Shown here: positions 1 to 64,000 of the stretch, one piece after another
Numbering within the stretch: the first letter of the stretch is position 1
Layout of the letters: every line of letters starts with the position of its first letter
Origin: Deltaproteobacteria bacterium
GTDB lineage: Bacteria > Chloroflexota > Dehalococcoidia > Dehalococcoidales > BS750m-G39
NCBI GenBank assembly: GCA_030603275.1
Contig: JAUVYB010000004.1
Coordinates: 23,778 to 87,777 of the forward strand
Length of the DNA stretch: 64,000 bases
Direction: 5' to 3'
The notes under the pieces: generated by a model
What the model was told of the DNA's origin: nothing
The model's database searches: none
The model's input: the letters and a program-made list of their open reading frames with translations, nothing else
Translations under genes and position numbers: made by a program

Positions 1-1
1 G

Positions 2-355
2 CTTTTAAAGCGGGTGAGGGACTACGCCCAAGTGATGTCAGACGGCGTCGCCACCAGAGAGGTGGCCGTCGAGGCATTAACCAAGCTTGAGGTGGACAGC
101 ATCGGCCTGGACGAGATAGACCACAAGCTGCTCCGTACTATCGTGGAGAAGTTTGGCGGGGGGCCGGTGGGGCTGGACACCATCGCCGCCTCCATCAGCG
201 AGGAGGCCGACACCATAATGGATGTCTATGAACCCTACCTGCTGCAGCTGGGCTTCCTGGATCGGACCCCCCGCGGAAGACTGGCCACCGAAGCTGCCTA
301 CCAGCATCTTGGGCTGCCCTATAATAAAAGGCCACCGCAGGGCACGCTGCTCTAA
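2..355 (+). CDS. ruvB: RuvB Holliday-junction helicase, C-terminal part (5' truncated)
   Basis: The frame is open from base 2 and reads [11 protein letters not shown] before the GTG that the ORF track used as a start, so the gene begins outside the window. RuvB is the hexameric AAA+ motor that drives RuvA-bound Holliday-junction branch migration. What is seen is the last part of the AAA+ lid and the winged-helix domain, with the family hallmark [21 protein letters not shown] near the end. The GTG at 14 is not a real start. The next gene is queH after a repeat island. Identification is firm; only the C-terminal ~118 residues are visible. Confidence 0.95.
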
Positions 356-655
356 CCCCATTAACCCCCCACCTGTTCTTAAGTCGTTTTACTACCCACC
401 CACCCACCCTACAGAAGTGATACTTCTATCAATTTCTTCTTGGGGGTGGGGAAAAGGAGAGGCTAATCTCTCTTCTGGGGGTGGGGCAAAAAGGGCTTTA
501 GCCCTACCTTAAGGGCGGCGGGCGGGAAAAGATATAAAACGGGGTGGGGGACTAAGTGTTAAGCTTTAAAGGGTGGGTGGTGTGGGAAAAAGACAATGGG
601 GGGGCGGGGTTCAAGCCCCTTGATAAACAACCACTGATAAGTCTAATATTATAAA
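356..655 (+). repeat. Intergenic mosaic repeat island 1 (modules A and C)
   Basis: This 300-bp gap holds no gene. Module A spans about 405-441 with the inner palindrome agaagt-gat-acttct. Module C spans about 511-550 (aagggcggcgggcggg then gatataaaacggggtggggg). Between them is a short stem, agggctttagccct. After C come further G-runs (gggtgggtggtgtggg), which could form a G-quadruplex on the + strand. Near-identical A and C copies recur at 6.8 and 30.4 kb (A) and at about a dozen other sites (C). Confidence 0.8.
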
Positions 656-1198
656 GTGAAAAGGTTACTTATCCACTGCTGCTGCGCCCACTGCGCCGCC
701 TACACGGTTAACTACTGGCGGGAGCAGGGCTGCAAGGTAAGCGCTTTCTGGTATAACCCCAATATCCACCCCTACACCGAGCACCAGCACCGCCTGGAGG
801 CAATGCAGTCCCTGGCTACGAAGATGAGCCTGCCCCTGATAACAGCCGAAGGCTATGACATAATTGACTATTTCCGGGGGGTGGTGGGGCATGAGCAAGA
901 GCGCTGCCGGCACTGCTTTAAGCTCCGCCTGTCCAAAACAGCTGAAATTGCTAAAGAGAAGGGCTTTGACGCCTTCACCACCACCCTGCTCATCAGCCCC
1001 CAGCAGGAGCACGAGCTGATTAAAGAGGTTGGCGAAGAACTGGGAAAAGAAACTGGGGTGGATTTCCTCTATGCCGACCTGAGGAAGCGCTACTCGGACA
1101 GCCGCCATATGACCAAGCCTATGGAGCTCTACCGCCAGCAGTACTGCGGCTGCGTCTACAGCGAGTGGGAGCGCTACGCCGATATAACCATAAAATAA
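656..1198 (+). CDS. queH: Epoxyqueuosine reductase QueH
   Basis: QueH catalyses the last step of queuosine synthesis, reducing epoxyqueuosine at tRNA position 34; it is the non-homologous replacement of the cobalamin enzyme QueG. The 180-residue protein has the family cysteines: CCCAHC at residues 8-13, RCRHC in the middle and YCGC near the C terminus; members bind an iron-sulfur cluster and a second metal. The start is GTG at 656 with only a weak ribosome site. tRNA-Asn(GTT) at 40.7 kb is one substrate class. Located just after ruvB; no other queuosine gene is in the window. Confidence 0.93.
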   Translation: MKRLLIHCCCAHCAAYTVNYWREQGCKVSAFWYNPNIHPYTEHQHRLEAMQSLATKMSLPLITAEGYDIIDYFRGVVGHEQERCRHCFKLRLSKTAEIAKEKGFDAFTTTLLISPQQEHELIKEVGEELGKETGVDFLYADLRKRYSDSRHMTKPMELYRQQYCGCVYSEWERYADITIK

Positions 1199-1220
1199 GG
1201 GGGCCTCTAAAGAGACCCCC
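1199..1220. terminator. Possible hairpin between convergent queH and exported-protein gene
   Basis: Directly after the queH stop the sequence ggggg..tct-aaaag-aga..ccccc folds into a stem with a small bulge. It lies in the gap between two convergent genes, where a bidirectional terminator would be expected. No U-run follows on either strand, so it is not a classical intrinsic terminator. Confidence 0.35.
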
Positions 1221-1245
1221 TGTGATACCAGCTATAACCGCCGGT

Positions 1246-2031
1246 TTATTCACCGGGCAGATGTACTGCCACCTTCTCCGCCATCATATTCTCGCTGTCA
1301 TAGACGGCGCGGGCCAATTGTCCCTCCTCCACGGCGATAAAGCCGTTGAGGACGAACACCGTGTCCTCGTTATAGCGCAGGGTCACCGCCTCACCATCAT
1401 CGGGGGTTATTTCTATGGTTTCCGAGGAAACATCGGTGATAGTGCCGCTGACGCGTGCGCAGGTGGCCGGTTTTACAATCAGCACCCACCTGGCCAGGCT
1501 TTCACCATCGGCCAGCCAGACCACCACCCTGTCGCCGACCTCAATATCACTGAATTCAGCCCCGGCGCCAAAGGGGCGGCGAATCGCCTGCTGGGGTTCG
1601 GGGAGGGGAACTTCTTCCGTTTGAGCTACCCTGTTTTGAACCCTTAACCTCGCCTGACTAGATACTAAAGCCCCGGCTCGCACCCGGTTCTGAACGCCCA
1701 AGCACGTGCCCGGCTCTTCTGGAGTTCCGGCCTCTGCCTGGTTGCGAAGTCTGAATTGCTGGGCCAGAGCTGTAATCCGCCCCGGTACATCCAGCATGAA
1801 GTATCCGGTATTTTCGTCTACTCTTATGCCTATCTCATCTTCTCCGGACTGAACCTTAAAGTATGCCTGGTTTTCCTCATCAACTTCGGTTACCGTGCCC
1901 CTGACTATACTGGCTTTTGCATCCTCGGTCCAGGGCATGGGTTCATCCGAATCGGCCAGGGCGGGCAGGGCCAGACCTAAAACCAGACTCAACGCCAGTA
2001 CCGAAGCCACAGCTATCTTTAGTAGCGACAT
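1246..2031 (-). CDS. Exported protein with DUF5666-like beta segments
   Basis: The 261-residue product begins with a clear Sec signal peptide (MSLLKIAVASVLALSLVLGLALPALA|D). The mature part has two stretches of the pattern 'SGTITDVSSETIEI..' and 'RGTVTEVDEENQAYFKV..', which resemble the small OB/beta-barrel repeats of DUF5666-type periplasmic or extracellular proteins. A linker with repeated RVQNRV segments joins them. The start ATG at 2031 has a strong SD, aggaggtg, eight bases upstream. A 29-codon ORF overlaps its start. It follows the SIMPL lipoprotein gene on the same strand, so the two may be co-transcribed. Function is unknown; it probably acts outside the membrane. Confidence 0.75.
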   Translation of the reverse strand: MSLLKIAVASVLALSLVLGLALPALADSDEPMPWTEDAKASIVRGTVTEVDEENQAYFKVQSGEDEIGIRVDENTGYFMLDVPGRITALAQQFRLRNQAEAGTPEEPGTCLGVQNRVRAGALVSSQARLRVQNRVAQTEEVPLPEPQQAIRRPFGAGAEFSDIEVGDRVVVWLADGESLARWVLIVKPATCARVSGTITDVSSETIEITPDDGEAVTLRYNEDTVFVLNGFIAVEEGQLARAVYDSENMMAEKVAVHLPGE

Positions 2032-2108
2032 TTTACTTTCACCTCCTGTAGTTTAGTCTCTTTTCCGGCAAATAAAATCAACCGGATAATATCCAACAGT
2101 TTTTTCAT
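2019..2108 (-). CDS. Candidate 29-codon leader ORF overlapping the exported-protein start
   Basis: Not in the ORF track. It reads MKKLLDIIRLILFAGKETKL..VKVKCRY and stops 13 bases inside the downstream gene (start at 2031). Its ATG at 2108 has a good SD (gggagg, about six bases away). The overlap would favour translational coupling or attenuation of the exported protein. The peptide is hydrophobic in its first half and basic at its end. No family is recognised, and it could be chance given its length. Confidence 0.45.
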   Translation of the reverse strand: MKKLLDIIRLILFAGKETKLQEVKVKCRY

Positions 2109-2132
2109 CTAAAACCTCCCAGTTAAAAATTA

Positions 2133-2879
2133 TCAGTCCGCGATGGCGTAAGCCACCTGAACGGTAAGGGTAAGCTCTATCTCTCCGGGGCTGATGGGCG
2201 TGGTGGGCGCTGGCGCTACCATTTCCATCCCGGCGTCTCGATAGACAACGGGAGGATATACGGTGCCCTCGGAGATATAGGTGGGCTTGCCCAGCCCAAT
2301 GCCGGCCAGGTCGGCCAGCTGTTCGGCCTTGGCCCTGGCATCAGCCATTGCCTCCTGGCGGGCTTCCTCATAGTAGGGGGTGGGGTCGTCTACGGAAAAG
2401 CTGATGTTATTGATGCGGGTGTAGTCTCCACCGGCGACGGCGACGGCATCAATAACCGGGCCGGCCTGCTCTACATCCCTTATCTTTGCGGTTACCATAT
2501 TGGTGACCCGGTAGCCGGTCACAACCGGCTCGTCCTTGTAATCATCCCACCTGGTTACCTGGTAAATGCTGAAATATCGGGTCTGGATATCCTTATCCGC
2601 CACACCGCTGTCAGCCAGGGCTGCCATCACCGCATCCATGGCCGTAGCCGCCTGGGCCTGAGCCTGGGCTACCGTATCCGCCTGAGCCTCAATACCCAGG
2701 GACAGAATGGCGATATCAGGGGTAACGGCGACCTTGCCGGTGCCGCTGACCCAGATACCCGATTGCTGGCTATTGATGTCCACCGTATCAATAGTGGTAG
2801 GGCCGCCGGTGCAACCGCTAAAGCCGACTACCGCCAGCATCAGCACCAGGCTCACCGCCACCAACCAAAACTTTTTCAT
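2133..2879 (-). CDS. SIMPL-domain (DUF541) lipoprotein
   Basis: The product is 248 residues. The ATG at 2879 is chosen over the longer ORF start because an aaggagg SD lies six bases upstream and the protein then begins MKKFWLVAVSLVLMLAVVGFSGC, a lipoprotein signal with lipobox FSGC. The rest matches the SIMPL/DUF541 family: ISVSGTGKVAVTPDIA-type opening, repeated alternating segments such as 'VAQAQAQAATAMDAVMAAL', and RVTNMVTAKIRDVEQAG. Family members are periplasmic or surface proteins of uncertain role, some forming oligomeric channels or cages. It precedes the leader ORF and exported protein on the same strand. Confidence 0.88.
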   Translation of the reverse strand: MKKFWLVAVSLVLMLAVVGFSGCTGGPTTIDTVDINSQQSGIWVSGTGKVAVTPDIAILSLGIEAQADTVAQAQAQAATAMDAVMAALADSGVADKDIQTRYFSIYQVTRWDDYKDEPVVTGYRVTNMVTAKIRDVEQAGPVIDAVAVAGGDYTRINNISFSVDDPTPYYEEARQEAMADARAKAEQLADLAGIGLGKPTYISEGTVYPPVVYRDAGMEMVAPAPTTPISPGEIELTLTVQVAYAIAD

Positions 2880-2978
2880 CGCTTGCCTCCTTGATATTCT
2901 TTCTTCCACCTATATATAACGAAAAAGCCGCCGATTAGTTAGGCGGCGACTTAAGGGAATTTTAAAAAAGGGTTATGA

Positions 2979-3866
2979 CTACTCTAAAGCCTCAAGGACC
3001 TCCTCATAGCCGTCCTCCGATACGGCAAGCGCCCGTCGCAGGGCAGCCCTGGTTGACTCCGGTACTTCATCCAGCACGGCGTGCAGAACCGCCCGGTTAT
3101 GAGCCGCATTAGACACCAGCGTGTCCCTTAGCTGAGCCCGATTACCGTTCCGGGCAGTGTCATCACTGCTACCCCAATCCTTCCCCGGCTGGGGTGCTAA
3201 TACCGGCTCCGGCGGGGCTTCATCAGTTGTCGGCGGTTCCGTCGGGGCTCCAGCTTCTTCTGTCGGCGGCGCCATCAGCATCGGTTCTTCATCCCCACTC
3301 TGGGCCAGGACGAGCACAGTCAAAAGTGCCAGGTGCCTGTCCAGGCGCTGGGTGACAAGCTCCACCTGCCCGGTATTACCCTTACCGGCCATGTAAGCTA
3401 TCTCGGCCACACGCCGGTCAGCCAGCTGGGCGCAGAGCCTAGCCTTACCCATCTGAGAGGGAGTTAGCGTCAGGCGCACCTGCTCGGTGGCCAGCTTTAC
3501 CGAATAGAGAGGGCTATCGGGCATGCTGCTATCGGCGGCGGCAACCGTGCCTCCCCCGCCTAACACCAGGACGAGAACTATAGCCATCACCGTTGCCCAC
3601 CGCGGGAACCAGCCCCAGGAGGTGCGGCTCTTACGGGCGGTCCTTTCCTGTAGCGCCGCGCGGAACTGGTACATGGCCCTGGCTTTGAAATCGGGGCGGG
3701 GCTGAATGGCCGACGCCTCCCTGGCCGCCAGAGCCGTCTCCAGTAACGGCTTTAGCTCGGCTGCCTGCCCTGGGTAGCGTGCAAGGCACTGCTCCAGGCT
3801 TTCGCCTTTAACCAGCAGCCGTTCCAGGCATTCGTTTAAGATATTATCAAATTCTCTATTCTTCAT
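2979..3866 (-). CDS. Membrane-anchored anti-sigma-like protein (DUF5667)
   Basis: The N-terminal ~75 residues (NECLERLLVKGESLEQCLARYPGQ..) resemble the cytoplasmic segment found in Chloroflexi anti-sigma-like proteins. One transmembrane helix follows at about residue 90-110 (WATVMAIVLVLVLGGGGTV). The extracytoplasmic part has the DUF5667 pattern DSPLYSVKLATEQVRLTLT, then a Pro/Glu-rich linker and a C-terminal helical region. Its start overlaps the ECF sigma gene by 11 bases, the usual sigma/anti-sigma layout. It probably holds the sigma factor at the membrane until an envelope signal arrives; this is inferred from layout and topology. Confidence 0.8.
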   Translation of the reverse strand: MKNREFDNILNECLERLLVKGESLEQCLARYPGQAAELKPLLETALAAREASAIQPRPDFKARAMYQFRAALQERTARKSRTSWGWFPRWATVMAIVLVLVLGGGGTVAAADSSMPDSPLYSVKLATEQVRLTLTPSQMGKARLCAQLADRRVAEIAYMAGKGNTGQVELVTQRLDRHLALLTVLVLAQSGDEEPMLMAPPTEEAGAPTEPPTTDEAPPEPVLAPQPGKDWGSSDDTARNGNRAQLRDTLVSNAAHNRAVLHAVLDEVPESTRAALRRALAVSEDGYEEVLEALE

Positions 3867-4398
3867 TTTTCGTCACCGATAGCGCCCGGCGCAGGGCGAC
3901 TATGCCGCTGTGCTGTAACGCCTTTACCGCCCCCTGGTTCTTGCCCATTACCTCGGCCACCTGGGCGATGGACAGCTCACTGGTAAAGCGGAGGGAAATC
4001 ACCTCGCGCTGGGCATCGGTCAAATGCCGGGCAGCCGCCAGTACCTGCTCTATATCCAGCTTGCGCTCGGCGGCCAGCTGGGGGTTGTCACCACCGCTGA
4101 CCAGCGTTTCCTCCAGCGGCACCACCGTCTTCTTTTTCTTTCTCAGGTAATCAACCACCTGATTGTGGGCGATACGGTAGAGCCAGGCGGAGAAGGGTTT
4201 ACCCCTCCACTTGAAGGAAGAGATGGACCGGAGTGTGTTTAGAAAGACCTGCTGAGTCAAGTCTTCTGCCTCCACCGCATCTCCTATCTTGAGGGTTATA
4301 TAGCGATAAATCCTATCGAAATACTCCTCATATATCTGTGCAAAAGCTTCCTGGTCTTGCTTTTGCGCCCGGCGTACCAGGCTTTCCTCGTCTTGCAC
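3856..4398 (-). CDS. ECF-type RNA polymerase sigma factor
   Basis: A 180-residue sigma-70 family member with only regions 2 and 4. Region 2 shows DLTQQVFLNTLRSISSFKWRGKPFSAWLYRIAHNQVVDYLR and region 4 shows LTDAQREVISLRFTSELSIAQVAEVMGKNQGAVKALQHSGIVALRR. The start is GTG at 4398 with a gggag site upstream. It is the first gene of the sigma/anti-sigma pair. Upstream is repeat island 2, so its promoter must lie in or beyond that island. Its targets cannot be told from the window. Confidence 0.93.
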   Translation of the reverse strand: MQDEESLVRRAQKQDQEAFAQIYEEYFDRIYRYITLKIGDAVEAEDLTQQVFLNTLRSISSFKWRGKPFSAWLYRIAHNQVVDYLRKKKKTVVPLEETLVSGGDNPQLAAERKLDIEQVLAAARHLTDAQREVISLRFTSELSIAQVAEVMGKNQGAVKALQHSGIVALRRALSVTKNEE

Positions 4399-4939
4399 CT
4401 GACAACTCCCAGCCGCTTCAAGCGGTAATTATGGCGTTATCCTGTGCACATAGTATAACGAAGCAAATAGCAAAAAGATAGTTTCCTAATCGTAGCAACC
4501 CACCCGATAGAGGTTACACCTCTCTCTGACTTGGGGGAGGATTGACCCCACTTCCCACCCCTTTTAACGATTCTATTTCTTCCTGGGGGGCTTGAATGTT
4601 TAGCTGGCAACTCTACTTAGCAACCTACCCCCTTAATCCCCCTCCCTTGTAAGGGAGGGGGAAGGTTTTTTATAGAAGAGGGGGCTTCGCCCCCTCTTAA
4701 ACACCCCTGATATTTTTTGAGTTTTAGAGGCATAGCTTTTGAGGATGGGAGTAAAAAGGTCTTTAGCCAGTTTCATTAATAAGGGCGGCGGGCTTAATTC
4801 CCATCCCCTGTAAGGGGTGGGGCGTAACCTTTCCATATAAGGGTGGTGGGCGGGAATAGATATAAATGGGGGTGGGGGGAATAAAGGGCTAAGTTATGCT
4901 ACAATACTACAAAATTTAGACTTTATAGGAATTAAGAAC
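4399..4939 (+). repeat. Intergenic mosaic repeat island 2 (modules B and C)
   Basis: This 541-bp stretch between divergent genes has no credible ORF. Module B spans about 4627-4708 with both stems: ccctccctt/aagggaggg, then a T-run and agaggggg-cttcg-ccccctct. A truncated stem (cccatcccc/ggggtggg) follows, then module C at about 4839-4880 (gggtggtgggcggg, tataaatgggggtgggg). An AT-richer stretch with tacaat at about 4903 lies before the GNAT gene and may contain its -10 element. Confidence 0.8.
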
Positions 4940-5599
4940 TTGGCTTTTAACATACGCCTGATGTGCCAGGAAGACCTCCCCCAGGTCAATGAGATTGACC
5001 ACGAAGCCTTCCCCACCCTGTGGCCACCACCCAACTACCAGCGGGAGCTTAAGAACGGCTTGGCTCATTACATCGTGGCCTGCGACGAGGAGGAAGAATA
5101 TGAGCCGCCGGCGCCGGAAGACGCCCCTCCAAAAGGCTCTTCCGGGCTGCTGGACAGACTGAGACGTCTCTTCAACCACCACCGTCCTTCTGATAACGAA
5201 CCCGCCTCGTCAGTAAGTGGATATATCTTTGGCTTTGCCGGCCTGTGGTTGATGGCCGGGGAAGCCCATATAACTAACATTGCCGTGCGGGAGAGCTACC
5301 GCCGACAGGGTCTAGGTGAACTGCTGCTCATCTCAATGATAGAGCTGGCGGTAGGGCTGGACGCCCACCTGGTCACGCTGGAGGTGCGCGCCTCCAACAC
5401 CACCGCCCAGAGCCTCTATGCCAAGTACGGCTTCATTGAGGTGGGGCTGCGCCGCGCCTACTACACCGACAACCGGGAGGACGGGGTGCTGATGACCATA
5501 GAAAATGTCACCTCAGCCCCGGTTCAGGCCAACCTCCGGCAGTTAAAGCAGGCCCACGCCCAAAGATGGAGAGCGCCTGTCCACCGTATTGCCCACTAG
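4940..5599 (+). CDS. GNAT N-acetyltransferase, RimI-like
   Basis: The 219-residue protein starts at TTG 4940 behind a modest agga site. The N-terminal part (NIRLMCQEDLPQVNEIDHEAFPTLWPP) and the acetyl-CoA-binding motif RRQGLGELLL, followed by LEVRASNTTAQSLYAKYGFIEVGLRRAYY, are typical of RimI-type enzymes that acetylate the N terminus of ribosomal or other proteins. Between them is an acidic and proline-rich insertion of about 40 residues (EEEEYEPPAPEDAPPKG..), longer than in standard RimI. The substrate is not known. Confidence 0.85.
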   Translation: MAFNIRLMCQEDLPQVNEIDHEAFPTLWPPPNYQRELKNGLAHYIVACDEEEEYEPPAPEDAPPKGSSGLLDRLRRLFNHHRPSDNEPASSVSGYIFGFAGLWLMAGEAHITNIAVRESYRRQGLGELLLISMIELAVGLDAHLVTLEVRASNTTAQSLYAKYGFIEVGLRRAYYTDNREDGVLMTIENVTSAPVQANLRQLKQAHAQRWRAPVHRIAH

Positions 5600-5627
5600 A
5601 ACCTCCCAACATCAAACCAAGGGGTTA

Positions 5628-5657
5628 TTGACAAAAGCCAAAAAATGCGGATAATAC
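5628..5657 (+). promoter_or_regulatory. Sigma-70-type promoter for GNAT gene at 5705
   Basis: TTGACA at 5628-5633, an 18-base spacer, then TAATAC at 5652-5657 (or GATAAT at 5650-5655 with a 16-base spacer). The gene follows after about 45 bases with a gaaggaga ribosome site. Confidence 0.6.
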
Positions 5658-5704
5658 GAGGCATACACAAAAGCACCCCCTGAGCTTAAAGAAGGAGAGA
5701 TACC

Positions 5705-6172
5705 ATGAGTGATACCGAAAGAGGCGAGAGTAAGATAAGGGTCCGTCCCATGGAACCCATGGATATTGACAGCGTTCTGGCTATTGACAGTAAAATAACC
5801 GGGGTGCGAAGAGCGGCCACCTATACCGATTTGATTATCGGCGACCTGGGCAAAATCCCCGACTTAAGCTTTGTTGCCGAGGTTGACGGCGAGGTGCAGG
5901 GCTTTCTGCTGGCCCGGCGGGCCTATTTTGGAGAACCTTTTGATGAAGTGGGCATGATTCACATACTGGGCGTTGAACCCGACTACCAGCGGCTGGGTGT
6001 CGCCACCCAGATGGTCAACGCCCTGGTGAAGGCCTGCCAGGAGAAAAAACTTAACGCAGTGCGAATAATGATTGATGAAAATGACGACCAGCTACAGAGC
6101 CTGTTCCAGCAGCTGAATTTCCGCCGGGGAAAGCTCGTCGACTACACCAAGAAGTTAAAAAAGATAGATTAA
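5705..6172 (+). CDS. GNAT acetyltransferase (paralogue 1)
   Basis: The 155-residue protein has a complete GNAT fold: N-terminal IRVRPMEPMDIDSVLAID, central LSFVAEVDGEVQGFLLARRAYF, and acetyl-CoA motif A YQRLGVATQMVNALVKAC. The SD gaaggagag lies eight bases before ATG 5705. It is clearly related to the GNAT at 6997: both share the PMExxDIDxV opening, DEVGxIxxLxxxPDYQ and the ending LxFxRxxLVxYTK. The pair looks like a duplication, with one small membrane-protein gene and a repeat island between them. Substrate unknown. Confidence 0.85.
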   Translation: MSDTERGESKIRVRPMEPMDIDSVLAIDSKITGVRRAATYTDLIIGDLGKIPDLSFVAEVDGEVQGFLLARRAYFGEPFDEVGMIHILGVEPDYQRLGVATQMVNALVKACQEKKLNAVRIMIDENDDQLQSLFQQLNFRRGKLVDYTKKLKKID

Positions 6173-6201
6173 GCCGGCTACAGGATATACCTTAAGGGAG
6201 T

Positions 6202-6666
6202 CTATTTACCGCCCGGTTTGGGCATCTCTTTAGCCCTCTTATTCAGCTCCAGCCACTCCTCAAGTCCCTGCTTGCTCCTGGCCAGCGGCTCCTTTAACCT
6301 GTCTACCTGAATACCGGCTAAGTAGCTCGACGATTTGTGCTTTTTGGCAGTCTCTATCTCGCCGTTAAACTCCTCGGCAATGGCATAGGCTCCGGCCAGG
6401 GTATTACGCAAACTCTGGTCTATATAGTCCATCTTATCCTTGTTTCTTTTCCAAACGCCAGTTTTAAACTTCTTGGCCTGCCACTTGAAGAGGAAGGCTT
6501 CCATGAGCTTCTGGTTATAGTCTATTTCAGATAGCAGGCCGCGCACCGCCTGCTGTTGCCGCTTCTGCTGCTGCTGCTTCCTGAAGAAAACATTGATAAC
6601 GACGAAGATAAGAACCGGTGCCAGATAGGTTAAGACCTGGCCTATGTCTCCCCAGTCAAAATCCAA
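6202..6666 (-). CDS. Small membrane-anchored protein of unknown function
   Basis: The 154-residue product has one N-terminal membrane helix (YLAPVLIFVVINVFF), then a Gln/Lys-rich stretch (RKQQQQKRQQQAV) and a mostly helical cytoplasmic part likely to form a coiled coil. No family is recognised. It is convergent with the upstream GNAT gene. The start ATG at 6666 is followed by a plausible orientation with the helix near the N terminus. Coding is supported by the length, composition and fit between neighbours. Confidence 0.6.
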   Translation of the reverse strand: MDFDWGDIGQVLTYLAPVLIFVVINVFFRKQQQQKRQQQAVRGLLSEIDYNQKLMEAFLFKWQAKKFKTGVWKRNKDKMDYIDQSLRNTLAGAYAIAEEFNGEIETAKKHKSSSYLAGIQVDRLKEPLARSKQGLEEWLELNKRAKEMPKPGGK

Positions 6667-6929
6667 GGCTCACCCCTTATGGCTAAATCCAAAATTTAAT
6701 TAAAACACAAACCGATAACCATGTCCAACGGGTAATAGACCCGGGCGGAAACGCGGGGCTTCCTTAATCAAAAAGATAAAGGGGGGAATCGCCCGGTTTT
6801 TAGAGTGTGTTTTATTTCCCACCCTCCCACCCTACAGAAGTGATACTTCTATCAATTTCTTCTTAGGGGGGTGTTTAAGAGGGGGCAAAGCCCCCTCTTT
6901 ACCTTAAAGGGTGGAGGGCGGGCGGAATA
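6667..6929 (+). repeat. Intergenic repeat island 3 (modules A, reversed B part, truncated C)
   Basis: Module A at about 6828-6864 (caccctacagaagtgatacttct..) is nearly identical to the copy at 405. It runs directly into the reverse form of the second B palindrome (gtgtttaagagggggc-aaa-gccccctct, about 6874-6899) and a truncated C (gggtggagggcgggcgg, about 6909-6925). The first 120 bases after the membrane-protein gene hold nothing I can name. Confidence 0.75.
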
Positions 6930-6958
6930 TTGAACGAAAGTGCCAAAACTGCTATAAT
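6930..6958 (+). promoter_or_regulatory. Consensus promoter for GNAT gene at 6997
   Basis: TTGAAC at 6930-6935, a 17-base spacer and a perfect TATAAT at 6953-6958. It begins a few bases after the truncated end of repeat module C. Confidence 0.75.
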
Positions 6959-6996
6959 GCAAATCTATTCCGGCAAAGTCAATGGGGGTGATTACT

Positions 6997-7488
6997 ATGG
7001 CAAGTGGAAACAAAAGCCCAATAAACATCAGGCCTATGGAGCGTGGGGATATCGATACCGTTATATCTATCTACGGTAAAATCAGGGATGAAAAAATACC
7101 CGGCGTTAAGCGGAGCCGCCTCAGCTACAGGAGCGCCCTGACCTACGCAGAGGTAGCCTTGACTGATCCCGGGGGCCCGCTTGACCTGAGTTTTGTCGCT
7201 GAAGCTGATGGTAAGGCCATTGGCTTTATCTGGAGCCGGTTAGCCTACGTGGGCATACCGATCGACGAAGTGGGCATCATCTACATGTTGGTCATTGACC
7301 CCGACTACCAGAAAAGGGGTATCGCCGGTAAACTGATCGAGGCACTAGCGAAGCGCTGCCGTGACAGAGGGGTTAAAACGGTGCGCGCCATCATCGACGA
7401 ACGCCACTGGGAGCTGCAGAACTATTTCCAGAAGCTCGGCTTCCACCGCAGCGAGCTGGTCATCTACACCAAAGCCGCTAAAGGTTAA
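6997..7488 (+). CDS. GNAT acetyltransferase (paralogue 2)
   Basis: The ATG at 6997 is preferred over the longer ORF start at 6982, because a gggggtg ribosome site sits eight bases before it. The protein is 163 residues and has the GNAT core: INIRPMERGDIDTVISIY, LSFVAEADGKAIGFIWSRLAY, and motif A YQKRGIAGKLIEALAKRC. It differs from paralogue 1 mainly by an insertion of about 15 residues in the N-terminal third. Its own promoter (6930-6958) suggests separate expression. Substrate unknown; it is convergent with the Trm9-like gene. Confidence 0.85.
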   Translation: MASGNKSPINIRPMERGDIDTVISIYGKIRDEKIPGVKRSRLSYRSALTYAEVALTDPGGPLDLSFVAEADGKAIGFIWSRLAYVGIPIDEVGIIYMLVIDPDYQKRGIAGKLIEALAKRCRDRGVKTVRAIIDERHWELQNYFQKLGFHRSELVIYTKAAKG

Positions 7489-7520
7489 GCCGACTTTCCC
7501 GCATTATACGCCCTGAAGAG

Positions 7521-8162
7521 TTATGGTGCCTTTACTAATAAACATATATTGCGGGAAAAGAGCTTTAGCGGGAAGCGGTAGGCGCTCTCCGGGAAGGATT
7601 TTATTACCTCAAAGCCCGCCCCCTCTGCCAGCTTTTCCAGCTCACTATAGGAGAAGAGGTAGTAGCGACGGTGGAGGGTCTGGCCTTTTTTACGCCAGGG
7701 TACGGTTACCTCTTTGGGCTTGAACCAGAAACGGGGCTGGCAGCGGTTCCATACCGTGATAAAGGCCTCAGCGCCGGGCTTCAGCACCCGTTTGAGTTCA
7801 GCTAAAGCCGCCTGGTGTTCCCCGCCCATGAGGTGGTGATAGGTTGCCACCGCTATTGCCCAATCAAAGCTCTCATCGGGGTAGGGGAGGCGGCGTACAT
7901 CAGCCAGCGTCAGCTCCACGGCCAAGCCGAATTTCTGGGCGTATTTTTCGGCGAACTTTAGCATCTCGGCGGAGAAGTCCACCCCGTAGAGCTCAAAGCC
8001 GTCTTTAAAGGGCAGAAAATCGGGGCCGTGGGCGCAGCCGACGTTGAGCAGCTTGCCCTTCTGCCAGCGCTCTGCCAGCGCCTCCAGCTCGGTGCGGAAT
8101 ATAGACCAGTGCCGGAAGTTATACCAGCCGGGGGCTATCTGGTTAAATACTTCTCTTGTCAC
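7521..8162 (-). CDS. Trm9/ALKBH8-like SAM methyltransferase
   Basis: A 213-residue class I methyltransferase. It has the SAM motif LLNVGCAHGPDFLPF, the acidic residue in ELYGVDFSAEM, and the signature VATYHHLMGGEHQAALAELKRVLKPGAEAFITVWN followed by VPWRKKGQTLHRRYYLFSYSELEKLAEGAGFEV. That HH..RVLKPGG..VW..RYY order is typical of Trm9/ALKBH8 enzymes, which methylate 5-carboxymethyluridine at tRNA wobble position 34. It is divergent from an Elp3 gene, whose product makes that carboxymethyl group. The start is GTG 8162 at the edge of a repeat island. The substrate is inferred from motif and neighbour. Confidence 0.75.
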   Translation of the reverse strand: MTREVFNQIAPGWYNFRHWSIFRTELEALAERWQKGKLLNVGCAHGPDFLPFKDGFELYGVDFSAEMLKFAEKYAQKFGLAVELTLADVRRLPYPDESFDWAIAVATYHHLMGGEHQAALAELKRVLKPGAEAFITVWNRCQPRFWFKPKEVTVPWRKKGQTLHRRYYLFSYSELEKLAEGAGFEVIKSFPESAYRFPLKLFSRNICLLVKAP

Positions 8163-8446
8163 CCTATCCCCTTTATCCCCTTCCCCTCAAGGGGAAGGGG
8201 AAGATTTCTTTTAGAAGAGGGGCTGACGCCCCTCTTAAACACCCCTTTAAGGCGGCGGGAAAACCCCTTCCATATAAGGGCAGCGGGCGAGGCCCCTTAC
8301 TTCCCTGCCCATTTAGGGTGATAGGGGAGTTACCCTTCCATATAAGGGAGGCCGGGCGGGAATAGATATAAATCGGGTGGGGCTCCGTCCCCCTACGTTA
8401 TGTTTCTGTTTAAAATTCAAATCTGCTACACTGTTTATGGCACATT
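8163..8446 (+). repeat. Repeat island 4 between Trm9-like gene and elp3 (modules B, C)
   Basis: Module B spans about 8164-8246 (ccccttcccc-tcaa-ggggaagggg, T-rich, agaggggctgacgcccctct, taaacacccc). Shorter fragments follow (ggcggcggg, two copies of cttccatataaggg). Module C at about 8344-8382 ends in tataaatcgggtgggg. The divergent promoters of the two genes must lie within or beside these repeats. ctacact at about 8425 could be the elp3 -10 element. Confidence 0.75.
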
Positions 8447-9838
8447 ATGAGGAAATTTACAAGGACTATATCCGGGGTGACGCCGGTGGCGGTGATGACC
8501 CGGCCCCTGAAATGCCCGGGGCAGTGCATTTTTTGCCCCACCTACCCGGCAATACCCCAGAGCTATACCCCGGAATCGCCGGCGGTGCTGAGGGCGATAA
8601 GGTGCGACTACGATGCCGGTAAGCAAGTCCGCTCAAGGCTGAAAGCGCTGGAGGAAATGGGGCACCCCACCGATAAGATTGAGCTGATAGTGATGGGGGG
8701 TACCTTTCTGGCCTACCCCGAAGACTACCAGTACCAGTTTATCCAGGGCTGCCTGGACGGCCTGAACGGCCGGCAGTCGGCCGACCTGGAAGAGGCCAAG
8801 AAAATCAACGAAACGGCCGGGCACCGCTGCACCGGAATGTGCATCGAGACCAGGCCGGACTGGTGCCGGCAGCAGGAAATAGAGCGGATGCTGGAGTTCG
8901 GCGCCACCAGGGTGGAGCTTGGCGTCCAAATACTGGATGACGAAATCTACCGCCTGACCCGGCGCGGGCACAAGGTGGAGGATGTGGTGCGTGCTACCGC
9001 CCTGCTGCGGCAGCACGGCTTTAAGGTTCACTACCACTGGATGCCGGGGCTTCCCGGCTCCACCCCGGAGCACGACCTGGAGCTATCGAGAAAGCTTTTC
9101 GAGGACGAGCGCTTCCGGCCGGACGGATTAAAGCTGTACCCGACCATGGTGGTCGAGGGTACCGAGCTGGAGAAGTGGTACTTCGAAAACCGCTACCAGC
9201 CTTATGAGATCAGCACCATGATCAACCTGATGGTGGATATAAAATCCATCGTGCCCAAATATGTCCGGATATCGCGGGTGCTGCGTGATATACCGGCCAA
9301 GTTTATCACCGCCGGCTGCAAGGATTCTCTGCGAGGGGTGGTAAAGCAGCGGATGAAGCGAAAGGGCATTGAGTGCCAGTGCATCCGCTGCCGGGAGTAC
9401 GGCCACCGGGCGCGGGACGGCTGGGAAACCGGCGAGCCCCGCTTAACCAGGATGGACTATGAAGCTTCAGGGGGGAGGGAAATCCTTCTCTCTTTTGAGG
9501 ACGAGACGGAAACCCTTTTCGGCCTACTGCGGCTCAGGATTCAGCCCCGGTCCGAGAGCGGAGGAAATTCAGCGGTGATACGGGAACTGCATGTCTACGG
9601 GCCTGAGGTTCCGCTCACCGAGCAGCGGGAAGGAGCGGCCCAGCACAGGGGGCTGGGTAAAGCCCTGATTAATGAGGCGGAGCGGATTGCCGCTGATGAG
9701 TTTAAAGCGCCGCAGATGACGATTTTGAGCGGCATAGGTGCCAGGGAATACTACCGCAGTGAGTTCGGCTATAGTTTACAGGGGGCTTATATGGTTAAGG
9801 AGCTACAGGTTACGGCACCGAGGTTATCGCTGCCTTAA
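8447..9838 (+). CDS. elp3: Elp3, tRNA wobble-uridine carboxymethylating enzyme
   Basis: The 463-residue enzyme combines a radical-SAM domain and a C-terminal acetyltransferase domain. The [4Fe-4S]-binding cysteines are C23, C27 and C30 (CPGQCIFC). Other signs are the ECQCIRCREYGHR zinc-binding segment near residue 305, and the HAT motif HRGLGKALINEAERIA with SGIGAREYY at the end. Elp3 uses acetyl-CoA and a SAM radical to build the cm5 group on U34 of tRNA. Most bacteria lack it. A bacterial member from Dehalococcoides has been studied structurally as a monomer, and this protein matches what I recall of it closely. The other Elongator subunits are absent, as expected. The start ATG 8447 lacks a clear SD. 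Confidence 0.93.
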   Translation: MRKFTRTISGVTPVAVMTRPLKCPGQCIFCPTYPAIPQSYTPESPAVLRAIRCDYDAGKQVRSRLKALEEMGHPTDKIELIVMGGTFLAYPEDYQYQFIQGCLDGLNGRQSADLEEAKKINETAGHRCTGMCIETRPDWCRQQEIERMLEFGATRVELGVQILDDEIYRLTRRGHKVEDVVRATALLRQHGFKVHYHWMPGLPGSTPEHDLELSRKLFEDERFRPDGLKLYPTMVVEGTELEKWYFENRYQPYEISTMINLMVDIKSIVPKYVRISRVLRDIPAKFITAGCKDSLRGVVKQRMKRKGIECQCIRCREYGHRARDGWETGEPRLTRMDYEASGGREILLSFEDETETLFGLLRLRIQPRSESGGNSAVIRELHVYGPEVPLTEQREGAAQHRGLGKALINEAERIAADEFKAPQMTILSGIGAREYYRSEFGYSLQGAYMVKELQVTAPRLSLP

Positions 9839-10196
9839 CTCTCTGCAACCCACCCCTGCCCCCTTCCAACAGTTGTTTTTCTTCCCACCCTATTATATTT
9901 ACTTAGCAACCCACCCCCTTTATCCCCCTCCCTTGTAAGGGAGGGGGAAGGTTTTTTATATAAGAGGGGCTGACGCCCCTCTTGGACACCCCAGTTAAAA
10001 TAGGCAGGGGGGAATAAGAGAGATGAAAAGAGGCTATGCCTTTAAAATTCCCTTGGAAAGTAGGGGTAATTCTTCCCCTCTGGGGGTGGGGAGATAAGGG
10101 GAGGTTAATCCAAAGGGGTGTTTAAGAGGGGGCTATGCCCCCTCTTTTCCTTAAAAGGGCGGCGGGCGGGAAAAGATATAAATTGGGGGTGGGGGA
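9839..10196 (+). repeat. Repeat island 5 after elp3 (modules B, reversed B, C)
   Basis: Module B spans about 9906-9992 in forward orientation; its first stem plus GGTTTTTT could serve as a terminator for elp3. A reversed second-stem unit (gtgtttaagagggggc-tat-gccccctct) is at about 10115-10145. Module C at about 10154-10195 abuts the stop codon of the convergent membrane-protein gene. No ORF is credible here. Confidence 0.75.
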
Positions 10197-10625
10197 TTAC
10201 CCGCTTTTAGATGGTGTTTTATTTCCCGCCTTCCACACAGACCAAATGACCCAGAGTACCAGCAGATAGAGACCAACACTAGCCGCAAGGAGCAGGACAG
10301 CGGCTATTATGCCAAAGGGTAAAATAGGATCAGGTGAGAAAACAAAGCGGAAAAAGTGAATTATGCAATCAGTGATAGCACCTGTAGCTACTAGCGTAAC
10401 CGATATTGCTACCGGCAGGCTCTTTAGCTTTTTCAGGCTGGGCCTGATAGTGAGGTAGATGAGAAGGGCATAGGTTCCCAGAATGGCAAGTATGAGCAGG
10501 ATTATTACCGCCAGACTGCCCGCTGAGGTGGTGATAGTGACCCTCCATACCAGACTTATAATTCCAGCACTGAGAGCTAGCGTAAGACTAACAATGAACC
10601 ATATCTTGAGAGGTAATCGATTCAT
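10197..10625 (-). CDS. Four-helix membrane protein of unknown function
   Basis: The 142-residue product is almost entirely hydrophobic, with about four membrane segments (IWFIVSLTLALSAGIISLVW; LAVIILLILAILGTYALLIYL; AISVTLVATGAITDCIIHFF; FGIIAAVLLLAASVGLYLLVLWVIW). Its ATG overlaps the stop codon of the ctpA gene by four bases, so translation is probably coupled. No family recognised. Confidence 0.65.
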   Translation of the reverse strand: MNRLPLKIWFIVSLTLALSAGIISLVWRVTITTSAGSLAVIILLILAILGTYALLIYLTIRPSLKKLKSLPVAISVTLVATGAITDCIIHFFRFVFSPDPILPFGIIAAVLLLAASVGLYLLVLWVIWSVWKAGNKTPSKSG

Positions 10626-11755
10626 TCTTTACCCCTCAGAAAGTCTATCGCCCACTGAACGGCGTCCTCATTCTCCAGGTCAAGCTCATAGTCCGGGGGT
10701 AGCCCCTGGCCTTCTATCAGGCGGCCGTTGGGGGTGAACCAGCGAGCGTTGGTGATGTATAACCCGGAGCCATCTGTAAGCGGGTAAAGCACATTGGCAC
10801 TGCCCTTGCCATAGGTCTTTTTACCGGCAATGGTAGCCCGGCCGTAGTCCTGCAAAGCGCCCGCCAGCACCTCACTGCCGCTGGCGCTGTATTCGTCCAC
10901 CAGAACCACCAGGGGCAGCTCAGTGGTCATCCCACCTGATTCGACCGAGTAAGCAACATGACCGCCCTCATTATCTACCACATCAATCAACACGCCCTCC
11001 TCAAGGAAAAAGCCGGCGACATCAACCACTGTCGTCAGCAGGCCGCCGGGATTGCTGCGCAGGTCAAGGATAATGCCCGAGGCCTGCTGGCCTACCTCCT
11101 CCATCACCGGGTATAGCTCTACGGCCGTCCGCTCGGTAAAATTGGTTATATTAATGTAAGCGATGTCCTCCTGCATCTCAAAGAGGACGCTGGGCAGCTC
11201 AACCTCAGCCCTGACTATCTCGATTACCTCCGGTTCGGTCTCGCCATCGTGAAGTATGAGCAGGGTAACCACCGTCCCTTTGGGACCCCGGACGTTGAGC
11301 ACCACCTCAACCAGGCTCATCCCGGCAGTAGGCCTGCCATCGACTTCCAGAATCACATCGCCGGCCTTAATACCGGCCTTATCCGCCGGTGAGCCGGCAA
11401 CGGGAGCGATAACTACAACCTGCCCGTCTTCGGCGTTCACATAGGCGCCGATGCCGTCAAACTTTCCCTCCAGGCTCTTCATATTCAGCTCGTAGGCGGC
11501 GGCATCAAGATAGGAGGTGTAGGGGTCATCCAGCGCCTCCACCATCCCCCTTATAGCGCCCTGCGCCAGTGCCTGGGCATCAAGCTTGTCCTTATCCACG
11601 TAATCCTGAAAGATTATGTTCCACACCTGCTCCACGACACCAAGGCTCTGCCGTGGGGAGCTCCGGGTACCCATAACCCAGCCGGTACCGAAGGACACGG
11701 CCACCACCGCCGCTACCAACAGGACGATGACTATAGTTTTGGCTCTTTCAGACAT
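10622..11755 (-). CDS. ctpA: C-terminal processing protease, S41 family (CtpA-like)
   Basis: An N-terminal signal anchor (TIVIVLLVAAVVAVSFGTGWVMG) is followed by a PDZ domain (GIGAYVNAEDGQVVVIAPVAGSPADKAGIKAGDVILEVDG) and the S41 core. The Ser/Lys dyad lies in VLVDEYSASGSEVLAGAL and AGKKTYGKGSAN. These serine proteases cut proteins near their C termini in the periplasm or cell envelope. I choose ATG 11755 rather than 11764: the aaggag site is ten bases from 11755 but almost touches 11764. Length, 377 residues, is normal for the family. Confidence 0.92.
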   Translation of the reverse strand: MSERAKTIVIVLLVAAVVAVSFGTGWVMGTRSSPRQSLGVVEQVWNIIFQDYVDKDKLDAQALAQGAIRGMVEALDDPYTSYLDAAAYELNMKSLEGKFDGIGAYVNAEDGQVVVIAPVAGSPADKAGIKAGDVILEVDGRPTAGMSLVEVVLNVRGPKGTVVTLLILHDGETEPEVIEIVRAEVELPSVLFEMQEDIAYINITNFTERTAVELYPVMEEVGQQASGIILDLRSNPGGLLTTVVDVAGFFLEEGVLIDVVDNEGGHVAYSVESGGMTTELPLVVLVDEYSASGSEVLAGALQDYGRATIAGKKTYGKGSANVLYPLTDGSGLYITNARWFTPNGRLIEGQGLPPDYELDLENEDAVQWAIDFLRGKE

Positions 11756-11838
11756 CGGGCTCATTCTCCTTAAAGCGTCTCAGACGGGTAAGACTATATT
11801 ATATTATCAGAGGGGGGGATCTTTTAAGCTACTCACAA

Positions 11839-12190
11839 GGCCAAGTAAACCTGTAAGCCGAGTTCTGTACTCCGACGAAACGGAGCGGTGACCATCTATC
11901 TAGCCCTGACGTTGCCATCAGGGTCAAGCGACCAACCCGGGGACAGGCCGGGCGTCCTTATGTCCCTCTATTTGGTCTTGCTCTGGATGGGGTTTACCCA
12001 GCCGACCGGTCACCCGGCCGCTGGAGAGATCATGCCACACCATTTCACCCTTACACTCTCGGGCGGTATGTTTCAGTTGCACTATCCGTAGGGTTACCCC
12101 TCCTGGGCGTTACCCAGCATCCTGCCCGGTAGAGCTCGGACTTTCCTCCCCAAAATAAAATTTTAGGGCGGTCACCCGGTTTACTTGACC
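11839..12190 (-). ncRNA. rnpB: RNase P RNA
   Basis: Not in the ORF track. Read on the minus strand, the RNA starts ggtcaagtaaaccggg and ends cagaactcggcttacaggtttacttggcc. The ends pair as helix P1 (aagtaaacc/ggtttactt). The conserved gaggaaagtccgagctc core and the acagaactcggcttac 3' segment are diagnostic of bacterial type A RNase P RNA. It is the catalytic subunit that trims the 5' leader of tRNA precursors. The length, about 350 bases, is normal. ORFs predicted across it (such as 11888-12091) are not genes. Confidence 0.95.
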
Positions 12191-12197
12191 TGATTAC

Positions 12198-12226
12198 ACT
12201 GTAGTATAGAAGGTATTAGAAGTCAA
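12198..12226 (-). promoter_or_regulatory. Promoter of rnpB
   Basis: On the minus strand TTGACT (12226-12221), a 17-base spacer and TACAGT (12203-12198) lie seven bases before the predicted RNA 5' end at 12190. The -35 element overlaps the last codons of the upstream RNase HI-like gene. Confidence 0.65.
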
Positions 12227-12624
12227 CTTAAAGCCTGGCCCGCCAGCCTATCCGCCTCTCTGTTTTGTGTGCGGGGGATGTGAGTTATGGTGAAGGCTTC
12301 CAGAGAGCCGATGAGCTGGACTACTTTTTGGTATAGCGGGCGCAGAGTGGCTTTTTTGACGCGGTAGCGGCCTTTAAGCTGTTTAACCACCAGCTCTGAG
12401 TCCGACCTGATTTCCACCTCTGCGGCGCCGAGGCGAGCCGCCTCCTCGAGGGCGGCAATGACAGCCCGGTATTCCGCCTGGTTATTGGTGGCGTGGCCAA
12501 TGCGCCGGGAGATGCGGCTAATGACCCTGCCCTGCCCGTCCTGTATAACCACACCGATAGACGCCGGCCCGGGGTTGCCCGATGAGGCGCCATCGGTATA
12601 GATTATCAGTCTTTTTGGCGTCAT
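12223..12624 (-). CDS. RNase HI-family protein
   Basis: The ATG at 12624 gives 133 residues and has an aaagggg site just upstream; the longer ORF start lies inside the preceding gene. All four catalytic acidic residues of RNase HI can be placed: YTDGASSGNPGPASIG, NNQAEYRAVIAAL, IRSDSELVVKQL and RTQNREADRLA. The protein is of the short YpdQ/RnhA-like group that cuts RNA in RNA-DNA hybrids. It follows the zinc-ribbon gene by eight bases; this pair is common across bacteria. Confidence 0.9.
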   Translation of the reverse strand: MTPKRLIIYTDGASSGNPGPASIGVVIQDGQGRVISRISRRIGHATNNQAEYRAVIAALEEAARLGAAEVEIRSDSELVVKQLKGRYRVKKATLRPLYQKVVQLIGSLEAFTITHIPRTQNREADRLAGQALS

Positions 12625-12632
12625 TTGCCCCT

Positions 12633-13328
12633 TTAGGCCAGGAACAGGATGCGCCCGCAGCTGCTGCAATACACCAGGTTGTTACCCCTCGCCCGCTGCA
12701 GGTCGGTGGTGGGCAGTGATATCCGGCAGCCGCGGCATATCCCCTGCTCCACCCTGGCCACCGCCGTCCCTTTCCCTTTTCTGAGTTGCTGATAGAACTC
12801 TACTGTCTCCGGCTCAATCTCGGCGGAGAGCAGCTGCCATTTTTGCTTGAGGTCGGCAAGGGCGGTTTGGAGCTTTGCCTTCTCGTCGGCTAGCTGCTTT
12901 TGCCGGCGCCGCCAATCGGCGGTCAGGGTTTTAAGCTCACCGCTTATCCTGGCTACGCCGGCCTCCGATTGCTCAACCTGGTCTATTATCCCCAGCGCTT
13001 TTTCTTCCAGCTTGCCGCGCCTGGTTTTGAGCATATCCACGTCCTGCTGGAGACTGGCCAGCTCCTTGGGGTTCTTTACCCGGCCGCTGAACAGCTTCTC
13101 TTCGGCGGTGGCAATCATGGTGGCGATATCGTCTATCTCCCACTCCGCGGAGTGCTGCTGGTGCTTTAGCTCTTCCAGATGCTGCTGCTCCGACTGGAGC
13201 TGGGTTTGAGCTTCCAGCACCGCCTGGCTTTCGCCGAGCTGGCCGGTGACATGCTTTAGCGCCCGGTCATCGGACTCAATTTCTACGTCAAATTCCTGAA
13301 GCTGATAGAGCTGCCTGGAAAGATTCAT
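12633..13328 (-). CDS. Coiled-coil protein with C-terminal zinc ribbon (CdsZ/DUF164-like)
   Basis: The 231-residue product is a long helical hairpin (for example LQSEQQHLEELKHQQHSAEWEIDDIATMIATAEEKL) ending in a four-cysteine zinc ribbon, CRGCRISLPTTDLQRARGNNLVYCSSCGRILFLA. This is the conserved layout of the CdsZ/COG1579 family, proposed to bind nucleic acid or act with RNA-related enzymes. It is upstream of the RNase HI-like gene with an eight-base gap, supporting an RNA-linked role. The start ATG at 13328 has only a weak SD. Confidence 0.88.
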   Translation of the reverse strand: MNLSRQLYQLQEFDVEIESDDRALKHVTGQLGESQAVLEAQTQLQSEQQHLEELKHQQHSAEWEIDDIATMIATAEEKLFSGRVKNPKELASLQQDVDMLKTRRGKLEEKALGIIDQVEQSEAGVARISGELKTLTADWRRRQKQLADEKAKLQTALADLKQKWQLLSAEIEPETVEFYQQLRKGKGTAVARVEQGICRGCRISLPTTDLQRARGNNLVYCSSCGRILFLA

Positions 13329-13668
13329 TTTACCCGCCTATTCTATAACGACTGTGGCGTAATAGCAATTTATTTAAGAACCCTATCCCCCTGTATCCCC
13401 CTTCCCCTTATCAAGGGGAAGGGGGAAAGTTTTTTTAAGAAGAGGGGCTGACGCCCCTCTTAAACACCCTACCAGGTCAGTCCCCTTTCAAAGGAGACAG
13501 AGAAATAAAAATGGGGGATTTTACCACCGAGGGGGTTCTTGGGTCTCCCTCACTTTTAGGAAAGGGGAAAGAGGGTTAAAGAGGCCAAGCCTTTTTGGGT
13601 GGGCGGGTGGGAAATAAAACACTCGTTAAAAATAGGGCGGGAAAAGAGATAAAACGGGGGGTGGGGTA
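13329..13668 (+). repeat. Repeat island 6 (modules B and variant C)
   Basis: Module B spans about 13381-13470 (cccccttcccctt-atc-aaggggaaggggg, T7, agaggggctgacgcccctct, taaacaccct). A fragment ttttgggtgggcgggtgggaaataaaacactcgtt follows. A shortened C (agggcgggaaaagagataaaacggggggtgggg) covers about 13633-13665. ORF 13556..13852 minus runs through this repeat and is not accepted. The next 65 bases hold an imperfect dyad around aacacatgtgc near 13693-13708, possibly an operator of the following ORF. Confidence 0.75.
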
Positions 13669-13733
13669 GTGACAAATGCTTATAGTCATAATAGAACACA
13701 TGTGCTATTATTTTATAAAGAAAGGGGAGGATT

Positions 13734-13880
13734 ATGAGACTGCTGCGACTGGCCGTGGAGATTAAGCGGTGGGACCTGGCCGCCCACACCATCGTGCTGG
13801 CGAGCGCCAGAGTACTCAAGAACGGAGACAGACCGGATGGCGGAAAAGGCAAAGCGAAAAAGCGGCGCCCCAGAGGGTAA
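13734..13880 (+). CDS. 48-codon ORF ahead of the terminase genes
   Basis: Missing from the ORF track because of its size. It reads MRLLRLAVEIKRWDLAAHTIVLASARVLKNG followed by a basic Gly/Lys/Arg tail. It has a strong SD (aaaggggagg, four to five bases from ATG 13734) and overlaps the TerS-like gene by 44 bases in another frame. The good ribosome site and tight coupling argue for a real gene. The overlapped basic tail may partly be dictated by the TerS frame. No family recognised. Confidence 0.6.
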   Translation: MRLLRLAVEIKRWDLAAHTIVLASARVLKNGDRPDGGKGKAKKRRPRG

Positions 13881-14199
13881 CCAGAACGCCCGGACGCACG
13901 GATTTTATTCTAAAGTTCTGGACGAAGCGGAACAGCTCGACTTTGAGCTGGTATCCGGCTTTGACGGCTTCGACGGCGAGATTGCCCTGCTGAGGGTCAA
14001 GATAAAGTCCCTGCTGGAGAAAGACCCGGAGAACATCAGGCTGCTGATGCAGGCAACCGAGTCACTGGCCAGGCTGGTCAAGACGAAGTACAACATCACC
14101 AGGGAGCAGAAGAAGGGGCTGAAGGAGGCCATAGGCAATGTTCTCAAGGATATCGCCATACCGCTGGGCATCAAGGTCATAGGCAATCTAGCTAAATAG
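13837..14199 (+). CDS. Terminase small-subunit-like protein
   Basis: The 120-residue product opens with KRKSGAPEGNQNARTHGFYSKVL, a motif often seen in small phage DNA-packaging or terminase-associated proteins. The rest is helical (LARLVKTKYNITREQKKGLKEAIGNVLKDI). TerL follows on the same strand after a 305-bp gap occupied by repeats. Family precedent suggests it binds DNA and presents it to TerL. No portal, capsid or tail genes are nearby, so it belongs to an orphan module. Confidence 0.65.
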   Translation: MAEKAKRKSGAPEGNQNARTHGFYSKVLDEAEQLDFELVSGFDGFDGEIALLRVKIKSLLEKDPENIRLLMQATESLARLVKTKYNITREQKKGLKEAIGNVLKDIAIPLGIKVIGNLAK

Positions 14200-14496
14200 A
14201 TGATTTTTGGTGACCCACCCCCTTAATCCCCCTCCCTTATTAAGGGAGGGGGAAGAATTTTCTTAGAAGAGGGGCTGGCGCCCCTCTTAGACACCCTGCC
14301 AGGTCAGTCTCCTTTACAAAGAAGTGGGGTAAAAAGGGAGTTGAAGAGGCGGAGCCATGGATTCAGGGGGGTTAAGGGGGACGAAGTCCCCCTCTTAAAT
14401 CTAACTCCCCCTCTCCAAGAGTGGAGAGGGGGATACAGGGGGTGAGGTTGATAAATGAAAATCGGGGTGGGAATAGATATAAAAAGGGGTGGGGCA
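14200..14496 (+). repeat. Repeat island 7 between terS-like and terL (B, third stem, C)
   Basis: Module B at about 14212-14297 (ccctcccttattaagggaggg; agaggggctggcgcccctct) follows the terS-like stop. A further palindrome, ccccctctcc-aagagt-ggagaggggg (about 14406-14431), is followed by atacagggggtgaggttgat, which recurs in reverse orientation upstream of pyrE. A variant C (tgggaatagatataaaaaggggtgggg, about 14468-14494) ends ten bases before the terL ATG. Confidence 0.75.
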
Positions 14497-14504
14497 ATTA
14501 TATT

Positions 14505-15896
14505 ATGTCAATAAACGTCCTGAATAAACTGCGCCCCTACCAGCGGGAGGCGGCCTCGGCCATACTGGACAGCGTCCTCAAGCGCAAGGGGCTCACCTTC
14601 TCCGTGGAGATGGCCCGCCAGGGGGGCAAGAACGAGCTGTCGGCGCAGCTTGAGCTGCTGCTGCTCACCATCCACATGACCCGGCCCGAAAACCTGATAA
14701 AGTGCGCCCCCACCTTCAAGCCCCAGACGGTCATATCCATGATGCGGCTCAGGGACCGGCTTAACGACGCCGGTTTTAGCGGCATCTGGGTGCCCGAGAT
14801 GGGCTACATCATCAGGCTGGGCAGCGCCAGAGCCATATTCCTTTCCGCCGATGAATCGGCCAACGTCGTCGGCAACACCGCCCATATCCTGCTCGAAATA
14901 GACGAAGCCCAGGATGTGAGCAAGGACAAGTACACCAAGGAGTTCAAGCCGATGGGCGCCACCACCAACGTCACCACCGTCCACTACGGCACCACCTGGG
15001 ACGACGCCACCCTGCTGGAAGAGGTCAAACAGAGCAACCTGGAGATGGAGAGGCAGGATGGCGTAAAGCGCCACTTCCGCTACGACTGGCAGGAGATAGC
15101 CAAACACAACCCCGACTACCTCGCCTACGTCGAGGGGGAAAGGGAGAGATTGGGGGAAAACCACCCCCTGTTCCTGACCCAGTACAGGCTCCTGCCCATC
15201 CGGGGCGGCGGGGGTTTCTTAAGCCGCCAGCAGCTCGCCCAGCTGAAAGGCAGGCACGCCCGCAAGCACCGGGCCGAGCCGGGCAAGATATATATCGCCG
15301 GAATCGACATCGCCGGCGAGGCCGAGACCGCCGAGGGCGACTATCTAAGCACCCCCAAATTAAGGCAGGACTCCACCGTGGTCACCATCGGCGAGCTCGA
15401 CTTTTCCATCTGCGACGATATCCGGAAACAGCCCCGGATACGGGTGGTGGAGCACTACCGCTGGACCGGCCGGAAGCACTCCGAGCTATATTCCCGGCTG
15501 GTCGACCTGCTTAAAGATGTCTGGAAATGCCGCAGGGTGGTGGTCGACGCCACCGGCATCGGCCAGCCGGTAAGCTCTTTCCTGAGGAAGGCGCTCGGCT
15601 CCAGGGTGTCCGCCTTCACCTTCACCGCTAAAGCCAAGTCGGAGCTGGGCTTTAACCTCCTGGCGGCTGTCAATTCAGGGCGGCTCAAGGTCTATAAAGG
15701 CGACGGCTCCGAAGAGGCGCAGGAGTTCTGGCTGGAACTCGAACGCGCCAAGAGCCAGTTCAGGGCATCAATGACGATGAACTTCTACGTCCCCCCGTCG
15801 CAGGGGCACGACGACTTCCTGATGAGCCTGGCGCTGGCGGTGGAGGCGGCCAACCTTTATGAGAGGAGAGGGGCGTGGGGGAGTGTGAGGGAGTAA
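14505..15896 (+). CDS. Terminase large subunit (ATPase-nuclease), orphan
   Basis: I place the start at ATG 14505 (464 residues); the ORF-track start at 14421 lies inside repeat DNA. The ATPase has a divergent Walker A, MARQGGKNELS (residues 36-46), Walker B LLEIDEAQDV, and a coupling motif HYGTTWDD. The C-terminal RNase H-like nuclease shows its three acidic sites: IAGIDIAGE, VVVDATGIGQ and GHDDFLMSLALA. TerL motors pump and cut phage DNA into capsids. Here only a TerS-like gene and a 48-codon ORF accompany it. All motifs look intact, so it may be functional in a satellite, a gene-transfer agent or another role. Confidence 0.87.
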   Translation: MSINVLNKLRPYQREAASAILDSVLKRKGLTFSVEMARQGGKNELSAQLELLLLTIHMTRPENLIKCAPTFKPQTVISMMRLRDRLNDAGFSGIWVPEMGYIIRLGSARAIFLSADESANVVGNTAHILLEIDEAQDVSKDKYTKEFKPMGATTNVTTVHYGTTWDDATLLEEVKQSNLEMERQDGVKRHFRYDWQEIAKHNPDYLAYVEGERERLGENHPLFLTQYRLLPIRGGGGFLSRQQLAQLKGRHARKHRAEPGKIYIAGIDIAGEAETAEGDYLSTPKLRQDSTVVTIGELDFSICDDIRKQPRIRVVEHYRWTGRKHSELYSRLVDLLKDVWKCRRVVVDATGIGQPVSSFLRKALGSRVSAFTFTAKAKSELGFNLLAAVNSGRLKVYKGDGSEEAQEFWLELERAKSQFRASMTMNFYVPPSQGHDDFLMSLALAVEAANLYERRGAWGSVRE

Positions 15897-15915
15897 AAAT
15901 AGCACTAAAGGGGGA

Positions 15916-15945
15916 TTGACAACCTAGCATGTTAGTAGTTAATAT
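15916..15945 (+). promoter_or_regulatory. Promoter candidate before the DUF4258/DUF2283 pair
   Basis: TTGACA at 15916-15921 and TAATAT at 15940-15945 with an 18-base spacer. Two further TTGACA boxes lie at 15953 and 15983, so the 160-bp AT-rich gap may hold more than one promoter or a repeated operator. Confidence 0.5.
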
Positions 15946-16060
15946 TTCAATGTTGACATTATGATACTAAATCATGGAAAAGTTGACAGTTGGGGTATCT
16001 TTTGGTGTAAGATAATAGGTGAAGATAGGGGATAATAAGGGATAACAGTAGTATTGAGCA

Positions 16061-16282
16061 GTGAGCCAAAGAATACGTCTGATATATACAGGCCATGCTC
16101 TTGAACAAATGCAAGATAGGGAGATTTCTAAAGCAGAAGTAATAGCATGTTGGAACGACCATCATACCGAGTATACTGATAGAGATGGTAACCCTATCTA
16201 TATTGCAAATGTCGTTGGTAGACGTATAAAGGTTGTGGTAAAGAAACAAAACAATAGAGTGATTATTACAGCCGCTGATTGA
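16061..16282 (+). CDS. DUF4258 protein, toxin-like partner
   Basis: A 73-residue protein, IYTGHALEQMQDREISKAEVIACWNDH..RRIKVVVKKQNNRVIITA, which fits the DUF4258 family. An in-frame TGA lies just before GTG 16061, so this is the first possible start. Members have a small alpha/beta fold reminiscent of RelE/ParE-type toxins and commonly sit beside DUF2283 genes. The coding is AT-rich, unlike its GC-rich neighbours, which suggests transfer. Toxin activity is inferred, not shown. Confidence 0.75.
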   Translation: MSQRIRLIYTGHALEQMQDREISKAEVIACWNDHHTEYTDRDGNPIYIANVVGRRIKVVVKKQNNRVIITAAD

Positions 16283-16296
16283 TTGGGGGTATTACA

Positions 16297-16530
16297 ATGA
16301 GAATGAAATATGATAGAGAAGCAGATGCTATTTACATACTATTCAGTGATAAGCCGTATGCCTATGGCAAAGATTTAGATAATGAAAGAAGGGTAGATTA
16401 CGATATAGACGGCAACGTAAGGGGTATAGAATTACTGTGTGTTAGCTCGGGTGTAATTACTGATGACTTGCCCAATAGAGCTGAAGTGGAACGATTCTTG
16501 TACGATAAAGGCATTAAAGTCTTTGCCTAA
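16297..16530 (+). CDS. DUF2283 protein, antitoxin-like partner
   Basis: ATG 16297 is preferred because gggggt lies six bases upstream; the product is 77 residues. The motif MKYDREADAIYILFSDKPYAYGKDLDNERRVDYDIDGNVRGIELL is the hallmark of DUF2283. Such genes are often coupled to DUF4258 genes, as here with a 14-base gap, and are predicted antitoxins. The AT-rich composition matches the upstream gene. A repeat island follows. Confidence 0.8.
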   Translation: MRMKYDREADAIYILFSDKPYAYGKDLDNERRVDYDIDGNVRGIELLCVSSGVITDDLPNRAEVERFLYDKGIKVFA

Positions 16531-16737
16531 ATCGGGGAAAGAGCAGAGTTTAAGAGGGGGCTGAAAGCCCCCTCTCTTTATTGGTGGCAAAAAAAGAGTC
16601 TAAAGAGGCGGAGCCTTTTTGGGTGGGGTAAAAAGGGCTTTAGCCCTACCTTAAAGGGCGGCGGGCGGGAATAGATATAAAACGGGGTGGGGCAAGAAAG
16701 ATTGGGGGGATGGGGGGGCTACCCTAAAGCTAAATCC
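16531..16737 (+). repeat. Repeat island 8 (reversed B stem, D fragment, C)
   Basis: A reversed second B stem (gtttaagagggggctgaaagccccctct) is at about 16549-16576 and could end transcription of the DUF pair. A D-like fragment, gcctttttgggtggggta, and an agggctttagccct stem follow. A full C is at about 16654-16692. Confidence 0.75.
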
Positions 16738-18033
16738 TCACTTTAAAGCCCGGCGCAGGATAGCGCCGCTAACCAGATACACAATAAGCCCCACGGCGAT
16801 GAGTATCCCGCCGAAGGAAGCCGCCCGCCAGCCGGTGTTAACGGCCAGAAGCACCGCCGTTACCAGCCCCAGCGACGGCATGAATATATCCAGGAAAACA
16901 TGCTTGAAGCCGGATAGCGTGCTTCCCCGGTTAAAGATCCTGAGGGCGGCGGCGTTGACCCCGGCGAAGGCGAGCAGGGTGGCGAAATTGGTGAACTCGG
17001 CGACATCCCTGATGTCATCGAAAACGGTGAACAGGCTGGCGAAAAAGCCCACCACGATAATTGCCAGCCATGGGGTGCGGCGCTCTTCGCCGATAACGCA
17101 GAAGACACCGGGCAAAGCCCCGGCGCAGGACATGGCCCACATCGCCCTTGACGCCGCCAGCAGCAGGAGCAGGACGGTGTTGGCCGTCGAGAAAAGCGCC
17201 ACCAGCGTCAGCGTCAGCCCGGCATTGCTCCCCAGCACCTGCGCCGCCACCAGAGCCAGTGGGGCGTCGGACTGCCCTAAAGTCTCCCAGTCCAGCACGC
17301 TGACCGCCGCTATCGAGACCAGTATATAAAGCAGGGTGCTTATCCCCAGCGCCAGCATAATGGCCCTGGGGAGGTCGCGCTGCGGGTTTTTCATCTCCTC
17401 TGAGAGGTTGGCCATGCCCTCAAAGCCCAGGTAGGCAAAGAAGACCAGCGACGCCGCCCCGATTGTCCCGGCCACACCCATCGGCATCTCCATGATGTTG
17501 ACCTCGCCGAAATGGGGCGCGCCGATAGCCACTATAAAGACCAGCCCGGCCACCTCGATGAAGGTGAGTATCCCGGCCAGCAGCGCCGATTCGCCGATGC
17601 CCAGAAAGACTATTATCGAGGAGACCAGCACCAGCCCGATTGCCACCGGCACTATCGGAGTGCCCAGCAGGTAATGGAGATAGCCGGCAAAGCCCAGCGC
17701 CACCGCCGCCGACGATATCACCACCGCCCATAAAATCAGCCACCCCGCCAGGAAAGCCAGCGAGGGCTTGAAAGCCATGCCGACAAACTGGAACTCGGGG
17801 GCGTTCTTGGGCCGCAGCTTCGAAAGTCGGGCATAAGAAAGCCCGGTCAGACCCGCCACCGCCGCCGCAATCAGGAAAGACAGCCAGACGGCGTTGCCCG
17901 CCTCCCCCGCCGCCTCCCCCGCCAGCACGTAGATGCCCGACCCCAGTATTACCCCGACGCCGGTAAGCGTGGTCACCCACAGCCCCAGGCGTCTCTTAAG
18001 CTGAGGTTCGGCGAGTTGGACAAGCTCAGTCAT
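16738..18033 (-). CDS. APC-superfamily amino-acid permease
   Basis: The 431-residue protein has about twelve membrane helices. Its first helix contains the APC signature TTLTGVGVILGSGIYVLAGEAAGEAG, where the unwound Gly-rich segment binds substrate. FFAYLGFEGMANLSEEMKNPQRDLPRAI is the conserved helix-6 region with its EE(M/V)KNPxR loop. Such carriers exchange or import amino acids or polyamines; the substrate is not predictable. It stands alone between a repeat island and an AT-rich gene. A GA/G-rich low-complexity tract (18060-18150) lies upstream. Confidence 0.9.
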   Translation of the reverse strand: MTELVQLAEPQLKRRLGLWVTTLTGVGVILGSGIYVLAGEAAGEAGNAVWLSFLIAAAVAGLTGLSYARLSKLRPKNAPEFQFVGMAFKPSLAFLAGWLILWAVVISSAAVALGFAGYLHYLLGTPIVPVAIGLVLVSSIIVFLGIGESALLAGILTFIEVAGLVFIVAIGAPHFGEVNIMEMPMGVAGTIGAASLVFFAYLGFEGMANLSEEMKNPQRDLPRAIMLALGISTLLYILVSIAAVSVLDWETLGQSDAPLALVAAQVLGSNAGLTLTLVALFSTANTVLLLLLAASRAMWAMSCAGALPGVFCVIGEERRTPWLAIIVVGFFASLFTVFDDIRDVAEFTNFATLLAFAGVNAAALRIFNRGSTLSGFKHVFLDIFMPSLGLVTAVLLAVNTGWRAASFGGILIAVGLIVYLVSGAILRRALK

Positions 18034-18217
18034 GGGCGATAGTCTCCTCGGTGTTTAGAGTAGCATAGAGGAGGGGGTTTGGTTAAGTCAAGGGTTTGGG
18101 GGGAGGGGGTTTGAGGGTTAAGGAGAGGGTGGGGGGAGGGAGAGTAGGAAGAAAGCGGTTGATTGACTAAAGACATTGTTGTACAAGCGTTAGCGATGTA
18201 GAATGTAAGTGTATAAA

Positions 18218-19426
18218 ATGGATGCCTTTGTTGTTCCACAGACTATCTTGAAACATGATAGAGTAAACGAAATACTAGGTGCTGACTGGCTAACACAACA
18301 AGTTGAAGCCATTCGTAAAGCCACTAAACAAAAAGCAGTATTACATCCCTCGAGAATGAGTCCAGCTTTTGGCTGGACTAATCACCCACTGGTATCAGAG
18401 GCTAAAAAGGGTGAGGGGTCACTAACACCCCTATTAGATAGTCTAGAAATGGATTTAACAGACATGGGGGATACTAAACTACCATCTAATATCAGAGATA
18501 GATTAAAGGATGACCACGATTGCAGTAAAACTGCCTATGAACTTAGAATTGCAGCAGGTTTCTCTCGTTTAGGTTATCAAATAACATGGCTTACTCCTCA
18601 AAGCCAACCTCATCCAGAATTCACAGCGTCTTCAACTGACTCAAATTCGATATCTGTTGAATGCAAGAAAAGAGATAAAAGCGACGGATATGAACAAGGC
18701 GGAGAAGTATTCTGGAGACATCTTCAATATAGTTTGAGAGTAAAAATGGAAGAGGCTTCGCTTAATTACTGGGTAAAAATAACTGGTCGGGATTTTAATT
18801 TAGAAGATATTGATTCGCTAGTTGCGGAAATAATCTCCGTCATTCAATCAAATGAATACGGTCAATTTGACAGTAGTACAGGGCATTACCATACCGACTA
18901 CACTAAGCTCTCAGATGCAGGTGAAAGCATTCCAGAGGAAATTGTGAACATGTTTCCGCGTGGAGTCATTGGAATTGATAAATACACCATACTGAAACGT
19001 AATAATAAGACAATGTTAAAGAACCCAAAGCTACTAAGACTAGAGATTACTGATGACCCAGAACACCGTGTGAAAGGTATTCTCAGAAATCTGAAAACAG
19101 CAGCACGTCAGGTCATTGAAGGACTTCCAAATCTAGTTTACTTAGATGTAAATATTCCAGAATACGAAAAAGAGAAGGAAGAATTTATAAACTATGTAGA
19201 AGCCGTGAGGCTGGAATTAACACAAAGGCACAGAAAAATATCCGCCGTAGTTATAACGAATATTTATCCAGCTCTTACCGTTAATGATTATTTAGGATGG
19301 CGTATTAGAACAGAATTGATTGAACATCCTAACCCATTGGTAAAATTTCCTAAAGGGTCGGTATTTCCAGGAGATGACTTTGGAACACAGTGGTTGCCGG
19401 GAATACCATCTGTTCAAGTATCTTAA
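18218..19426 (+). CDS. AT-rich PD-(D/E)XK nuclease-like protein, unknown
   Basis: The protein is about 402 residues from ATG 18218 (the ORF track begins at GTG 18209). The segment YELRIAAGFSRLGYQITWLTPQSQPHPEFTA..SISVECKKRD has the order Glu, PE(D/E), (D/E)xK typical of PD-(D/E)XK nuclease folds, with VECKK as the catalytic strand. The C-terminal half resembles no family I know. Its AT-rich codon use contrasts with the GC-rich genes on both sides, so it was probably acquired. A restriction or defence role is possible but inferred; no methyltransferase partner is adjacent. Confidence 0.6.
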   Translation: MDAFVVPQTILKHDRVNEILGADWLTQQVEAIRKATKQKAVLHPSRMSPAFGWTNHPLVSEAKKGEGSLTPLLDSLEMDLTDMGDTKLPSNIRDRLKDDHDCSKTAYELRIAAGFSRLGYQITWLTPQSQPHPEFTASSTDSNSISVECKKRDKSDGYEQGGEVFWRHLQYSLRVKMEEASLNYWVKITGRDFNLEDIDSLVAEIISVIQSNEYGQFDSSTGHYHTDYTKLSDAGESIPEEIVNMFPRGVIGIDKYTILKRNNKTMLKNPKLLRLEITDDPEHRVKGILRNLKTAARQVIEGLPNLVYLDVNIPEYEKEKEEFINYVEAVRLELTQRHRKISAVVITNIYPALTVNDYLGWRIRTELIEHPNPLVKFPKGSVFPGDDFGTQWLPGIPSVQVS

Positions 19427-19580
19427 TGGGGCGAAGGGGCAAAAAAGAGAGTCTAAGAGAGGCAAAGCCTTTTTGGGCGGGGTAAGAAAGGGCTAATCCA
19501 AGGGGGTGTTTAAGAGGGGGCAAAGCCCCCTCTTTACCTTAAAGGGCGGCGGGCGGGCATAGATATAAAACGGGGCGGGG
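19427..19580 (+). repeat. Repeat island 9 (reversed B stem and C)
   Basis: After the AT-rich gene come a D-like piece (gcctttttgggcggggta), a reversed second B stem (gtgtttaagagggggc-aaa-gccccctct, about 19506-19533) and module C (19541-19580). From 19581 to 19719 there is ordinary intergenic DNA with tacaat near 19685, a possible -10 element for the tubulin-like gene. Confidence 0.75.
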
Positions 19581-19719
19581 CTTTAAAGCCACAATTCTTT
19601 CATCCTGTCACCATTATCCCAAATCACCAATATCATAACCCTATTCAGGTAAAAGCCCTCTGGCATTTTTCTGCCCTTTATGCTACAATTGTCAGTACAG
19701 GAAAGCCAGGGGGTGCGAC

Positions 19720-20892
19720 ATGAAACTGACCGTCGTCGGGCTGGGGCGGGGCGGGGGTAAGATTGCCGATGAATTTGCCCACCTGAACAAAAAAGCCAGG
19801 GCCAGGCGGGGCTTAGAGATAATCACCGACGCCTTTGCCGTCGACACCGACCCGGCTGACCTGAACAGCCTGCGCGCCATAAAGCACGACCTCCAGCACA
19901 GAATCCTCATTGAAAGCGAGAAGACAGACGGGAGCGGAACCGTCCAGATGAGCGAAATCGGCGCCGAAATAGCCATGGAAAACAGCAACAGGGTCCTCGA
20001 CGCCATAAGAGCCGCCGGGCGGCTCTTCGATACCGACGCCTTCCTGCTTACTGCCAGCGTCGTCGGCGGCACCGGCTCCGGCGGCATGCCGGTAATGGCG
20101 CAGGCCCTGAAGGACTGCTACCACGATAAACCGGTATACGCCCTGGCCATCCTCCCCTTCCTGGACGAGGAGGCCGAGGAAGAACGCATTACCTATAACG
20201 CCGCCATATCGCTCAAGTCTATCTATTCCGTGGCCGATGCCGTATTCGTGGCTGACAACCAGCAGTACATCACCAGAGACACCACCTTGAGGGACAAGCC
20301 GGCCAGGATTAACGAGCTGATAGTGGCGCCGTTCTACGACCTGCTCTGCGCCGGCGAAGAGGAAAAGACGAAGTACATCGGGGCGAGCATGGCCGACTTC
20401 GGCAATATAAGAGAGACGCTCACCGGATGGACCGCCATCGGTTGCGGGCGAGCGCCGCTGCCTTCCAGAGGGCTATTCAGCAGGTGGCGCAGTTTCAGGG
20501 ACAAGAGCGCTGACAGGCAGGCGGGCGTTCAGGCGGCGGAGGCGGCCATAAGCCAGCTGCCGGTTGACTGCCAGCCGGCGGACGCGGAAAGAGCCTTATA
20601 CCTGGTCACGGCGCCGGCGGCGGATATGAGGCCGGAGCTGTTCCATGAGACGGGCGGCTTCCTCAAAAGTGTGGCGCGGGGGGCAGTGCTCAGGAGCTGT
20701 GACTATCCCCGGGGGAGGGGCGAGATGGAGGTGACGGTGGTCTTCTCCGGGCTAACCTCTATAGAGAGGATAAAGGGATACTACGACATCGTGGGCGGCC
20801 TGGTGCGCAAGGTAAAGACGAGGCAGGCGGAAGCCGAAAAGAAAGCCAGGGCCATGGAAGCGGCGGCCAGGAAAATACCCTCGCTGCTATAA
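19720..20892 (+). CDS. CetZ-like tubulin/FtsZ-superfamily GTPase
   Basis: The 390-residue protein carries the tubulin signature GGTGSGG at residues 116-122. Its N-terminal phosphate loop is VVGLGRGGGKIADEF (residues 5-19), and the probable T7 loop is ASMADFGNI with Asp226. The pattern EIGAEIAMENSNRVLDAIR..DAFLLTASVVGGTGSGG..PVYALAILPFLDEE, and ERALYLVTAP..CDYPRGRGEMEVTVVFSGLTSIERIK near the end, follows the order seen in archaeal CetZ proteins rather than FtsZ. Such proteins polymerise with GTP and act in cell shape or division. The C-terminal tail is helical and basic. A gggggtg SD precedes ATG 19720. Confidence 0.8.
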   Translation: MKLTVVGLGRGGGKIADEFAHLNKKARARRGLEIITDAFAVDTDPADLNSLRAIKHDLQHRILIESEKTDGSGTVQMSEIGAEIAMENSNRVLDAIRAAGRLFDTDAFLLTASVVGGTGSGGMPVMAQALKDCYHDKPVYALAILPFLDEEAEEERITYNAAISLKSIYSVADAVFVADNQQYITRDTTLRDKPARINELIVAPFYDLLCAGEEEKTKYIGASMADFGNIRETLTGWTAIGCGRAPLPSRGLFSRWRSFRDKSADRQAGVQAAEAAISQLPVDCQPADAERALYLVTAPAADMRPELFHETGGFLKSVARGAVLRSCDYPRGRGEMEVTVVFSGLTSIERIKGYYDIVGGLVRKVKTRQAEAEKKARAMEAAARKIPSLL

Positions 20893-20949
20893 AGCGGTTA
20901 ACCCACGCCTGTTTACGGTGCACCTCTACGATATTTTCCCCGGCGGGTA

Positions 20950-20978
20950 TTTACGAACCTCCATCGGTGTAATATAAT
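20950..20978 (+). promoter_or_regulatory. Promoter for membrane-protein gene at 21009
   Basis: TTTACG at 20950-20955, a 17-base spacer and a perfect TATAAT at 20973-20978. The gene starts 30 bases later behind ggaggtg. Confidence 0.6.
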
Positions 20979-21008
20979 GCCAGCAAACACCAATGTGGAG
21001 GTGCCGCC

Positions 21009-21395
21009 ATGGGGAATAACGCTAAGGTGGGAGGAATTCTGTCCATCGTTTCCGGGGGGTTTGGAGTTCTTGGCTTAGGCTGGATGGTTCTCATGATATG
21101 GATGTTCAACTTCATGCTCACTATGCCACAGTCATATGACCCCATGGCTCCCCTATTTCCCCAGGAAATGTTCCAATTCATGGCGATTTTCTACGGCGCC
21201 ATGGGCCTGATAATGGCCCTCATCGGCGCACTGGGCATAGTCGGCGGCGTGTTTGCCCTGAAGAAGAAGCACTGGGCACTGGCCCTGGCCGGGGCTATAG
21301 CCGGTACCGTCACCTTCTTTCCCTGCGGGATACCGGCCGTTATATTCGTCTGCCTGGGTAAGGAGGAGTTCACGGCAGCGGAGCCGCCTCTCTAA
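21009..21395 (+). CDS. Small multi-helix membrane protein
   Basis: The 128-residue protein has about three or four membrane helices (GGILSIVSGGFGVLGLGWMVLMIWMF; FMAIFYGAMGLIMALIGALGIVGGVFAL; LALAGAIAGTVTFFPCGIPAVIFVCL). The composition and G-V-F-A-L-K-K-K-H-W loop resemble small DUF4064-like membrane proteins, but I do not assign a family. Start ATG 21009 follows a ggaggtg SD. Its stop overlaps the convergent GTPase stop by three bases. Confidence 0.7.
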   Translation: MGNNAKVGGILSIVSGGFGVLGLGWMVLMIWMFNFMLTMPQSYDPMAPLFPQEMFQFMAIFYGAMGLIMALIGALGIVGGVFALKKKHWALALAGAIAGTVTFFPCGIPAVIFVCLGKEEFTAAEPPL

Positions 21396-22372
21396 AGGTG
21401 TAATTCTATTATATCACCGTCCTCCAGGATATGGTCTCTCTTAGCCATGACGCCGTCGTGCTTTCCCGAGCCCCAGATGCGGGCGAACTTCATCCCGGCG
21501 GCGAAGTCCTTGTGCACCTCGGCGGCGGCGTCAGCCAGTGTGCTGCCCCGGTCAATTACGATGGGGTCGCTGAAATCGGCCTTACTGCCCGGCGCTTTGG
21601 TATAGACCCGTATAATATCCAGCACTTCGTAGATTTTAGCCTTAAGCTCCTCCAGGCCTGTCCCCTGTTTGGCCGAAACGGCGATAACGGGGAACCGCCC
21701 TTCGTATTCAGCCTTTAGAGCAGCGTAATTCTGGCTGGCGCCATCAAGGTCAAGCTTGTTGCCGATAATGAGCGCCTTCCGGTGCCAGATGGTGAACTCC
21801 GGGTCATCCCCCACCCCACCATCACCGAGGACTATTCTCATCTTTTTCAACTGGGCAATAATAGCTTCCATCTGCTCCAGCGGGTTCCGGGACAGGTCCA
21901 GCATGATGAGCAGGACGTCCGCCTGCCTGAGCAGTGGCGGCAGCCAGAACTGGATGGCCTGATGCACCAGTGGCGGGGTATCGAGCATCTGGATTTTTAT
22001 ATTCTCGAACTCCATCATGCCCGGTGTGGCACTGTGAGTGGTGAAGGGGTATTCGGCGACGGGCGGGGAGGCGTTGGTGATGGTTGAAATAAGCTGGGAC
22101 TTGCCGGAGTTGGGCAGGCCGATGACGGCTACCTGGGCGGCCCCCTCTTTTTCGATAACCATTGATGCCCGCCGGGCGCCGCTCTTCTTGGCGGCCAGCT
22201 GGTTGAGCTTGGCAATCCGGGTCCTCAGCTCGGCGCGGAGGTGGTCGGTGCCCTTGTGCTTGGGCATGATAGCCAGCATCTCTTCCAGGGCGGCTATCTT
22301 CTCCATCGGGTCTTTAGCCTCCCGGAAGTTCTTTTCGGCGTCAAAGTATTGCGGCGGCAGGTTAGCCGGCAT
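21392..22372 (-). CDS. DRG/Obg-like GTPase with TGS domain
   Basis: The 326-residue protein has a helical N-terminal part, a G domain with G1 GLPNSGKS (residues 85-92), G4 NKLD and G5 SAK, and a C-terminal TGS domain (SDPIVIDRGSTLADAAAEVHKDF..DHILEDGDIIELH). This layout matches DRG-type GTPases, which act with ribosomes or tRNA in eukaryotes and archaea. The G3 motif reads DTPP rather than DxPG, a change at a position that normally senses nucleotide. It lies six bases after uvrC on the same strand. Confidence 0.85.
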   Translation of the reverse strand: MPANLPPQYFDAEKNFREAKDPMEKIAALEEMLAIMPKHKGTDHLRAELRTRIAKLNQLAAKKSGARRASMVIEKEGAAQVAVIGLPNSGKSQLISTITNASPPVAEYPFTTHSATPGMMEFENIKIQMLDTPPLVHQAIQFWLPPLLRQADVLLIMLDLSRNPLEQMEAIIAQLKKMRIVLGDGGVGDDPEFTIWHRKALIIGNKLDLDGASQNYAALKAEYEGRFPVIAVSAKQGTGLEELKAKIYEVLDIIRVYTKAPGSKADFSDPIVIDRGSTLADAAAEVHKDFAAGMKFARIWGSGKHDGVMAKRDHILEDGDIIELHL

Positions 22373-22378
22373 TATCTT

Positions 22379-24196
22379 TTATAAAAACTCCTTTATCTTT
22401 TTAGCCAGTTTCAGGGTAATGCCTTTAGCGGTAGCCAGCTCCTCAAGCGGAGCCTCCCTTATAGCCTTGACCGAGCCGAACTGGCGGATTAAAGCCCGCT
22501 TGCGCCCTGGCCCGATGCCGGGAACAGTATCCAGCGCCGAGGCGAAGGCCTGCTTTTGGCGCACCCTCCGGTGATAGCCCAGGGCAAAGCGGTGCGCTTC
22601 GTCCCGGAGGCGCTGTAAAAGCTGGAGGCCGGGGGATGAGCGGGGTAAAACCACGGGCCTGGATTTTTTGGGGATAAAAATCTCCTCGTTTTCCTTGGCC
22701 AGACCGGCGGCGGGGATAGAGTCAGCCCCCATTTCCTTCATAGCAGCCAGGGCGGCGCTGAGCTGTCCCTTGCCCCCGTCGATGAGGACGAGGTCGGGCA
22801 TGGCCGCCCATGTGCCCGAGGCATCGCCGCCCCGCTTGAAGCGCCTTTTGAGCACCTCGCCGAGCATGGCGTAGTCGTCAATGCCGGCGACGGTCTTAAT
22901 CCTAAAACGCCTATAATTAGAGGGCTTGGGCCTGCCCTGCTCGAAGACGACCATGCTGCCCACGGCGGCGGCCCCCTGGATATCCGATATATCGTAGCCT
23001 TCTATGCGGGCGGGGAGGCGGGGTAGCTCAAGCTCCCGCTTTATTTCTTCCAGCGCCGCCGATACGGCTTTAGGCGAGGCGAACTGCTTAATTTTTAAAT
23101 GCTCCAGCCCCTCCCGGGCGTTTTCGGCAACGATACCGACCAGCTGCTTCTTGTTGCCCCGGCGGGGCACCTGAATATTTACCCGGCTCCCCCGCCTGGC
23201 CCGCAGCCAGTCCCGGAGCACGGCCGCGTCCTCCGCCGGGTGCTGGAGTAACAGCAAGGGGGGGATGTGGGGGGCGGAGGCGTAAAACTGCTTGATGAAG
23301 CTGGCCATTACCTGCCCCGGCTCCTCGTAGCGGGTGCCCCGCAGTAGAAAGCTCTCCCGGCCGATGAGCTTGCCGCCCCTTATAAAGAAGACCTGTACGT
23401 AAGCCTGGTCTTTATCCTCAACGAAGGCGATGACATCCTGCTCCCCCTTTACCGTGGCGGCGATTCTCTGCCCCTCGATAACCTGCTCCACCGCCTGAAT
23501 CTGGTCCCTCAAGCGGGCGGCTTTTTCGAAGTCCATAGCTTCCGCCGCCTGCGCCATCCGGGCTTTAAGCTGCTTGACTATCTTTTCCTGCCTGCCCTCC
23601 AGGAAGAGGACTACCTGCCTGATGACCCCGGCGTACTCCCGGCGGCTGACCAGGCCGATACAGGGAGCCAGGCAGTGCCCGATGTCATACTCAAGGCAGG
23701 CCCTAGTATCGGTGCCGGTGATGGGACTGGAGCAGGAGCGGAAGGGGAAAATCCCCTTGAGCAGCTTGAGCGTCCGGCGTATTGATCCGGCACTGGCAAA
23801 GGGGCCGAAGTAGCGCCCCCCGTTTTCCTCCAGGCGGCGGGTGATGTGCACCCGGGGCCAGTCCTCGCCTAAATCTATCTTTAAATAGGGGAAGGTCTTA
23901 TCGTCCTTAAGGCTGACATTGTAGCGGGGGTGGTGCCGCTTTATCAGGTTAAGCTCTAAGATTAGCGCCTCCTGCTCCGAGGCGGTGACGAAGTATTCCA
24001 GGTCGGCGATTTTAGCCACCATGCGCCCGATTTTGGGCGTCAGCTTCTGCCCGGCGCCGAAATACGAGCCTACCCGGTGGCGCAGGTTGGCCGCCTTGCC
24101 CGCATAGATAATAGTGCCATCGGCGTCTTTAAAGAGATAGACGCCGGGACGAAAGGGCAGCCCTTTTATCTGCTCGGTTATATAGCCTGCCGTCAT
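22379..24196 (-). CDS. uvrC: UvrC, excinuclease ABC subunit C
   Basis: The 605-residue nuclease of nucleotide-excision repair makes both incisions around a UvrAB-bound lesion. The N-terminal GIY-YIG domain is visible (GVYLFKDADGTIIYAGKAANLRHRVGSYF). A UVR motif follows near residue 205 (ARMAQAAEAMDFEKAARLRDQIQAVE). Next are the RNase H-like domain (IEGYDISDIQGAAAVGSMVVFEQGRP; PDLVLIDGGKGQLSAA) and a C-terminal helix-hairpin-helix pair (LDTVPGIGPGRKRALIRQFGSVKAIREA). Length is normal. No uvrA or uvrB in the window. Confidence 0.97.
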   Translation of the reverse strand: MTAGYITEQIKGLPFRPGVYLFKDADGTIIYAGKAANLRHRVGSYFGAGQKLTPKIGRMVAKIADLEYFVTASEQEALILELNLIKRHHPRYNVSLKDDKTFPYLKIDLGEDWPRVHITRRLEENGGRYFGPFASAGSIRRTLKLLKGIFPFRSCSSPITGTDTRACLEYDIGHCLAPCIGLVSRREYAGVIRQVVLFLEGRQEKIVKQLKARMAQAAEAMDFEKAARLRDQIQAVEQVIEGQRIAATVKGEQDVIAFVEDKDQAYVQVFFIRGGKLIGRESFLLRGTRYEEPGQVMASFIKQFYASAPHIPPLLLLQHPAEDAAVLRDWLRARRGSRVNIQVPRRGNKKQLVGIVAENAREGLEHLKIKQFASPKAVSAALEEIKRELELPRLPARIEGYDISDIQGAAAVGSMVVFEQGRPKPSNYRRFRIKTVAGIDDYAMLGEVLKRRFKRGGDASGTWAAMPDLVLIDGGKGQLSAALAAMKEMGADSIPAAGLAKENEEIFIPKKSRPVVLPRSSPGLQLLQRLRDEAHRFALGYHRRVRQKQAFASALDTVPGIGPGRKRALIRQFGSVKAIREAPLEELATAKGITLKLAKKIKEFL

Positions 24197-24269
24197 ACAG
24201 ATTTATTGTAGCATAGCCCATGCGGGGGGCAAAGTCCTCCCTTTGTTGACAGCTGTCCTGCCCCCACCC

Positions 24270-24297
24270 TTGACAAATTCGCCCGTTGGTATATCAT
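24270..24297 (+). promoter_or_regulatory. Promoter for beta-helix surface protein
   Basis: TTGACA at 24270-24275 with TATCAT at 24292-24297 (16-base spacer), 38 bases before ATG 24335, which has a ggggggt ribosome site. Confidence 0.5.
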
Positions 24298-24334
24298 AGA
24301 GCTTAATAGAGTTTTGGCTCAAGGGGGGTATTAA

Positions 24335-25537
24335 ATGAGGCGGTTCCTGAGCATTTTGTTCGCCCTGGGGCTGGTATTGAGCTTCAGCCTGGTGACAGCA
24401 GTGCCCGTCCTGGCCGTGCCCGAAGTCTGGGTTGATGATGGTTTCACCCCGGCAACTCCCGGCTGGGGCACCACCCACTTTGCCACCATCACCAATGGCA
24501 TTATTGCTGCCGACCTAGGCAGCGCTACTGTCCATGTGGCTGCCGGCACCTACTATGAGCAAGACATCCTCATGAAGAACGGGGTGGACGTGCTGGGGGC
24601 GGGGGCCGGTAGTACCACCATTGACGCCGGCGGCGGCGGCGGCCACGTGGTGATCGCCAGCGGTGTGGACTCGACAACCACCATCGATGGCTTTACCATC
24701 ACCGGCGGCAACACCGACGTCGGCGGGGGGATGTACATTTACAATGCCTCCTCGCCGACGGTGAGCAACTGCATCATCACCGGCAACCATGCCGCCAACT
24801 ACGGCGGCGGGATGTACATTCATGAATCATCGCCGCTGGTGGTCAACTGCGTCTTCGAGAGCAACACGTCCGATAACCGCGGCGGGGGAATCGCCTGCCG
24901 GTCTGGTTCCACCCCCACTATTGTCAATTGCATTATCGTCGACAACACGGCAGTTGACGGCGGGGGAATCTACGTTGACGGCACTTCCGCCCCCACCATT
25001 GTCAATAACACTATTGTCGGCAACACGGCAACTACCGGCGGCGGAATATACACCGGTCCCTCACCCACCATTACCAATAACATCATCGTCAGCAACACGG
25101 CAACTACCGGCGGCGGAATATACTGTACCACCGCCACACTCGCAATATACTACAACGATGTCTACAATAATGACCTGGTTAACTGCATATCAACCAGCGG
25201 AATCTCCTCAGACCCCGAGTTTATCGGCGGCGGCGACTACCACCTCGACTCATCCGTTCCCTCTCCCTGCATTGATGCCGGCGATAACGCGGCCATACCC
25301 GTTGGGATTACCACCGACTTCGAGGGTGAGCCGCGCATCTATCCTGGAGGAGGAACGGTGGATATGGGCGCCGACGAGTACTATGTGGCACCACCACCAC
25401 CACCCAGCGGGACGGTGGGCGGGGAGGTCTACCCGGTAGATAAGGCGGCCCTGCTGCTGCCCTGGCTGGGTTTGGGGCTGGTTCTGATTTTAGCCGCCGG
25501 CGGCTTAATCCTGGTAAGACGACAAGCCCATCGATAA
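24335..25537 (+). CDS. Exported right-handed beta-helix protein with C-terminal anchor
   Basis: A signal peptide (MRRFLSILFALGLVLSFSLVTAVPVLA) leads into a parallel beta-helix built from repeats such as GGGMYIYNASSPTVSNCIITGN, GGGIYVDGTSAPTIVNNTIVGN and GGGIYTGPSPTITNNIIVSN. DAGDNAAIPVGITTDFEGEPRI..VDMGADEY is the 'choice-of-anchor Q'-like end of such helices. A Pro-rich spacer, then VGGEVYPVDKAALLLPWLGLGLVLILAAGGLILVRR, forms a terminal membrane anchor. The protein is probably displayed on the cell surface and may bind or cut polysaccharide. It is eight bases upstream of a lipoprotein gene. Confidence 0.85.
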   Translation: MRRFLSILFALGLVLSFSLVTAVPVLAVPEVWVDDGFTPATPGWGTTHFATITNGIIAADLGSATVHVAAGTYYEQDILMKNGVDVLGAGAGSTTIDAGGGGGHVVIASGVDSTTTIDGFTITGGNTDVGGGMYIYNASSPTVSNCIITGNHAANYGGGMYIHESSPLVVNCVFESNTSDNRGGGIACRSGSTPTIVNCIIVDNTAVDGGGIYVDGTSAPTIVNNTIVGNTATTGGGIYTGPSPTITNNIIVSNTATTGGGIYCTTATLAIYYNDVYNNDLVNCISTSGISSDPEFIGGGDYHLDSSVPSPCIDAGDNAAIPVGITTDFEGEPRIYPGGGTVDMGADEYYVAPPPPPSGTVGGEVYPVDKAALLLPWLGLGLVLILAAGGLILVRRQAHR

Positions 25538-25544
25538 ACCAGCT

Positions 25545-26348
25545 ATGAAGCGGTATCTGATTATAGCCCTGGCGGTGCTTACCCTGGCCCTGCCGGGGTT
25601 AGCTTTATGCACCGGCTGCCCGCCACCCCCCTCCAATTCCGGAACCAGAGCCGCCATCGTTGACCAGCTGGCCGTCATGGATCCAAACCAGGACTTTACC
25701 GACCGGGTGACGGCCGAGCTTGAAGCCTGCGGCTTTGAGGTGGATGTTTACTCGGGGGAGGAGGTCAGCGTTGAGCTCTACCGCCGGCTGCCCCAATACG
25801 GCTACAAGCTAATCATCTTCCGCGCCCACGCCGGTCTTTTGCAAGCGGAGGACGATTCCGGGGTAGTGGGGGTAAAGCAGGCCACCTACCTGTTTACCGC
25901 CGAGGAATACCGGCAGTACAGATACGTCCGCGAGCAGCTGGACGACCAGCTCCTGCCGGCGGAGATGACCCCTGACTTTCCCCTGGTCTTTGCCGTCAAT
26001 TCCAGGTTTGTCCTGGAGAGCATGCCGGGGAGTTTTGACGACACGCTGATAATAATGATGGGCTGCTCCTGTAGCTACCTGGAGGATATGGCCGCCGCCT
26101 TTATCTTTAAGGGGGCGTCAACCTATATGGGGTGGGGCGGCAGCGTGACTCTGGACTATGTCGACCGGGCCGCCGCCGACCTTATCACCAACCTGTGTAC
26201 TGAAGGCATGACGGTGGGAGAGGCAGCGGCCAAAACCATGACCGGGATAGGGCCCGACCCGGAATGGGGCGCCGGCCTGAGATTCCACCCCAGAGAGAGC
26301 AGCGGGCAGACTATCGCCGAACTTGCAGGGACAACGGGCGGGGAGTAA
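25545..26348 (+). CDS. Lipoprotein with possible caspase-like (clan CD) peptidase fold
   Basis: The first 25 residues form a lipoprotein-type signal ending ALCTGC. The body (267 residues in all) alternates strands and helices. His95 follows a hydrophobic strand (KLIIFRAHAGLL) and Cys174 follows another (DTLIIMMGCSCSYLEDMAAAFIFKGASTYMGWGGSV). This His-then-Cys arrangement after two core strands, with a later GA..YMGW strand, is the layout of clan CD peptidases such as caspases and gingipains. I infer a surface-exposed peptidase or an inactive relative. It probably forms an operon with the beta-helix protein just upstream. Confidence 0.6.
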   Translation: MKRYLIIALAVLTLALPGLALCTGCPPPPSNSGTRAAIVDQLAVMDPNQDFTDRVTAELEACGFEVDVYSGEEVSVELYRRLPQYGYKLIIFRAHAGLLQAEDDSGVVGVKQATYLFTAEEYRQYRYVREQLDDQLLPAEMTPDFPLVFAVNSRFVLESMPGSFDDTLIIMMGCSCSYLEDMAAAFIFKGASTYMGWGGSVTLDYVDRAAADLITNLCTEGMTVGEAAAKTMTGIGPDPEWGAGLRFHPRESSGQTIAELAGTTGGE

Positions 26349-26440
26349 AGCTTTTTTTCAATGAACAAGGCGCTTAACGGCTGAATTTTCTTTCTAGTTA
26401 TGTTAAAATACATAAAATCATCCGGCAGTGAGGAGGAGTG

Positions 26441-27346
26441 GTGAAAGAAGCTATTGATAAATTCCTGAACTATCTGGCGGTGGAGAAGGGCTTTTCCCGG
26501 AACACCACAGAAGCCTACAAGAACGACCTGAACCAGCTGACCGGCTTTCTGGAAGAGGCGGCCAAGGGGGGAACTATCCCGCCCTGGACAGCCTTTGACC
26601 GGCAGGCCGTCTTAAGCTACCTGACCAACCTCAAGGAGAGGCGGTACGCCGCCACAACGGTAGCCCGCAAGGTGGCCGCCATCAAGTCCTTCTTCAGCTT
26701 TCTGACGGCGGAGGGGCTGGTAAAGGAAAACCCAACGCGGGATGTGCCCTCACCGAGGGTGGGCAAGTCGCTGCCCAAGCCAATCTCAATCACACAGGCC
26801 CGCCAGCTGCTGGACGAAACGGAAAAGCGGGCGACGCCGGAAGCCAAGAGAGATAAAGCCATGCTGCACCTGCTCTATGCCAGCGGCATGAGGGTGAGCG
26901 AACTGGTATCGCTGAACCTGAACGATATAGATACTGACGGCGGCTATGTGCGCTGCTTCGGCAAAGGGAGCAAGGAGCGGCTCATCCCCATTCACAGCCA
27001 GGCGGTGGCGGCGCTGAAGGATTATATAAGCGAGGGACACCCCAGGCTGAAAGCCGGCGACGGAGAGGAGGCCCTGTTCCTTAACCGGCGCGGCGAGAGG
27101 CTGACACGGCAGGGGCTGTGGCAGATACTCAAGGGCTACGCTAAAGCGGCCAAGCTGGGTGTTGAAATTACCCCCCATACGCTGCGGCACAGCTTTGCCA
27201 CCCACATGCTGAGCGGCGGGGCCGACCTGAGGTCGGTTCAGGAGCTGCTGGGGCACGCCAATATCTCCACCACTCAGGTCTATACCCACCTGACCACGGA
27301 ACACGTCCGGCGCGCCTATGAAAAATCTCACCCGAGGGCTAAGTAG
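26441..27346 (+). CDS. xerD: XerC/XerD-family tyrosine recombinase
   Basis: About 301 residues with an N-terminal SAM-like domain (FLNYLAVEKGFSRNTTEAYKNDLNQL) and a complete catalytic set: Arg in GMRVSELVSL, Lys in GKGSKERLIPI, HxxR in HTLRHSFATHML, His in LLGHANISTTQVYTH and the nucleophile Tyr. Size and context (housekeeping genes around it) fit chromosome-dimer resolution rather than phage integration. Two adjacent GTG codons (26438, 26441) follow aggagg; the second has the better spacing. Confidence 0.92.
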   Translation: MKEAIDKFLNYLAVEKGFSRNTTEAYKNDLNQLTGFLEEAAKGGTIPPWTAFDRQAVLSYLTNLKERRYAATTVARKVAAIKSFFSFLTAEGLVKENPTRDVPSPRVGKSLPKPISITQARQLLDETEKRATPEAKRDKAMLHLLYASGMRVSELVSLNLNDIDTDGGYVRCFGKGSKERLIPIHSQAVAALKDYISEGHPRLKAGDGEEALFLNRRGERLTRQGLWQILKGYAKAAKLGVEITPHTLRHSFATHMLSGGADLRSVQELLGHANISTTQVYTHLTTEHVRRAYEKSHPRAK

Positions 27347-27356
27347 GAGGTAGCAG

Positions 27357-27632
27357 ATGACGGGCAAATCAAAGCGGGGCAAACACCTGTCGCGGAGCCA
27401 GAGAAAGGGCAAGAAGGTTTTTTCGGCACCGGCGGCTTTGAAACCGGTAGGGACGGGAGCAAGCAGGCCGGCTCCCGAAGCAGTTAAGGCACCTCCGGCA
27501 CCGGCGCCAAAGCTAAAAGCTCCGGTCATGGTGGCCCATGCTTCCAACGTGGTCGCCGAGCTGCGCCGAATCGGCATCTTGGCGGGGATAATGATAGTTA
27601 TTCTGGTGATTTTAGCCCTGATTTTCGCTTGA
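27357..27632 (+). CDS. Small basic membrane protein, unknown
   Basis: The 91-residue product has a basic N terminus (MTGKSKRGKHLSRSQRKGKK), a Pro/Ala-rich middle and one C-terminal membrane helix (GILAGIMIVILVILALIFA). ATG 27357 follows taggaggtag. It lies 10 bases after xerD and is likely co-transcribed. No family recognised; tail-anchored topology is inferred. Confidence 0.65.
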   Translation: MTGKSKRGKHLSRSQRKGKKVFSAPAALKPVGTGASRPAPEAVKAPPAPAPKLKAPVMVAHASNVVAELRRIGILAGIMIVILVILALIFA

Positions 27633-27659
27633 ATCCCGTCCCTGCGGTGGGTAGCTATT

Positions 27660-28298
27660 ATGGATTTTGAAGCGGCCAGGGCTGAGCTAATCGAGCAACT
27701 CAGCACCGAGATTATAGACCAAAGGGTACTGGCGGCGATGCGCGCTATCCCCAGGGAGCTTTTTATACCCCCGGAAAGCCGTCACCTGGCCTACCAGGAT
27801 AAACCGCTGCCTATCGGCCACGGGCAGACCATCTCCCAGCCGTTTATTATCGCCCTGATGACCGAGGCGCTGGAGCTTACCGGCAAGGAGAAGGTGCTGG
27901 AGATAGGCACCGGCAGCGGCTACCAGGCGGCCATCCTGGCCGAGCTGGCAGGGAAGGTGGTTACCACCGAACGGGTTAAGCCCCTGGCGGATACGGCTAA
28001 AAAGCTGCTGGACAAGCTGGGCTATACCAACATCGAGGTACACCCGGCCGAGGAAACCCTGGGCTGGCGGCGGCAGGCCCCCTATGACGCCATTATGGTT
28101 ACCGCGGCCGCTCCCAAGGTGCCGCCCGAGCTTATCGCCCAGCTCGCCATCGGGGGGCGGCTGGTGATTCCGGTCGGCTCCCGCGATATCCAGGAGCTGT
28201 GCAAAATCAGCCGGGGCAAGAAGAAGAATAAAATTAAGAACCTTGGCGGCTGCCGTTTCGTTTCTCTAATCGGCAGGGGCGCCTGGGAAACGGACTAG
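27660..28298 (+). CDS. pcm: Protein-L-isoaspartate O-methyltransferase
   Basis: A 212-residue class I methyltransferase with the PCMT signature PIGHGQTISQPFIIALMTEAL and SAM-binding LEIGTGSGYQAAILAELAGKVVTTERV. The C-terminal LAIGGRLVIPVG is also typical. It methylates isoaspartyl residues so that damaged proteins can be repaired. The start ATG at 27660 lacks a clear SD, although the family N terminus fits. Same strand as xerD and the nitroreductase. Confidence 0.95.
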   Translation: MDFEAARAELIEQLSTEIIDQRVLAAMRAIPRELFIPPESRHLAYQDKPLPIGHGQTISQPFIIALMTEALELTGKEKVLEIGTGSGYQAAILAELAGKVVTTERVKPLADTAKKLLDKLGYTNIEVHPAEETLGWRRQAPYDAIMVTAAAPKVPPELIAQLAIGGRLVIPVGSRDIQELCKISRGKKKNKIKNLGGCRFVSLIGRGAWETD

Positions 28299-28310
28299 AA
28301 GGAGGGCGAG

Positions 28311-28886
28311 ATGGAATTAATAGAAGCAATAAAGGGCCGGAGAAGCATCCGCAAGTATACGTCCAGGGCGGTGGACGATAAGACCCTGAATACTATCTTA
28401 GAAGCCGCCCGCCAGGCGCCGTCCTGGGCTAATACCCAGTGCTGGCGATTCATTCTGGTGCGGGATAGCAAGATAAAGGACAGGCTCGCTGACACTTTAA
28501 TGCGTTTACCCGACAGGCTTAATCCGAGTGCCGAGGCTGTCAAGAAGACGTCGGTGACCATCGTCGCCTGTGCCGAGACAAAGAGGTCGGGCTATTCCTT
28601 CCGTGAGCCAAAAGAACCGGTGACCGATAAGGGAGACTGGTACATGTATGACGTCGCCCTGGCCATGCAGAACCTGACGCTGGCCGCCCACGCCCTGGGC
28701 CTGGGCACGGTACACATCGGCGCTTTCGACGCGGTAAAGGCGGCCGAGGTTCTGGGAGTGCCTGAGGGCTACGCTGTCGTCACTATGACCCCGCTGGGCT
28801 ACCCCGATGAAGCGCCCGAAGCCAGGCCGAGGAAAGAGCTAAATGAAATCGTTTTCTACGATAAGTTTGGTGGTGAACAAGGCTAA
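28311..28886 (+). CDS. Nitroreductase-family flavoprotein
   Basis: The 191-residue protein opens with MELIEAIKGRRSIRKYTSRAVDDKTLNTILEAARQAPSWANTQCWRFI, the FMN-binding signature of the family, and has LAAHALGLGTVHIGAFD and MTPLGYPDEAP near the end. Such enzymes use NAD(P)H and FMN to reduce nitro, quinone or other substrates. An aaggagg-type SD lies 7 bases before ATG 28311. Confidence 0.92.
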   Translation: MELIEAIKGRRSIRKYTSRAVDDKTLNTILEAARQAPSWANTQCWRFILVRDSKIKDRLADTLMRLPDRLNPSAEAVKKTSVTIVACAETKRSGYSFREPKEPVTDKGDWYMYDVALAMQNLTLAAHALGLGTVHIGAFDAVKAAEVLGVPEGYAVVTMTPLGYPDEAPEARPRKELNEIVFYDKFGGEQG

Positions 28887-28936
28887 GCCGGCATGAGATA
28901 CAGATGGTGGGTTATTAATAACAAGGAGGAAACGCT

Positions 28937-29422
28937 ATGAATGAGCTGGGTATGGTCGCTCCCTTCTGGGTAATAGTGCTGATATGGCTGGCCAAAGTGG
29001 TGGTGCTGACTTTAGTCTCGGCGCTGCTGGCCTGCCTGGGCGTGCGGGCGCTGGACGCCTTAACCCCCCACATCCCCCACCGCGAGCGCATCGGGGAGGA
29101 CCCGGTGGCTACCGGACTGTTTATCAGCGGCTTCTTTATCCTCATGGGGCTGGTCATCCACGGCGCCATCACGGCACTTACCGCCGTCACCACCCCCATA
29201 GTCTGGTACATCTTTGATTTCAGGACCTGGGGGCTGCTGGCCATGAGCTTCGTGGTGAGCCTGCTTATCGGGGTAGCCCTGTTCTATATCATGGACAAGC
29301 TGACACCTAAAATACCCTTTGCCGGCATCAAGAACAGCCCGGTGGCGGTAGGGATACACGTCTTCGGCTACCTGGTCTTCTTCGGCCTGATCCTCCACGC
29401 CGCCCTGACGGGACCACTATGA
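28937..29422 (+). CDS. Four-helix integral membrane protein, unknown
   Basis: The 161-residue product has two similar halves. Each has a loop DALTPHIPHRERIGEDPVATGLFISGFFILMGLVIHGAIT or DKLTPKIPFAGIKNSPVAVGIHVFGYLVFFGLILHAALT, which points to an internal duplication. This resembles DUF350-like membrane proteins, but I do not assert it. SD caaggaggaaacgct precedes ATG 28937. Its stop overlaps the next start (ATGA). Confidence 0.7.
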   Translation: MNELGMVAPFWVIVLIWLAKVVVLTLVSALLACLGVRALDALTPHIPHRERIGEDPVATGLFISGFFILMGLVIHGAITALTAVTTPIVWYIFDFRTWGLLAMSFVVSLLIGVALFYIMDKLTPKIPFAGIKNSPVAVGIHVFGYLVFFGLILHAALTGPL

Positions 29423-30267
29423 GAAAAATCGGCATTTTAGTCGGCTTGAGCTTAATACTGGTAGCGGGCCTGGCCACCGCCGGCTACGCCTGGGCGTCTC
29501 CATCCGAGAATTTCAACGAGCTAAACGGCGACGTCTTTGACGACTGGGAGGTATGCCGCACCCGCGCCTTCGGCGAGGACGGCTTTTACCAGGTATCGGA
29601 GGCCACCTTCCGCCCGGTGATAGCCTTCGAGAGCCTGGGCGAGAACGCGGCCACGGCCTACCGCCTGGGGGAGCAGTTTGCCGGCGAGTACACCAACCGT
29701 AACCAGAGGGCGGAGGCGATATTCAGCTTCGTGCGGGACCGGGTGAGGTACACCAGCGATATCGACCAGTTTGACCACGAGGAGTTCGCCCAGAATGCCG
29801 ATGAGCTGGCGGCTATACTTGAGGGGGGCGGGGCCGGCTACGGCGACTGCGAGGATAGCGCCGTACTGCTGGCAGTGATGTATAAGGGGGCGGGATACCG
29901 TTCGGCGATAGTCATCGGCGAGGGGCACACCGCCACCATGGTCCACCTGCCCGACTACGATACGGCGCCGGTGCTGTTCGAGGTGGACGGTGAGCCGGGC
30001 TGGGTCTGGGCCGAGGCTACAGGGCGGAATAACCCGCTGGGCTGGACAGCCAAGGAATTCGTCGGGGTTACCCTGGCGGCCTACGAAATAACCGAAGAAG
30101 CGATAGTCCCCGCGGAACCGACGGCACCACCTTTGATCGCAGTTTCCCAAGGCGGAGGCGGCAGTAGCAGCGGTGGCTTCCCCACCCGCTATTCCTTCTT
30201 CGGGATAATTTTCCTGTTATGGATAGTCCCCTCTTTGTTCAGGAAAAAACGGCGGCGCGCCCGCTAG
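29419..30267 (+). CDS. Exported transglutaminase-like protein with C-terminal anchor
   Basis: A signal peptide (MRKIGILVGLSLILVAGLATAGYA) precedes a transglutaminase-like domain. The likely catalytic Cys is in GAGYGDCEDSAVLLAVMYKGAGYRSAIVIG, and the His is in EGHTATMVHLPDY. A Gly/Ser-rich spacer (GGGGSSSGG), one membrane helix (FFGIIFLLWIVPSLF) and a KKRRRAR tail follow. The domain may act as a peptidase or cross-linking enzyme outside the membrane. Coupled by a four-base overlap to the duplicated membrane protein, which may be its partner. Confidence 0.8.
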   Translation: MRKIGILVGLSLILVAGLATAGYAWASPSENFNELNGDVFDDWEVCRTRAFGEDGFYQVSEATFRPVIAFESLGENAATAYRLGEQFAGEYTNRNQRAEAIFSFVRDRVRYTSDIDQFDHEEFAQNADELAAILEGGGAGYGDCEDSAVLLAVMYKGAGYRSAIVIGEGHTATMVHLPDYDTAPVLFEVDGEPGWVWAEATGRNNPLGWTAKEFVGVTLAAYEITEEAIVPAEPTAPPLIAVSQGGGGSSSGGFPTRYSFFGIIFLLWIVPSLFRKKRRRAR

Positions 30268-30580
30268 CCATCCACCCCACTTTATAACGAGTGTTTTATT
30301 TCCCACCCTCCCACCCAAAAGAGGTTAGACCTCTCTTACTTCTTTGTTAACCCCACCCCTTTTTAACAGTACTCTTTCTTCCCACCCCCCCCCACCCTAC
30401 AGAAGTGATACTTCTATCAATTTCTTTTTAGAGGGTGGGGACAAGGGGGAGATAATCTCTTCCCTCTGGGAGGTGGGGAATGAGAGAGTCTAAGAGGGGC
30501 GAAGCCCCTCTTCTAAAATAATCTTCCCCTTCCCCTTAACAAGGGGAAGGGGATACAGGGGATAGGGTTACCTTAAAATA
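30268..30580 (+). repeat. Repeat island 10 (module A, reversed B)
   Basis: Fragments of type tttatttcccaccctcccac begin the island. Module A spans about 30393-30429. A reversed B at about 30490-30570 has agaggggc-gaa-gcccctct first, then ccccttccccttaacaaggggaagggg, atacaggggatagggtt. The rest holds no ORF. Confidence 0.75.
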
Positions 30581-30589
30581 AAACTAAGC

Positions 30590-30634
30590 TTGCTCTAGCA
30601 TCAAGCTCCGAGTATAATAGTCCGAGTATAATAG
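30590..30634 (+). promoter_or_regulatory. Promoter with duplicated -10 region for EF-G paralogue
   Basis: TTGCTC at 30590-30595, a 17-base spacer and TATAAT at 30613-30618. The 14-mer tccgagtataatag is perfectly repeated in tandem (30607-30620 and 30621-30634), giving a second TATAAT 14 bases on. Confidence 0.65.
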
Positions 30635-30677
30635 CTTATTGGATTATCGGATTAAGATATAGAGAGCAGGTGCCCAG

Positions 30678-32747
30678 ATGCAAAAACAGGGACTTGAGAA
30701 CATCCGCAACGTCGTTTTGCTATCACACAGCGGCGCCGGTAAGACCTCGGCCGCCGAGGCCATGCTGTTTACCGCCGGCGCCATCAAGCGCCTGGGCAAG
30801 ACTGATGACGGCAGTACCACCTCGGACTACGAGCCCGACGAGGTAAAGCGCCAGATAAGCATAAACCTGTCTGTTCTCCCCTGCCAGTGGCAGGATACCA
30901 AGATTAACCTCCTGGATACCCCCGGCTACGCCGACTTCGTCGGCGAGGTCAATGCGGCCATAAGGGTGGCCGAGGGGGCGGTAATTATGATCTGCGCCGC
31001 CTCCGGGGTTGAGGTGGGTACCGAACAGGCCTGGGCGTACTGCGAGCAGGCGGAGCTGCCCCGCCTAATCTTTGTCAACAAGATGGACCGCGAGAACGCC
31101 GACTTTAATAAAACGGTGGCACAGATTCAGGCCAAGTTCGGCCCCAGGTGCCTGCCGGCGCAGCTGCCCATAGGCGCCCAGGATAAATTCGAGGGCGTGA
31201 TTGACCTGCTAACCATGAAAGCCTATACCGGCACCGAGGGAAAAGAGGCGGAGATTCCCGAATCGCTTGAAAAGCAGGCCGAATCTTACCGGGAGAAGCT
31301 GATAGAAGCGGCCGCCGAGGCCGATGACAAGCTCATCGAGAAGTACCTTGAGGGCGGCGAGCTAAGCCAGGAGGAGTTCAGTAGCGGCCTGCGGCAGGCG
31401 GTGGTAAGCGGCAAGGTGATACCTATCTTTACCGGCTCGGCGCTGAAAAATATCGGCTTCAAGCTGTTTCTTAACGCTATACATGACTACCTGCCTTCGG
31501 CCAAAGAGCGGAAGGTGGTAACTATAAGCGATTCAACCAAAAGCACAGTCGAGCCCAGCGCCGATGCCCCACTGGCGGCTCTAGTATTCAAGACCAGCGC
31601 CGACCCCTACGTGGGCAAGCTCACCTACTTCCGGGTCTATAACGGCGCCATCAGCAGCAACTCCCATGTGTGGAACGCCAACCACAAAGGCGCCGAGCGC
31701 ATCGGGCAGCTATTCGTGCTGAGGGGCAAGAACCAGGAACCGGTGCCCCAGCTGGTGGCGGGGGACATCGGGGCGGTGGCCAAGCTGGCCCTGACCAGCA
31801 CCGGCGATACCCTGAGCGATCAGGACAAGCCGATAAAGATCGCCCCCGTCGAGTTCCCCGAGCCGGCTTTCAGCCTGGGGGTACACCCCAAGACCAAGTC
31901 CGACGTGGACAAGCTGGGCGCGACCCTGACCCGGATGGTCGAGGAAGACCACACCCTCCGCGTGCGCCGCGATACCGACACCAACGAGACGGTTATGTCC
32001 GGAATCGGAGAGTCCCACCTAGAGGTGGCGGCGGAAAAGATGCAGCGCAAGTTCGGCGTGGGGGTGACGCTGGAAACACCCAAAGTCCCCTATAAAGAGA
32101 CGATTACCACCGGCGCCAAGGCCGAATATAAGCATAAGAAGCAGACGGGGGGGCACGGCCAGTACGGGCATGTCAAGCTCGAGCTTGAGCCCCTGCCGCG
32201 GGGCACCGGTAACGAGTTCGCCGCCAAGGTAGTCGGCGGGTCTATACCCCGGAACTATATCCCGGCGGTGGAAAAGGGCGTCAATGAAGCCTTTAAAGAA
32301 GGTGTTCTGGCTCACTACCCGATTGCCGACCTTAAGGCCACCGTCTACGACGGCGGCTTCCACCCGGTTGATTCATCGGAAATATGCTTCAAGATTGCCG
32401 GGGCCGGGGCGCTAAAGAAAGGGTTAACCGAGGGGCAGCCTATCCTGCTCGAGCCGATAATTGATATCACCATTACCGTCCCCGAGGAGTTCACCGGCGA
32501 TATCATCGGCGACCTTAACACCAAGCGGGCGCGGGTGCAGGGGATGAACCCGGGGGGAGGCATCAACATTATTGAGGCCCAGGTGCCGCTGGCCGAGGTC
32601 CTGCGCTACGCCATAGACCTGAAATCGATAACACAGGGGCGGGGCAGCTACAAGATGGCCTTCAGCCGCTACGAAGAGGTGCCGGCCCACGTCGCCCAGA
32701 AGATTATCGCCGAACGTGAAGCCGAGAGGCAGGCGGAGAAGGCTTAG
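30678..32747 (+). CDS. Elongation factor G-like translational GTPase (EF-G2 type)
   Basis: A 689-residue EF-G with all five domains. G1 is SHSGAGKT (residues 16-23), G4 VNKMDREN; later domain IV is seen in GGHGQYGHVKLELEPL and domain V in NTKRARVQGMNPGGG. Two features set it apart from canonical EF-G: switch I reads RQISINLS instead of RGITI, and G3 is DTPGYADF, with Tyr84 where the catalytic His normally stands. Both are seen in the EF-G2/EF-G-like paralogue group, some of which have weak or no ribosome-dependent GTPase activity. It may act under special conditions rather than in routine translocation. Confidence 0.88.
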   Translation: MQKQGLENIRNVVLLSHSGAGKTSAAEAMLFTAGAIKRLGKTDDGSTTSDYEPDEVKRQISINLSVLPCQWQDTKINLLDTPGYADFVGEVNAAIRVAEGAVIMICAASGVEVGTEQAWAYCEQAELPRLIFVNKMDRENADFNKTVAQIQAKFGPRCLPAQLPIGAQDKFEGVIDLLTMKAYTGTEGKEAEIPESLEKQAESYREKLIEAAAEADDKLIEKYLEGGELSQEEFSSGLRQAVVSGKVIPIFTGSALKNIGFKLFLNAIHDYLPSAKERKVVTISDSTKSTVEPSADAPLAALVFKTSADPYVGKLTYFRVYNGAISSNSHVWNANHKGAERIGQLFVLRGKNQEPVPQLVAGDIGAVAKLALTSTGDTLSDQDKPIKIAPVEFPEPAFSLGVHPKTKSDVDKLGATLTRMVEEDHTLRVRRDTDTNETVMSGIGESHLEVAAEKMQRKFGVGVTLETPKVPYKETITTGAKAEYKHKKQTGGHGQYGHVKLELEPLPRGTGNEFAAKVVGGSIPRNYIPAVEKGVNEAFKEGVLAHYPIADLKATVYDGGFHPVDSSEICFKIAGAGALKKGLTEGQPILLEPIIDITITVPEEFTGDIIGDLNTKRARVQGMNPGGGINIIEAQVPLAEVLRYAIDLKSITQGRGSYKMAFSRYEEVPAHVAQKIIAEREAERQAEKA

Positions 32748-33634
32748 GTAGCCCTTATCTCCTGCCGCATGAAGACCACATAGCTGACGGCGAAGCAGAT
32801 AACGGTCAGGCATATTAAGGCGGTGAGTTGCGGCCAGACAAGAATCAGGCTCTGGTCTAAGGAGAGAGGCCTGAGCAGCATTCCCGTTGTATCGCTGACG
32901 GTTAATATTCCCAAGCCCCTGAATAACGGGTCAAGCAACGCAGCAGTAGCCTCGGCAAACAACCAGTAGGGGGAAATCCGCAGCAACATCAGGGACGTCC
33001 CTATAGAGTCGGTTACGGCGGGCACTACAAAACTAACGTAAGGGTTAAAAACGGGGTTACCAATCAATATCCAGATGGCGAGCGGGCACAGCAGGGAGAC
33101 AGCCAGGCTGCGGAATAAAATGGAGAAAAGGATGGCCAGCCCCATCCAGAAGGCTCCGTAGATAACGACAGCGACGAAGTAGATAAAGAGCCGGATGATT
33201 TCCTCGGCGGCCGGCGGCACGCCGATCATCCTCAGACCATAGCCTGCAACCAGCAACATGGCAGCGAATATCATGATGGCCAGAGTAATCATACCGGCCA
33301 GGAATTTTCCGTTAATGACGCTATCCCTGTAGATAGGCTGGGACAGGATTCGATTTAGAGTGCCGGTGGAACGCTCGTTGTTTATAGCATCAAAGCCGAG
33401 GGCTATCCCTATTACGGGGACGAGCAGGGCAATAAAGGTGGCCAGTGAAGGTATAGCTCCCCCAACGGTAAAGAGGCCCATAAAAATAAAGCCGCTTTCA
33501 GTGCCTGTCCCGCGAATTCCCTGTTGAGCAGCATAAAGCGCTGCTGCGCTGGCAACAACTACCAAGAGAAATAATATTAAGCACCTTATGCTGGTGAAAT
33601 AGTCTGCCAGTTCTTTCCTGATTATGGTTATCAT
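32744..33634 (-). CDS. ABC-2 type transporter permease
   Basis: The 296-residue protein has six predicted membrane helices and the ABC-2 layout, with the conserved ALGFDAINNERSTGTLNRILSQPIYRDSVINGKFLAG segment after helix 2. It works with the ATPase encoded just upstream (eight-base gap) and the exported NEW3-domain protein. The substrate is unknown; export is the usual direction for this class. Its stop overlaps the stop of the convergent EF-G gene. Confidence 0.9.
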   Translation of the reverse strand: MITIIRKELADYFTSIRCLILFLLVVVASAAALYAAQQGIRGTGTESGFIFMGLFTVGGAIPSLATFIALLVPVIGIALGFDAINNERSTGTLNRILSQPIYRDSVINGKFLAGMITLAIMIFAAMLLVAGYGLRMIGVPPAAEEIIRLFIYFVAVVIYGAFWMGLAILFSILFRSLAVSLLCPLAIWILIGNPVFNPYVSFVVPAVTDSIGTSLMLLRISPYWLFAEATAALLDPLFRGLGILTVSDTTGMLLRPLSLDQSLILVWPQLTALICLTVICFAVSYVVFMRQEIRAT

Positions 33635-33642
33635 TATTTAAG

Positions 33643-34578
33643 CTAGCCTTCCTGGAAATACCTCTTGTATATATCGTCCAGCGAGAACTCCTGGACCTTC
33701 ATCTGAATCAGGGCGACACCGTTATCCACCACCGCCTTGGAGATTGCCGCCCGCAGGTCGGAATCGGTGGTTACGTGCAGGAAATTACCCTCCGCTTCCA
33801 CGTTGTTAACCCCCTTAATCTTGCCGATGATTTCTACCAGCTGCGGGCTGGCCTCGGCGGTTTCCACCTCTATCCTGTAGCGGCCTCCGGCCAGAGCATC
33901 CCTGCCCAGGTCGTCTAAGGCACCCTCCACCATCAGCTTGCCATTAGCCAATATGGCGATGCTGTGGCATATCCGCTGCACCTCATAGAGGCGGTGGGAG
34001 CACATGACCACGGTGGTATCCATCTTGGGCAGGCCGGCTATAAGGTCCAGTATTTGATTAATCCCCTCCGGGTCAAGGCCGGCGGTAGGCTCGTCAAGGA
34101 TAACCAGCCGGGGCTTCTTGACCAGGACGTCGGCTATGCCTAAGCGCTGCTTCATCCCCCGGGAGAACTTTCTCACGGCGGTGTCCGCCTTCTCCACCAG
34201 TCCCACCTCTTCCAGCACCTGGTCAATCTGGCGTTCAGCTTCTTCGTCACTCATGTTGTTCAGCCAGGCAATAAACCTGAGGTTCTGCCGGGCGGTGAGG
34301 TTCTCATAGAAACCCAGCCTTTCCGGCAGGTAGCCGGTAAGGCGCTTTACCTTGAGCGACTCCCGGGTGGAATCAAAACCGAATACCCGGGCGCTGCCCG
34401 AAGCCGGCTCGGTCAGTCCCAAGAGCATAAGGATGGTGGTGGTCTTACCGGCGCCGTTGGGGCCGAGCAGGCCGAAGACCTCGTTCTCGGCGACGTGGAT
34501 ATTGAGGTGGTCGACCACCGTAGTGCCGTCGTACTTCTTGGTCAGGTCCCGGGTCTCTAAGACTATGTTCTTACCCAT
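33643..34578 (-). CDS. ABC transporter ATP-binding protein
   Basis: A 311-residue ATPase of the CcmA/NatA type. Walker A is GPNGAGKTT, the signature KFSRGMKQRLGIADVL, Walker B PRLVILDEPTAGLDP. The C-terminal extension of about 85 residues (YRIEVETAEASPQLVEII..) is common in exporters of this class. It pairs with the ABC-2 permease downstream. Confidence 0.95.
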   Translation of the reverse strand: MGKNIVLETRDLTKKYDGTTVVDHLNIHVAENEVFGLLGPNGAGKTTTILMLLGLTEPASGSARVFGFDSTRESLKVKRLTGYLPERLGFYENLTARQNLRFIAWLNNMSDEEAERQIDQVLEEVGLVEKADTAVRKFSRGMKQRLGIADVLVKKPRLVILDEPTAGLDPEGINQILDLIAGLPKMDTTVVMCSHRLYEVQRICHSIAILANGKLMVEGALDDLGRDALAGGRYRIEVETAEASPQLVEIIGKIKGVNNVEAEGNFLHVTTDSDLRAAISKAVVDNGVALIQMKVQEFSLDDIYKRYFQEG

Positions 34579-34581
34579 GTT

Positions 34582-35454
34582 TTACCGCCGGCTAAATCGC
34601 ATAAAGATGTATACCAGGCCGGCAATCACCAGCACGATGATGGCCACCCCCACCCAGCCCCAGATGGTGGGCGTTTCCACGCTGACCCGAACATCCATAT
34701 CGTCCGAGATTTGCTGGCCCTTGGCGGTGAGGCTGATTTGGTAATCCCCGGCGATGGTCTTGGCCGGCGGCTTTATGTTGACCTCTATGGTCTGGGAACT
34801 TTGGGCAGCTACAGAATCTACCTCACTGGGGGAGAACTCGATAGTCCAACCGGTCGGTTTAGTGGAAGAGAAAACAAAGTCATCAATAGCTGCCGAGCCG
34901 TTGTTCTGCACTTCTATGGAGAAGAAGTTATCCCGTCCCGCCGTAGCCGTGGTGTTATAGCGCTCTTCGGCCGGAACCAGGGACATTATATAGGTGGAGG
35001 TTACCACGGCGGTGAGTTCGATAGTGCCGGTAACTTCACCCGAGGTTGCCTCCACCGTTATCTGGTATTCCCCGGGCTCGGGCAGCAGCCAGTAGGGGGG
35101 AATAACATTAATCAGTATCTTCGTTACCGGAGCGTCCTGAAAGGGCGGAGGCGGCTCAAGCCTGACGTCCAGTATCTGCTTGTCCTTGGGATAGATGGGA
35201 GTAATAGACGTAGTCCAGTCCTGGGGTCCGGTAGCCGCCAGGTCAAAGACACGGGCCTCGGTCCCCCCCGCGTACTGCAGGCCAACTTCAAACTCAAAGC
35301 TGCTGCCGGCGATTCCCGACAGCTTTGAGTAGGTGGTGGTAAGAGTAATCGTTTCGGGAGGGGCTTCCTCCTGGGCTAAGACGGCGGCCGCCGGTGAAAT
35401 GACCAGCAGGCTGACCAGCAGTAAGGATAACCCGACTAAAATTCTTAGCTTCAT
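34582..35454 (-). CDS. Exported NEW3-domain protein with C-terminal membrane anchor
   Basis: A signal peptide (MKLRILVGLSLLLVSLLVISPAAAVLA) is followed by two Ig-like NEW3/COG1470-type segments (GSSFEFEVGLQYAGGTEARVFDLAATGPQDW; RDNFFSIEVQNNGSAAIDDFVFSSTKPTGWTIEFSP) and a final membrane helix (WGWVGVAIIVLVIAGLVYIFMRF). Such proteins commonly accompany ABC-2 exporters in Chloroflexi and archaea; here it is the first gene of the three-gene unit. It probably faces the outside and may aid substrate handling. SD aaggagcg precedes ATG 35454. Confidence 0.82.
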   Translation of the reverse strand: MKLRILVGLSLLLVSLLVISPAAAVLAQEEAPPETITLTTTYSKLSGIAGSSFEFEVGLQYAGGTEARVFDLAATGPQDWTTSITPIYPKDKQILDVRLEPPPPFQDAPVTKILINVIPPYWLLPEPGEYQITVEATSGEVTGTIELTAVVTSTYIMSLVPAEERYNTTATAGRDNFFSIEVQNNGSAAIDDFVFSSTKPTGWTIEFSPSEVDSVAAQSSQTIEVNIKPPAKTIAGDYQISLTAKGQQISDDMDVRVSVETPTIWGWVGVAIIVLVIAGLVYIFMRFSRR

Positions 35455-35478
35455 GGTATCGCTCCTTATTTACTGTCT

Positions 35479-36477
35479 TTATTTAGCCAGAAGCTCTTTG
35501 AGCTTCTCGGTGAAGGCGGGCACTATCTTTTTCCAGTCGCCCACCACGCCGAAGCGGGCTTCTCTGAATATATTGGCTTCCGCATCTTTATTTATGGCCA
35601 CTATGGTCTTGGCGCTGGAACAGCCGGACATGTGCTGGCTGGAACCGGATAGGGCGACGGCGATGTAAAGTTCGGGGGTGACAATCTTGCCGGTAAGCCC
35701 TATCTGCGCCCCGGCGGGTACCCAGTCGTTATCACAGGGGGGACGGGTAGCGCCTACCGCTCCCTTTAAAAGCCTGGCCAGCTCCTCCAGCTGCTGAAAG
35801 CCTTCGGGGCTGCCGATGCCCCGCCCGCCACCGACCACCACCTCGGCATCCTCCAGCTTTATCCCCTCTACCTCTTCGGGCACCTGCTCTAAAACCTTAG
35901 CCCTTATCGCCGAAGCATCCAGACCGGCGTCAACGGTAACCACTTCCCCTTTTCGGGACTGGTCCGGCGCCAGCGGCGCCATTGCCTTGGGCCGGACGGT
36001 GGCTATCTGGGGAAAGGACCCGGTGATGAAAACGGCCTGGGCGTTGCCGCCGTAGACCGGCTTGGTCTGAAGTAATTTCTTGGAGGATGGGTCAATGGCC
36101 AGCTCCAGGCAGCCCAGAGAGGCGGCCGTGTTGAGCCGGAAAGCCAGCCGGGGGGCCAGGTCGCGGCCGATGGAGGTCTGCCCCATAATTAAAACCTGGG
36201 GCATGGCCTGCCCGGCAACTTTTTCCAGGACCGGGACGTAAGTATCGGTCTGGTAGTCTTTAAGCAGCGGGTCGTCAACGACGTAGACCTTATCGGCGCC
36301 GTAAGCAATGGCCTCCTGAGCTAAATTACCGACGCCGCTGCCGACCAGCACCGCCGCCAGTTCCTGTCCCAGGTCCCCAGCCAGCTTCCTGCCGCCGCCG
36401 AGCAGCTCGGTGGAAATTGACGCCAGCTTGTCTTCTTTAGTCTCACATAAAACCAGAACGCCCTTATTTTCAGCCAT
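35479..36477 (-). CDS. etfA: Electron transfer flavoprotein alpha subunit
   Basis: The 332-residue subunit has the C-terminal FAD-binding motif typical of EtfA: VVGGGRGIGSPEGFQQLEELARLLKGAVGATRPPCDNDWVPAGAQIGLTGKIVTPELYIAVALSGSSQHMSG. It forms a dimer with EtfB and passes electrons between flavin dehydrogenases and a quinone or other acceptor. SD aaggag lies eight bases before ATG 36477. The etfB gene is just upstream; no dehydrogenase or ETF:quinone oxidoreductase is adjacent, so partners are elsewhere. Confidence 0.96.
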   Translation of the reverse strand: MAENKGVLVLCETKEDKLASISTELLGGGRKLAGDLGQELAAVLVGSGVGNLAQEAIAYGADKVYVVDDPLLKDYQTDTYVPVLEKVAGQAMPQVLIMGQTSIGRDLAPRLAFRLNTAASLGCLELAIDPSSKKLLQTKPVYGGNAQAVFITGSFPQIATVRPKAMAPLAPDQSRKGEVVTVDAGLDASAIRAKVLEQVPEEVEGIKLEDAEVVVGGGRGIGSPEGFQQLEELARLLKGAVGATRPPCDNDWVPAGAQIGLTGKIVTPELYIAVALSGSSQHMSGCSSAKTIVAINKDAEANIFREARFGVVGDWKKIVPAFTEKLKELLAK

Positions 36478-36529
36478 AATTTAACTCCTTACCTATAGCA
36501 AAAGAATATTAAAAACTGGTTAAGAACTC

Positions 36530-37330
36530 CTATAATGCCTTAACTTCCCGCAGTTTTACCGCCAGGTTGGCCGCCGCTTCCTCCGGACCCTCTCCCTCGA
36601 TTATCTCGCACTTGCCCTCGCGGACCGGCTGGAATAATTTATGCAGCTTGGTGTGCCGGCCACTGGCGCCTATCTGAGCAGCCTCAACGCCGATATCGGC
36701 CGGCTTCCAGACCACCGGCTCCTTTTTCTTGGCGCCCATAATCCCCTTTATGGTGGGATAGCGGGGCTCGCCAATCTCGTTGCTGGCCGTAATCAGGCAG
36801 GGCAGGGATACCTCGACCACCTCGTAGCCCTCGTCGGTTTTCCTCTGCACCCTGGCCTTGCCGTCGGAGATGTCTATCTTCTCGGCCAGGGTGACGCTGG
36901 GCAGTCCCAGTATCTCGGCAATGCCCGAGCCTACCTGCCCGGCATTCCAGTCCGAAGCCTCACGGCCGCAGAAGATGATATCGTACTCGCCTATCTTCTT
37001 TATGGCCATAGCCAGGGCGTAGGCGGTTGACCAGCTATCGCTCCCGTCGAAGGCCTCATCCTCTAATAAAATAAGCTCGTCAGCCCCCATCGCCAGCGGT
37101 TTCTTGACGATGTCCCGGAGCTGGTTTGAGCCCAGGCTGAGGGCGGTTACCTTGCCCCCTGAGGCATCCTTGACTTTTAGCGCCGCCTCGACGGCATATT
37201 CGGCATAGGGGTCGACTACCGGCGAGACCCCCGCCGGCGGCACCACCTTGTTGCCGGAGGGGTCAATCTTAAAACTGGCGGGGGGTGCCTCGGGGTCAAT
37301 TACTTGCTTGACGCAGACAATCATGTTCAT
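36530..37330 (-). CDS. etfB: Electron transfer flavoprotein beta subunit
   Basis: The 266-residue EtfB begins MNMIVCVKQVIDPEAPPASFKID and contains DPYAEYAVEAALKVKD and IIFCGREASDWNAGQVGSGIAEILGLP, conserved in the family. It binds AMP or, in bifurcating members, a second FAD. The etfB-etfA order with a 52-bp gap indicates one transcript. Start ATG 37330 follows a ggagg site. Confidence 0.96.
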   Translation of the reverse strand: MNMIVCVKQVIDPEAPPASFKIDPSGNKVVPPAGVSPVVDPYAEYAVEAALKVKDASGGKVTALSLGSNQLRDIVKKPLAMGADELILLEDEAFDGSDSWSTAYALAMAIKKIGEYDIIFCGREASDWNAGQVGSGIAEILGLPSVTLAEKIDISDGKARVQRKTDEGYEVVEVSLPCLITASNEIGEPRYPTIKGIMGAKKKEPVVWKPADIGVEAAQIGASGRHTKLHKLFQPVREGKCEIIEGEGPEEAAANLAVKLREVKAL

Positions 37331-37388
37331 AACGCCTAATTCCTCCGTTTAAAGCTTAAACCCTGGGGGGAAAACCCAACTAACTAAT

Positions 37389-38255
37389 TTAACAGTGTAG
37401 CGGTTGCCTGTCAAGTTGAACCGGGCCTGCGGATAGGCTTAAAACGACCACCCGGTCGATGCCAGCGAGGTCTGGGATGACCTCTACTTCACCCCCGGGG
37501 AATATGTTATGTAAAATAGCCGTTACCGCTTCCCTCTGCCCCTGCCCTATCTCCAGCAGCATAGAGCCGCCGCTTTTAAGCTTACCCCCTGCCTGCCGGC
37601 AGAGCTGTTCTATACTTTCCGTTCCGTCGGCGCCACCGTCGAGCGCCAGCGGTGGCTCGAACTGCGGGTTTAATTCCGATTTCCTGACATAGGGCAGGTT
37701 GGCCACTATTAAATCAACCGGCTCCGGTAACGGCTCAAGCAGGTTGCCCTCCAGAAGGCGGACTCTATCAGAAACGCCGTGTTTACGGCAGTTAAGCCGG
37801 GCTACTTTAAGGGCGGCGGCGGATACATCGGTGGCATAAATTTTAGATTGCGCCAGCGCCAGCGCCAGGCTGATGGCAATGGCCCCGCTGCCGGTGCCGA
37901 TATCGGCGATAGTGAATAAAGGACGGCTTTTAGCTATAGACAGGGCTGTCTCCACCAGCAGCTCGCTCTCCGGGCGGGGGATGAGGACAGCGGGGCTGAC
38001 ATTAAAGTCAAGCCCGTAGAACTCGCGGCGGCCGGTGATATAGGCGGCAGGCTCGCCGTTTAAGCGGCGCTCCAGCAAACGCCGGAAGGTCTGCTCCTGT
38101 TGGGGGGTTAATTCCTCATCCAGTTCCAGATATAGCTGGACCCGGTCTATTTTAAGGGTATGCCGCAGCAGCAGCTCGCCCTCTAATGGGGCATCCTCAA
38201 CATTGTTCTCAACGAGAACGTCCCGGGCGCGGCGGAGGGCCTGTTTAAGGGTCAA
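37389..38255 (-). CDS. prmC: Release-factor glutamine methyltransferase PrmC
   Basis: The 288-residue enzyme methylates the Gln of the GGQ motif in release factors. It has the N-terminal helical domain and SAM motif IADIGTGSGAIAISLALA. The substrate-binding motif is NLPY (LIVANLPYVRKSEL) instead of the usual NPPY. The gene starts four bases inside the end of prfA (ATGA), the standard coupled arrangement with its substrate. Confidence 0.94.
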   Translation of the reverse strand: MTLKQALRRARDVLVENNVEDAPLEGELLLRHTLKIDRVQLYLELDEELTPQQEQTFRRLLERRLNGEPAAYITGRREFYGLDFNVSPAVLIPRPESELLVETALSIAKSRPLFTIADIGTGSGAIAISLALALAQSKIYATDVSAAALKVARLNCRKHGVSDRVRLLEGNLLEPLPEPVDLIVANLPYVRKSELNPQFEPPLALDGGADGTESIEQLCRQAGGKLKSGGSMLLEIGQGQREAVTAILHNIFPGGEVEVIPDLAGIDRVVVLSLSAGPVQLDRQPLHC

Positions 38256-39322
38256 GCCAGCTGCTCCTCCAGCTGTTTTGCCTGCTCGCTGGTGGCCAGG
38301 GTTTCAATGAGCTTATCCAGGTCGCCGTCAAGGATTCGGGGCAGGTTGCGGAAGGTCTGGCCGAGACGGTGGTCGGAGATGCGGTCCTGGGGGAAATTAT
38401 AGGTCCTTATCTTTTCGGCGCGCTTGCCGCTGCCCACCTGGGAACGGCGCTGCTGGGTTATCTCCTGCTCCTGCCTGCTCCGCTCTATATCCAGGAGGCG
38501 GGCGCGGAGCACCGCCATCGCCTTCTTGCGGTTTCTGAGCTGGGAGCGCTCGTCCTGGCAGATGCTGACCAGGCCGGTGGGGAGGTGGGTAATGCGGACG
38601 GCGGTGGCTACCTTGTTTACATTTTGCCCCCCCGCCCCACCGCTGTGGAAAATATCAATTCTAAGGTCTTCCGGGTTGACGTTTATCTCTACCTCGTCGG
38701 CTTCGGGGAGAACAGCCACGGTAGCCGTCGAGGTGTGAATCCTGCCCGAAGACTCGGTGGCCGGCACGCGCTGTACCCGGTGCACCCCCATTTCATACTT
38801 GAGGCGGCTGAAGGCGCCCCTGCCCTTAATCTCAAAGACAATTTCCTTAAAGCCGCCGATGCCGCTCTCGTTGCTGTCAATTATATCCACCGCCCAGCCC
38901 TTGTCCTGGGCATAGCGGGAATACATGCGGAATAGGTCGGCGGCGAAAAGCCCGGCTTCATCGCCACCCGTCCCCGCCCTGATTTCCATTATGATGTCCT
39001 TCTCATCGCTGGGGTCTCTGGGCGTCAGGGCGAGCTTTATCTCTTCAAGCTGGCTTTCCAGCTTTGCCTCCAGCTTTCCTATCTCCTGCCTGACCATAGC
39101 GCTCATGTCTTCCTCCATGGCGCCGTCCAGCATCGCTTTGGTCTCATCAATCTCTCCGGCGGTGGCCCTGTAAGCTCTATATTTGGTCACCAGGTCTTCA
39201 AGGCCCGCCTTCTCCTGAGCCAGCGCCTGCAGCTTATCGTGGTCGGCGGAAACCTCCGGGCTGGCTAGCTGCCGGTCAAGCTCCTGGTAGTGTTTTTCTA
39301 TCTGCTCTAATCTGTCCCACAT
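38252..39322 (-). CDS. prfA: Peptide chain release factor 1
   Basis: The 356-residue RF1 ends translation at UAA and UAG. Visible are the stop-codon recognition motif VPATES (PxT) and the catalytic GGAGGQNVNKVATAVRITH with GGQ. Length and motifs are normal. It is the first gene of the prfA-prmC pair. Confidence 0.97.
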   Translation of the reverse strand: MWDRLEQIEKHYQELDRQLASPEVSADHDKLQALAQEKAGLEDLVTKYRAYRATAGEIDETKAMLDGAMEEDMSAMVRQEIGKLEAKLESQLEEIKLALTPRDPSDEKDIIMEIRAGTGGDEAGLFAADLFRMYSRYAQDKGWAVDIIDSNESGIGGFKEIVFEIKGRGAFSRLKYEMGVHRVQRVPATESSGRIHTSTATVAVLPEADEVEINVNPEDLRIDIFHSGGAGGQNVNKVATAVRITHLPTGLVSICQDERSQLRNRKKAMAVLRARLLDIERSRQEQEITQQRRSQVGSGKRAEKIRTYNFPQDRISDHRLGQTFRNLPRILDGDLDKLIETLATSEQAKQLEEQLA

Positions 39323-39413
39323 GACGATATTCCTACGGGGGAATTATAGCACGGGTATAGCTGGCACTCAAACGGGGGGGCAGAAGGAGAGGGGGCTAGA
39401 CTGATTGATGATG

Positions 39414-39490
39414 TGGTGGTGGGGTAAAGTAATTTATAGCGATGGACTAGCAGACCGAGGGCTAGGGTTCGAATCCCCCCACTCACCCAA
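39414..39490 (+). pseudogene. Possible tRNA 3'-half remnant
   Basis: The string agggttcgaatccccccactcaccca has a T-loop (ggttcgaatcc) followed by an acceptor-like end. Upstream ggtggtgggg could pair partly with ctcacc, but only three of five T-stem pairs form and no D or anticodon arm can be drawn. It may be a decayed tRNA or an attachment-site copy beside the acquired HEPN gene. Confidence 0.3.
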
Positions 39491-39507
39491 CTATTAGGAT
39501 CATATAT

Positions 39508-40395
39508 CTAAGCCAAGTTCGGTTCGATAACTCTCAGCAGTGCCTCCACAGTTCTTCGAAAATCGTAATACTCTTCCGATGGGAGTACACTATTATGTGC
39601 TATCATGTTTCTTGGGATTTCCAGACTCTTCATATTTACACTGAATCTGTCTATGGGCCCAATATACTGTTCAAAAAAATCCATATTCTTATTGACTATA
39701 ATATCATGAAGATCCTCAAAATCAACGAAATTCAATGGGGATGTATCTTCCAGTAAATGCCACCTTCGTCTGGCGTCTTGGCGACGATTTTCGTATCTTT
39801 TCCGAGCTTTGCTGGTAGCTCCATTTGACCACCAGTCACTTTCACCAAACTTCTCCTTTAGTTTCTTCTCGATAAGAGTGCGGAGTTTATTTTCTAGGCT
39901 AAATAATAACTTATAGGCTTGCGCCATACGGTCAACGGTTTCCTCAAAGGTTGGCTGCAATGTGCAAAGATTGTCTTTTAAGAGTTGCTCCGCTAAAGCT
40001 TGAGCCGCTGCTTGACCAAGTGCCTCCCTCAAGTATTCAGGCTCAAGCGAATCTAACTCTTTGTAATATAAAACCTGTTCGAGTTCCAGGATTTCTACTA
40101 TATCATCAATACAATCTGCCCTTGACAACTTGGCATACTCAGTCTCATCCCAAGTGCTCTGAATACCATGCCAAGTTAAAAATGAAAATGGCGGCTGTTT
40201 TGAATCTACAGATAAGATAAAGAACGGCCTTTTACCGTAGACCAGACTGGGTTCAACCCCTTGTCTAACAAATGGTAGCTTCGACTTGGCAGCTGGACAT
40301 TTCTGGTTAGCGAGCATGTCGTAACTGCGAGTGAAATTGCCAATGAAGCCGCCGAGTATGCCTTCAACAGATTTGCGCTCGCTAAATATCCCCAT
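39508..40395 (-). CDS. HEPN-domain protein (Swt1-like C terminus), acquired
   Basis: The 295-residue protein has an unfamiliar N-terminal half. The C-terminal ~130 residues (LENKLRTLIEKKLKEKFG..DFFEQYIGPIDRFSVNMKSLEIPRNMIAHNSVLPSEEYYDFRRTVEALL) match the HEPN fold of the Swt1 type. It contains the RNase motif R-x4-H as Arg262-His267 (RNMIAH). HEPN RNases often serve in toxin or phage-defence systems. The gene is AT-rich compared with its surroundings and stands alone beside a tRNA remnant and a repeat island. Defence function is inferred. Confidence 0.7.
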   Translation of the reverse strand: MGIFSERKSVEGILGGFIGNFTRSYDMLANQKCPAAKSKLPFVRQGVEPSLVYGKRPFFILSVDSKQPPFSFLTWHGIQSTWDETEYAKLSRADCIDDIVEILELEQVLYYKELDSLEPEYLREALGQAAAQALAEQLLKDNLCTLQPTFEETVDRMAQAYKLLFSLENKLRTLIEKKLKEKFGESDWWSNGATSKARKRYENRRQDARRRWHLLEDTSPLNFVDFEDLHDIIVNKNMDFFEQYIGPIDRFSVNMKSLEIPRNMIAHNSVLPSEEYYDFRRTVEALLRVIEPNLA

Positions 40396-40439
40396 ACTTA
40401 TGGACTCCCATATAAATTATAACACAAAGCTAACAACAA

Positions 40440-40660
40440 TCCCCCTCTATTACTCCCTCACCACCCCACACTCCCCACCTGATGGGGAGAGAATAACATC
40501 ACCCAATGGGGGGTGGGAAAAGAGAGCTGATAAGAGTCAAAGCCTTTTTGGGCGGGAGGGTATGGGAAGAAAAACAACTTATAAAATGGGGGGATAAAAA
40601 GGGCTCAAAGCCCTACCATAAAGGGCGGCGGGCGGGAAAAGATAATAAAGGGTGGGGCAA
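40440..40660 (+). repeat. Repeat island 11 (modules D and C)
   Basis: Module D (gcctttttgggcgggagggtatgggaagaaaaac) is at about 40543-40576. A stem agggctcaaagccct follows, and C lies at 40621-40660 with a slightly altered core (gataataaagggtgggg). ORF 40506..40718 runs through this repeat into tRNA-Asn and is not a gene. Confidence 0.75.
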
Positions 40661-40676
40661 AAATAGAAAGAATATC

Positions 40677-40751
40677 TGGCTCCCCGAGCTGGACTCGAAC
40701 CAACAACCTAGCGGTTAACAGCCGCCCGCTCTACCATTGAGCTATCGGGGA
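40677..40751 (-). tRNA. tRNA-Asn (GTT)
   Basis: On the minus strand tccccga-tagctcaatggtagagc..ggctgttaaccgc..ggttcgagtcc..tcggggagcca folds as a standard tRNA. The anticodon loop is ctGTTaa. The acceptor stem pairs fully and CCA is encoded. Asn tRNA with GTT is a substrate for queuosine modification, for which queH is present in this window. Confidence 0.95.
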
Positions 40752-40824
40752 AGGCACAGAGAGGGTAACAGTTCTACTTGCCCTGACGAATTTAAGGTCA
40801 AATTATAGTTAGCACCGACCGGTT

Positions 40825-41088
40825 CTAGGCAGACGGGGCCTCACCGGGGTGCAGCTTCTTCCATTTTTCCAGCAGTTGCTCTTTGCTCTCCTTATGGTCT
40901 TCATCGGCTACGCAGCAATCCACCGGGCAGACCTCGACGCAACGCGAGGACTCGTGAGAACCCACGCACTCGGTGCACTTATCGGGGTCAATTATATATA
41001 TTTCTTCTCCCTCGGAGATAGCCTCATTGGGACACTCGGGCTCACATGCTCCGCAGCTAATACACTCCTCGGTAATCTTCAATGCCAT
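40825..41088 (-). CDS. YfhL-type 4Fe-4S ferredoxin
   Basis: The 87-residue protein has two [4Fe-4S] motifs: CISCGACEPECPNEAI and CTECVGSHESSRCVEVCPVDC, the second with the longer loop typical of YfhL/Alvin-type ferredoxins. It carries single electrons in the cytoplasm. A Lys/Glu-rich tail ends the protein. It lies downstream of the YggS and tRNA unit on the same strand. Confidence 0.93.
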   Translation of the reverse strand: MALKITEECISCGACEPECPNEAISEGEEIYIIDPDKCTECVGSHESSRCVEVCPVDCCVADEDHKESKEQLLEKWKKLHPGEAPSA

Positions 41089-41196
41089 TTCTTTTAACTA
41101 TCCTCCTGATTATTGATTACGAAATATTTTAGCACTTATCCTCATTCAATGCACTTTTTTGCTACCTCCTTAGATTACCAGCGCCTGATACGGTTC

Positions 41197-41445
41197 CTAA
41201 TCGGGCGGCTCTTCTTTCATCCAGATTCGGTAGAGCTTTTCGCCGCCCTCCTCAAAGCATTTGAACCCCTTGGAGTCCACCTCCTCCACCTCAACCTCGC
41301 CCAGCTCCCGGCACTGCTCCAGCCAGTTGCGGAAATGGGCGCCACCGCCGAAGTAGACCTTCCGCCACCTGTTCCCCTCCTCGTCTACCTTCTCTCTGAC
41401 CAGATCTTCCCGGGCCAGTCTTCCTCTTTCCTCTTCTTCAACCAT
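41197..41445 (-). CDS. Small acidic protein, unknown
   Basis: The 82-residue product (EEGNRWRKVYFGGGAHFRNWLEQCRELGEVEVEEVDSKGFKCFEEGGEKLYRIW) is highly charged. It has an aagggg SD before ATG 41445 and sits between yggS and the ferredoxin on the same strand. The composition suits a soluble protein. No family recognised. Confidence 0.65.
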   Translation of the reverse strand: MVEEEERGRLAREDLVREKVDEEGNRWRKVYFGGGAHFRNWLEQCRELGEVEVEEVDSKGFKCFEEGGEKLYRIWMKEEPPD

Positions 41446-41490
41446 CTGTCCCCTTATAGATTAAAGTCTAAGGCCTGACTAGTCAAGGGG

Positions 41491-42147
41491 TTAGCCCCTC
41501 CCGCCAAATATTTTAGTGCCTACCCTCACCAGGGTGGCCCCCTCCTCAAGGGCGATGCGGTAGGAGTTGGTCATGCCCATGGAGAGGTATTTCATCTCCA
41601 CGTCGGGAAATTTGAGGGCTTTAATGCGGTCAAAGAGCCGGCGGGTAATAACAAAGTAGGGCCTTGAATCCTCGGGGTCACCGAAGCGGGGCCCCATGGT
41701 CATCAGCCCCATGACCTGGATGTTGGGCAGGTGGGAAATCTCCCTTATCAGCGCTTCGGCGTTTTCCGGCAGCACCCCCGCCTTCTGCTCCTCCCGGCCG
41801 CTGTTCACCTCGACCAGCACCGGCATCACCCTGCCCGCCTCGGCGCAGCGCTTATCAATCTCCCGCGCCAGGTCAACGGAATCGACGGTCTCTATCATAT
41901 CAAACAGGGCTACCGCCTTTTTCACCTTGTTTTTCTGCAAGCGTCCAATCATGTGCCACACGGCTTTATTGCCAATAGCGGCGCAGGCTTTTTCGGCTTC
42001 CTGGACGTAGTTTTCCCCGATAACCCTTGCGCCGGCTTCTACAGCCTGCAATACTTCATCGGGCGTCCGTTTCTTGGCGGCGGCCACCAGCTCCACCCCG
42101 GGGGGCAGCTCATCCAATAGCTTTAGGATATTCTCTTTAATTCCCAT
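41491..42147 (-). CDS. YggS-family PLP-binding protein (PLPBP)
   Basis: The 218-residue protein has the family pattern: PLP-binding Lys in LVAAAKKRTPDEV, GENYVQEAEKA, WHMIGRLQKNK, and LSMGMTNSYRIALEEGATLVRVGTKIFG at the end. PLPBP maintains vitamin B6 and amino-acid balance without known catalysis. The gene starts 23 bases after tRNA-Gln and is probably co-transcribed with the tRNA cluster. Confidence 0.95.
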   Translation of the reverse strand: MGIKENILKLLDELPPGVELVAAAKKRTPDEVLQAVEAGARVIGENYVQEAEKACAAIGNKAVWHMIGRLQKNKVKKAVALFDMIETVDSVDLAREIDKRCAEAGRVMPVLVEVNSGREEQKAGVLPENAEALIREISHLPNIQVMGLMTMGPRFGDPEDSRPYFVITRRLFDRIKALKFPDVEMKYLSMGMTNSYRIALEEGATLVRVGTKIFGGRG

Positions 42148-42169
42148 GATAAGGACTCTGGTAAAAAAC

Positions 42170-42243
42170 TGGCTGCCGAGCCAGGATTTGAACCTGGGCT
42201 AAGGGATTCAAAGTCCCCTGTGCTACCACTACACCACTCGGCA
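42170..42243 (-). tRNA. tRNA-Gln (TTG)
   Basis: Minus-strand tgccgag-tggtgtagtggtagcac..ggactttgaatcc..ggttcaaatcc..ctcggcagcca. Anticodon loop ctTTGaa. The acceptor stem pairs and CCA is encoded. Wobble U34 makes it one of the plausible tRNAs for Elp3-dependent modification. Confidence 0.95.
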
Positions 42244-42251
42244 ACGTGAAA

Positions 42252-42340
42252 TGGTGCCGAAGGTCGGACTCGAACCGACACGGGGGTCGCCCCCCAACAG
42301 TTTTTGAGACTGTCGCGTCTACCCATTCCGCCACTTCGGC
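42252..42340 (-). tRNA. tRNA-Leu (CAA)
   Basis: Minus-strand gccgaag-tggcggaatgggtagacgc..acagtctcaaaaactgt, anticodon CAA in the loop ctCAAaa. It has the long variable arm (ggggggcgaccccc) of Leu tRNAs, a T-arm ggttcgagtcc and an encoded CCA. Confidence 0.95.
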
Positions 42341-42352
42341 ATAAAATTCCTC

Positions 42353-42427
42353 TGGAGCGGAAGACGAGATTCGAACTCGCGACCCTCTCCTTGGCAAGGA
42401 GATGCTCTACCGCTGAGCTACTTCCGC
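42353..42427 (-). tRNA. tRNA-Gly (GCC)
   Basis: Minus-strand gcggaag-tagctcagcggtagagc..ctccttgccaaggag, anticodon GCC; T-arm agttcgaatct; acceptor cttccgc plus encoded CCA. Second in the tRNA unit. Confidence 0.95.
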
Positions 42428-42428
42428 T

Positions 42429-42471
42429 TAACACCCGCGAAAATCAAAGATTTTCGCGGGGACCCGTTTTA
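42429..42471. repeat. TA-flanked palindromic element E1 in tRNA spacer
   Basis: Between TA dinucleotides lies acacccgcgaaaatc-aaa-gattttcgcggggacccgttt, with a perfect 12-bp stem (cccgcgaaaatc). It sits in the spacer between tRNA-Phe and tRNA-Gly. The same pattern recurs at 48139 and 48988. Confidence 0.75.
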
Positions 42472-42482
42472 CCACTGTAAGA

Positions 42483-42558
<76 letters not shown>

Positions 42559-42567
42559 ACGAACTTA

Positions 42568-42596
42568 ATTGTATCTATTAGGCGTGTTAGTGTCAA
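42568..42596 (-). promoter_or_regulatory. Consensus promoter of the tRNA-yggS unit
   Basis: On the minus strand TTGACA (42596-42591), a 17-base spacer and TACAAT (42573-42568), nine bases before the 5' end of tRNA-Phe. Confidence 0.8.
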
Positions 42597-42621
42597 GCAA
42601 TAGCCCCTGCTGGACAGGTAC

Positions 42622-42662
42622 TTGACATGAGAATAAATTCGTTATAAAGTAATATCATGTCA
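42622..42662 (+). promoter_or_regulatory. Promoter-operator of the PadR-MFS unit
   Basis: An 8-bp perfect inverted repeat, tgacatga (42623-42630) and tcatgtca (42655-42662), brackets a TTGACA -35 (42622-42627) and a TATAAA -10 candidate (42643-42648, short 15-base spacer). PadR regulators bind dyads of this sort, so this is a likely autoregulatory site. Confidence 0.55.
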
Positions 42663-42682
42663 CAATATCGGGAGGCGTTATC

Positions 42683-42988
42683 ATGCTTGCTAGGGAGTTT
42701 TTCCTGGGGTTTATAAAGATACACATCCTGTATCATGCTTCAAAAGAGCCTATCTTCGGCGTGGAGATAACTGAGGAGCTGGCCAGACACGGCTATAGCA
42801 TTAGCCCCGGTACTTTGTATCCAACGCTACATCGCCTGGAAAAAGAAGGCTATTTAAAAAGCAGCTCAAAAGCGGTTAATGGCAGAGTGAGGAGATACTA
42901 CCGGGCTACTGCCGAAGGGAAGCTGGTGCTGAAAGAGTCTAAGAAGAAAATCAGGGAACTGGTCACCGAGGTCATTGAGGAGAAGTAG
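42683..42988 (+). CDS. PadR-family transcriptional regulator
   Basis: The 101-residue winged-helix protein has the PadR core: FIKIHILYHASKEPIFGVEITEELARHGYSISPGTLYPTLHRLEKEGYLKSSSKAVNGRVRRYYRATAEGKLVL. PadR proteins usually repress a neighbouring transporter gene and respond to its substrate. SD gggaggcg precedes ATG 42683. The MFS start immediately follows its stop, so the two are translationally coupled. Confidence 0.94.
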   Translation: MLAREFFLGFIKIHILYHASKEPIFGVEITEELARHGYSISPGTLYPTLHRLEKEGYLKSSSKAVNGRVRRYYRATAEGKLVLKESKKKIRELVTEVIEEK

Positions 42989-44212
42989 TTGGTAGAACCT
43001 TCAACTGCTGACGCCAGCCGCAAGAGAATCTGGGGGCTTAACCCTAACGTTTTCTTTCTGGGTATAGTCAGCCTGCTGACCGATGTCTCATCCGAGATGA
43101 TTTTTACCATCGTCCCTCTCTTTCTATTCAATGTGCTGGGGATAGGGACTCCTGTTATAGGTCTCGTCGGCGGGCTTTCTGAGAGCATCGATGCCATCTT
43201 CAGGATATTCAGCGGCTGGCTCAGCGACCGGACGGGGAAGCGCAAACCGCTGGCGGTACTGGGCTACAGCATTTCTACCGTGGCTAAGCCCTTTATGTAC
43301 CTGGCATCAAGCTGGGGAGCGGTGCTGGCGGTAAGATTTAGCGATAGAATCGGGAAGGGCATCCGCACCTCACCCCGCGATGCCCTGGTGGCTGATTCGG
43401 TTTCGGCCGGGGAGAGGGGGAGGGGATTTGGCCTGCACCGGGCTATGGATACCTTTGGCGCCTTCCTCGGATTGGCCATAGCCGCCGTAATTATCTATCA
43501 GGTACAGGGTGGGGAGCTGGCGCTTAGCCTGGATACCTACCATTGGCTGGTAGTGGTGGGGGTGGTGCCGGCAGTGCTGGCGGTGCTGGTGCTGCTGTTT
43601 TTTGTCCGGGAGAGGAGACAGTCTTCAGCAGGTAATACCAGCTCTCAGGTGAGCCTCAAGAGTATAGGCGGCTTCGATACCCGTTTCAAGCTGTTTCTGG
43701 CTATTATGGCGGTGTTTACCCTGGGCAATTCCAGCGACTTCTTCGTTATCTTAAGGGCGCAGGACCTGGGCTCACCGGTTCTGTATGTGGTGTTGATGCT
43801 GGTGGTGTTTAACATCGCCTATGCGGCTACCTCTATACCGGCGGGGATACTTTCCGACCGGCTGGGGAGAAGGTGGGTTATCACCCTGGGCTGGTTTATC
43901 TATGCCCTGGTCTATCTGGGGTTTGCCCTGGCATCGGAGCTATGGCAGATCTGGCTGCTCTTTGCCGGCTACGGGGTCTACTACGGAATGGTGGAGGGGG
44001 CGGCACGAGCCTTTGTCGCCGATTTAGTCCCCGAGGAGAAGAGGGGCACCGCCTACGGACTTTATCACGGAGTGGTCGGGCTTACCCTCCTCCCCGCCAG
44101 CCTGATTGCCGGGTGGCTGTGGCAGGCTTACAGCCCCGCCACCCCCTTTTACCTTGGCGCTTGTCTTGCCTTTCTGGCTATGCTGGGGATTATGGCTCTT
44201 ATCAAGGAATAA
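42989..44212 (+). CDS. MFS transporter, PadR-coupled
   Basis: The 407-residue protein has 12 membrane helices and the MFS loop motif (GWLSDRTGKRKPL; GILSDRLGRRWVITLG). Its GKGIRTSPRDALVADSV and GRGFGLHRAMDTFGAFLG segments are typical of a drug or sugar-phosphate-like MFS group widespread in anaerobes. The start is TTG 42989, directly after the padR stop with a gaggag site inside that gene. The substrate is unknown; drug or metabolite efflux is likely given the PadR partner. Confidence 0.92.
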   Translation: MVEPSTADASRKRIWGLNPNVFFLGIVSLLTDVSSEMIFTIVPLFLFNVLGIGTPVIGLVGGLSESIDAIFRIFSGWLSDRTGKRKPLAVLGYSISTVAKPFMYLASSWGAVLAVRFSDRIGKGIRTSPRDALVADSVSAGERGRGFGLHRAMDTFGAFLGLAIAAVIIYQVQGGELALSLDTYHWLVVVGVVPAVLAVLVLLFFVRERRQSSAGNTSSQVSLKSIGGFDTRFKLFLAIMAVFTLGNSSDFFVILRAQDLGSPVLYVVLMLVVFNIAYAATSIPAGILSDRLGRRWVITLGWFIYALVYLGFALASELWQIWLLFAGYGVYYGMVEGAARAFVADLVPEEKRGTAYGLYHGVVGLTLLPASLIAGWLWQAYSPATPFYLGACLAFLAMLGIMALIKE

Positions 44213-44228
44213 GGATTGGGGCGGGGTA

Positions 44229-44257
44229 TTGACAAGCTCCTGGCTGGGGACTAGACT
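44229..44257 (+). promoter_or_regulatory. Promoter of the ABM-domain gene
   Basis: TTGACA at 44229-44234, a 17-base spacer and TAGACT at 44252-44257, 50 bases before ATG 44308. Confidence 0.7.
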
Positions 44258-44307
44258 CAAGTCCCTGCAGATAAAACAGTGTCAGGGGGGGGAAGGGGGC
44301 GGAAGTA

Positions 44308-44604
44308 ATGATAAAAGTTATCGTAGGCTACAGAGTGAAGACAGGTGCGGACATAAAGCCCCTGCTGCTGAAGCTCAGGATGAATATCATGCAGTATCCG
44401 GGCTTTGTGGGGGCTGAGAACCTGACCCACCGGCGAGACAGCTCTATCACTCTCACAATAAGCACCTGGGAGGGAGTTGAGAACTGGGTGGCATGGGAAC
44501 AGTCAAAGGTGAGGGCGGAGCTGCTCAAAGAAATCGAGCCACTGGTGGAGGACCAGACCAGGGTGGAATTATACGATTTAATGCCGACCGCGAGGTGGGT
44601 CTAA
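44308..44604 (+). CDS. ABM-domain (antibiotic biosynthesis monooxygenase-like) protein
   Basis: The 98-residue protein (MIKVIVGYRVKTGADIKPLLLKLRMNIMQYPGFVGAENLTHRRDSSITLTISTWEGVENWVAWEQS) fits the dimeric alpha/beta ABM fold. Members degrade heme, oxidise quinols or have unknown roles. A strong purine-rich ribosome site (gaagggggcggaag) precedes ATG. A related gene is at 53972-54256. It is convergent with panC. Confidence 0.85.
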   Translation: MIKVIVGYRVKTGADIKPLLLKLRMNIMQYPGFVGAENLTHRRDSSITLTISTWEGVENWVAWEQSKVRAELLKEIEPLVEDQTRVELYDLMPTARWV

Positions 44605-44612
44605 TGCGCCCG

Positions 44613-45446
44613 CTACCCCACCACCACATTGTCTATCAGCCTGGTATCCCCGATTCTTACCGCCATTGATATCAGAGTCAGGGGTTTTAGCTCGTCCAGT
44701 TCGTCCAAAGTCTCGGCGGCGGCGATGCTGATATAGTCAATATCGGCTAACGGCTGCTGCTGAATAAGGGCGGTCATCTGCTTACGGATGGCGGCGGCGT
44801 CTCTCTCCCCCTCACCATAAAGCTTCTGCGCCAGGGTTAGTGCCTGATAAAGAACTGCTGCCTGCTTTCTTTCTTCGGGGTTTAGATAGGTATTGCGGCT
44901 GCTCATAGCCAGGCCGTCGGGCTCGCGCACCGTGGGCACGGCAACTACCTCCATGTTCATATCAAGGTCAGCCACCATCTTGCGGATAACTAACAGCTGC
45001 TGGGCGTCCTTCTGCCCGAAATAGGCTCTATCCGGCCTGACCAGCTCAAACAGCCGGGCGACCACGGTAGCCACCCCCCGGAAGTGACCGGGGCGGGATG
45101 CTCCCTCCAATCGTTCGCCGAGCCCGCCTACCTCCACCCAGCTATCAAAGCCGGGGGGGTAAATCTCCTCAACCGTGGGCATAAAGACAAGGTCAACCCC
45201 CTCCCCCTCCAGTAGAGCCAGGTCGCGCTTGGGGTCGCGGGGGTACTGCCTGAAATCTTCTTTGGGGCCGAACTGGGTGGGGTTAACGAAGATGCTGACC
45301 GTTACCGAGGCGTTTTCGGCCCTGGCCTGCCTGACTAAAACTAAATGGCCCTGGTGGAGGTAGCCCATGGTGGGGACAAAGCCGACCGGCCCGGGCATTT
45401 TACCCCTTAGTTTTTCCAGGTCGGATACAGTTTCAACGATTTTCAT
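44613..45446 (-). CDS. panC: Pantothenate synthetase
   Basis: The 277-residue enzyme joins pantoate and beta-alanine using ATP. It has the class I synthetase-like motif FVPTMGYLHQGHLVLV, FVNPTQFGPKEDFRQYPRD, YFGQKDAQQL and the KMSKS-like LAMSSRNTYLNPEER. Downstream of panB on the same strand, but separated by a 307-bp repeat island. Whether it is still read from the pan leader promoter depends on read-through. Confidence 0.97.
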   Translation of the reverse strand: MKIVETVSDLEKLRGKMPGPVGFVPTMGYLHQGHLVLVRQARAENASVTVSIFVNPTQFGPKEDFRQYPRDPKRDLALLEGEGVDLVFMPTVEEIYPPGFDSWVEVGGLGERLEGASRPGHFRGVATVVARLFELVRPDRAYFGQKDAQQLLVIRKMVADLDMNMEVVAVPTVREPDGLAMSSRNTYLNPEERKQAAVLYQALTLAQKLYGEGERDAAAIRKQMTALIQQQPLADIDYISIAAAETLDELDELKPLTLISMAVRIGDTRLIDNVVVG

Positions 45447-45753
45447 GATATTATCTGCCCCACCCCTTTTTTAAACAGTTGTTCTTCTTCCCATACCCTC
45501 CCGCCCAAAAAGGCTCCGCCTCTTTTCACCTCTATCCCCTACCCACAAAGCAATGGATTGGGGTGCCAACCCCTATGGGCGGGTGGGTGGGTAGCAAGAC
45601 CCAAAAACCCTATATTTCATTCCCCCCAAGGGTGGTGGGCGAAGCTTACCTTAAAGGGTGGCGGGCGGGAAAAGATTTTAAAGCTTCGGGGGAGAATATT
45701 AGAGAGGGGCTAACGCCCCTCTTAAACTCACCTCAACAAATGATTAGCCCGGT
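45447..45753. repeat. Repeat island 12 inside the pan gene cluster (reversed D, C)
   Basis: A reversed D (cttcttcccataccctcccgcccaaaaaggc) is at about 45484-45514 and a C with degenerate end (aaagggtggcgggcgggaaaagattttaaag) at about 45653-45683. A short agaggggctaacgcccctct stem (about 45704-45723) ends just before panB. The island breaks the panB-panC junction and might reduce panC expression. Confidence 0.75.
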
Positions 45754-46536
<783 letters not shown>

Positions 46537-46923
46537 CTATTTCTCCCAGAGGGGCAGCGTCTCTACCGCCGATTTGACCTCGGTGATAACATTCTTTTCG
46601 TCAACATATACACGGGTGGGGCAGTGATTATGTACCTCCGCCTCCTCAACCTGGCGGTAGGTAAGGATGATAACCCTGTCTCCCGCGCCGGCCAAACGGG
46701 CGGCAGCACCCTGGATGCCAATCTCCCCGCTGTCGGCTTCGGCCTCAATGGCGTAGGTCTCAAAGCGGGCGCCGTTGTTGATGTTCAGCACATGAACCTG
46801 CTCGAAGGGGAGGATGTCGGCCGCTTCCATCAGCTTCTTGTCAATACTGATGCTCCCTTCATAGTAGATATTGGCGTGGGTGACGCAGGCCTGGTGGATT
46901 TTGCTCTTTAGCATTGTTCTCAT
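46537..46923 (-). CDS. panD: Aspartate 1-decarboxylase
   Basis: PanD makes beta-alanine from aspartate with a pyruvoyl cofactor formed by self-cleavage. ATG 46923 is chosen (ggagg five bases upstream), giving 128 residues beginning MRTMLKSKIHQACVTHANIYYEGSISID; the Gly23-Ser24 cleavage site is intact. The longer ORF start has no ribosome site. It directly precedes panB. Confidence 0.96.
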   Translation of the reverse strand: MRTMLKSKIHQACVTHANIYYEGSISIDKKLMEAADILPFEQVHVLNINNGARFETYAIEAEADSGEIGIQGAAARLAGAGDRVIILTYRQVEEAEVHNHCPTRVYVDEKNVITEVKSAVETLPLWEK

Positions 46924-46944
46924 CACAACCTCCAAATAATTTAT

Positions 46945-47808
46945 TCAATCGGGTTGTTCCAGAATAGTTTGCAATTCCCGGGCTTGAGATTGATTTATTT
47001 TTCCCTTGTCCAGGGCGATGGGGATGGTCTGACGGCCAAGCTCACGGTAGGTGGAGACGAGTTTGGGGGCGGTCTGCTGGAGGGCGTCAAGGTGTTTGTT
47101 GATGGTGCCGATATCGCCGCGAGCGATTGGGCCGGTGAGGCAGTTGGGGATACCGATAGTCTCGATATTATGAAGCGTCCCGCGGAGCAGCGGGACTAAG
47201 GCTTTAGTGGCTTTTTGCTGGGGGATATCAAAGGTCTGCCAGAGGTCGGTGGCCAGCTTGACCAGGGTTACCATATAGTTGCAGGCAAAGACGGCGGCGG
47301 CGTGGTAGAGAACCTTGTCGCTGGCTTTAAGCTCTACCCACTGGCCGTCAAGTGCGGCTGCCATACTTTTAAGAGTGCCCAGCAGTGGCTCTTCCGCCTC
47401 CAGGGCAAATGTCGAGCCGGGTATATTCTCTATAGCCTGCCGGGGGCTGGCGAAGGTCTGCAGGGGGTGAAAGGCGCCCACTTTAGCCCCGGCTTCTTTA
47501 GCCGGCTGGAGAATATCGGTGGAGTCGGCGCCGCTGCAGTGGGCCACACTCTGACCGGGGCGCCAGTTAATCTTGGAGACTACGGAGGCGATGGCGTTAT
47601 CGGGGGTGGTAATAAAGATAAGCTCGGCGTTATCGGCAACCATCTGGCTGTCATCAAATACGCGGCAGCCGCCGGCTGCCTGCGCCAGCTTTTGGGCCGA
47701 TGCCCGGCTGAGGCTGGATACGGCCACCACGGGATAGCCCCTGCCGGCCAGCCGTGCCGCCAGGGCAGTGCCCACCGTTCCCGCCCCGATAAAGCCCAGT
47801 TTTAACAT
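46945..47808 (-). CDS. DUF2520 Rossmann-fold reductase, possible PanG-type ketopantoate reductase
   Basis: The 287-residue protein begins with a NAD(P)-binding motif (LGFIGAGTVGTALAARLAGRG) followed by IFITTPDNAIASVVSKI and GAFHPLQTFASP, which are DUF2520 hallmarks, and a helical C-terminal domain. Being the first gene of the panD-panB unit points to pantoate synthesis. Ketopantoate reductase is the only pantothenate step otherwise absent here. A DUF2520-like protein named PanG fills that role in Francisella; equivalence is inferred. It follows the leader terminator by 18 bases. Confidence 0.78.
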   Translation of the reverse strand: MLKLGFIGAGTVGTALAARLAGRGYPVVAVSSLSRASAQKLAQAAGGCRVFDDSQMVADNAELIFITTPDNAIASVVSKINWRPGQSVAHCSGADSTDILQPAKEAGAKVGAFHPLQTFASPRQAIENIPGSTFALEAEEPLLGTLKSMAAALDGQWVELKASDKVLYHAAAVFACNYMVTLVKLATDLWQTFDIPQQKATKALVPLLRGTLHNIETIGIPNCLTGPIARGDIGTINKHLDALQQTAPKLVSTYRELGRQTIPIALDKGKINQSQARELQTILEQPD

Positions 47809-47826
47809 ATTAAGCCAAATCGCACT

Positions 47827-47858
47827 AAAAAAGCCTTCTCCGACACAGCAGAGAAGGC
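47827..47858 (-). terminator. Intrinsic terminator in the pan leader
   Basis: On the minus strand gccttctc-tgctgtgtcg-gagaaggc followed by tttttt, 18 bases before the DUF2520 gene start. Its position inside the leader suggests regulated read-through rather than a simple end. Confidence 0.8.
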
Positions 47859-47973
47859 ATCAACATAGGATTCTGTTTCTGCCGTCTCGGTCATATCCGA
47901 TCCAAGCGACTCAGATTGTTAAAAGTCTTTACTTAAAGGGAGCTTACCGCCCTTTCGGGTCGATAGCTCTGGC
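47859..47973 (-). ncRNA. Structured pan leader RNA (pan-motif candidate)
   Basis: Between promoter and terminator, the minus-strand RNA forms gagctatcgaccc-gaaa-gggcggtaagctc (47969-47940), a hairpin with a GAAA loop and internal bulges. A second hairpin, tctg..gtc..tcgg-atatga-ccga..gac..caga, follows. The pan RNA motif was found by comparative genomics ahead of panB/C/D genes in Chloroflexi, Firmicutes and deltaproteobacteria; place, gene context and phylum all fit. Control is probably by termination. The ligand, if any, is not known to me. Confidence 0.65.
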
Positions 47974-47979
47974 ACCTAA

Positions 47980-48008
47980 AGTATAAAAGCTGATTATTTT
48001 TTTGTCAA
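47980..48008 (-). promoter_or_regulatory. Consensus promoter of the pan operon
   Basis: Minus strand TTGACA (48008-48003), a 17-base spacer and TATACT (47985-47980); transcription would start near 47973, just at the leader hairpins. Confidence 0.85.
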
Positions 48009-48054
48009 TAACCCTTAGGTCATGGGGTTTTATTGGGCTCTCTGCGCCTCAACG

Positions 48055-48380
48055 CTTAGATATTTGCTTACCAACCTACCCCTTTATCCCCCTCCCTTAC
48101 CAGGGAGGGGGAAGGGTTTTTTAAGAAGAGGGGCTTTACACCCCCAAAAAACTTTGTTTTTTCGGGGGCCCCGTATGCGCCCCTCTTAAACACCCCACTG
48201 GGTTAACAACTTTTTACAGGGGTGGGATAAAAAGGGCTTTAGCCCTTTTACATTAAGGGCGGCGGGCGGGAAAAGATATAAAACGGGGTGGGGAAAAGAG
48301 ATGAAAATAGGCGAAGCCTGTTTGGGCGGGAGGGTATGGGAAGATAAACAAGACTTTAAAATGGGGCGGGGCAACGCCTC
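48055..48380 (+). repeat. Repeat island 13 (B with nested E2, C, D)
   Basis: Module B spans about 48072-48197. Its second stem is split by element E2 between gggcttta and tatgcgcccctct. After taaacacccc come a stem agggctttagccct, C at about 48254-48294, and D at about 48318-48345. No ORF here is credible. Confidence 0.78.
48137..48175. repeat. TA-flanked palindromic element E2 nested in module B
   Basis: Between TA dinucleotides: cacccccaaaaaac-ttt-gttttttcgggggccccg. It lies in the loop of the second B hairpin, so removal of E2 plus one TA would restore a normal B (ggggcttatgcgcccc). Confidence 0.75.
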
Positions 48381-48406
48381 GGAAAAATGTGCGTCAGCTT
48401 ATACTT

Positions 48407-48973
48407 CTACCCGCCGCCGGGCTTGACCAGGGGGATTCTGGCGGCACAGAGCGGGCAGTCTTCCGGTGAGTAGGCCACGGTTTCCACCCGCAGGCAGCTG
48501 AACAGGGGAAACCCAAAATCTATATTCTGCTCGGAGCGGTCAACCAGCACCCCGATGCCGATGATTTTACCCTTTAGCTTTTCCACCGCCGCTATAACCT
48601 CGCGGATAGACTTGCCGGTGGTGAGGATGTCATCCACAATGAGGACTTTTTCGCCGGGGTTGATGGTAAAGCCGCGCCGGAAAGCCCGCTCCTTTTCGCC
48701 TGTTTTTTCGGCAAAGATGCCCCTTACCCCCAGCTGTCTGGCCACCTCAAAGGCGAGGATAATGCCGCCGGTGGTCGGTGCCGCTACCACCCCGATTTCC
48801 TGCCCGCGGAAATGGTCGACAATCAGGCGGCAGAGCTGCTCGGTGTAACCGGGGTACTGCAACACCCTGAACTTCTCCCAGTAGACCGGGGAGTGCAGGC
48901 CGGAGGTGAGCAGGAAGTGCCCTTTCAGTATCGCCCCGGCTTTCTCAAAGATTTCTTCTGAGTTATTTATCAA
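48407..48973 (-). CDS. pyrE: Orotate phosphoribosyltransferase
   Basis: The 188-residue product from TTG 48973 fits normal PyrE size; the ORF-track start at 49153 reaches through repeat DNA into lepB. The PRPP-binding loop is VLIVDDILTTGKSIREVI, and VVAAPTTGGIILAFEVARQLGVRGIFAEKT is the substrate side. It makes OMP in pyrimidine synthesis. The only ribosome site, gggggtgagg, is part of the repeat module that borders the gene (also seen at 14440-14451). A GTG two codons upstream is an alternative start. Confidence 0.9.
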   Translation of the reverse strand: MINNSEEIFEKAGAILKGHFLLTSGLHSPVYWEKFRVLQYPGYTEQLCRLIVDHFRGQEIGVVAAPTTGGIILAFEVARQLGVRGIFAEKTGEKERAFRRGFTINPGEKVLIVDDILTTGKSIREVIAAVEKLKGKIIGIGVLVDRSEQNIDFGFPLFSCLRVETVAYSPEDCPLCAARIPLVKPGGG

Positions 48974-49109
48974 CCTCACCCCCTGTAAGCACCCAGAAAA
49001 ATCTTCGATTTTCCCGGGAACCCGCTTTATCCCCCTCTCCAATCTTGGAGATGGGGAAGGATAGCTTTTGAATGGGCTTCGCCCCTTCAATCTACCCCAA
49101 TAAAGTAAG
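48974..49109. repeat. Repeat island 14 upstream of pyrE (B-like unit with nested E3)
   Basis: Read on the plus strand, caacctcaccccctgta is followed by element E3 (48988-49027), then tatccccctctcc-aatctt-ggaga.gggg, atgggcttcgcccc and tctacccc. The uninterrupted form of this unit is seen in reverse at about 14400-14456. It forms the pyrE 5' leader. Confidence 0.75.
48986..49029. repeat. TA-flanked palindromic element E3
   Basis: Between TA dinucleotides: agcacccagaaaaatc-ttc-gattttcccgggaacccgctt. Compared with the intact unit (cctgtatcccc), it appears inserted at TA with TA duplicated. It begins about 15 bases upstream of the pyrE start. Confidence 0.75.
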
Positions 49110-49634
49110 CTATTCTTCCTCCGGGAAGTAATCGGGGACGACTCCCCACACATCCGGCGGCCAGATTATCAGCCAGGCCTTGCCGATTATATCCTCCCGG
49201 GGTACCGTCCAGCCGGTATGGGAATCGTTGCTGTTATTGCGGTTATCGCCCAGAACCCAGTACTCGTTCTCGGGGATTATTTCCACGCTATAAGTATAGT
49301 TTGGCGGATTCTTGATATAGGGCTCAAGCAGAGGAAGATTCTCGATATATACCACCCCGTCCTTCACCTCTACCCGCTCGCCGGGCAGGGCGATGATGCG
49401 CTTAATTAAATCTTCCTCCATGTTTTTAGGGGGGAGAAAGACGATTACATCGCCCCTTTCCGGCTCGTGAAGTTTATAAGCCAGCTTGGTGGCTACTATC
49501 CGCTCCCCCTCATGAAAGCTGGGCTGCATGCTGGCGCCGATTACCACGAAATTCTGCACGGTGAATTGCAGGGCGAAGAAGATGACTACAGCCAGTATTA
49601 CCGTTATGACTATGTCGCGGAAAAACGCTCGCAT
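49110..49634 (-). CDS. lepB: Signal peptidase I
   Basis: The 174-residue protein has one N-terminal membrane helix (IVITVILAVVIFFALQFTV), the catalytic Ser in VIGASMQPSFHEGE and the general-base Lys in LIKRIIALPGERVEV; YWVLGDNRNNSNDSHTGWTVP is box E. It removes Sec signal peptides from exported proteins such as those in this window. Upstream of pyrE on the same strand, separated by repeat island 14. Confidence 0.95.
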   Translation of the reverse strand: MRAFFRDIVITVILAVVIFFALQFTVQNFVVIGASMQPSFHEGERIVATKLAYKLHEPERGDVIVFLPPKNMEEDLIKRIIALPGERVEVKDGVVYIENLPLLEPYIKNPPNYTYSVEIIPENEYWVLGDNRNNSNDSHTGWTVPREDIIGKAWLIIWPPDVWGVVPDYFPEEE

Positions 49635-50040
49635 TTAGTGGCTATGTCCTTTCCAGATCATACTATTATACCCTATATAACGTTATCCATCCAGAGGGGA
49701 AAAAGGGGCATTAACCCCACCATTTTAACTATTGTTCTTCTACCCACCCACCTATTATATTTTACTTTTATTTATTAAGGGAACCCTATCCCCTTTATCC
49801 CCTTTCCCTTCGCCAAGGGGGAGGGGAATACTATATTTAAAAGAGGGGCGTAGCCCTCTTAGACACCCCTGATAGCAGGATTTTGGGGGTAAAGGGGCAA
49901 TAGGCGGGGGACTCGGGGAAAAAGAGCGCATTTAAAACGGGGCGGGGAAATAGAAGATTATAGAGGTGAAACCTCTTAAGGGCGGGTGGGTGGGACGCAA
50001 AACACGACTTTAAAAGAAGGAGGGTGAGGGTGTTAAATAA
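49635..50040 (+). repeat. Repeat island 15 (B, partial C and D-like pieces)
   Basis: Module B spans about 49783-49879 with an altered first stem (cccctttccc-ttcgcc-aagggggagggg) and agaggggcgtagccctct. Degenerate C pieces (catttaaaacggggcgggg; taagggcgggtgggtggg) follow to about 50000. No FMN riboswitch-like sequence was found ahead of the riboflavin genes. Confidence 0.7.
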
Positions 50041-50049
50041 TTATTGAAG

Positions 50050-50079
50050 TTGCACTTTTTTTGTAGTAGATGCTAGAAT
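50050..50079 (+). promoter_or_regulatory. Promoter of the riboflavin genes
   Basis: TTGCAC at 50050-50055, an 18-base spacer with a T-tract, and TAGAAT at 50074-50079, only nine bases before ATG 50089. Transcription would start at or next to the start codon, so ribD may be translated without a leader. Confidence 0.55.
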
Positions 50080-50088
50080 GGCTATGCT

Positions 50089-51213
50089 ATGAAATACATG
50101 GGGCGGGCGCTTTCCCTGGCCCGATTAGCTCTGGGGCAGGCTAGTCCTAACCCGGCCGTGGGGGCGGTGGTAATTAAAAAGGGAACGGTGGTGGGGCAGG
50201 GCTATACCCAGCCGCCAGGCTCTCATCACGCCGAGGTGCTGGCCTTAAAGCAGGCGGGAGAGACAGCGCGGGGGAGCGTGATGTATGTGACTATGGAACC
50301 CTGCGCCCACTACGGGCGGACACCGCCCTGCACCGAGGCCATCATCTCCGCCGGCATCAGGGGCGTCCACATGGCCATGCTCGACCCCAACCCGGTGGTT
50401 TCGGGGCGGGGTAAAGAGGAGCTGGAGCAAAAGGGGGTTAAAACCTACCTGGGTGAGGATGCGGAGGAGGCTAAAGAGATTAATGAAGCCTATATCAAGT
50501 TCATCACCACCGGCCTCCCCTTCGTTACCGCCAAGTTTGCCATAAGCCTGGATGGCAAGATTGCCACCAGAAAGGGCAACTCCCGTTGGATTAGCGGCCC
50601 CGAATCGAGGAAATACGTCCACTGCCTGCGCTATACCAGCGATGCCATCATGGCCGGAGCCAAGACCGTTATAGCCGATGACCCCCACCTCACTACCCGC
50701 TGCAGCGGGGGGAAGGGGGGCACCGCCCGCAAGCAGCCGCTGAGGGTGATTGTTGACGGTGAGGGGCGCACCCCGCTAACCGCCCGCGTCTTTAGCGAGC
50801 CGGGGGAAACGCTGCTGGTGCTGGGCCGGGCGGCCAAACCAGAAGAGAGGGCGGCTTTTACCAGAGCCGGCGCCGAAATACTGGAGATACCCGCCGCCGA
50901 AGGCCATGTAGACCTGGGCAAATTACTGGAGGCGCTGGGTAAAAGGCAAATAACCAGTATTCTGGTGGAGGGGGGCGGGATTATGCTCGGTTCCCTGTTC
51001 GACCAGGGGCTGGTGGACAAGGTTATCGCCTTTATCGCCCCGGTTATTATCGGGGGGGCGGAGGCCAAGACGGCGGTGGCGGGGAGAGGGGTGGACCAAG
51101 TGGCGGATTCGTTCCGGCTGGAGGGGATGAAGGCGGAAAAGCTGGGCGACGATTTAATGGTCAGCGGCTACGTGGCCGCGAAAGGGGGGCGGTGGTGTTT
51201 ACCGGGATTATAG
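50089..51213 (+). CDS. ribD: Bifunctional riboflavin deaminase/reductase RibD
   Basis: The 374-residue protein has an N-terminal deaminase domain (HAEVLALKQAG and PCAHYGRTPPC bind zinc) and a C-terminal reductase domain (TAKFAISLDGKIATRKGNSRWISG; ILVEGGGIMLGSLFDQGLVDKV). It carries out the second and third steps of riboflavin synthesis. The start is ATG 50089, with no SD. It overlaps ribE by 22 bases and heads the cluster ribD-ribE-ribBA-orf-ribH. Confidence 0.96.
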   Translation: MKYMGRALSLARLALGQASPNPAVGAVVIKKGTVVGQGYTQPPGSHHAEVLALKQAGETARGSVMYVTMEPCAHYGRTPPCTEAIISAGIRGVHMAMLDPNPVVSGRGKEELEQKGVKTYLGEDAEEAKEINEAYIKFITTGLPFVTAKFAISLDGKIATRKGNSRWISGPESRKYVHCLRYTSDAIMAGAKTVIADDPHLTTRCSGGKGGTARKQPLRVIVDGEGRTPLTARVFSEPGETLLVLGRAAKPEERAAFTRAGAEILEIPAAEGHVDLGKLLEALGKRQITSILVEGGGIMLGSLFDQGLVDKVIAFIAPVIIGGAEAKTAVAGRGVDQVADSFRLEGMKAEKLGDDLMVSGYVAAKGGRWCLPGL

Positions 51214-51824
51214 AAGAGATTGGCAAAATAATATCAGTCCGGCCGGGAAACCTCAGCGTCGCCGCCGGCAAAGTCCTTGAGGACATGGAAGAGGGAGCAA
51301 GCATAGCCGTTAACGGCGTGTGTCTCACCGTGACCGGCTTTGATAATAAATCCTTTGCCCTGGAGGTGATGGAGGAGACACTGAGCCGCACCAACCTGGG
51401 GCTGTTAAAAGCCGGCGACAGGGTTAATCTGGAAAGACCCCTCACCCTGGGGGGGCGGCTGGGGGGGCATTTGGTGCAGGGGCATATTGATACCACGGGC
51501 AGGGTAATCTCGGTCACCCCGCGCGGCGAGTCAATAATTATCGGCTTTGAAGCCCCGCCCCGGCTGATGTCCTATATCGTGGAGAAGGGCTTTATCGCCG
51601 TTGACGGCGTCAGCCTGACCATCGTCTCCAGAAATAGCAGCTCGTTCCAGGTATCGCTGGTCGGTTACACCCGGCAGAACACCATACTGGGCAGCCGGCG
51701 GGTGGGCGATACGGTCAATCTGGAGGCGGATATTATCGCCAAATATGTGGAGCAATTCAGCCGGAACGGCGGTTCCGGCATAACCGTTGATTTTTTGCAG
51801 GAGCACGGGTTTTTAGTCGGTTAA
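51192..51824 (+). CDS. ribE: Riboflavin synthase (alpha chain)
   Basis: The 210-residue protein has two lumazine-binding repeats: MVFTGIIEEIGKI..GASIAVNGVCLTVTGF and LGGHLVQGHIDTTGRVIS..YIVEKGFIAVDGVSLTIV. It converts two lumazine molecules to riboflavin. The GTG start at 51192 lies inside ribD and has an aaagggggg site. The C terminus is ordinary. Confidence 0.96.
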   Translation: MVFTGIIEEIGKIISVRPGNLSVAAGKVLEDMEEGASIAVNGVCLTVTGFDNKSFALEVMEETLSRTNLGLLKAGDRVNLERPLTLGGRLGGHLVQGHIDTTGRVISVTPRGESIIIGFEAPPRLMSYIVEKGFIAVDGVSLTIVSRNSSSFQVSLVGYTRQNTILGSRRVGDTVNLEADIIAKYVEQFSRNGGSGITVDFLQEHGFLVG

Positions 51825-51874
51825 TTCAGAAAGGTATTTATGAGGGAAGTTTGAGGGGGTGAGGATAATAAAAT

Positions 51875-53089
51875 ATGGGTTTAGCAAAAATTCCCGAGGC
51901 TGTTGAGGATATAAAACAGGGGCGGCTCGTCATAATCGTTGACGACGAGGACCGGGAAAATGAGGGCGATCTGGCGCTGGCGGCGGAGAAGGTGAGCACC
52001 CAGGCGATTAACTTCATGGCCAAGCACGCCCGGGGCTTAATCTGCCTGCCGGCTACGGGTGAGCGGCTGGACGAATTGCAGCTGCCGCTGATGGTAGACG
52101 AGAACACCTGCAAGTTCGGCACCGCCTTTACGGTGTCGGTCGATGCCAAGCAGGGCACCACCACCGGCATCTCGGCGGCGGACCGGGCCAGGACCGTCAA
52201 AGCGGTGGTTGACCCCACCACCAAACCCGAAGATTTAGTCCGTCCGGGGCATATTTTCCCGCTGCGGGCGAGGGAAGGCGGGGTGCTGGTGCGGGCGGGG
52301 CAGACCGAGGCTGTAGTCGATTTAGCCAGGCTGGCCGGGCTCTATCCCGCCGGCGTTATCTGCGAGATTATGAACGAAGACGGCACCATGGCGCGCTTAC
52401 CAGAGCTTGAGGTGATGGCCGACAAGTTCGGCATCAAGATAATCTCGGTGGCCGACCTTATCGCCTACCGCCGCCGCCACGAAAAGCTGGTGCACCGTGT
52501 GGCCGAAGCCAAGCTGCCCACCCGATACGGCGAGTTTACCGCCATCGCCTACCGCAGCGATACCGACGCCGATGAGCACCTGGCGCTGGTGATGGGGGAT
52601 ATAGACACCGATGAGCCGGTAATGGTGCGGGTGCACAGTGAGTGCCTTACCGGCGATGTCTTCGGCAGCCTGCGCTGTGACTGCGGCGACCAGATTTCCC
52701 TGGCCATGGAAAACATCGCCAAGGAGGGGCGGGGCGTCTTCCTCTATATGAGGCAGGAGGGGCGGGGCATCGGCTTCCACAACAAGATTCGCGCCTACGC
52801 CCTCCAGGATGAGGGGCTGGATACGGTGGAGGCTAACCTCTCCCTGGGCTTCCCCTCCGACCTGCGGGACTACGGCATCGGCGCCCAGATTCTGGTTGAC
52901 CTGGGCCTGCACAAGATACGGCTGCTGACCAACAACCCCAAGAAGGTAATCGGCCTGGAGGGCTACGGGCTGGAGGTAGTGGAAAAAGTGCCTATTATCA
53001 TCGCCCCCAACCCCTATAACCGCCGCTACCTGGCGACCAAACAGAAGAAGATGGGCCACCGATTGGAAATACCTGATTCTGAAAATTAA
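51875..53089 (+). CDS. ribBA: Bifunctional DHBP synthase/GTP cyclohydrolase II
   Basis: The 404-residue fusion has an N-terminal RibB domain ([22 protein letters not shown]) and a C-terminal RibA domain with the zinc cysteines ([19 protein letters not shown]) and GTP motif [29 protein letters not shown]. The two domains make both precursors for lumazine synthase. Start ATG 51875 is preceded by ggggtgagg. Confidence 0.97.
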
Positions 53090-53102
53090 TAGGAGCTGAA
53101 CC

Positions 53103-53408
53103 ATGAATGCTCAGAATCCAAACAATAAGAGGCTAGGTGAAATCCATGTGGAGTTGTCAAAACTAAACCGTGAACGTGAAGTAATTGAAGCAGCTTATAG
53201 ACAAAAAATATGGAGTGACCAAAAGCTAATTACCGACCAAGGTTATTCCCCAATGAGTAACCAAGCTGAAAAATTACGTGAGGCTAAATTGACACTTGAT
53301 TTAGATACTACCCAAGAATATAAAGATATATTAGATCAGATTGCTGTTTTAGAAGGCGAGCGAATAGAATTAGGGGAAGAATTCGCCATAGATGATTTGC
53401 CTCTATGA
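53103..53408 (+). CDS. AT-rich small coiled-coil ORF inside the rib cluster
   Basis: The 101-residue product (LGEIHVELSKLNREREVIEAAYRQKIWSDQKLI..YKDILDQIAVLEGERIELGEEF) is helical and charged. ATG 53103 has a good ataggagc site. Base composition is clearly more AT-rich than ribBA and ribH on either side. I recognise no family. It may be an acquired gene that entered the cluster without breaking it. Confidence 0.6.
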   Translation: MNAQNPNNKRLGEIHVELSKLNREREVIEAAYRQKIWSDQKLITDQGYSPMSNQAEKLREAKLTLDLDTTQEYKDILDQIAVLEGERIELGEEFAIDDLPL

Positions 53409-53494
53409 GATATAGGCTCAGATAAGAGTAGTTATAAGGATGACGGGGATCATAGAGAATAGGGTTACCAAGTACTAAAAATAAGGAGAAAGCG

Positions 53495-53962
53495 ATGAGC
53501 AAGCCTATTGAAGGTATGTTAGTGGGGAAGGGGCTGAAGTTCGGGCTGGTTGTCTCCCGTTTCAACGATTTTATCACCAAGAAACTGGTGGAAGGGGCCG
53601 AGGATGCCCTTATCCGCCACGGCGTTGAGCCGGGTGACATCGATGTTGCCTGGGTGCCGGGCGCCTTTGAAATCCCCCTGGTGGCCAGCAAACTGGCCCA
53701 GACCAAGCGCTATGACGCCGTTATCTGCCTGGGGGCGGTGATAAGGGGGGGGACGCCTCACTTTGAGTACATCTCCGCCGAGGTTACCAAGGGGATTGCT
53801 ATGGTGGGACTGGAGACGGGTCTGCCGGTTATCTACGGCATGGTCACCGCCGAAACACTGGAACAGGCCATCGAGCGTGCGGGGACTAAGGAAGGGAACC
53901 AGGGCTTCAAAGCCGCCTCCAGCGCCATTGAAATGGCCAACCTGGTTAAAAATATCGGCTAG
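53495..53962 (+). CDS. ribH: Lumazine synthase
   Basis: The 155-residue protein has the family motifs: [38 protein letters not shown] and [24 protein letters not shown] with the active-site His. It condenses the RibA- and RibB-derived precursors into lumazine and usually forms 60-mer or pentamer shells. SD aaggag is seven bases before ATG 53495. Confidence 0.97.
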
Positions 53963-53971
53963 TATTAACAG

Positions 53972-54256
53972 CTAAAAGGCGCTTGCAACCGTCAGCCTGG
54001 GGGAATCGGTCAGCAGTGACTCAATCCGGGATTCGATTGCCAGACGCCTGGGGTCGCCTTCCCAGGATTTCCAATCGAGCGTGCTGAACCAGGTGCTCAG
54101 GGCAAAAAAGGTGGCTTTATCCTCCAGGCTCTGGAGCAGTTCGCCGGAAACATAGCCCGGCTGCTGGATTAACTCCGTTCTCAGCTTGTTCAGCAGCTCC
54201 ATTAAATATCCCTCTTTGCCTTTTTGCACATGTCTTTCTATTAATACCTTGACCAT
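53972..54256 (-). CDS. ABM-domain protein, second copy
   Basis: ATG 54256 is preferred because ggagg lies eight bases upstream; the product is 94 residues (MVKVLIERHVQKGKEGYLMELLNKLRTELIQQPGYVSGELLQSLEDKATFFALSTWFSTLDWKSWEGD). It has the ABM fold and is distantly similar to the protein at 44308-44604. Convergent with ribH. Function unknown. Confidence 0.82.
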   Translation of the reverse strand: MVKVLIERHVQKGKEGYLMELLNKLRTELIQQPGYVSGELLQSLEDKATFFALSTWFSTLDWKSWEGDPRRLAIESRIESLLTDSPRLTVASAF

Positions 54257-54301
54257 ATTTTGTACCTCCGGCGAAGCTAAAGCCAATATCGGCAAATCGC
54301 C

Positions 54302-54556
54302 CTAATCGCTAACCCTATAAATGGTATCTCCCCTTCTTACCCGGTCGGTAACCTTAATCCCCACCGAGTCTCCTGCCCTGGCTTCTTGAACGTTCACATT
54401 ATCAATCTGCATGGAGTCAACGATTTGTTCCATATCGGTGGTGTGACCCTTCAAGTGGATTTTATCACCCACTTTCAGCGTGCCGGTCAGCTCAATACCG
54501 GCAACGACAGGATGGGAAAAAAAGTCATTTACCTTGCCAACTTCCTCCTCCGGCAT
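54302..54556 (-). CDS. Stand-alone EF-Tu domain-2-like small protein
   Basis: The 84-residue protein VGKVNDFFSHPVVAGIELTGTLKVGDKIHLKGHTTDMEQIVDSMQIDNVNVQEARAGDSVGIKVTDRVRRGDTIYRV matches the beta-barrel domain 2 of translational GTPases, without a G domain. Single-domain versions exist in several anaerobes and are often annotated as translation elongation factor-like. Its role is unknown. SD taaggagg precedes ATG 54556. It may be co-transcribed with the ABM gene downstream. Confidence 0.8.
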   Translation of the reverse strand: MPEEEVGKVNDFFSHPVVAGIELTGTLKVGDKIHLKGHTTDMEQIVDSMQIDNVNVQEARAGDSVGIKVTDRVRRGDTIYRVSD

Positions 54557-54689
54557 AGCGATACCTCCTTAGGTTATTATCCTTAGTATATGCCTACGAT
54601 TTTAAGAAATCAATATCATATTAGTCTTTGACATACCACCCTCCAACCCATATAATGAGTCCAGCTATAATCTCCCCCGAGGTGCGCTC

Positions 54690-54920
54690 TTGGCAGAGAA
54701 GGATAACCCCAGCGCGGCAGAAGACGAACAGGCAATAAATATCGAACGCATGAAGCGGCGTCTTAATATGCTGGACCAGCGCCTGGACAATATTGACTCT
54801 ATGGTCACCGCCGTTGCCGAGCGGGTTATGGAACAGCCGCTTAACTTCAGCCTGAACTGCCCCCACTGCGGCAAGAATATAGAGATTACCGTCTTAGGCA
54901 GCCAGAAACCAACCGCATAG
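54690..54920 (+). CDS. Small helical protein with CxxC, unknown
   Basis: The 76-residue product starts at TTG 54690, with a gaggtg site upstream. A helical segment (NIERMKRRLNMLDQRLDNIDSMVTAVAERV) precedes a single C-P-H-C pair (NCPHCGKNIEITV). The start is uncertain. No family recognised; may be a small metal-binding or redox protein. Confidence 0.5.
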   Translation: MAEKDNPSAAEDEQAINIERMKRRLNMLDQRLDNIDSMVTAVAERVMEQPLNFSLNCPHCGKNIEITVLGSQKPTA

Positions 54921-55027
54921 CGCCCGGGTGCGATACCGCTGCCACTCCCGTGCTTTAACGGGGGCGTCCAGGCCCCTTTGCCGGCTGCGGGCACCGCTCG
55001 GCATTTGAAACACACTATATTTAAAGA

Positions 55028-56416
55028 ATGGATATAAACACGCTGGGACTGCTAGTTATTGCCCTCTACTTTATAGCCATGATTGCCATCGGGCTGGTGA
55101 GCCGGCGGCGGGCGAGGGGGGCGGATAATTTCTTTGTAGCCGGCAGGGGCGGCTCCTCCCTGTTTATTACCGGCTCGCTGCTGGCAACAATTGTTGGTGG
55201 CTCAGCCATTATGGTTACCAGCAGCCTGGGCTTTACCCGGGGTTTAACCGGGATATGGTGGTTGCTGGTCGGTAGTATCGGCCTGATTGCCCTTGGTATT
55301 TTCCTGGCCAAAAAGGTAAGGGAGTTCGGGCTTTATACCCTGCCCGAGCTGGTGGAAAGACAATACAACAAGTGGGTAGCACTGGCCGGGTCAATACTTA
55401 TCGTCGTTGCCTGGATAGGCGTTATAGGTGCTCAAATTATAGCTGCCGGCAGCATAATGAGCGTCCTGGGAATAGGCGACCCCCGTTTGTGGATGGTTAT
55501 TTTTACCGCGGTCTTTGTCGGCTATACCATACTCGGCGGTCAGCATGCCATTCTTCGCACTGACACACTGCAGACGGTAATAATATTTGCCGGAATCTTC
55601 GGCGCCCTGGTTCTGGTCTTCTCTCACTTTGGCGGGTGGGGCGGACTGATGAGCGCTCTTCCTCCGGAGCGGCTTAGCTTCCCCGTCGGCCCTCAGTTCG
55701 GCGGCTATGAGCTGGTTAATCTCCTCCTGCTGGTGGGATTGACCTACCTGGTGGGGCCGGATATGTACTCCAGGTTATTCTGCGCCAAGGATGCCAAAAC
55801 AGCCAGGAAATCGGTATTCTGGGCGGCGCTGCTTATTATTCCCATCGCACTGGCAATCACTATAATAGGCATGGGGGCATCGGCCCTATTCCCCGAGATT
55901 GCCTCAAACCAGGCCTTTCCGATGGTAATAAAGGAGGTTCTGCCTCCTGTTTGGGGTGCTATAGTTCTGGCTGCCTTACTCTGCGCGTTTATGTCCTCGG
56001 CGGATACCTGCCTGATGACCGCCAGCACCATACTATCCGTGGACATACTGGGGCGCTTTAAACCTTCCCTTAACCAGAGGAAAATCCTGCTCTTTTCCCG
56101 CTGGGGAATAGTGGCTCTGGGAGGGGCCTCTTTAATCCTGGCTTTGTATTTGCGGGATATAGTGACCGCCATCCTCTTCGCCTTTACGGTATACACTGCC
56201 GGCCTGATTCTGCCTGTACTCGCCGGCTTTTATAAGGATAAGCTAAAAGTAACGCCGGCAGGGGCGCTGGCGGCCATTATCGGGGGGGGAGGGGTGGCGC
56301 TGGTGAGCAAATTAATGGCCATAAAGTATCTTGATCTGGGCAGCCTGTTGATAAGCGGTGTGCTCCTCTTCCTGGTTAGCTTTATTGATAACCGGTTCAA
56401 GAAGCCGGCGCCTTGA
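55028..56416 (+). CDS. Sodium:solute symporter (SSS family)
   Basis: The 462-residue protein has about 13 membrane helices. It opens with INTLGLLVIALYFIAMIAIGLVSRRRARGADNFFVAGRGGSSLFITGSLLATIVGGSAIMVTSSLGF, the family start, and contains ALLCAFMSSADTCLMTASTILSVDI, the conserved SSS segment with sodium-binding Ser. The substrate is not predictable (sugars, amino acids, solutes). Its stop overlaps the -35 box of the tRNA-Val promoter. Confidence 0.93.
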   Translation: MDINTLGLLVIALYFIAMIAIGLVSRRRARGADNFFVAGRGGSSLFITGSLLATIVGGSAIMVTSSLGFTRGLTGIWWLLVGSIGLIALGIFLAKKVREFGLYTLPELVERQYNKWVALAGSILIVVAWIGVIGAQIIAAGSIMSVLGIGDPRLWMVIFTAVFVGYTILGGQHAILRTDTLQTVIIFAGIFGALVLVFSHFGGWGGLMSALPPERLSFPVGPQFGGYELVNLLLLVGLTYLVGPDMYSRLFCAKDAKTARKSVFWAALLIIPIALAITIIGMGASALFPEIASNQAFPMVIKEVLPPVWGAIVLAALLCAFMSSADTCLMTASTILSVDILGRFKPSLNQRKILLFSRWGIVALGGASLILALYLRDIVTAILFAFTVYTAGLILPVLAGFYKDKLKVTPAGALAAIIGGGGVALVSKLMAIKYLDLGSLLISGVLLFLVSFIDNRFKKPAP

Positions 56417-56441
56417 CGCTGGCAAAGGCGTCTAGTAGAAT
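56413..56441 (+). promoter_or_regulatory. Promoter of tRNA-Val
   Basis: TTGACG at 56413-56418, a 17-base spacer and TAGAAT at 56436-56441, 12 bases before the tRNA. Confidence 0.75.
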
Positions 56442-56452
56442 TGCTGTAACGG

Positions 56453-56529
56453 GGGCGGTTAGCTCAGTTGGTTAGAGCACTGCGTTGACATCGCAGAGGT
56501 CACTGGTTCGAGCCCAGTATCGCCCACCA
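56453..56529 (+). tRNA. tRNA-Val (GAC)
   Basis: gggcggttagctcagttggttagagcac..ctgcgttgacatcgcag, anticodon GAC; T-arm ggttcgagccc; acceptor gggcggt/atcgccc with encoded CCA. All arms pair. Confidence 0.96.
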
Positions 56530-56540
56530 AAGAAATTTAG

Positions 56541-56571
56541 AGCGCTAGTTGTGAAAAGCTAGCGCTTTTTT
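56541..56571 (+). terminator. Intrinsic terminator after tRNA-Val
   Basis: agcgctag-ttgtgaaaag-ctagcgct followed by tttttt: a perfect 8-bp stem and U-run 12 bases after the tRNA. Confidence 0.92.
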
Positions 56572-56603
56572 GGTTTGTAACAGGGGCAATCCATCCCCAG
56601 CAT

Positions 56604-58976
56604 TCAGGAGAGTATGGCTCTTTTAACCAGTGTTTTGGTTATCTCGACCTTGTAGGCGTTCATTTTCAGGGGTATTACCCCTGTGACCGCTGCCTCTGAG
56701 GCCGCTTCCGCCGTTTTGGCATTGATAGCCTTTCCCGTGATTGCCTGTTCCACCATAGTTGCCCGGACTGGCGCCGGGGCGACCGCTCCCAGAACTATCC
56801 TGGCGTCCCGGCAAATCCCGCCGTCAACAGTGATGACCGAGGCGACGCTGACGATGGGGAAATCAACCGACTCCCGCAGTCTGAATTTAATGAAAGTCTG
56901 TTTAGCGCCGGGCGGCGGCGGAGGTATTTGGATTTCGGTTACCATCTCATCCGCTTCCAGGATTGTCCTCAAGGAACTGAAGAACTCCTCAACCGGAACT
57001 GTTCTGACGCCTCCCGGTCCGGCAATCTCTATCCGTGCCCCCAGAGCTACCAGCACTACACCCATATCCGATGAGCTCGCCGAAACACAGCCGCAGTTGA
57101 AACAGCGGTTGGACTCTCCTTCAATCTCAGCCAAACCCAGACCGAGAGCGTCCTCAACGTCTATGCTTCTCTCTGCCACCGGCAGCTTGGGCATCTCCAC
57201 CCGGCTTGTCTTCTTGAGATAATCACTGTTGAACCTCAAGAAAGGCTCAGCCGTTTTCTCGTCCTTATCTTCAGCCTTTGCTTTTCCCTTTAGATAGACA
57301 TCCATGGCGGCGGCGGCCCTTTTGCCGGAAGCGATTGCCTCTATGACCGTCGCCGGGCCGTGGGTTACCGAGCCACCGGCGAAGACACCGGGTACACCGG
57401 TTGCCTGAGTTTCCGGGTCAGCCGTTATCAAGCCCTGCTCAACCTTCAACGAACTGCCGGGCTTGATGAAACTAAAGTCAGTGGCATATCCTACAGCCAT
57501 CATTATCTGGTCAGCCGCCACCGTCTCCTTGACAGCATTATCAAAGGTGGGAGCAAAACGACCCTGGCCGTCAAAGACCGAGGTGCACCGAACCAGCTCC
57601 ATTCCCCTGACCTTGCCATCGGATTTGAGTACCCGGTGAGGCCCCCAGGAAGTCATCAATTTAACTCCCTGTTCAACGGCCAGCTCAATCTCCCAGGGAA
57701 GGGCTGGCATCTCCTCTCGGGATTCCAGGCAGGCCATAATCGCTTCCTCAGCCCCAAGGCGCAAAGCGCTGACAGCCACATCGACGGCGGCATTACCCCC
57801 GCCAATTACCAGAACCTTCTTGCCGGGAACTTCTTTAACCCCGAGATTGATATTGGCCAGGAATTCCATACCGAATCTGGTTAATTCCTCGCCCTCCAGC
57901 CCTATGGATACCGGATTCCAAGCTCCGTTGGCGATGAAAACGCCGTCAAAGTCCCGTTTGAGGTCATCCAGGGTTACGTCCCTGCCGACATCAACCTTAA
58001 GCTTAAATTCAACCCCCGTATTTTCAATCGCTTTTACCACCCGCCGAACGATATCCTTAGGCAGTCTATAGGCCGGTATCACGTAGGCGAGCATCCCGCC
58101 CGCTTCTTCCGTTCGATCAAACACGGTAACACGGTGCCCCGACATTCTGAGATAATAGGCTGCCGAGAGACCGGCCGGGCCTGAGCCGATAATGGCCACG
58201 CTCTTGCCGGTATCGGCCTTCGGCGCTTGGATGATTTCATCTGCGTTATCAAGGATATAGTCGCCCATGAACCGCTCGATGTCCCTTATTGATACCGATT
58301 CATCGAAGTCGCCTCGATTGCACTCCTGCTCGCAGAAATGGGGGCACACTCGCCCCGTTACCGACGGCAACGGGTTGGCGTTGAGCAGCGTCTTGGCAGC
58401 TTCAGGCAGGTCACCTTCCCTGATTTGGCTCAAGTAAGAGGGTATATCCACGCTACCGGGGCAGGCTGAGGAGCAGGGCGGGCTGGCATCCCGTAAGCCC
58501 CCGAATATGGAGTGATACTGGTTCTCCCTGGTCAGCGCGTAGCAGCCCTTGCCCCCCTTGAGGTAGCACAGGATTCGTCCCCCCACGCTGTGGGGATAGC
58601 GGTAGTACCAGCAGCGCACGTCCTGACACAGGTTGCCGCCGATAGTCCCCATCCGGCGAATCTGGGGAGTAGCCACCGCTTCGGCGGCCTCGGCCAGAAG
58701 TTTATACTTCTCCTTAACCACCGGAGACTGGGCTATTTCCTCCAGCTTGGCTAAAGCCCCTATCTTCAGTCCACCACCGTCCTCACCGATACGATTCAGG
58801 TTGGGGATGGTCTTGATGTTGATGACAGTCTCCGGGTAAGCGGGCAGAATTTTATCTTTAAGGGTGCTAAGCAGGTCAGTGCCGCCGGCAATCAGCTTGG
58901 CCCTGCCCTCGTGCTCTTTCAGCGACTTAACAGCTTCATTTACGGTTTTGGCATTAACGTGCTTGAATGATTTCAT
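56604..58976 (-). CDS. Xanthine-dehydrogenase-type FAD subunit with inserted GltD-like oxidoreductase
   Basis: The 790-residue protein starts as a CoxM/XdhB-type FAD domain (KLIAGGTDLL at residues 28-36, GTIGGNLCQDVRCWYYR at 110-124). At about 160 it switches to a GltD-like module: Fe-S cysteines (CSSACPGSV; VCPHFCEQECNRG), FAD motif AIIGSGPAGLSAAYYLRMSGHRVTVFD and NAD(P) motif VLVIGGGNAAVDVAV. At about 640 the CoxM sequence resumes (SSSDMGVVLVALGARIEIAG..VPVEEFFSSL) with its C-terminal domain. This would couple a molybdenum hydroxylase to NAD(P)H. It is the last gene of the operon after the small and large subunits. Confidence 0.88.
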   Translation of the reverse strand: MKSFKHVNAKTVNEAVKSLKEHEGRAKLIAGGTDLLSTLKDKILPAYPETVINIKTIPNLNRIGEDGGGLKIGALAKLEEIAQSPVVKEKYKLLAEAAEAVATPQIRRMGTIGGNLCQDVRCWYYRYPHSVGGRILCYLKGGKGCYALTRENQYHSIFGGLRDASPPCSSACPGSVDIPSYLSQIREGDLPEAAKTLLNANPLPSVTGRVCPHFCEQECNRGDFDESVSIRDIERFMGDYILDNADEIIQAPKADTGKSVAIIGSGPAGLSAAYYLRMSGHRVTVFDRTEEAGGMLAYVIPAYRLPKDIVRRVVKAIENTGVEFKLKVDVGRDVTLDDLKRDFDGVFIANGAWNPVSIGLEGEELTRFGMEFLANINLGVKEVPGKKVLVIGGGNAAVDVAVSALRLGAEEAIMACLESREEMPALPWEIELAVEQGVKLMTSWGPHRVLKSDGKVRGMELVRCTSVFDGQGRFAPTFDNAVKETVAADQIMMAVGYATDFSFIKPGSSLKVEQGLITADPETQATGVPGVFAGGSVTHGPATVIEAIASGKRAAAAMDVYLKGKAKAEDKDEKTAEPFLRFNSDYLKKTSRVEMPKLPVAERSIDVEDALGLGLAEIEGESNRCFNCGCVSASSSDMGVVLVALGARIEIAGPGGVRTVPVEEFFSSLRTILEADEMVTEIQIPPPPPGAKQTFIKFRLRESVDFPIVSVASVITVDGGICRDARIVLGAVAPAPVRATMVEQAITGKAINAKTAEAASEAAVTGVIPLKMNAYKVEITKTLVKRAILS

Positions 58977-58988
58977 CGCTCTTCTCCT

Positions 58989-61259
58989 CTATATCCTGCC
59001 CAGAGCCTTGAGGATTTTGTCGGGGGTTGCCGGATAGGTCATTATTCTCTTGCCGATGGCGTTATTGATGGCCATCAGTACAGCGCCGGGACCGGGGGCA
59101 GGAGCGATTTCTCCAACGCCTATTGCCTTAAAACGATGACTCTCGACTGGCGTCTCCAGCATTATACTCTCGAATTTGGGCAGGTCGGCAAATGTGCGCC
59201 ACTTGTAGTCAATCATGTTGCAGTTCATTATATGCCCCGTATCTTTATCTAAAACCGTTTCCTCGAATATGGCAGTGTCTATGCCCGCAGACCCCAGAGA
59301 GCCGTGAAGCTGGCCTTCAAGGACGAGGGGGTCGATGATTTGACCACAGTCGGTAGAGGCAACAACGCGCAGCAGTTCCGCTTTTCCCGTCTCGGTGTCG
59401 ACTTCGACTTCGGCAAAGATAATCATGCAGTTGCACAGGGAAAAATCGGTCTCGAAGCGCCCCTGGCCGGTTATCGTGCGGGCGATGCCCATAGCCTTAT
59501 ACCAGGCAATCTTCTTCTGCGGGTTATTCTTGGCGAATATGGCGCCGTCTTTGGTGTCCAACTCTTCCGGCTTGACACCGAGCACCGGGGCGGCCAGTTC
59601 AAGGAGTTGTCGCCTGGCGTCTTCAGCGGCTTCTATGACAGCCGAGCCCACGGCATAGGTTCCCCGGGAGCCGACCAGCCCGAACTCAAAGGGGTTTACC
59701 AGTGTATCCGCGGGGGTTATGTTGACCCTGTCAAGAGGCAGATTCAACACCTCGGCGGCCATTTTGCACAGAGCCGACCGCTCGCCCATGCCGGATTCGG
59801 AGACGCAGGAGTACACCACCGCCCTGGCATCGGGGCTTAGTTTGACATTGGCTTCGGACTCGTCCTCCCCGATATCGGCGTTGCCGTGCAGGCCAACGCC
59901 GACGCCTATCCTCTTGGCGCCGTTAACCACCGTCGGCTTGTTCCACCCCTTCCATTTATCTTTCCAGCCAAAGACCTCTGCCCCCTTATCTATGGCCTTG
60001 GAGAAGTCTATACCCCGGTAGTCCCGCCAGATGCCGTCCCGCCAGTAGAAGCCGGCACCGGGAGCCATGTAGTTTTTCTTAAAGAAGTCGACCGGGTCCA
60101 GGTCGGCCTTCTCCATGACCACCGTTATAAGCGGCAGGAGCGCGCAGTTTAACTCCTGGCCGCCGAAACCTCTAACCACCCCCGAAGGGCTGCGGTTGGT
60201 GCATACCAGCGTGGGTTGCATGTTCCAGTTGGGGCACCTTATCAAAAGCTGCGTCTCGCCGAGGCCGACGGCGACCTGGACCTGGGCCATCTCCGAAACG
60301 GCACCGGTATCGACAAACCATTCGCCCTGGAGAGCCGTTACCGTACCGTCCTTCTTTATGCCTATCCTGGCGTGGATACGGGAGCCTAACCTCAGCGTGT
60401 AGGCATTGAAGTGTTCTTCCTTGCTGAAATATACCTTGACCGGCCGGCCCGCCGCTTTAGCCAGCGCCGCGGCGTGAGCCATCGGTATGAAATTGGCGTT
60501 TTTGGTCCCGTAACTACCACCGCACTGCATACCGATAACCCGTATATCAACCAGCCCCAGGGCCGGTTGGGCGAAATTTCGGTTCATCGGCGCCGATTGC
60601 GACGCCGTGTAGAGGGTCAGATGCTCGGGGTCTTCCCAGGTAGCTATCACTCCCGGCGGCTCCGGGGGGAGGGGGTTGGGGATGTTTTCGTAGGCGCAGG
60701 TGGCTTCCTCGATAATGTCAGCCTCGCTGAACCCCTTTTCGACATCACCCATAACCAGCTCCTGCAGGGCTTTTTCCCCGATGGAACGGAAGCCGCGGGG
60801 GAAAACATTACCGGGAATTCTCTCGTGGAGCTGAGGCGCTCCGGGCCTGGCCGCTTCCTCCATGTCATAGACGGCCGGCAGTTGCTCGTATTCTACCTCT
60901 AACAGCTCCAGCGCCTCATCGGCTGTTTCCTCAGTCTCCGCCGCCACCAGAGCGACAGCGTCTCCTACGAAGCGCACCGTGCTGTCCAAGACGGGTCGGT
61001 GATAGGGGACGCCGGCCATCCAGCCGGGGGCGTTCTTGTAGGTGAGTACAGCCTTGACGCCAGGGTAGGCCTCCGCTTTAGCGGTGTCGATGTTCTTGAT
61101 ACGGGCATGGGGATATGGACTCCGCAGGACCTTCCCGTAGAGCATTCCCGATAGCTTCATATCATCAATATACTCTGCTTTTCCGGTGACGATGGCCCGG
61201 GCGTCTTTCCGCGGTGTCGCCTTGCCTATATGCCTATATTCTCCACCCATTGGTATCAC
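58989..61259 (-). CDS. Xanthine dehydrogenase-family molybdopterin-binding large subunit
   Basis: The 756-residue subunit carries the Mo cofactor. It begins YRHIGKATPRKDARAIVTGKAEYIDDM, has MQCGGSYGTKN and VRGFGGQELN (Mo-binding loops), STDCGQIIDPLVLEGQLHGSLGSA, and the active-site Glu in AIGVGEIAPAPGPGAVLMAINNAIG. Members oxidise purines, aldehydes or reduce aromatic CoA thioesters. The substrate is not known. It overlaps the 2Fe-2S subunit gene by four bases and precedes the FAD subunit by twelve. Confidence 0.93.
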   Translation of the reverse strand: MIPMGGEYRHIGKATPRKDARAIVTGKAEYIDDMKLSGMLYGKVLRSPYPHARIKNIDTAKAEAYPGVKAVLTYKNAPGWMAGVPYHRPVLDSTVRFVGDAVALVAAETEETADEALELLEVEYEQLPAVYDMEEAARPGAPQLHERIPGNVFPRGFRSIGEKALQELVMGDVEKGFSEADIIEEATCAYENIPNPLPPEPPGVIATWEDPEHLTLYTASQSAPMNRNFAQPALGLVDIRVIGMQCGGSYGTKNANFIPMAHAAALAKAAGRPVKVYFSKEEHFNAYTLRLGSRIHARIGIKKDGTVTALQGEWFVDTGAVSEMAQVQVAVGLGETQLLIRCPNWNMQPTLVCTNRSPSGVVRGFGGQELNCALLPLITVVMEKADLDPVDFFKKNYMAPGAGFYWRDGIWRDYRGIDFSKAIDKGAEVFGWKDKWKGWNKPTVVNGAKRIGVGVGLHGNADIGEDESEANVKLSPDARAVVYSCVSESGMGERSALCKMAAEVLNLPLDRVNITPADTLVNPFEFGLVGSRGTYAVGSAVIEAAEDARRQLLELAAPVLGVKPEELDTKDGAIFAKNNPQKKIAWYKAMGIARTITGQGRFETDFSLCNCMIIFAEVEVDTETGKAELLRVVASTDCGQIIDPLVLEGQLHGSLGSAGIDTAIFEETVLDKDTGHIMNCNMIDYKWRTFADLPKFESIMLETPVESHRFKAIGVGEIAPAPGPGAVLMAINNAIGKRIMTYPATPDKILKALGRI

Positions 61260-61789
61260 CTACCTTTCTCCGCCAGCGACAGGATGGCTTTGACAACCAG
61301 ATAATGACTTACACACCGACAGTAGTGTCCTGCCAGCTCTTGCTTTATGTCCTCTTCCGTTGGTGAAGGGTTTTTATCCAGCAGTGCTTTGGCGCTCATG
61401 ATTATTCCCGGTGTACAGAACCCGCACTGAAAGGCTGTATTGTCGATAAAGGCCTGCTGGAGCGGGTGTAACCCCCCGGTTTCTCTATTTTCCAGACCCT
61501 CGATGGTGGTTATCTTCTTGCCGTCACACTCCACGGTCAGCATCGTACACGACAGAACCGCCTCTCCGTCCATAAGAACCGTGCAGGCTCCACATGATCC
61601 ATGGTCGCAGGCTATCTTGGTTCCGGTGTACCCCAGCGTTTCCCTGAGTGTATAAGCCAGTGTGTGATCAGGGTTGACGTCTTTCCCCACCATAAGCTCG
61701 TACGGCTTCCCATTCACAGTGAGACTGATATTCTTTTCAGCGGTGGCCACCCCCCGGCTGGCTTTCCCTTTATCTCTATCCGTTTTCAT
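61256..61789 (-). CDS. 2Fe-2S small subunit of molybdenum hydroxylase
   Basis: A 177-residue subunit with a plant-type [2Fe-2S] site (CDHGSCGACTVLMDGEAVLSC) and the second family cluster (CGFCTPGIIMSAKALLD; CRCVSHY). It passes electrons from the Mo site to FAD. The start ATG at 61789 has a gggagat site. Some family members carry similar N-terminal extensions, here about 25 residues. First gene of the operon. Confidence 0.94.
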   Translation of the reverse strand: MKTDRDKGKASRGVATAEKNISLTVNGKPYELMVGKDVNPDHTLAYTLRETLGYTGTKIACDHGSCGACTVLMDGEAVLSCTMLTVECDGKKITTIEGLENRETGGLHPLQQAFIDNTAFQCGFCTPGIIMSAKALLDKNPSPTEEDIKQELAGHYCRCVSHYLVVKAILSLAEKGR

Positions 61790-61822
61790 TGCTATCTCCC
61801 AGCTTAAAATTTAAACCCTGGC

Positions 61823-62037
61823 TTGCTCCCCCTGAAAGTACATTTTAATATAGCCGAGGCTGTAAAGCAAAGTTTTCCCTGGCTGAGGGCGAAGTTCAGA
61901 AGACAAGGGCAAAGGTCTTAGAAAAGGTTTTAGTTCTACCTTTTATCCTGCAAGGCCTACCATAGCATCAGTTCTACCAGGGCAATTGCCGTTTCGGCAA
62001 CAAGGGTGCAGTGTAATTAGGCTGCACCTCCTTTTTG
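61823..62037 (+). ncRNA. Candidate small RNA with its own promoter and terminator
   Basis: In the gap between the molybdenum operon and the SpoU gene, the + strand has TTGCTC (61823-61828), a 17-base spacer and TAATAT (61846-61851). About 180 bases later, hairpins ttgccg-ttt-cggcaa (61986-62000) and ggtgcag-..-ctgcacc (62005-62028) are followed by tcctttttgg. No ORF fits. The DNA is antisense to the 5' leader of the molybdenum operon. Internal complementarity (ccctgg with ccaggg; aagac with gtctt) suggests folding. Possibly an sRNA, including 6S-like RNA; not confirmed. Confidence 0.45.
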
Positions 62038-62151
62038 GTTTATATCTTCGGCGAAACTACGAATAAAAGCCCTTCTCTCAGATAATGAGCTTTCATCAAA
62101 GGTAATACGTGGCTGGTCGAAACGGCGAAGACCGGTCACTCGATGATAGGC

Positions 62152-62931
62152 TTAGTCTTTCTGATAGCTCAGATACATGCAGATTGCACCGCAGGCCGCT
62201 ACATTCAGCGATTCTGCCTTCCCCCGGATTGTGGGCACTCTTAATCTATGATTGGACATGTTCAGCACTGATTCCGAAAGGCCGGATGCCTCGTTGCCCA
62301 ATGCAAGCAGGAGCTTATTCTGGCATTGAAGAACCGAAGGGTCTTCCGCGCCACCGAGATCTGTGGCTACGATGGAGTATCCATTATCTTTCAATTCCTC
62401 TACAAGCTCCAGATAACAGTAGGTCCTTCTGATCCATAAAGATAACACTGTGCCAGCAGTTGACTGAACACATTTTGGAGATAGGGGGTCGGCGCATTTT
62501 TCGGTAAGGATAACCCCGGAAAAATCAAAGGCTGCGGCAGTGCGGATAAGAGTGCCCACATTTCCCGGGTCTTGAACATCTTCAAGCAGCAGGATTTTAG
62601 CACCGATGTTGTCTGGCAGCTGGTGAGAATAAGTATCCAGGGGTAGACGGACGACGGCAACGATTCCCTGAGGCGTCTTCGTGGAGCAGATAGAGTGTAA
62701 CTGGCTATCAGTGACAGGGCGCCTGGAGTATTTATGGTAAAAGGGAGATAGTTCCTCCGTGGAGACAATTTCAATTATATCATCCGGATTACTGCTGATT
62801 ATCTGTTTGATGGCCTTGTCCCCTTCAATGAGAAATGCTTCGGCTTCAAGCCGACCCTTCCTTGTGGCAAGACTCTTGTACCATTTGATAGGCTTTAGCG
62901 CAATGTTTCTGTCATCGGGTATGATTAACAC
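62152..62931 (-). CDS. TrmH/SpoU-family RNA 2'-O-methyltransferase
   Basis: The 259-residue protein has the SpoU motifs: LLEDVQDPGNVGTLIRTAAAFDFSGVILTEKCADP (motif 1), LLALGNEASGLSESVL (motif 2) and RVPTIRGKAESLNVAACGAICMYL (motif 3), which form the knotted SAM site. The N-terminal part (KWYKSLATRKGRLEAEAFLIEGDKAIKQI) is the substrate-binding domain. Substrate is likely rRNA or tRNA 2'-OH. Divergent from the ABC-F gene with a 160-bp gap in which I see only a weak -10 (tataat near 63060). Confidence 0.93.
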   Translation of the reverse strand: MLIIPDDRNIALKPIKWYKSLATRKGRLEAEAFLIEGDKAIKQIISSNPDDIIEIVSTEELSPFYHKYSRRPVTDSQLHSICSTKTPQGIVAVVRLPLDTYSHQLPDNIGAKILLLEDVQDPGNVGTLIRTAAAFDFSGVILTEKCADPLSPKCVQSTAGTVLSLWIRRTYCYLELVEELKDNGYSIVATDLGGAEDPSVLQCQNKLLLALGNEASGLSESVLNMSNHRLRVPTIRGKAESLNVAACGAICMYLSYQKD

Positions 62932-63091
62932 AGTATTTTCAACCTCTATATACAGCAGTGTTGCCGCCGGTCATTGAAATGCTCTTTAATAATATCACGG
63001 TATCCCACTTTCAGCGAACTTAGTAATCCCATGTGCTTCATTTATTGTGGCGTCATCTGTATAATTAATAAGGTTTAATTAGGTTGTAGAA

Positions 63092-64000
63092 ATGCTGAGT
63101 ATTTCAGGCATATCAAAGTCTTACGGGGATCAGACCCTATTCAGTGCCGTTACCTTTAATATAGGGGCAAGGGACCGCATAGCTATCATCGGGCCGAACG
63201 GCTCAGGGAAGACGACGCTGTTCAATATCATCGCCGGTAATACGCCTACCGATTCCGGCAGTGTAAATGTGCCGAAGGAAACTACAATCGGCTATCTGGA
63301 GCAGGAAATCAGTCCCTCTTCCGAGCGGCAACTGCTTGATGATGTCGCTAACGCGTCAACCAGGATAAGCAAGCTGGCGCATAAGATACAGGTTCTCCAG
63401 GAAGAACTGGCAGGGGGGGCGGATGGGGAAAGTTCAGAAAAACTCCTGCGTGAGTTGGGCGAACTTCAGCATAGCTTCGAGTTTGCCGGTGGCTACAGCG
63501 CCGAACATGAGGCCAAGGCTGTCCTTTCCGGGTTAGGATTTGCGGAGTCTGACTTCCACCGTCCTCTAACTGACTTCAGCGGTGGGTGGCTGATGCGGGC
63601 GGCACTGGCCAAACTTCTTCTTCTTTCCCCTGATGTGCTACTGCTTGATGAGCCGACAAACCATCTCGATCTGGAGTCCTGTATTTGGTTTGAGCGTTAC
63701 CTGGGAAGCTATCGTGGGGCAGTCCTGGTCGTTTCGCACGACCGGGCATTCTTGAATCGAGTGGTAAGCAAAGTGCTTACCATCGAGCAAGGTAAGTGCA
63801 TCTTTCACCGTGGCAATTACGATAGTTTCGTTATAGCCAGAAAGAAAGAAATTGAGGTTACGGAGGCTACGGCCAAAAGACAGAATCTCAAGATAAAGAA
63901 GGAGATGCGCTTCATCGACCGATTCTGTGCTAAGAATACCAAGGCAACTCAGGTTCAGAGCCGAATGAAACAGCTGACAAAGATGGAAAGGGTAGTAGTC
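63092..64000 (+). CDS. ABC-F family ATPase (3' truncated by window end)
   Basis: Not in the ORF track because it runs off the window. From ATG 63092 it reads MLSISGISKSYGDQTLFSAVTFNIGARDRIAIIGPNGSGKTTLFNII..; Walker A GPNGSGKTT, signature DFSGGWLMRAALAK, Walker B LLLDEPTNHLDL. The linker region (ARKKEIEVTEATAKRQNLKIKKEMRFIDRF..) is the ABC-F arm between the two ATPase domains. ABC-F proteins act on ribosomes in translation or antibiotic protection. About 303 codons are visible, so the second ATPase domain is missing from view. Confidence 0.93.
   Translation, partial: MLSISGISKSYGDQTLFSAVTFNIGARDRIAIIGPNGSGKTTLFNIIAGNTPTDSGSVNVPKETTIGYLEQEISPSSERQLLDDVANASTRISKLAHKIQVLQEELAGGADGESSEKLLRELGELQHSFEFAGGYSAEHEAKAVLSGLGFAESDFHRPLTDFSGGWLMRAALAKLLLLSPDVLLLDEPTNHLDLESCIWFERYLGSYRGAVLVVSHDRAFLNRVVSKVLTIEQGKCIFHRGNYDSFVIARKKEIEVTEATAKRQNLKIKKEMRFIDRFCAKNTKATQVQSRMKQLTKMERVVV

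Follow-up and report, generated by a model that had tools for sequence, protein, structure and literature searches.

A split gene-transfer-agent-like locus with a shared promoter in Dehalococcoidia

The ORF48-TerS-TerL module examined here is the DNA-packaging half of an ancient, still-maintained, virus-derived particle system, the other half of which (portal, capsid, tail) lies elsewhere in the same genome behind the same private promoter. Together they look like a gene transfer agent (GTA) of a kind for which we found no earlier report in Dehalococcoidia or Chloroflexota, in a literature search that did not extend to subscription journals or preprints. The stretch of DNA analysed (the window, 64,000 nucleotides) is positions 23,778 to 87,777 of contig JAUVYB010000004.1 (here C41) of GCA_030603275.1, a 1.52-Mb genome in 50 contigs (here G000). 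Other G numbers denote the genomes compared, C numbers their contigs and L numbers retrieved loci or viral contigs.

An earlier note, made from the sequence of the window alone, described a 48-codon ORF, a TerS-like gene and an apparently intact TerL with no portal, capsid, tail or integrase. That observation is confirmed: the three genes are where the note placed them, and no portal or major capsid protein (MCP) gene lies on the window's contig. However, the absence of particle genes holds for the window and not for the genome, which carries them on contig C7, so the module is an orphan only locally. The nearest tyrosine recombinase in the window, and the only integrase-like gene near TerL, is housekeeping XerD, and no integrase was found by family matches beside either half, although att sites were not searched systematically. 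Coordinates are collected in the table below; note that genes were called with a simple ORF finder.

Table. Positions of the features discussed, in the window unless another sequence is named.
Sequence	Position	Strand	Feature	Basis or remark
window	11838..12187	-	RNase P RNA	RF00010, 2.8e-93; conserved host neighbour that helps mark the fixed chromosomal site
window	12223..13328	-	RNase HI-like and zinc-ribbon (CT398-like) genes	conserved upstream neighbours of TerS-TerL in the order; named from sequence recognition, not a database match
window (C41:37448-37488)	13671..13711	+	composite promoter GACAAA-N15-TAGAACA-NN-TGTGCTATTAT	palindromic operator core 13692-13711 between a -35-like and a -10-like hexamer
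window	13734..13880	+	ORF48, conserved 48-codon gene	overlaps the start of TerS; function unknown
window	13837..14199	+	TerS, small terminase subunit	phrog_1889, 3.7e-7
window	14207..14500	.	copy of a dispersed GC-rich repeat between TerS and TerL	in relatives such as L036 the two genes overlap
window	14505..15896	+	TerL, large terminase subunit (ATPase and RNase H-like nuclease), 463 aa	Pfam Terminase_6C (PF17289) 1.5e-7; phrog_5909 2.7e-7; ATG at 14505, alternative GTG start at 14421
window	19720..20892	+	CetZ/FtsZ-like tubulin homologue	directly after TerL in many other members of the class
window	26438-27346		XerD	nearest tyrosine recombinase; housekeeping
window	477-547, 4805-4875, 13380-13640, 14207-14500, 16620-16690, 19508-19578, 40587-40657, 48221-48291		dispersed GC-rich intergenic repeats	in many copies
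C7	50531-50571		second copy of the composite promoter	before the capsid cluster
C7	50596-50916		HTH protein	heads the capsid cluster
C7	50909-52345		SPP1-type portal	PF05133; portal search placed it at 50909-52309
C7	52355-52834		scaffold-like protein	
C7	52838-53758		epsilon15 gp7/SU10-type MCP	NF045672/phrog_212; followed by two unassigned proteins
C7	55762-56355		SU10-type adaptor	PF24175
C7	56376-56705		109-aa protein	
C7	about 56811 to 58880		tail protein (tail hub/lectin-like)	667 aa
C7	58840-59094		small protein	
L191 (own genome)	10679-12355		secreted TIG/Ig-domain protein	divergently placed beside the capsid cluster
L202 (G002)	1931-3725		large serine recombinase interruption of MCP	after codon 48
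L197 (G004)	8867-10517		large serine recombinase interruption of MCP	after codon 48
L332 (G415)	1969-3682 and 7886-9659		large serine recombinase interruptions of MCP	near codons 47 and 92
L405 (G034)	552 and 771		tandem composite promoters	before the HTH-portal cluster
G589	C2:10416-11714		TerL	
G589	C1:1910430-1911311		MCP	

All three packaging genes are conserved and under purifying selection. In 108 TerL homologues, Walker A (RQGGKNE), Walker B (EIDEAQD), the coupling motif (GTTWDD) and the nuclease aspartates are essentially invariant, and the TerL of this genome keeps every catalytic residue. ORF48 is not a chance ORF: about 80 matches to it were found, phage relatives included, nearly all of them directly before TerS, and it is 79-92% identical in amino acids within the family. 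Selection on TerL had been named beforehand as a check of the module, and pairwise dN/dS (Nei-Gojobori) over full-length comparisons is low for it (0.10-0.20) and for the other core genes: ORF48 0.09-0.27, TerS 0.05-0.29, MCP 0.05-0.13, portal 0.09-0.17, and adaptor and tail 0.10-0.20 (tail 0.10-0.19). The scaffold-like protein and the flanking TIG-domain protein (0.34-0.51) are looser. The TIG-domain gene lies beside the capsid cluster, or near TerL, in many genomes.

The note had also proposed searching relatives for the module and for linked capsid genes. Searches with TerL of relatives and of genome contigs returned many chromosomal homologues, and a search of IMG/VR returned 49. Clustering the neighbouring genes showed TerS-TerL followed, directly or after host genes, by a portal, scaffold-like protein, MCP and SU10-type adaptor. 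G000 has one TerL, one portal and one MCP, the latter two in a single complete cluster on C7, and the contigs put the two halves at least about 52 kb apart. A sequence search of solved structures gave nothing useful for MCP and only E~0.9 for TerL. The AlphaFold model of the tail protein is of moderate quality (mean pLDDT 66), and Foldseek with it points to a beta-propeller lectin fold, with hub/tip proteins (Mu gp44, monocin tip) also among the matches; this is suggestive only, as whole-chain TM scores are low.

Both halves recur, mostly as single copies, across class Dehalococcoidia. Among 220 genomes at least 90% complete and at most 5% contaminated, TerL is present in 142 and MCP in 101. 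The two co-occur: 90 of the 101 MCP-positive genomes also have TerL, against 52 of 119 MCP-negative ones (90/11/52/67, Fisher p=5e-13), although genomes are not independent, most are MAGs, and absence counts are affected by incompleteness. In sister genera (G004, G006, G007, G010) the halves are 3-9 kb apart on the same strand, whereas in this genus (G000, G002) they are on different contigs. In complete genome G091 they are about 675 kb apart, and other complete genomes (G098, G239, G290) are also split. The host contexts of both halves are conserved: TerS-TerL sits next to the zinc-ribbon/RNase HI/RNase P block in many members of the order, and next to a CetZ gene, whose functional link to the system is unknown, in many other members of the class. 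TerL/MCP pairs also occur in other Chloroflexota classes; in G589, a two-contig genome, they are on different contigs, possibly different replicons.

To assess inheritance, we compared FastTree gene trees with RpoB in 27 genomes. The MCP tree largely follows RpoB, sharing 15/24 splits, including 9 of 10 strong ones, with a Mantel r of 0.75 (permutation maximum 0.25). The TerL tree does so only partly, sharing 13/24 splits with r 0.58; 9 of 14 strong splits are shared and 5 contradicted. The conflict is mainly in the probable Dehalogenimonas group, some members of which have 2-4 TerL copies. MCP evolves at 0.76 and TerL at 1.39 times the RpoB rate. Trees of TerL, portal and MCP were not reconciled with a concatenated species tree. 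A probable Dehalococcoides genus (G018, G054, G090) has lost the capsid genes but kept TerS and TerL. The split between Dehalogenimonas and Dehalococcoides is dated at 496 Mya (PMC13390414), but assigning our genomes to these genera is our inference.

The halves also share a promoter. Sequences upstream of ORF48 and of the HTH-portal cluster share the pattern GACAAA-N15-TAGAACA-NN-TGTGCTA-N-TAT (41 bp). We scanned 101 genomes with up to 3 mismatches and found exactly two sites in G000, both perfect and one before each half, and two sites, one per half, in G001, G002, G004, G007, G009 and G010; a reversed-pattern control gave none anywhere. In the window only the one site matches (chance 0.04). 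The pattern was derived from these sites, so the independent test is a scan of 2.9 million IMG/VR contigs, in which only 10 matched, all ten with the site just before HTH-portal or TerS. One of these (L412) also carries an integrase, while none of 20 integrase-bearing relatives has the core operator.

Because the operator resembles GAAC-N4-GTTC, we considered SOS/LexA control. The looser core GAACANNTGTKC occurs at only five places in the genome, and the three other than the two promoters are inside coding sequence, so recA/lexA are not among them at this stringency. We therefore reject SOS as the simple explanation, although LexA itself was not located, and the arrangement looks like a private two-promoter regulon. 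G008 has no TerL or portal match, yet has five copies of the composite promoter (L387, L389, L390), at least three of them followed by an ORF48 homologue, so a promoter-ORF48 cassette seems to spread on its own. G034 has 24 copies, two in tandem before the HTH-portal cluster and the rest before unrelated genes or in gaps.

Mobile relatives also exist. Twenty retrieved contigs carry a tyrosine integrase and resemble ~18-kb temperate phages of Dehalococcoidia (e.g., L110/L150, L113, L120-L126, L142). They have homologous ORF48-TerS-TerL-portal-scaffold-MCP-adaptor-tail genes in the same order, but they are contiguous, carry HNH/methyltransferase genes and lack the composite promoter, with L412 the one exception. 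Their TerLs interleave with chromosomal ones. Most of their MCPs form separate clades and a few interleave, while MCPs of class members outside the order form one phage-free clade apart from G179. Either several domestications or exchange between fixed and mobile forms has occurred. Isolated phages with a related capsid or terminase (Streptomyces phage Rowa, Gordonia phage Ewald, Paenibacillus phage Unity; Bacillus phage vB_BboS-125) are distant, full-size lytic or temperate phages of other phyla, with MCP about 39-40% identical over the full length and TerL at most 32% identical.

GTAs as defined in PMC9662315 (Rhodo-, Barto- and Brachygtaviriformidae) are among the closest known systems. Like them, this system has homologues of tailed-phage particle proteins, its own TerL, portal and MCP, endogenised genes spread over more than one locus without an integrase, and mostly vertical inheritance (for TerL only partly). 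The Brachyspira GTA is a precedent for a TerL encoded apart from the main cluster. The differences are the phylum, the epsilon15 gp7/SU10-type MCP and SPP1-type portal, and the private two-site promoter that links the halves; RcGTA is HK97-like. The low-carbon amino-acid bias of alphaproteobacterial GTAs relative to phage homologues is absent: we found no difference for TerL, portal or MCP, and scaffold and adaptor were slightly the other way.

The note's interpretation is partly supported. Of the three options it offered (a satellite, a GTA with split loci or a host role), the evidence supports the GTA with split loci. Our preferred explanation, held with reasonable but not high confidence, is a split, vertically inherited, co-regulated GTA-like system derived from a small tailed phage with an epsilon15/SU10-type capsid. 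Computation shows that both halves are intact, single copy, under purifying selection and old, and that both carry the same private promoter/operator. The rest is our inference: a dedicated regulator (candidate: the HTH protein) would derepress or activate both promoters together, capsids would assemble around the portal, TerS-TerL would load host DNA by headful packaging, and particles would be released and transfer DNA to related cells. GTA function rests on analogy, as no particle, packaged DNA or transfer has been seen; encapsidation of host DNA, head capacity and delivery were not measured here. The distance between the halves nonetheless makes co-packaging implausible. In this view, the split arose by chromosomal rearrangement of an originally linked cluster, still linked in sister genera, and is tolerated because the particle does not need to package its own genes. 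Against this reading, gene exchange with phages is not ruled out, no lysis gene was identified, and about 35% of the good genomes lack TerL and more lack MCP, so the system is dispensable.

The alternatives are less likely. The chromosomal genes could be successive remnants, some recently intact, of the ~18-kb temperate phages, and some lineages do show decay: the probable Dehalococcoides have a broken portal and lost MCP, and frameshifted MCPs occur. A decaying prophage in relatives was the outcome that the note had said would overturn its reading, but it is seen in only a few lineages, such as the Dehalococcoides-like genomes, one of which (G054) has a truncated TerL. Single copy, conserved flanks, lack of an integrase, an MCP tree tracking RpoB, strong purifying selection on both separated halves and a promoter shared by them but absent from 20 integrase-bearing contigs make this unlikely. 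Nor does the system fit an active temperate prophage: no integrase was found by family matches beside either half (att sites were not searched systematically), and the halves are unlinked. About equally unlikely is a domesticated particle with another host role, e.g., a killing or defence particle, a DNA-export device for another purpose or TerL used alone as a nuclease. In its favour, TerS-TerL persists in Dehalococcoides-like genomes without capsid genes, with dN/dS still 0.11, some genomes have only one half, and the GTA amino-acid bias is missing. However, portal, MCP and adaptor are kept together with a catalytically intact packaging motor under a shared promoter, and a non-packaging particle would not need TerL or a portal. 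In one Dehalococcoides-like genome TerL has lost its third nuclease motif, consistent with dependence on the capsid. A PICI-like satellite hijacking a helper's capsid is very unlikely: although the packaging genes stand alone locally, there are no integrase, replication or capsid-redirecting genes, and the genome encodes its own matching capsid cluster under the same promoter.

A bolder reading, which we consider about as likely as not, is a working, class-wide GTA of Chloroflexota that has co-diversified with Dehalococcoidia for several hundred million years, with scattered packaging and particle genes re-united by a private two-site promoter. It would have been lost in Dehalococcoides and kept in its probable sister genus Dehalogenimonas, offering a DNA-transfer route in organohalide-respiring bacteria, and the TerL/MCP pairs in other classes suggest it may be older than the class. 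Experimentally recognised GTAs come from few lineages, so a phylum-level new lineage with an unrelated capsid type would show that GTA-like domestication has happened more widely and can persist with its genes unlinked. The promoter gives a short sequence tag for finding such systems in other genomes and in transcript data, and makes it directly testable whether this is one regulon. Dehalococcoidia include the bacteria used to clean up chlorinated solvents, where the route of gene exchange is an open question.

The MCP gene is interrupted by large serine recombinase genes at recurrent points, the same point but different recombinases in G002 and G004 and two points in G415. MCP seems to be an attachment site for site-specific elements; assembly graphs of these three genomes were not examined. 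Some MCPs (L311, L329, L407, L409, L415) carry an in-frame insertion of roughly 50 aa around residue 150 or are otherwise enlarged.
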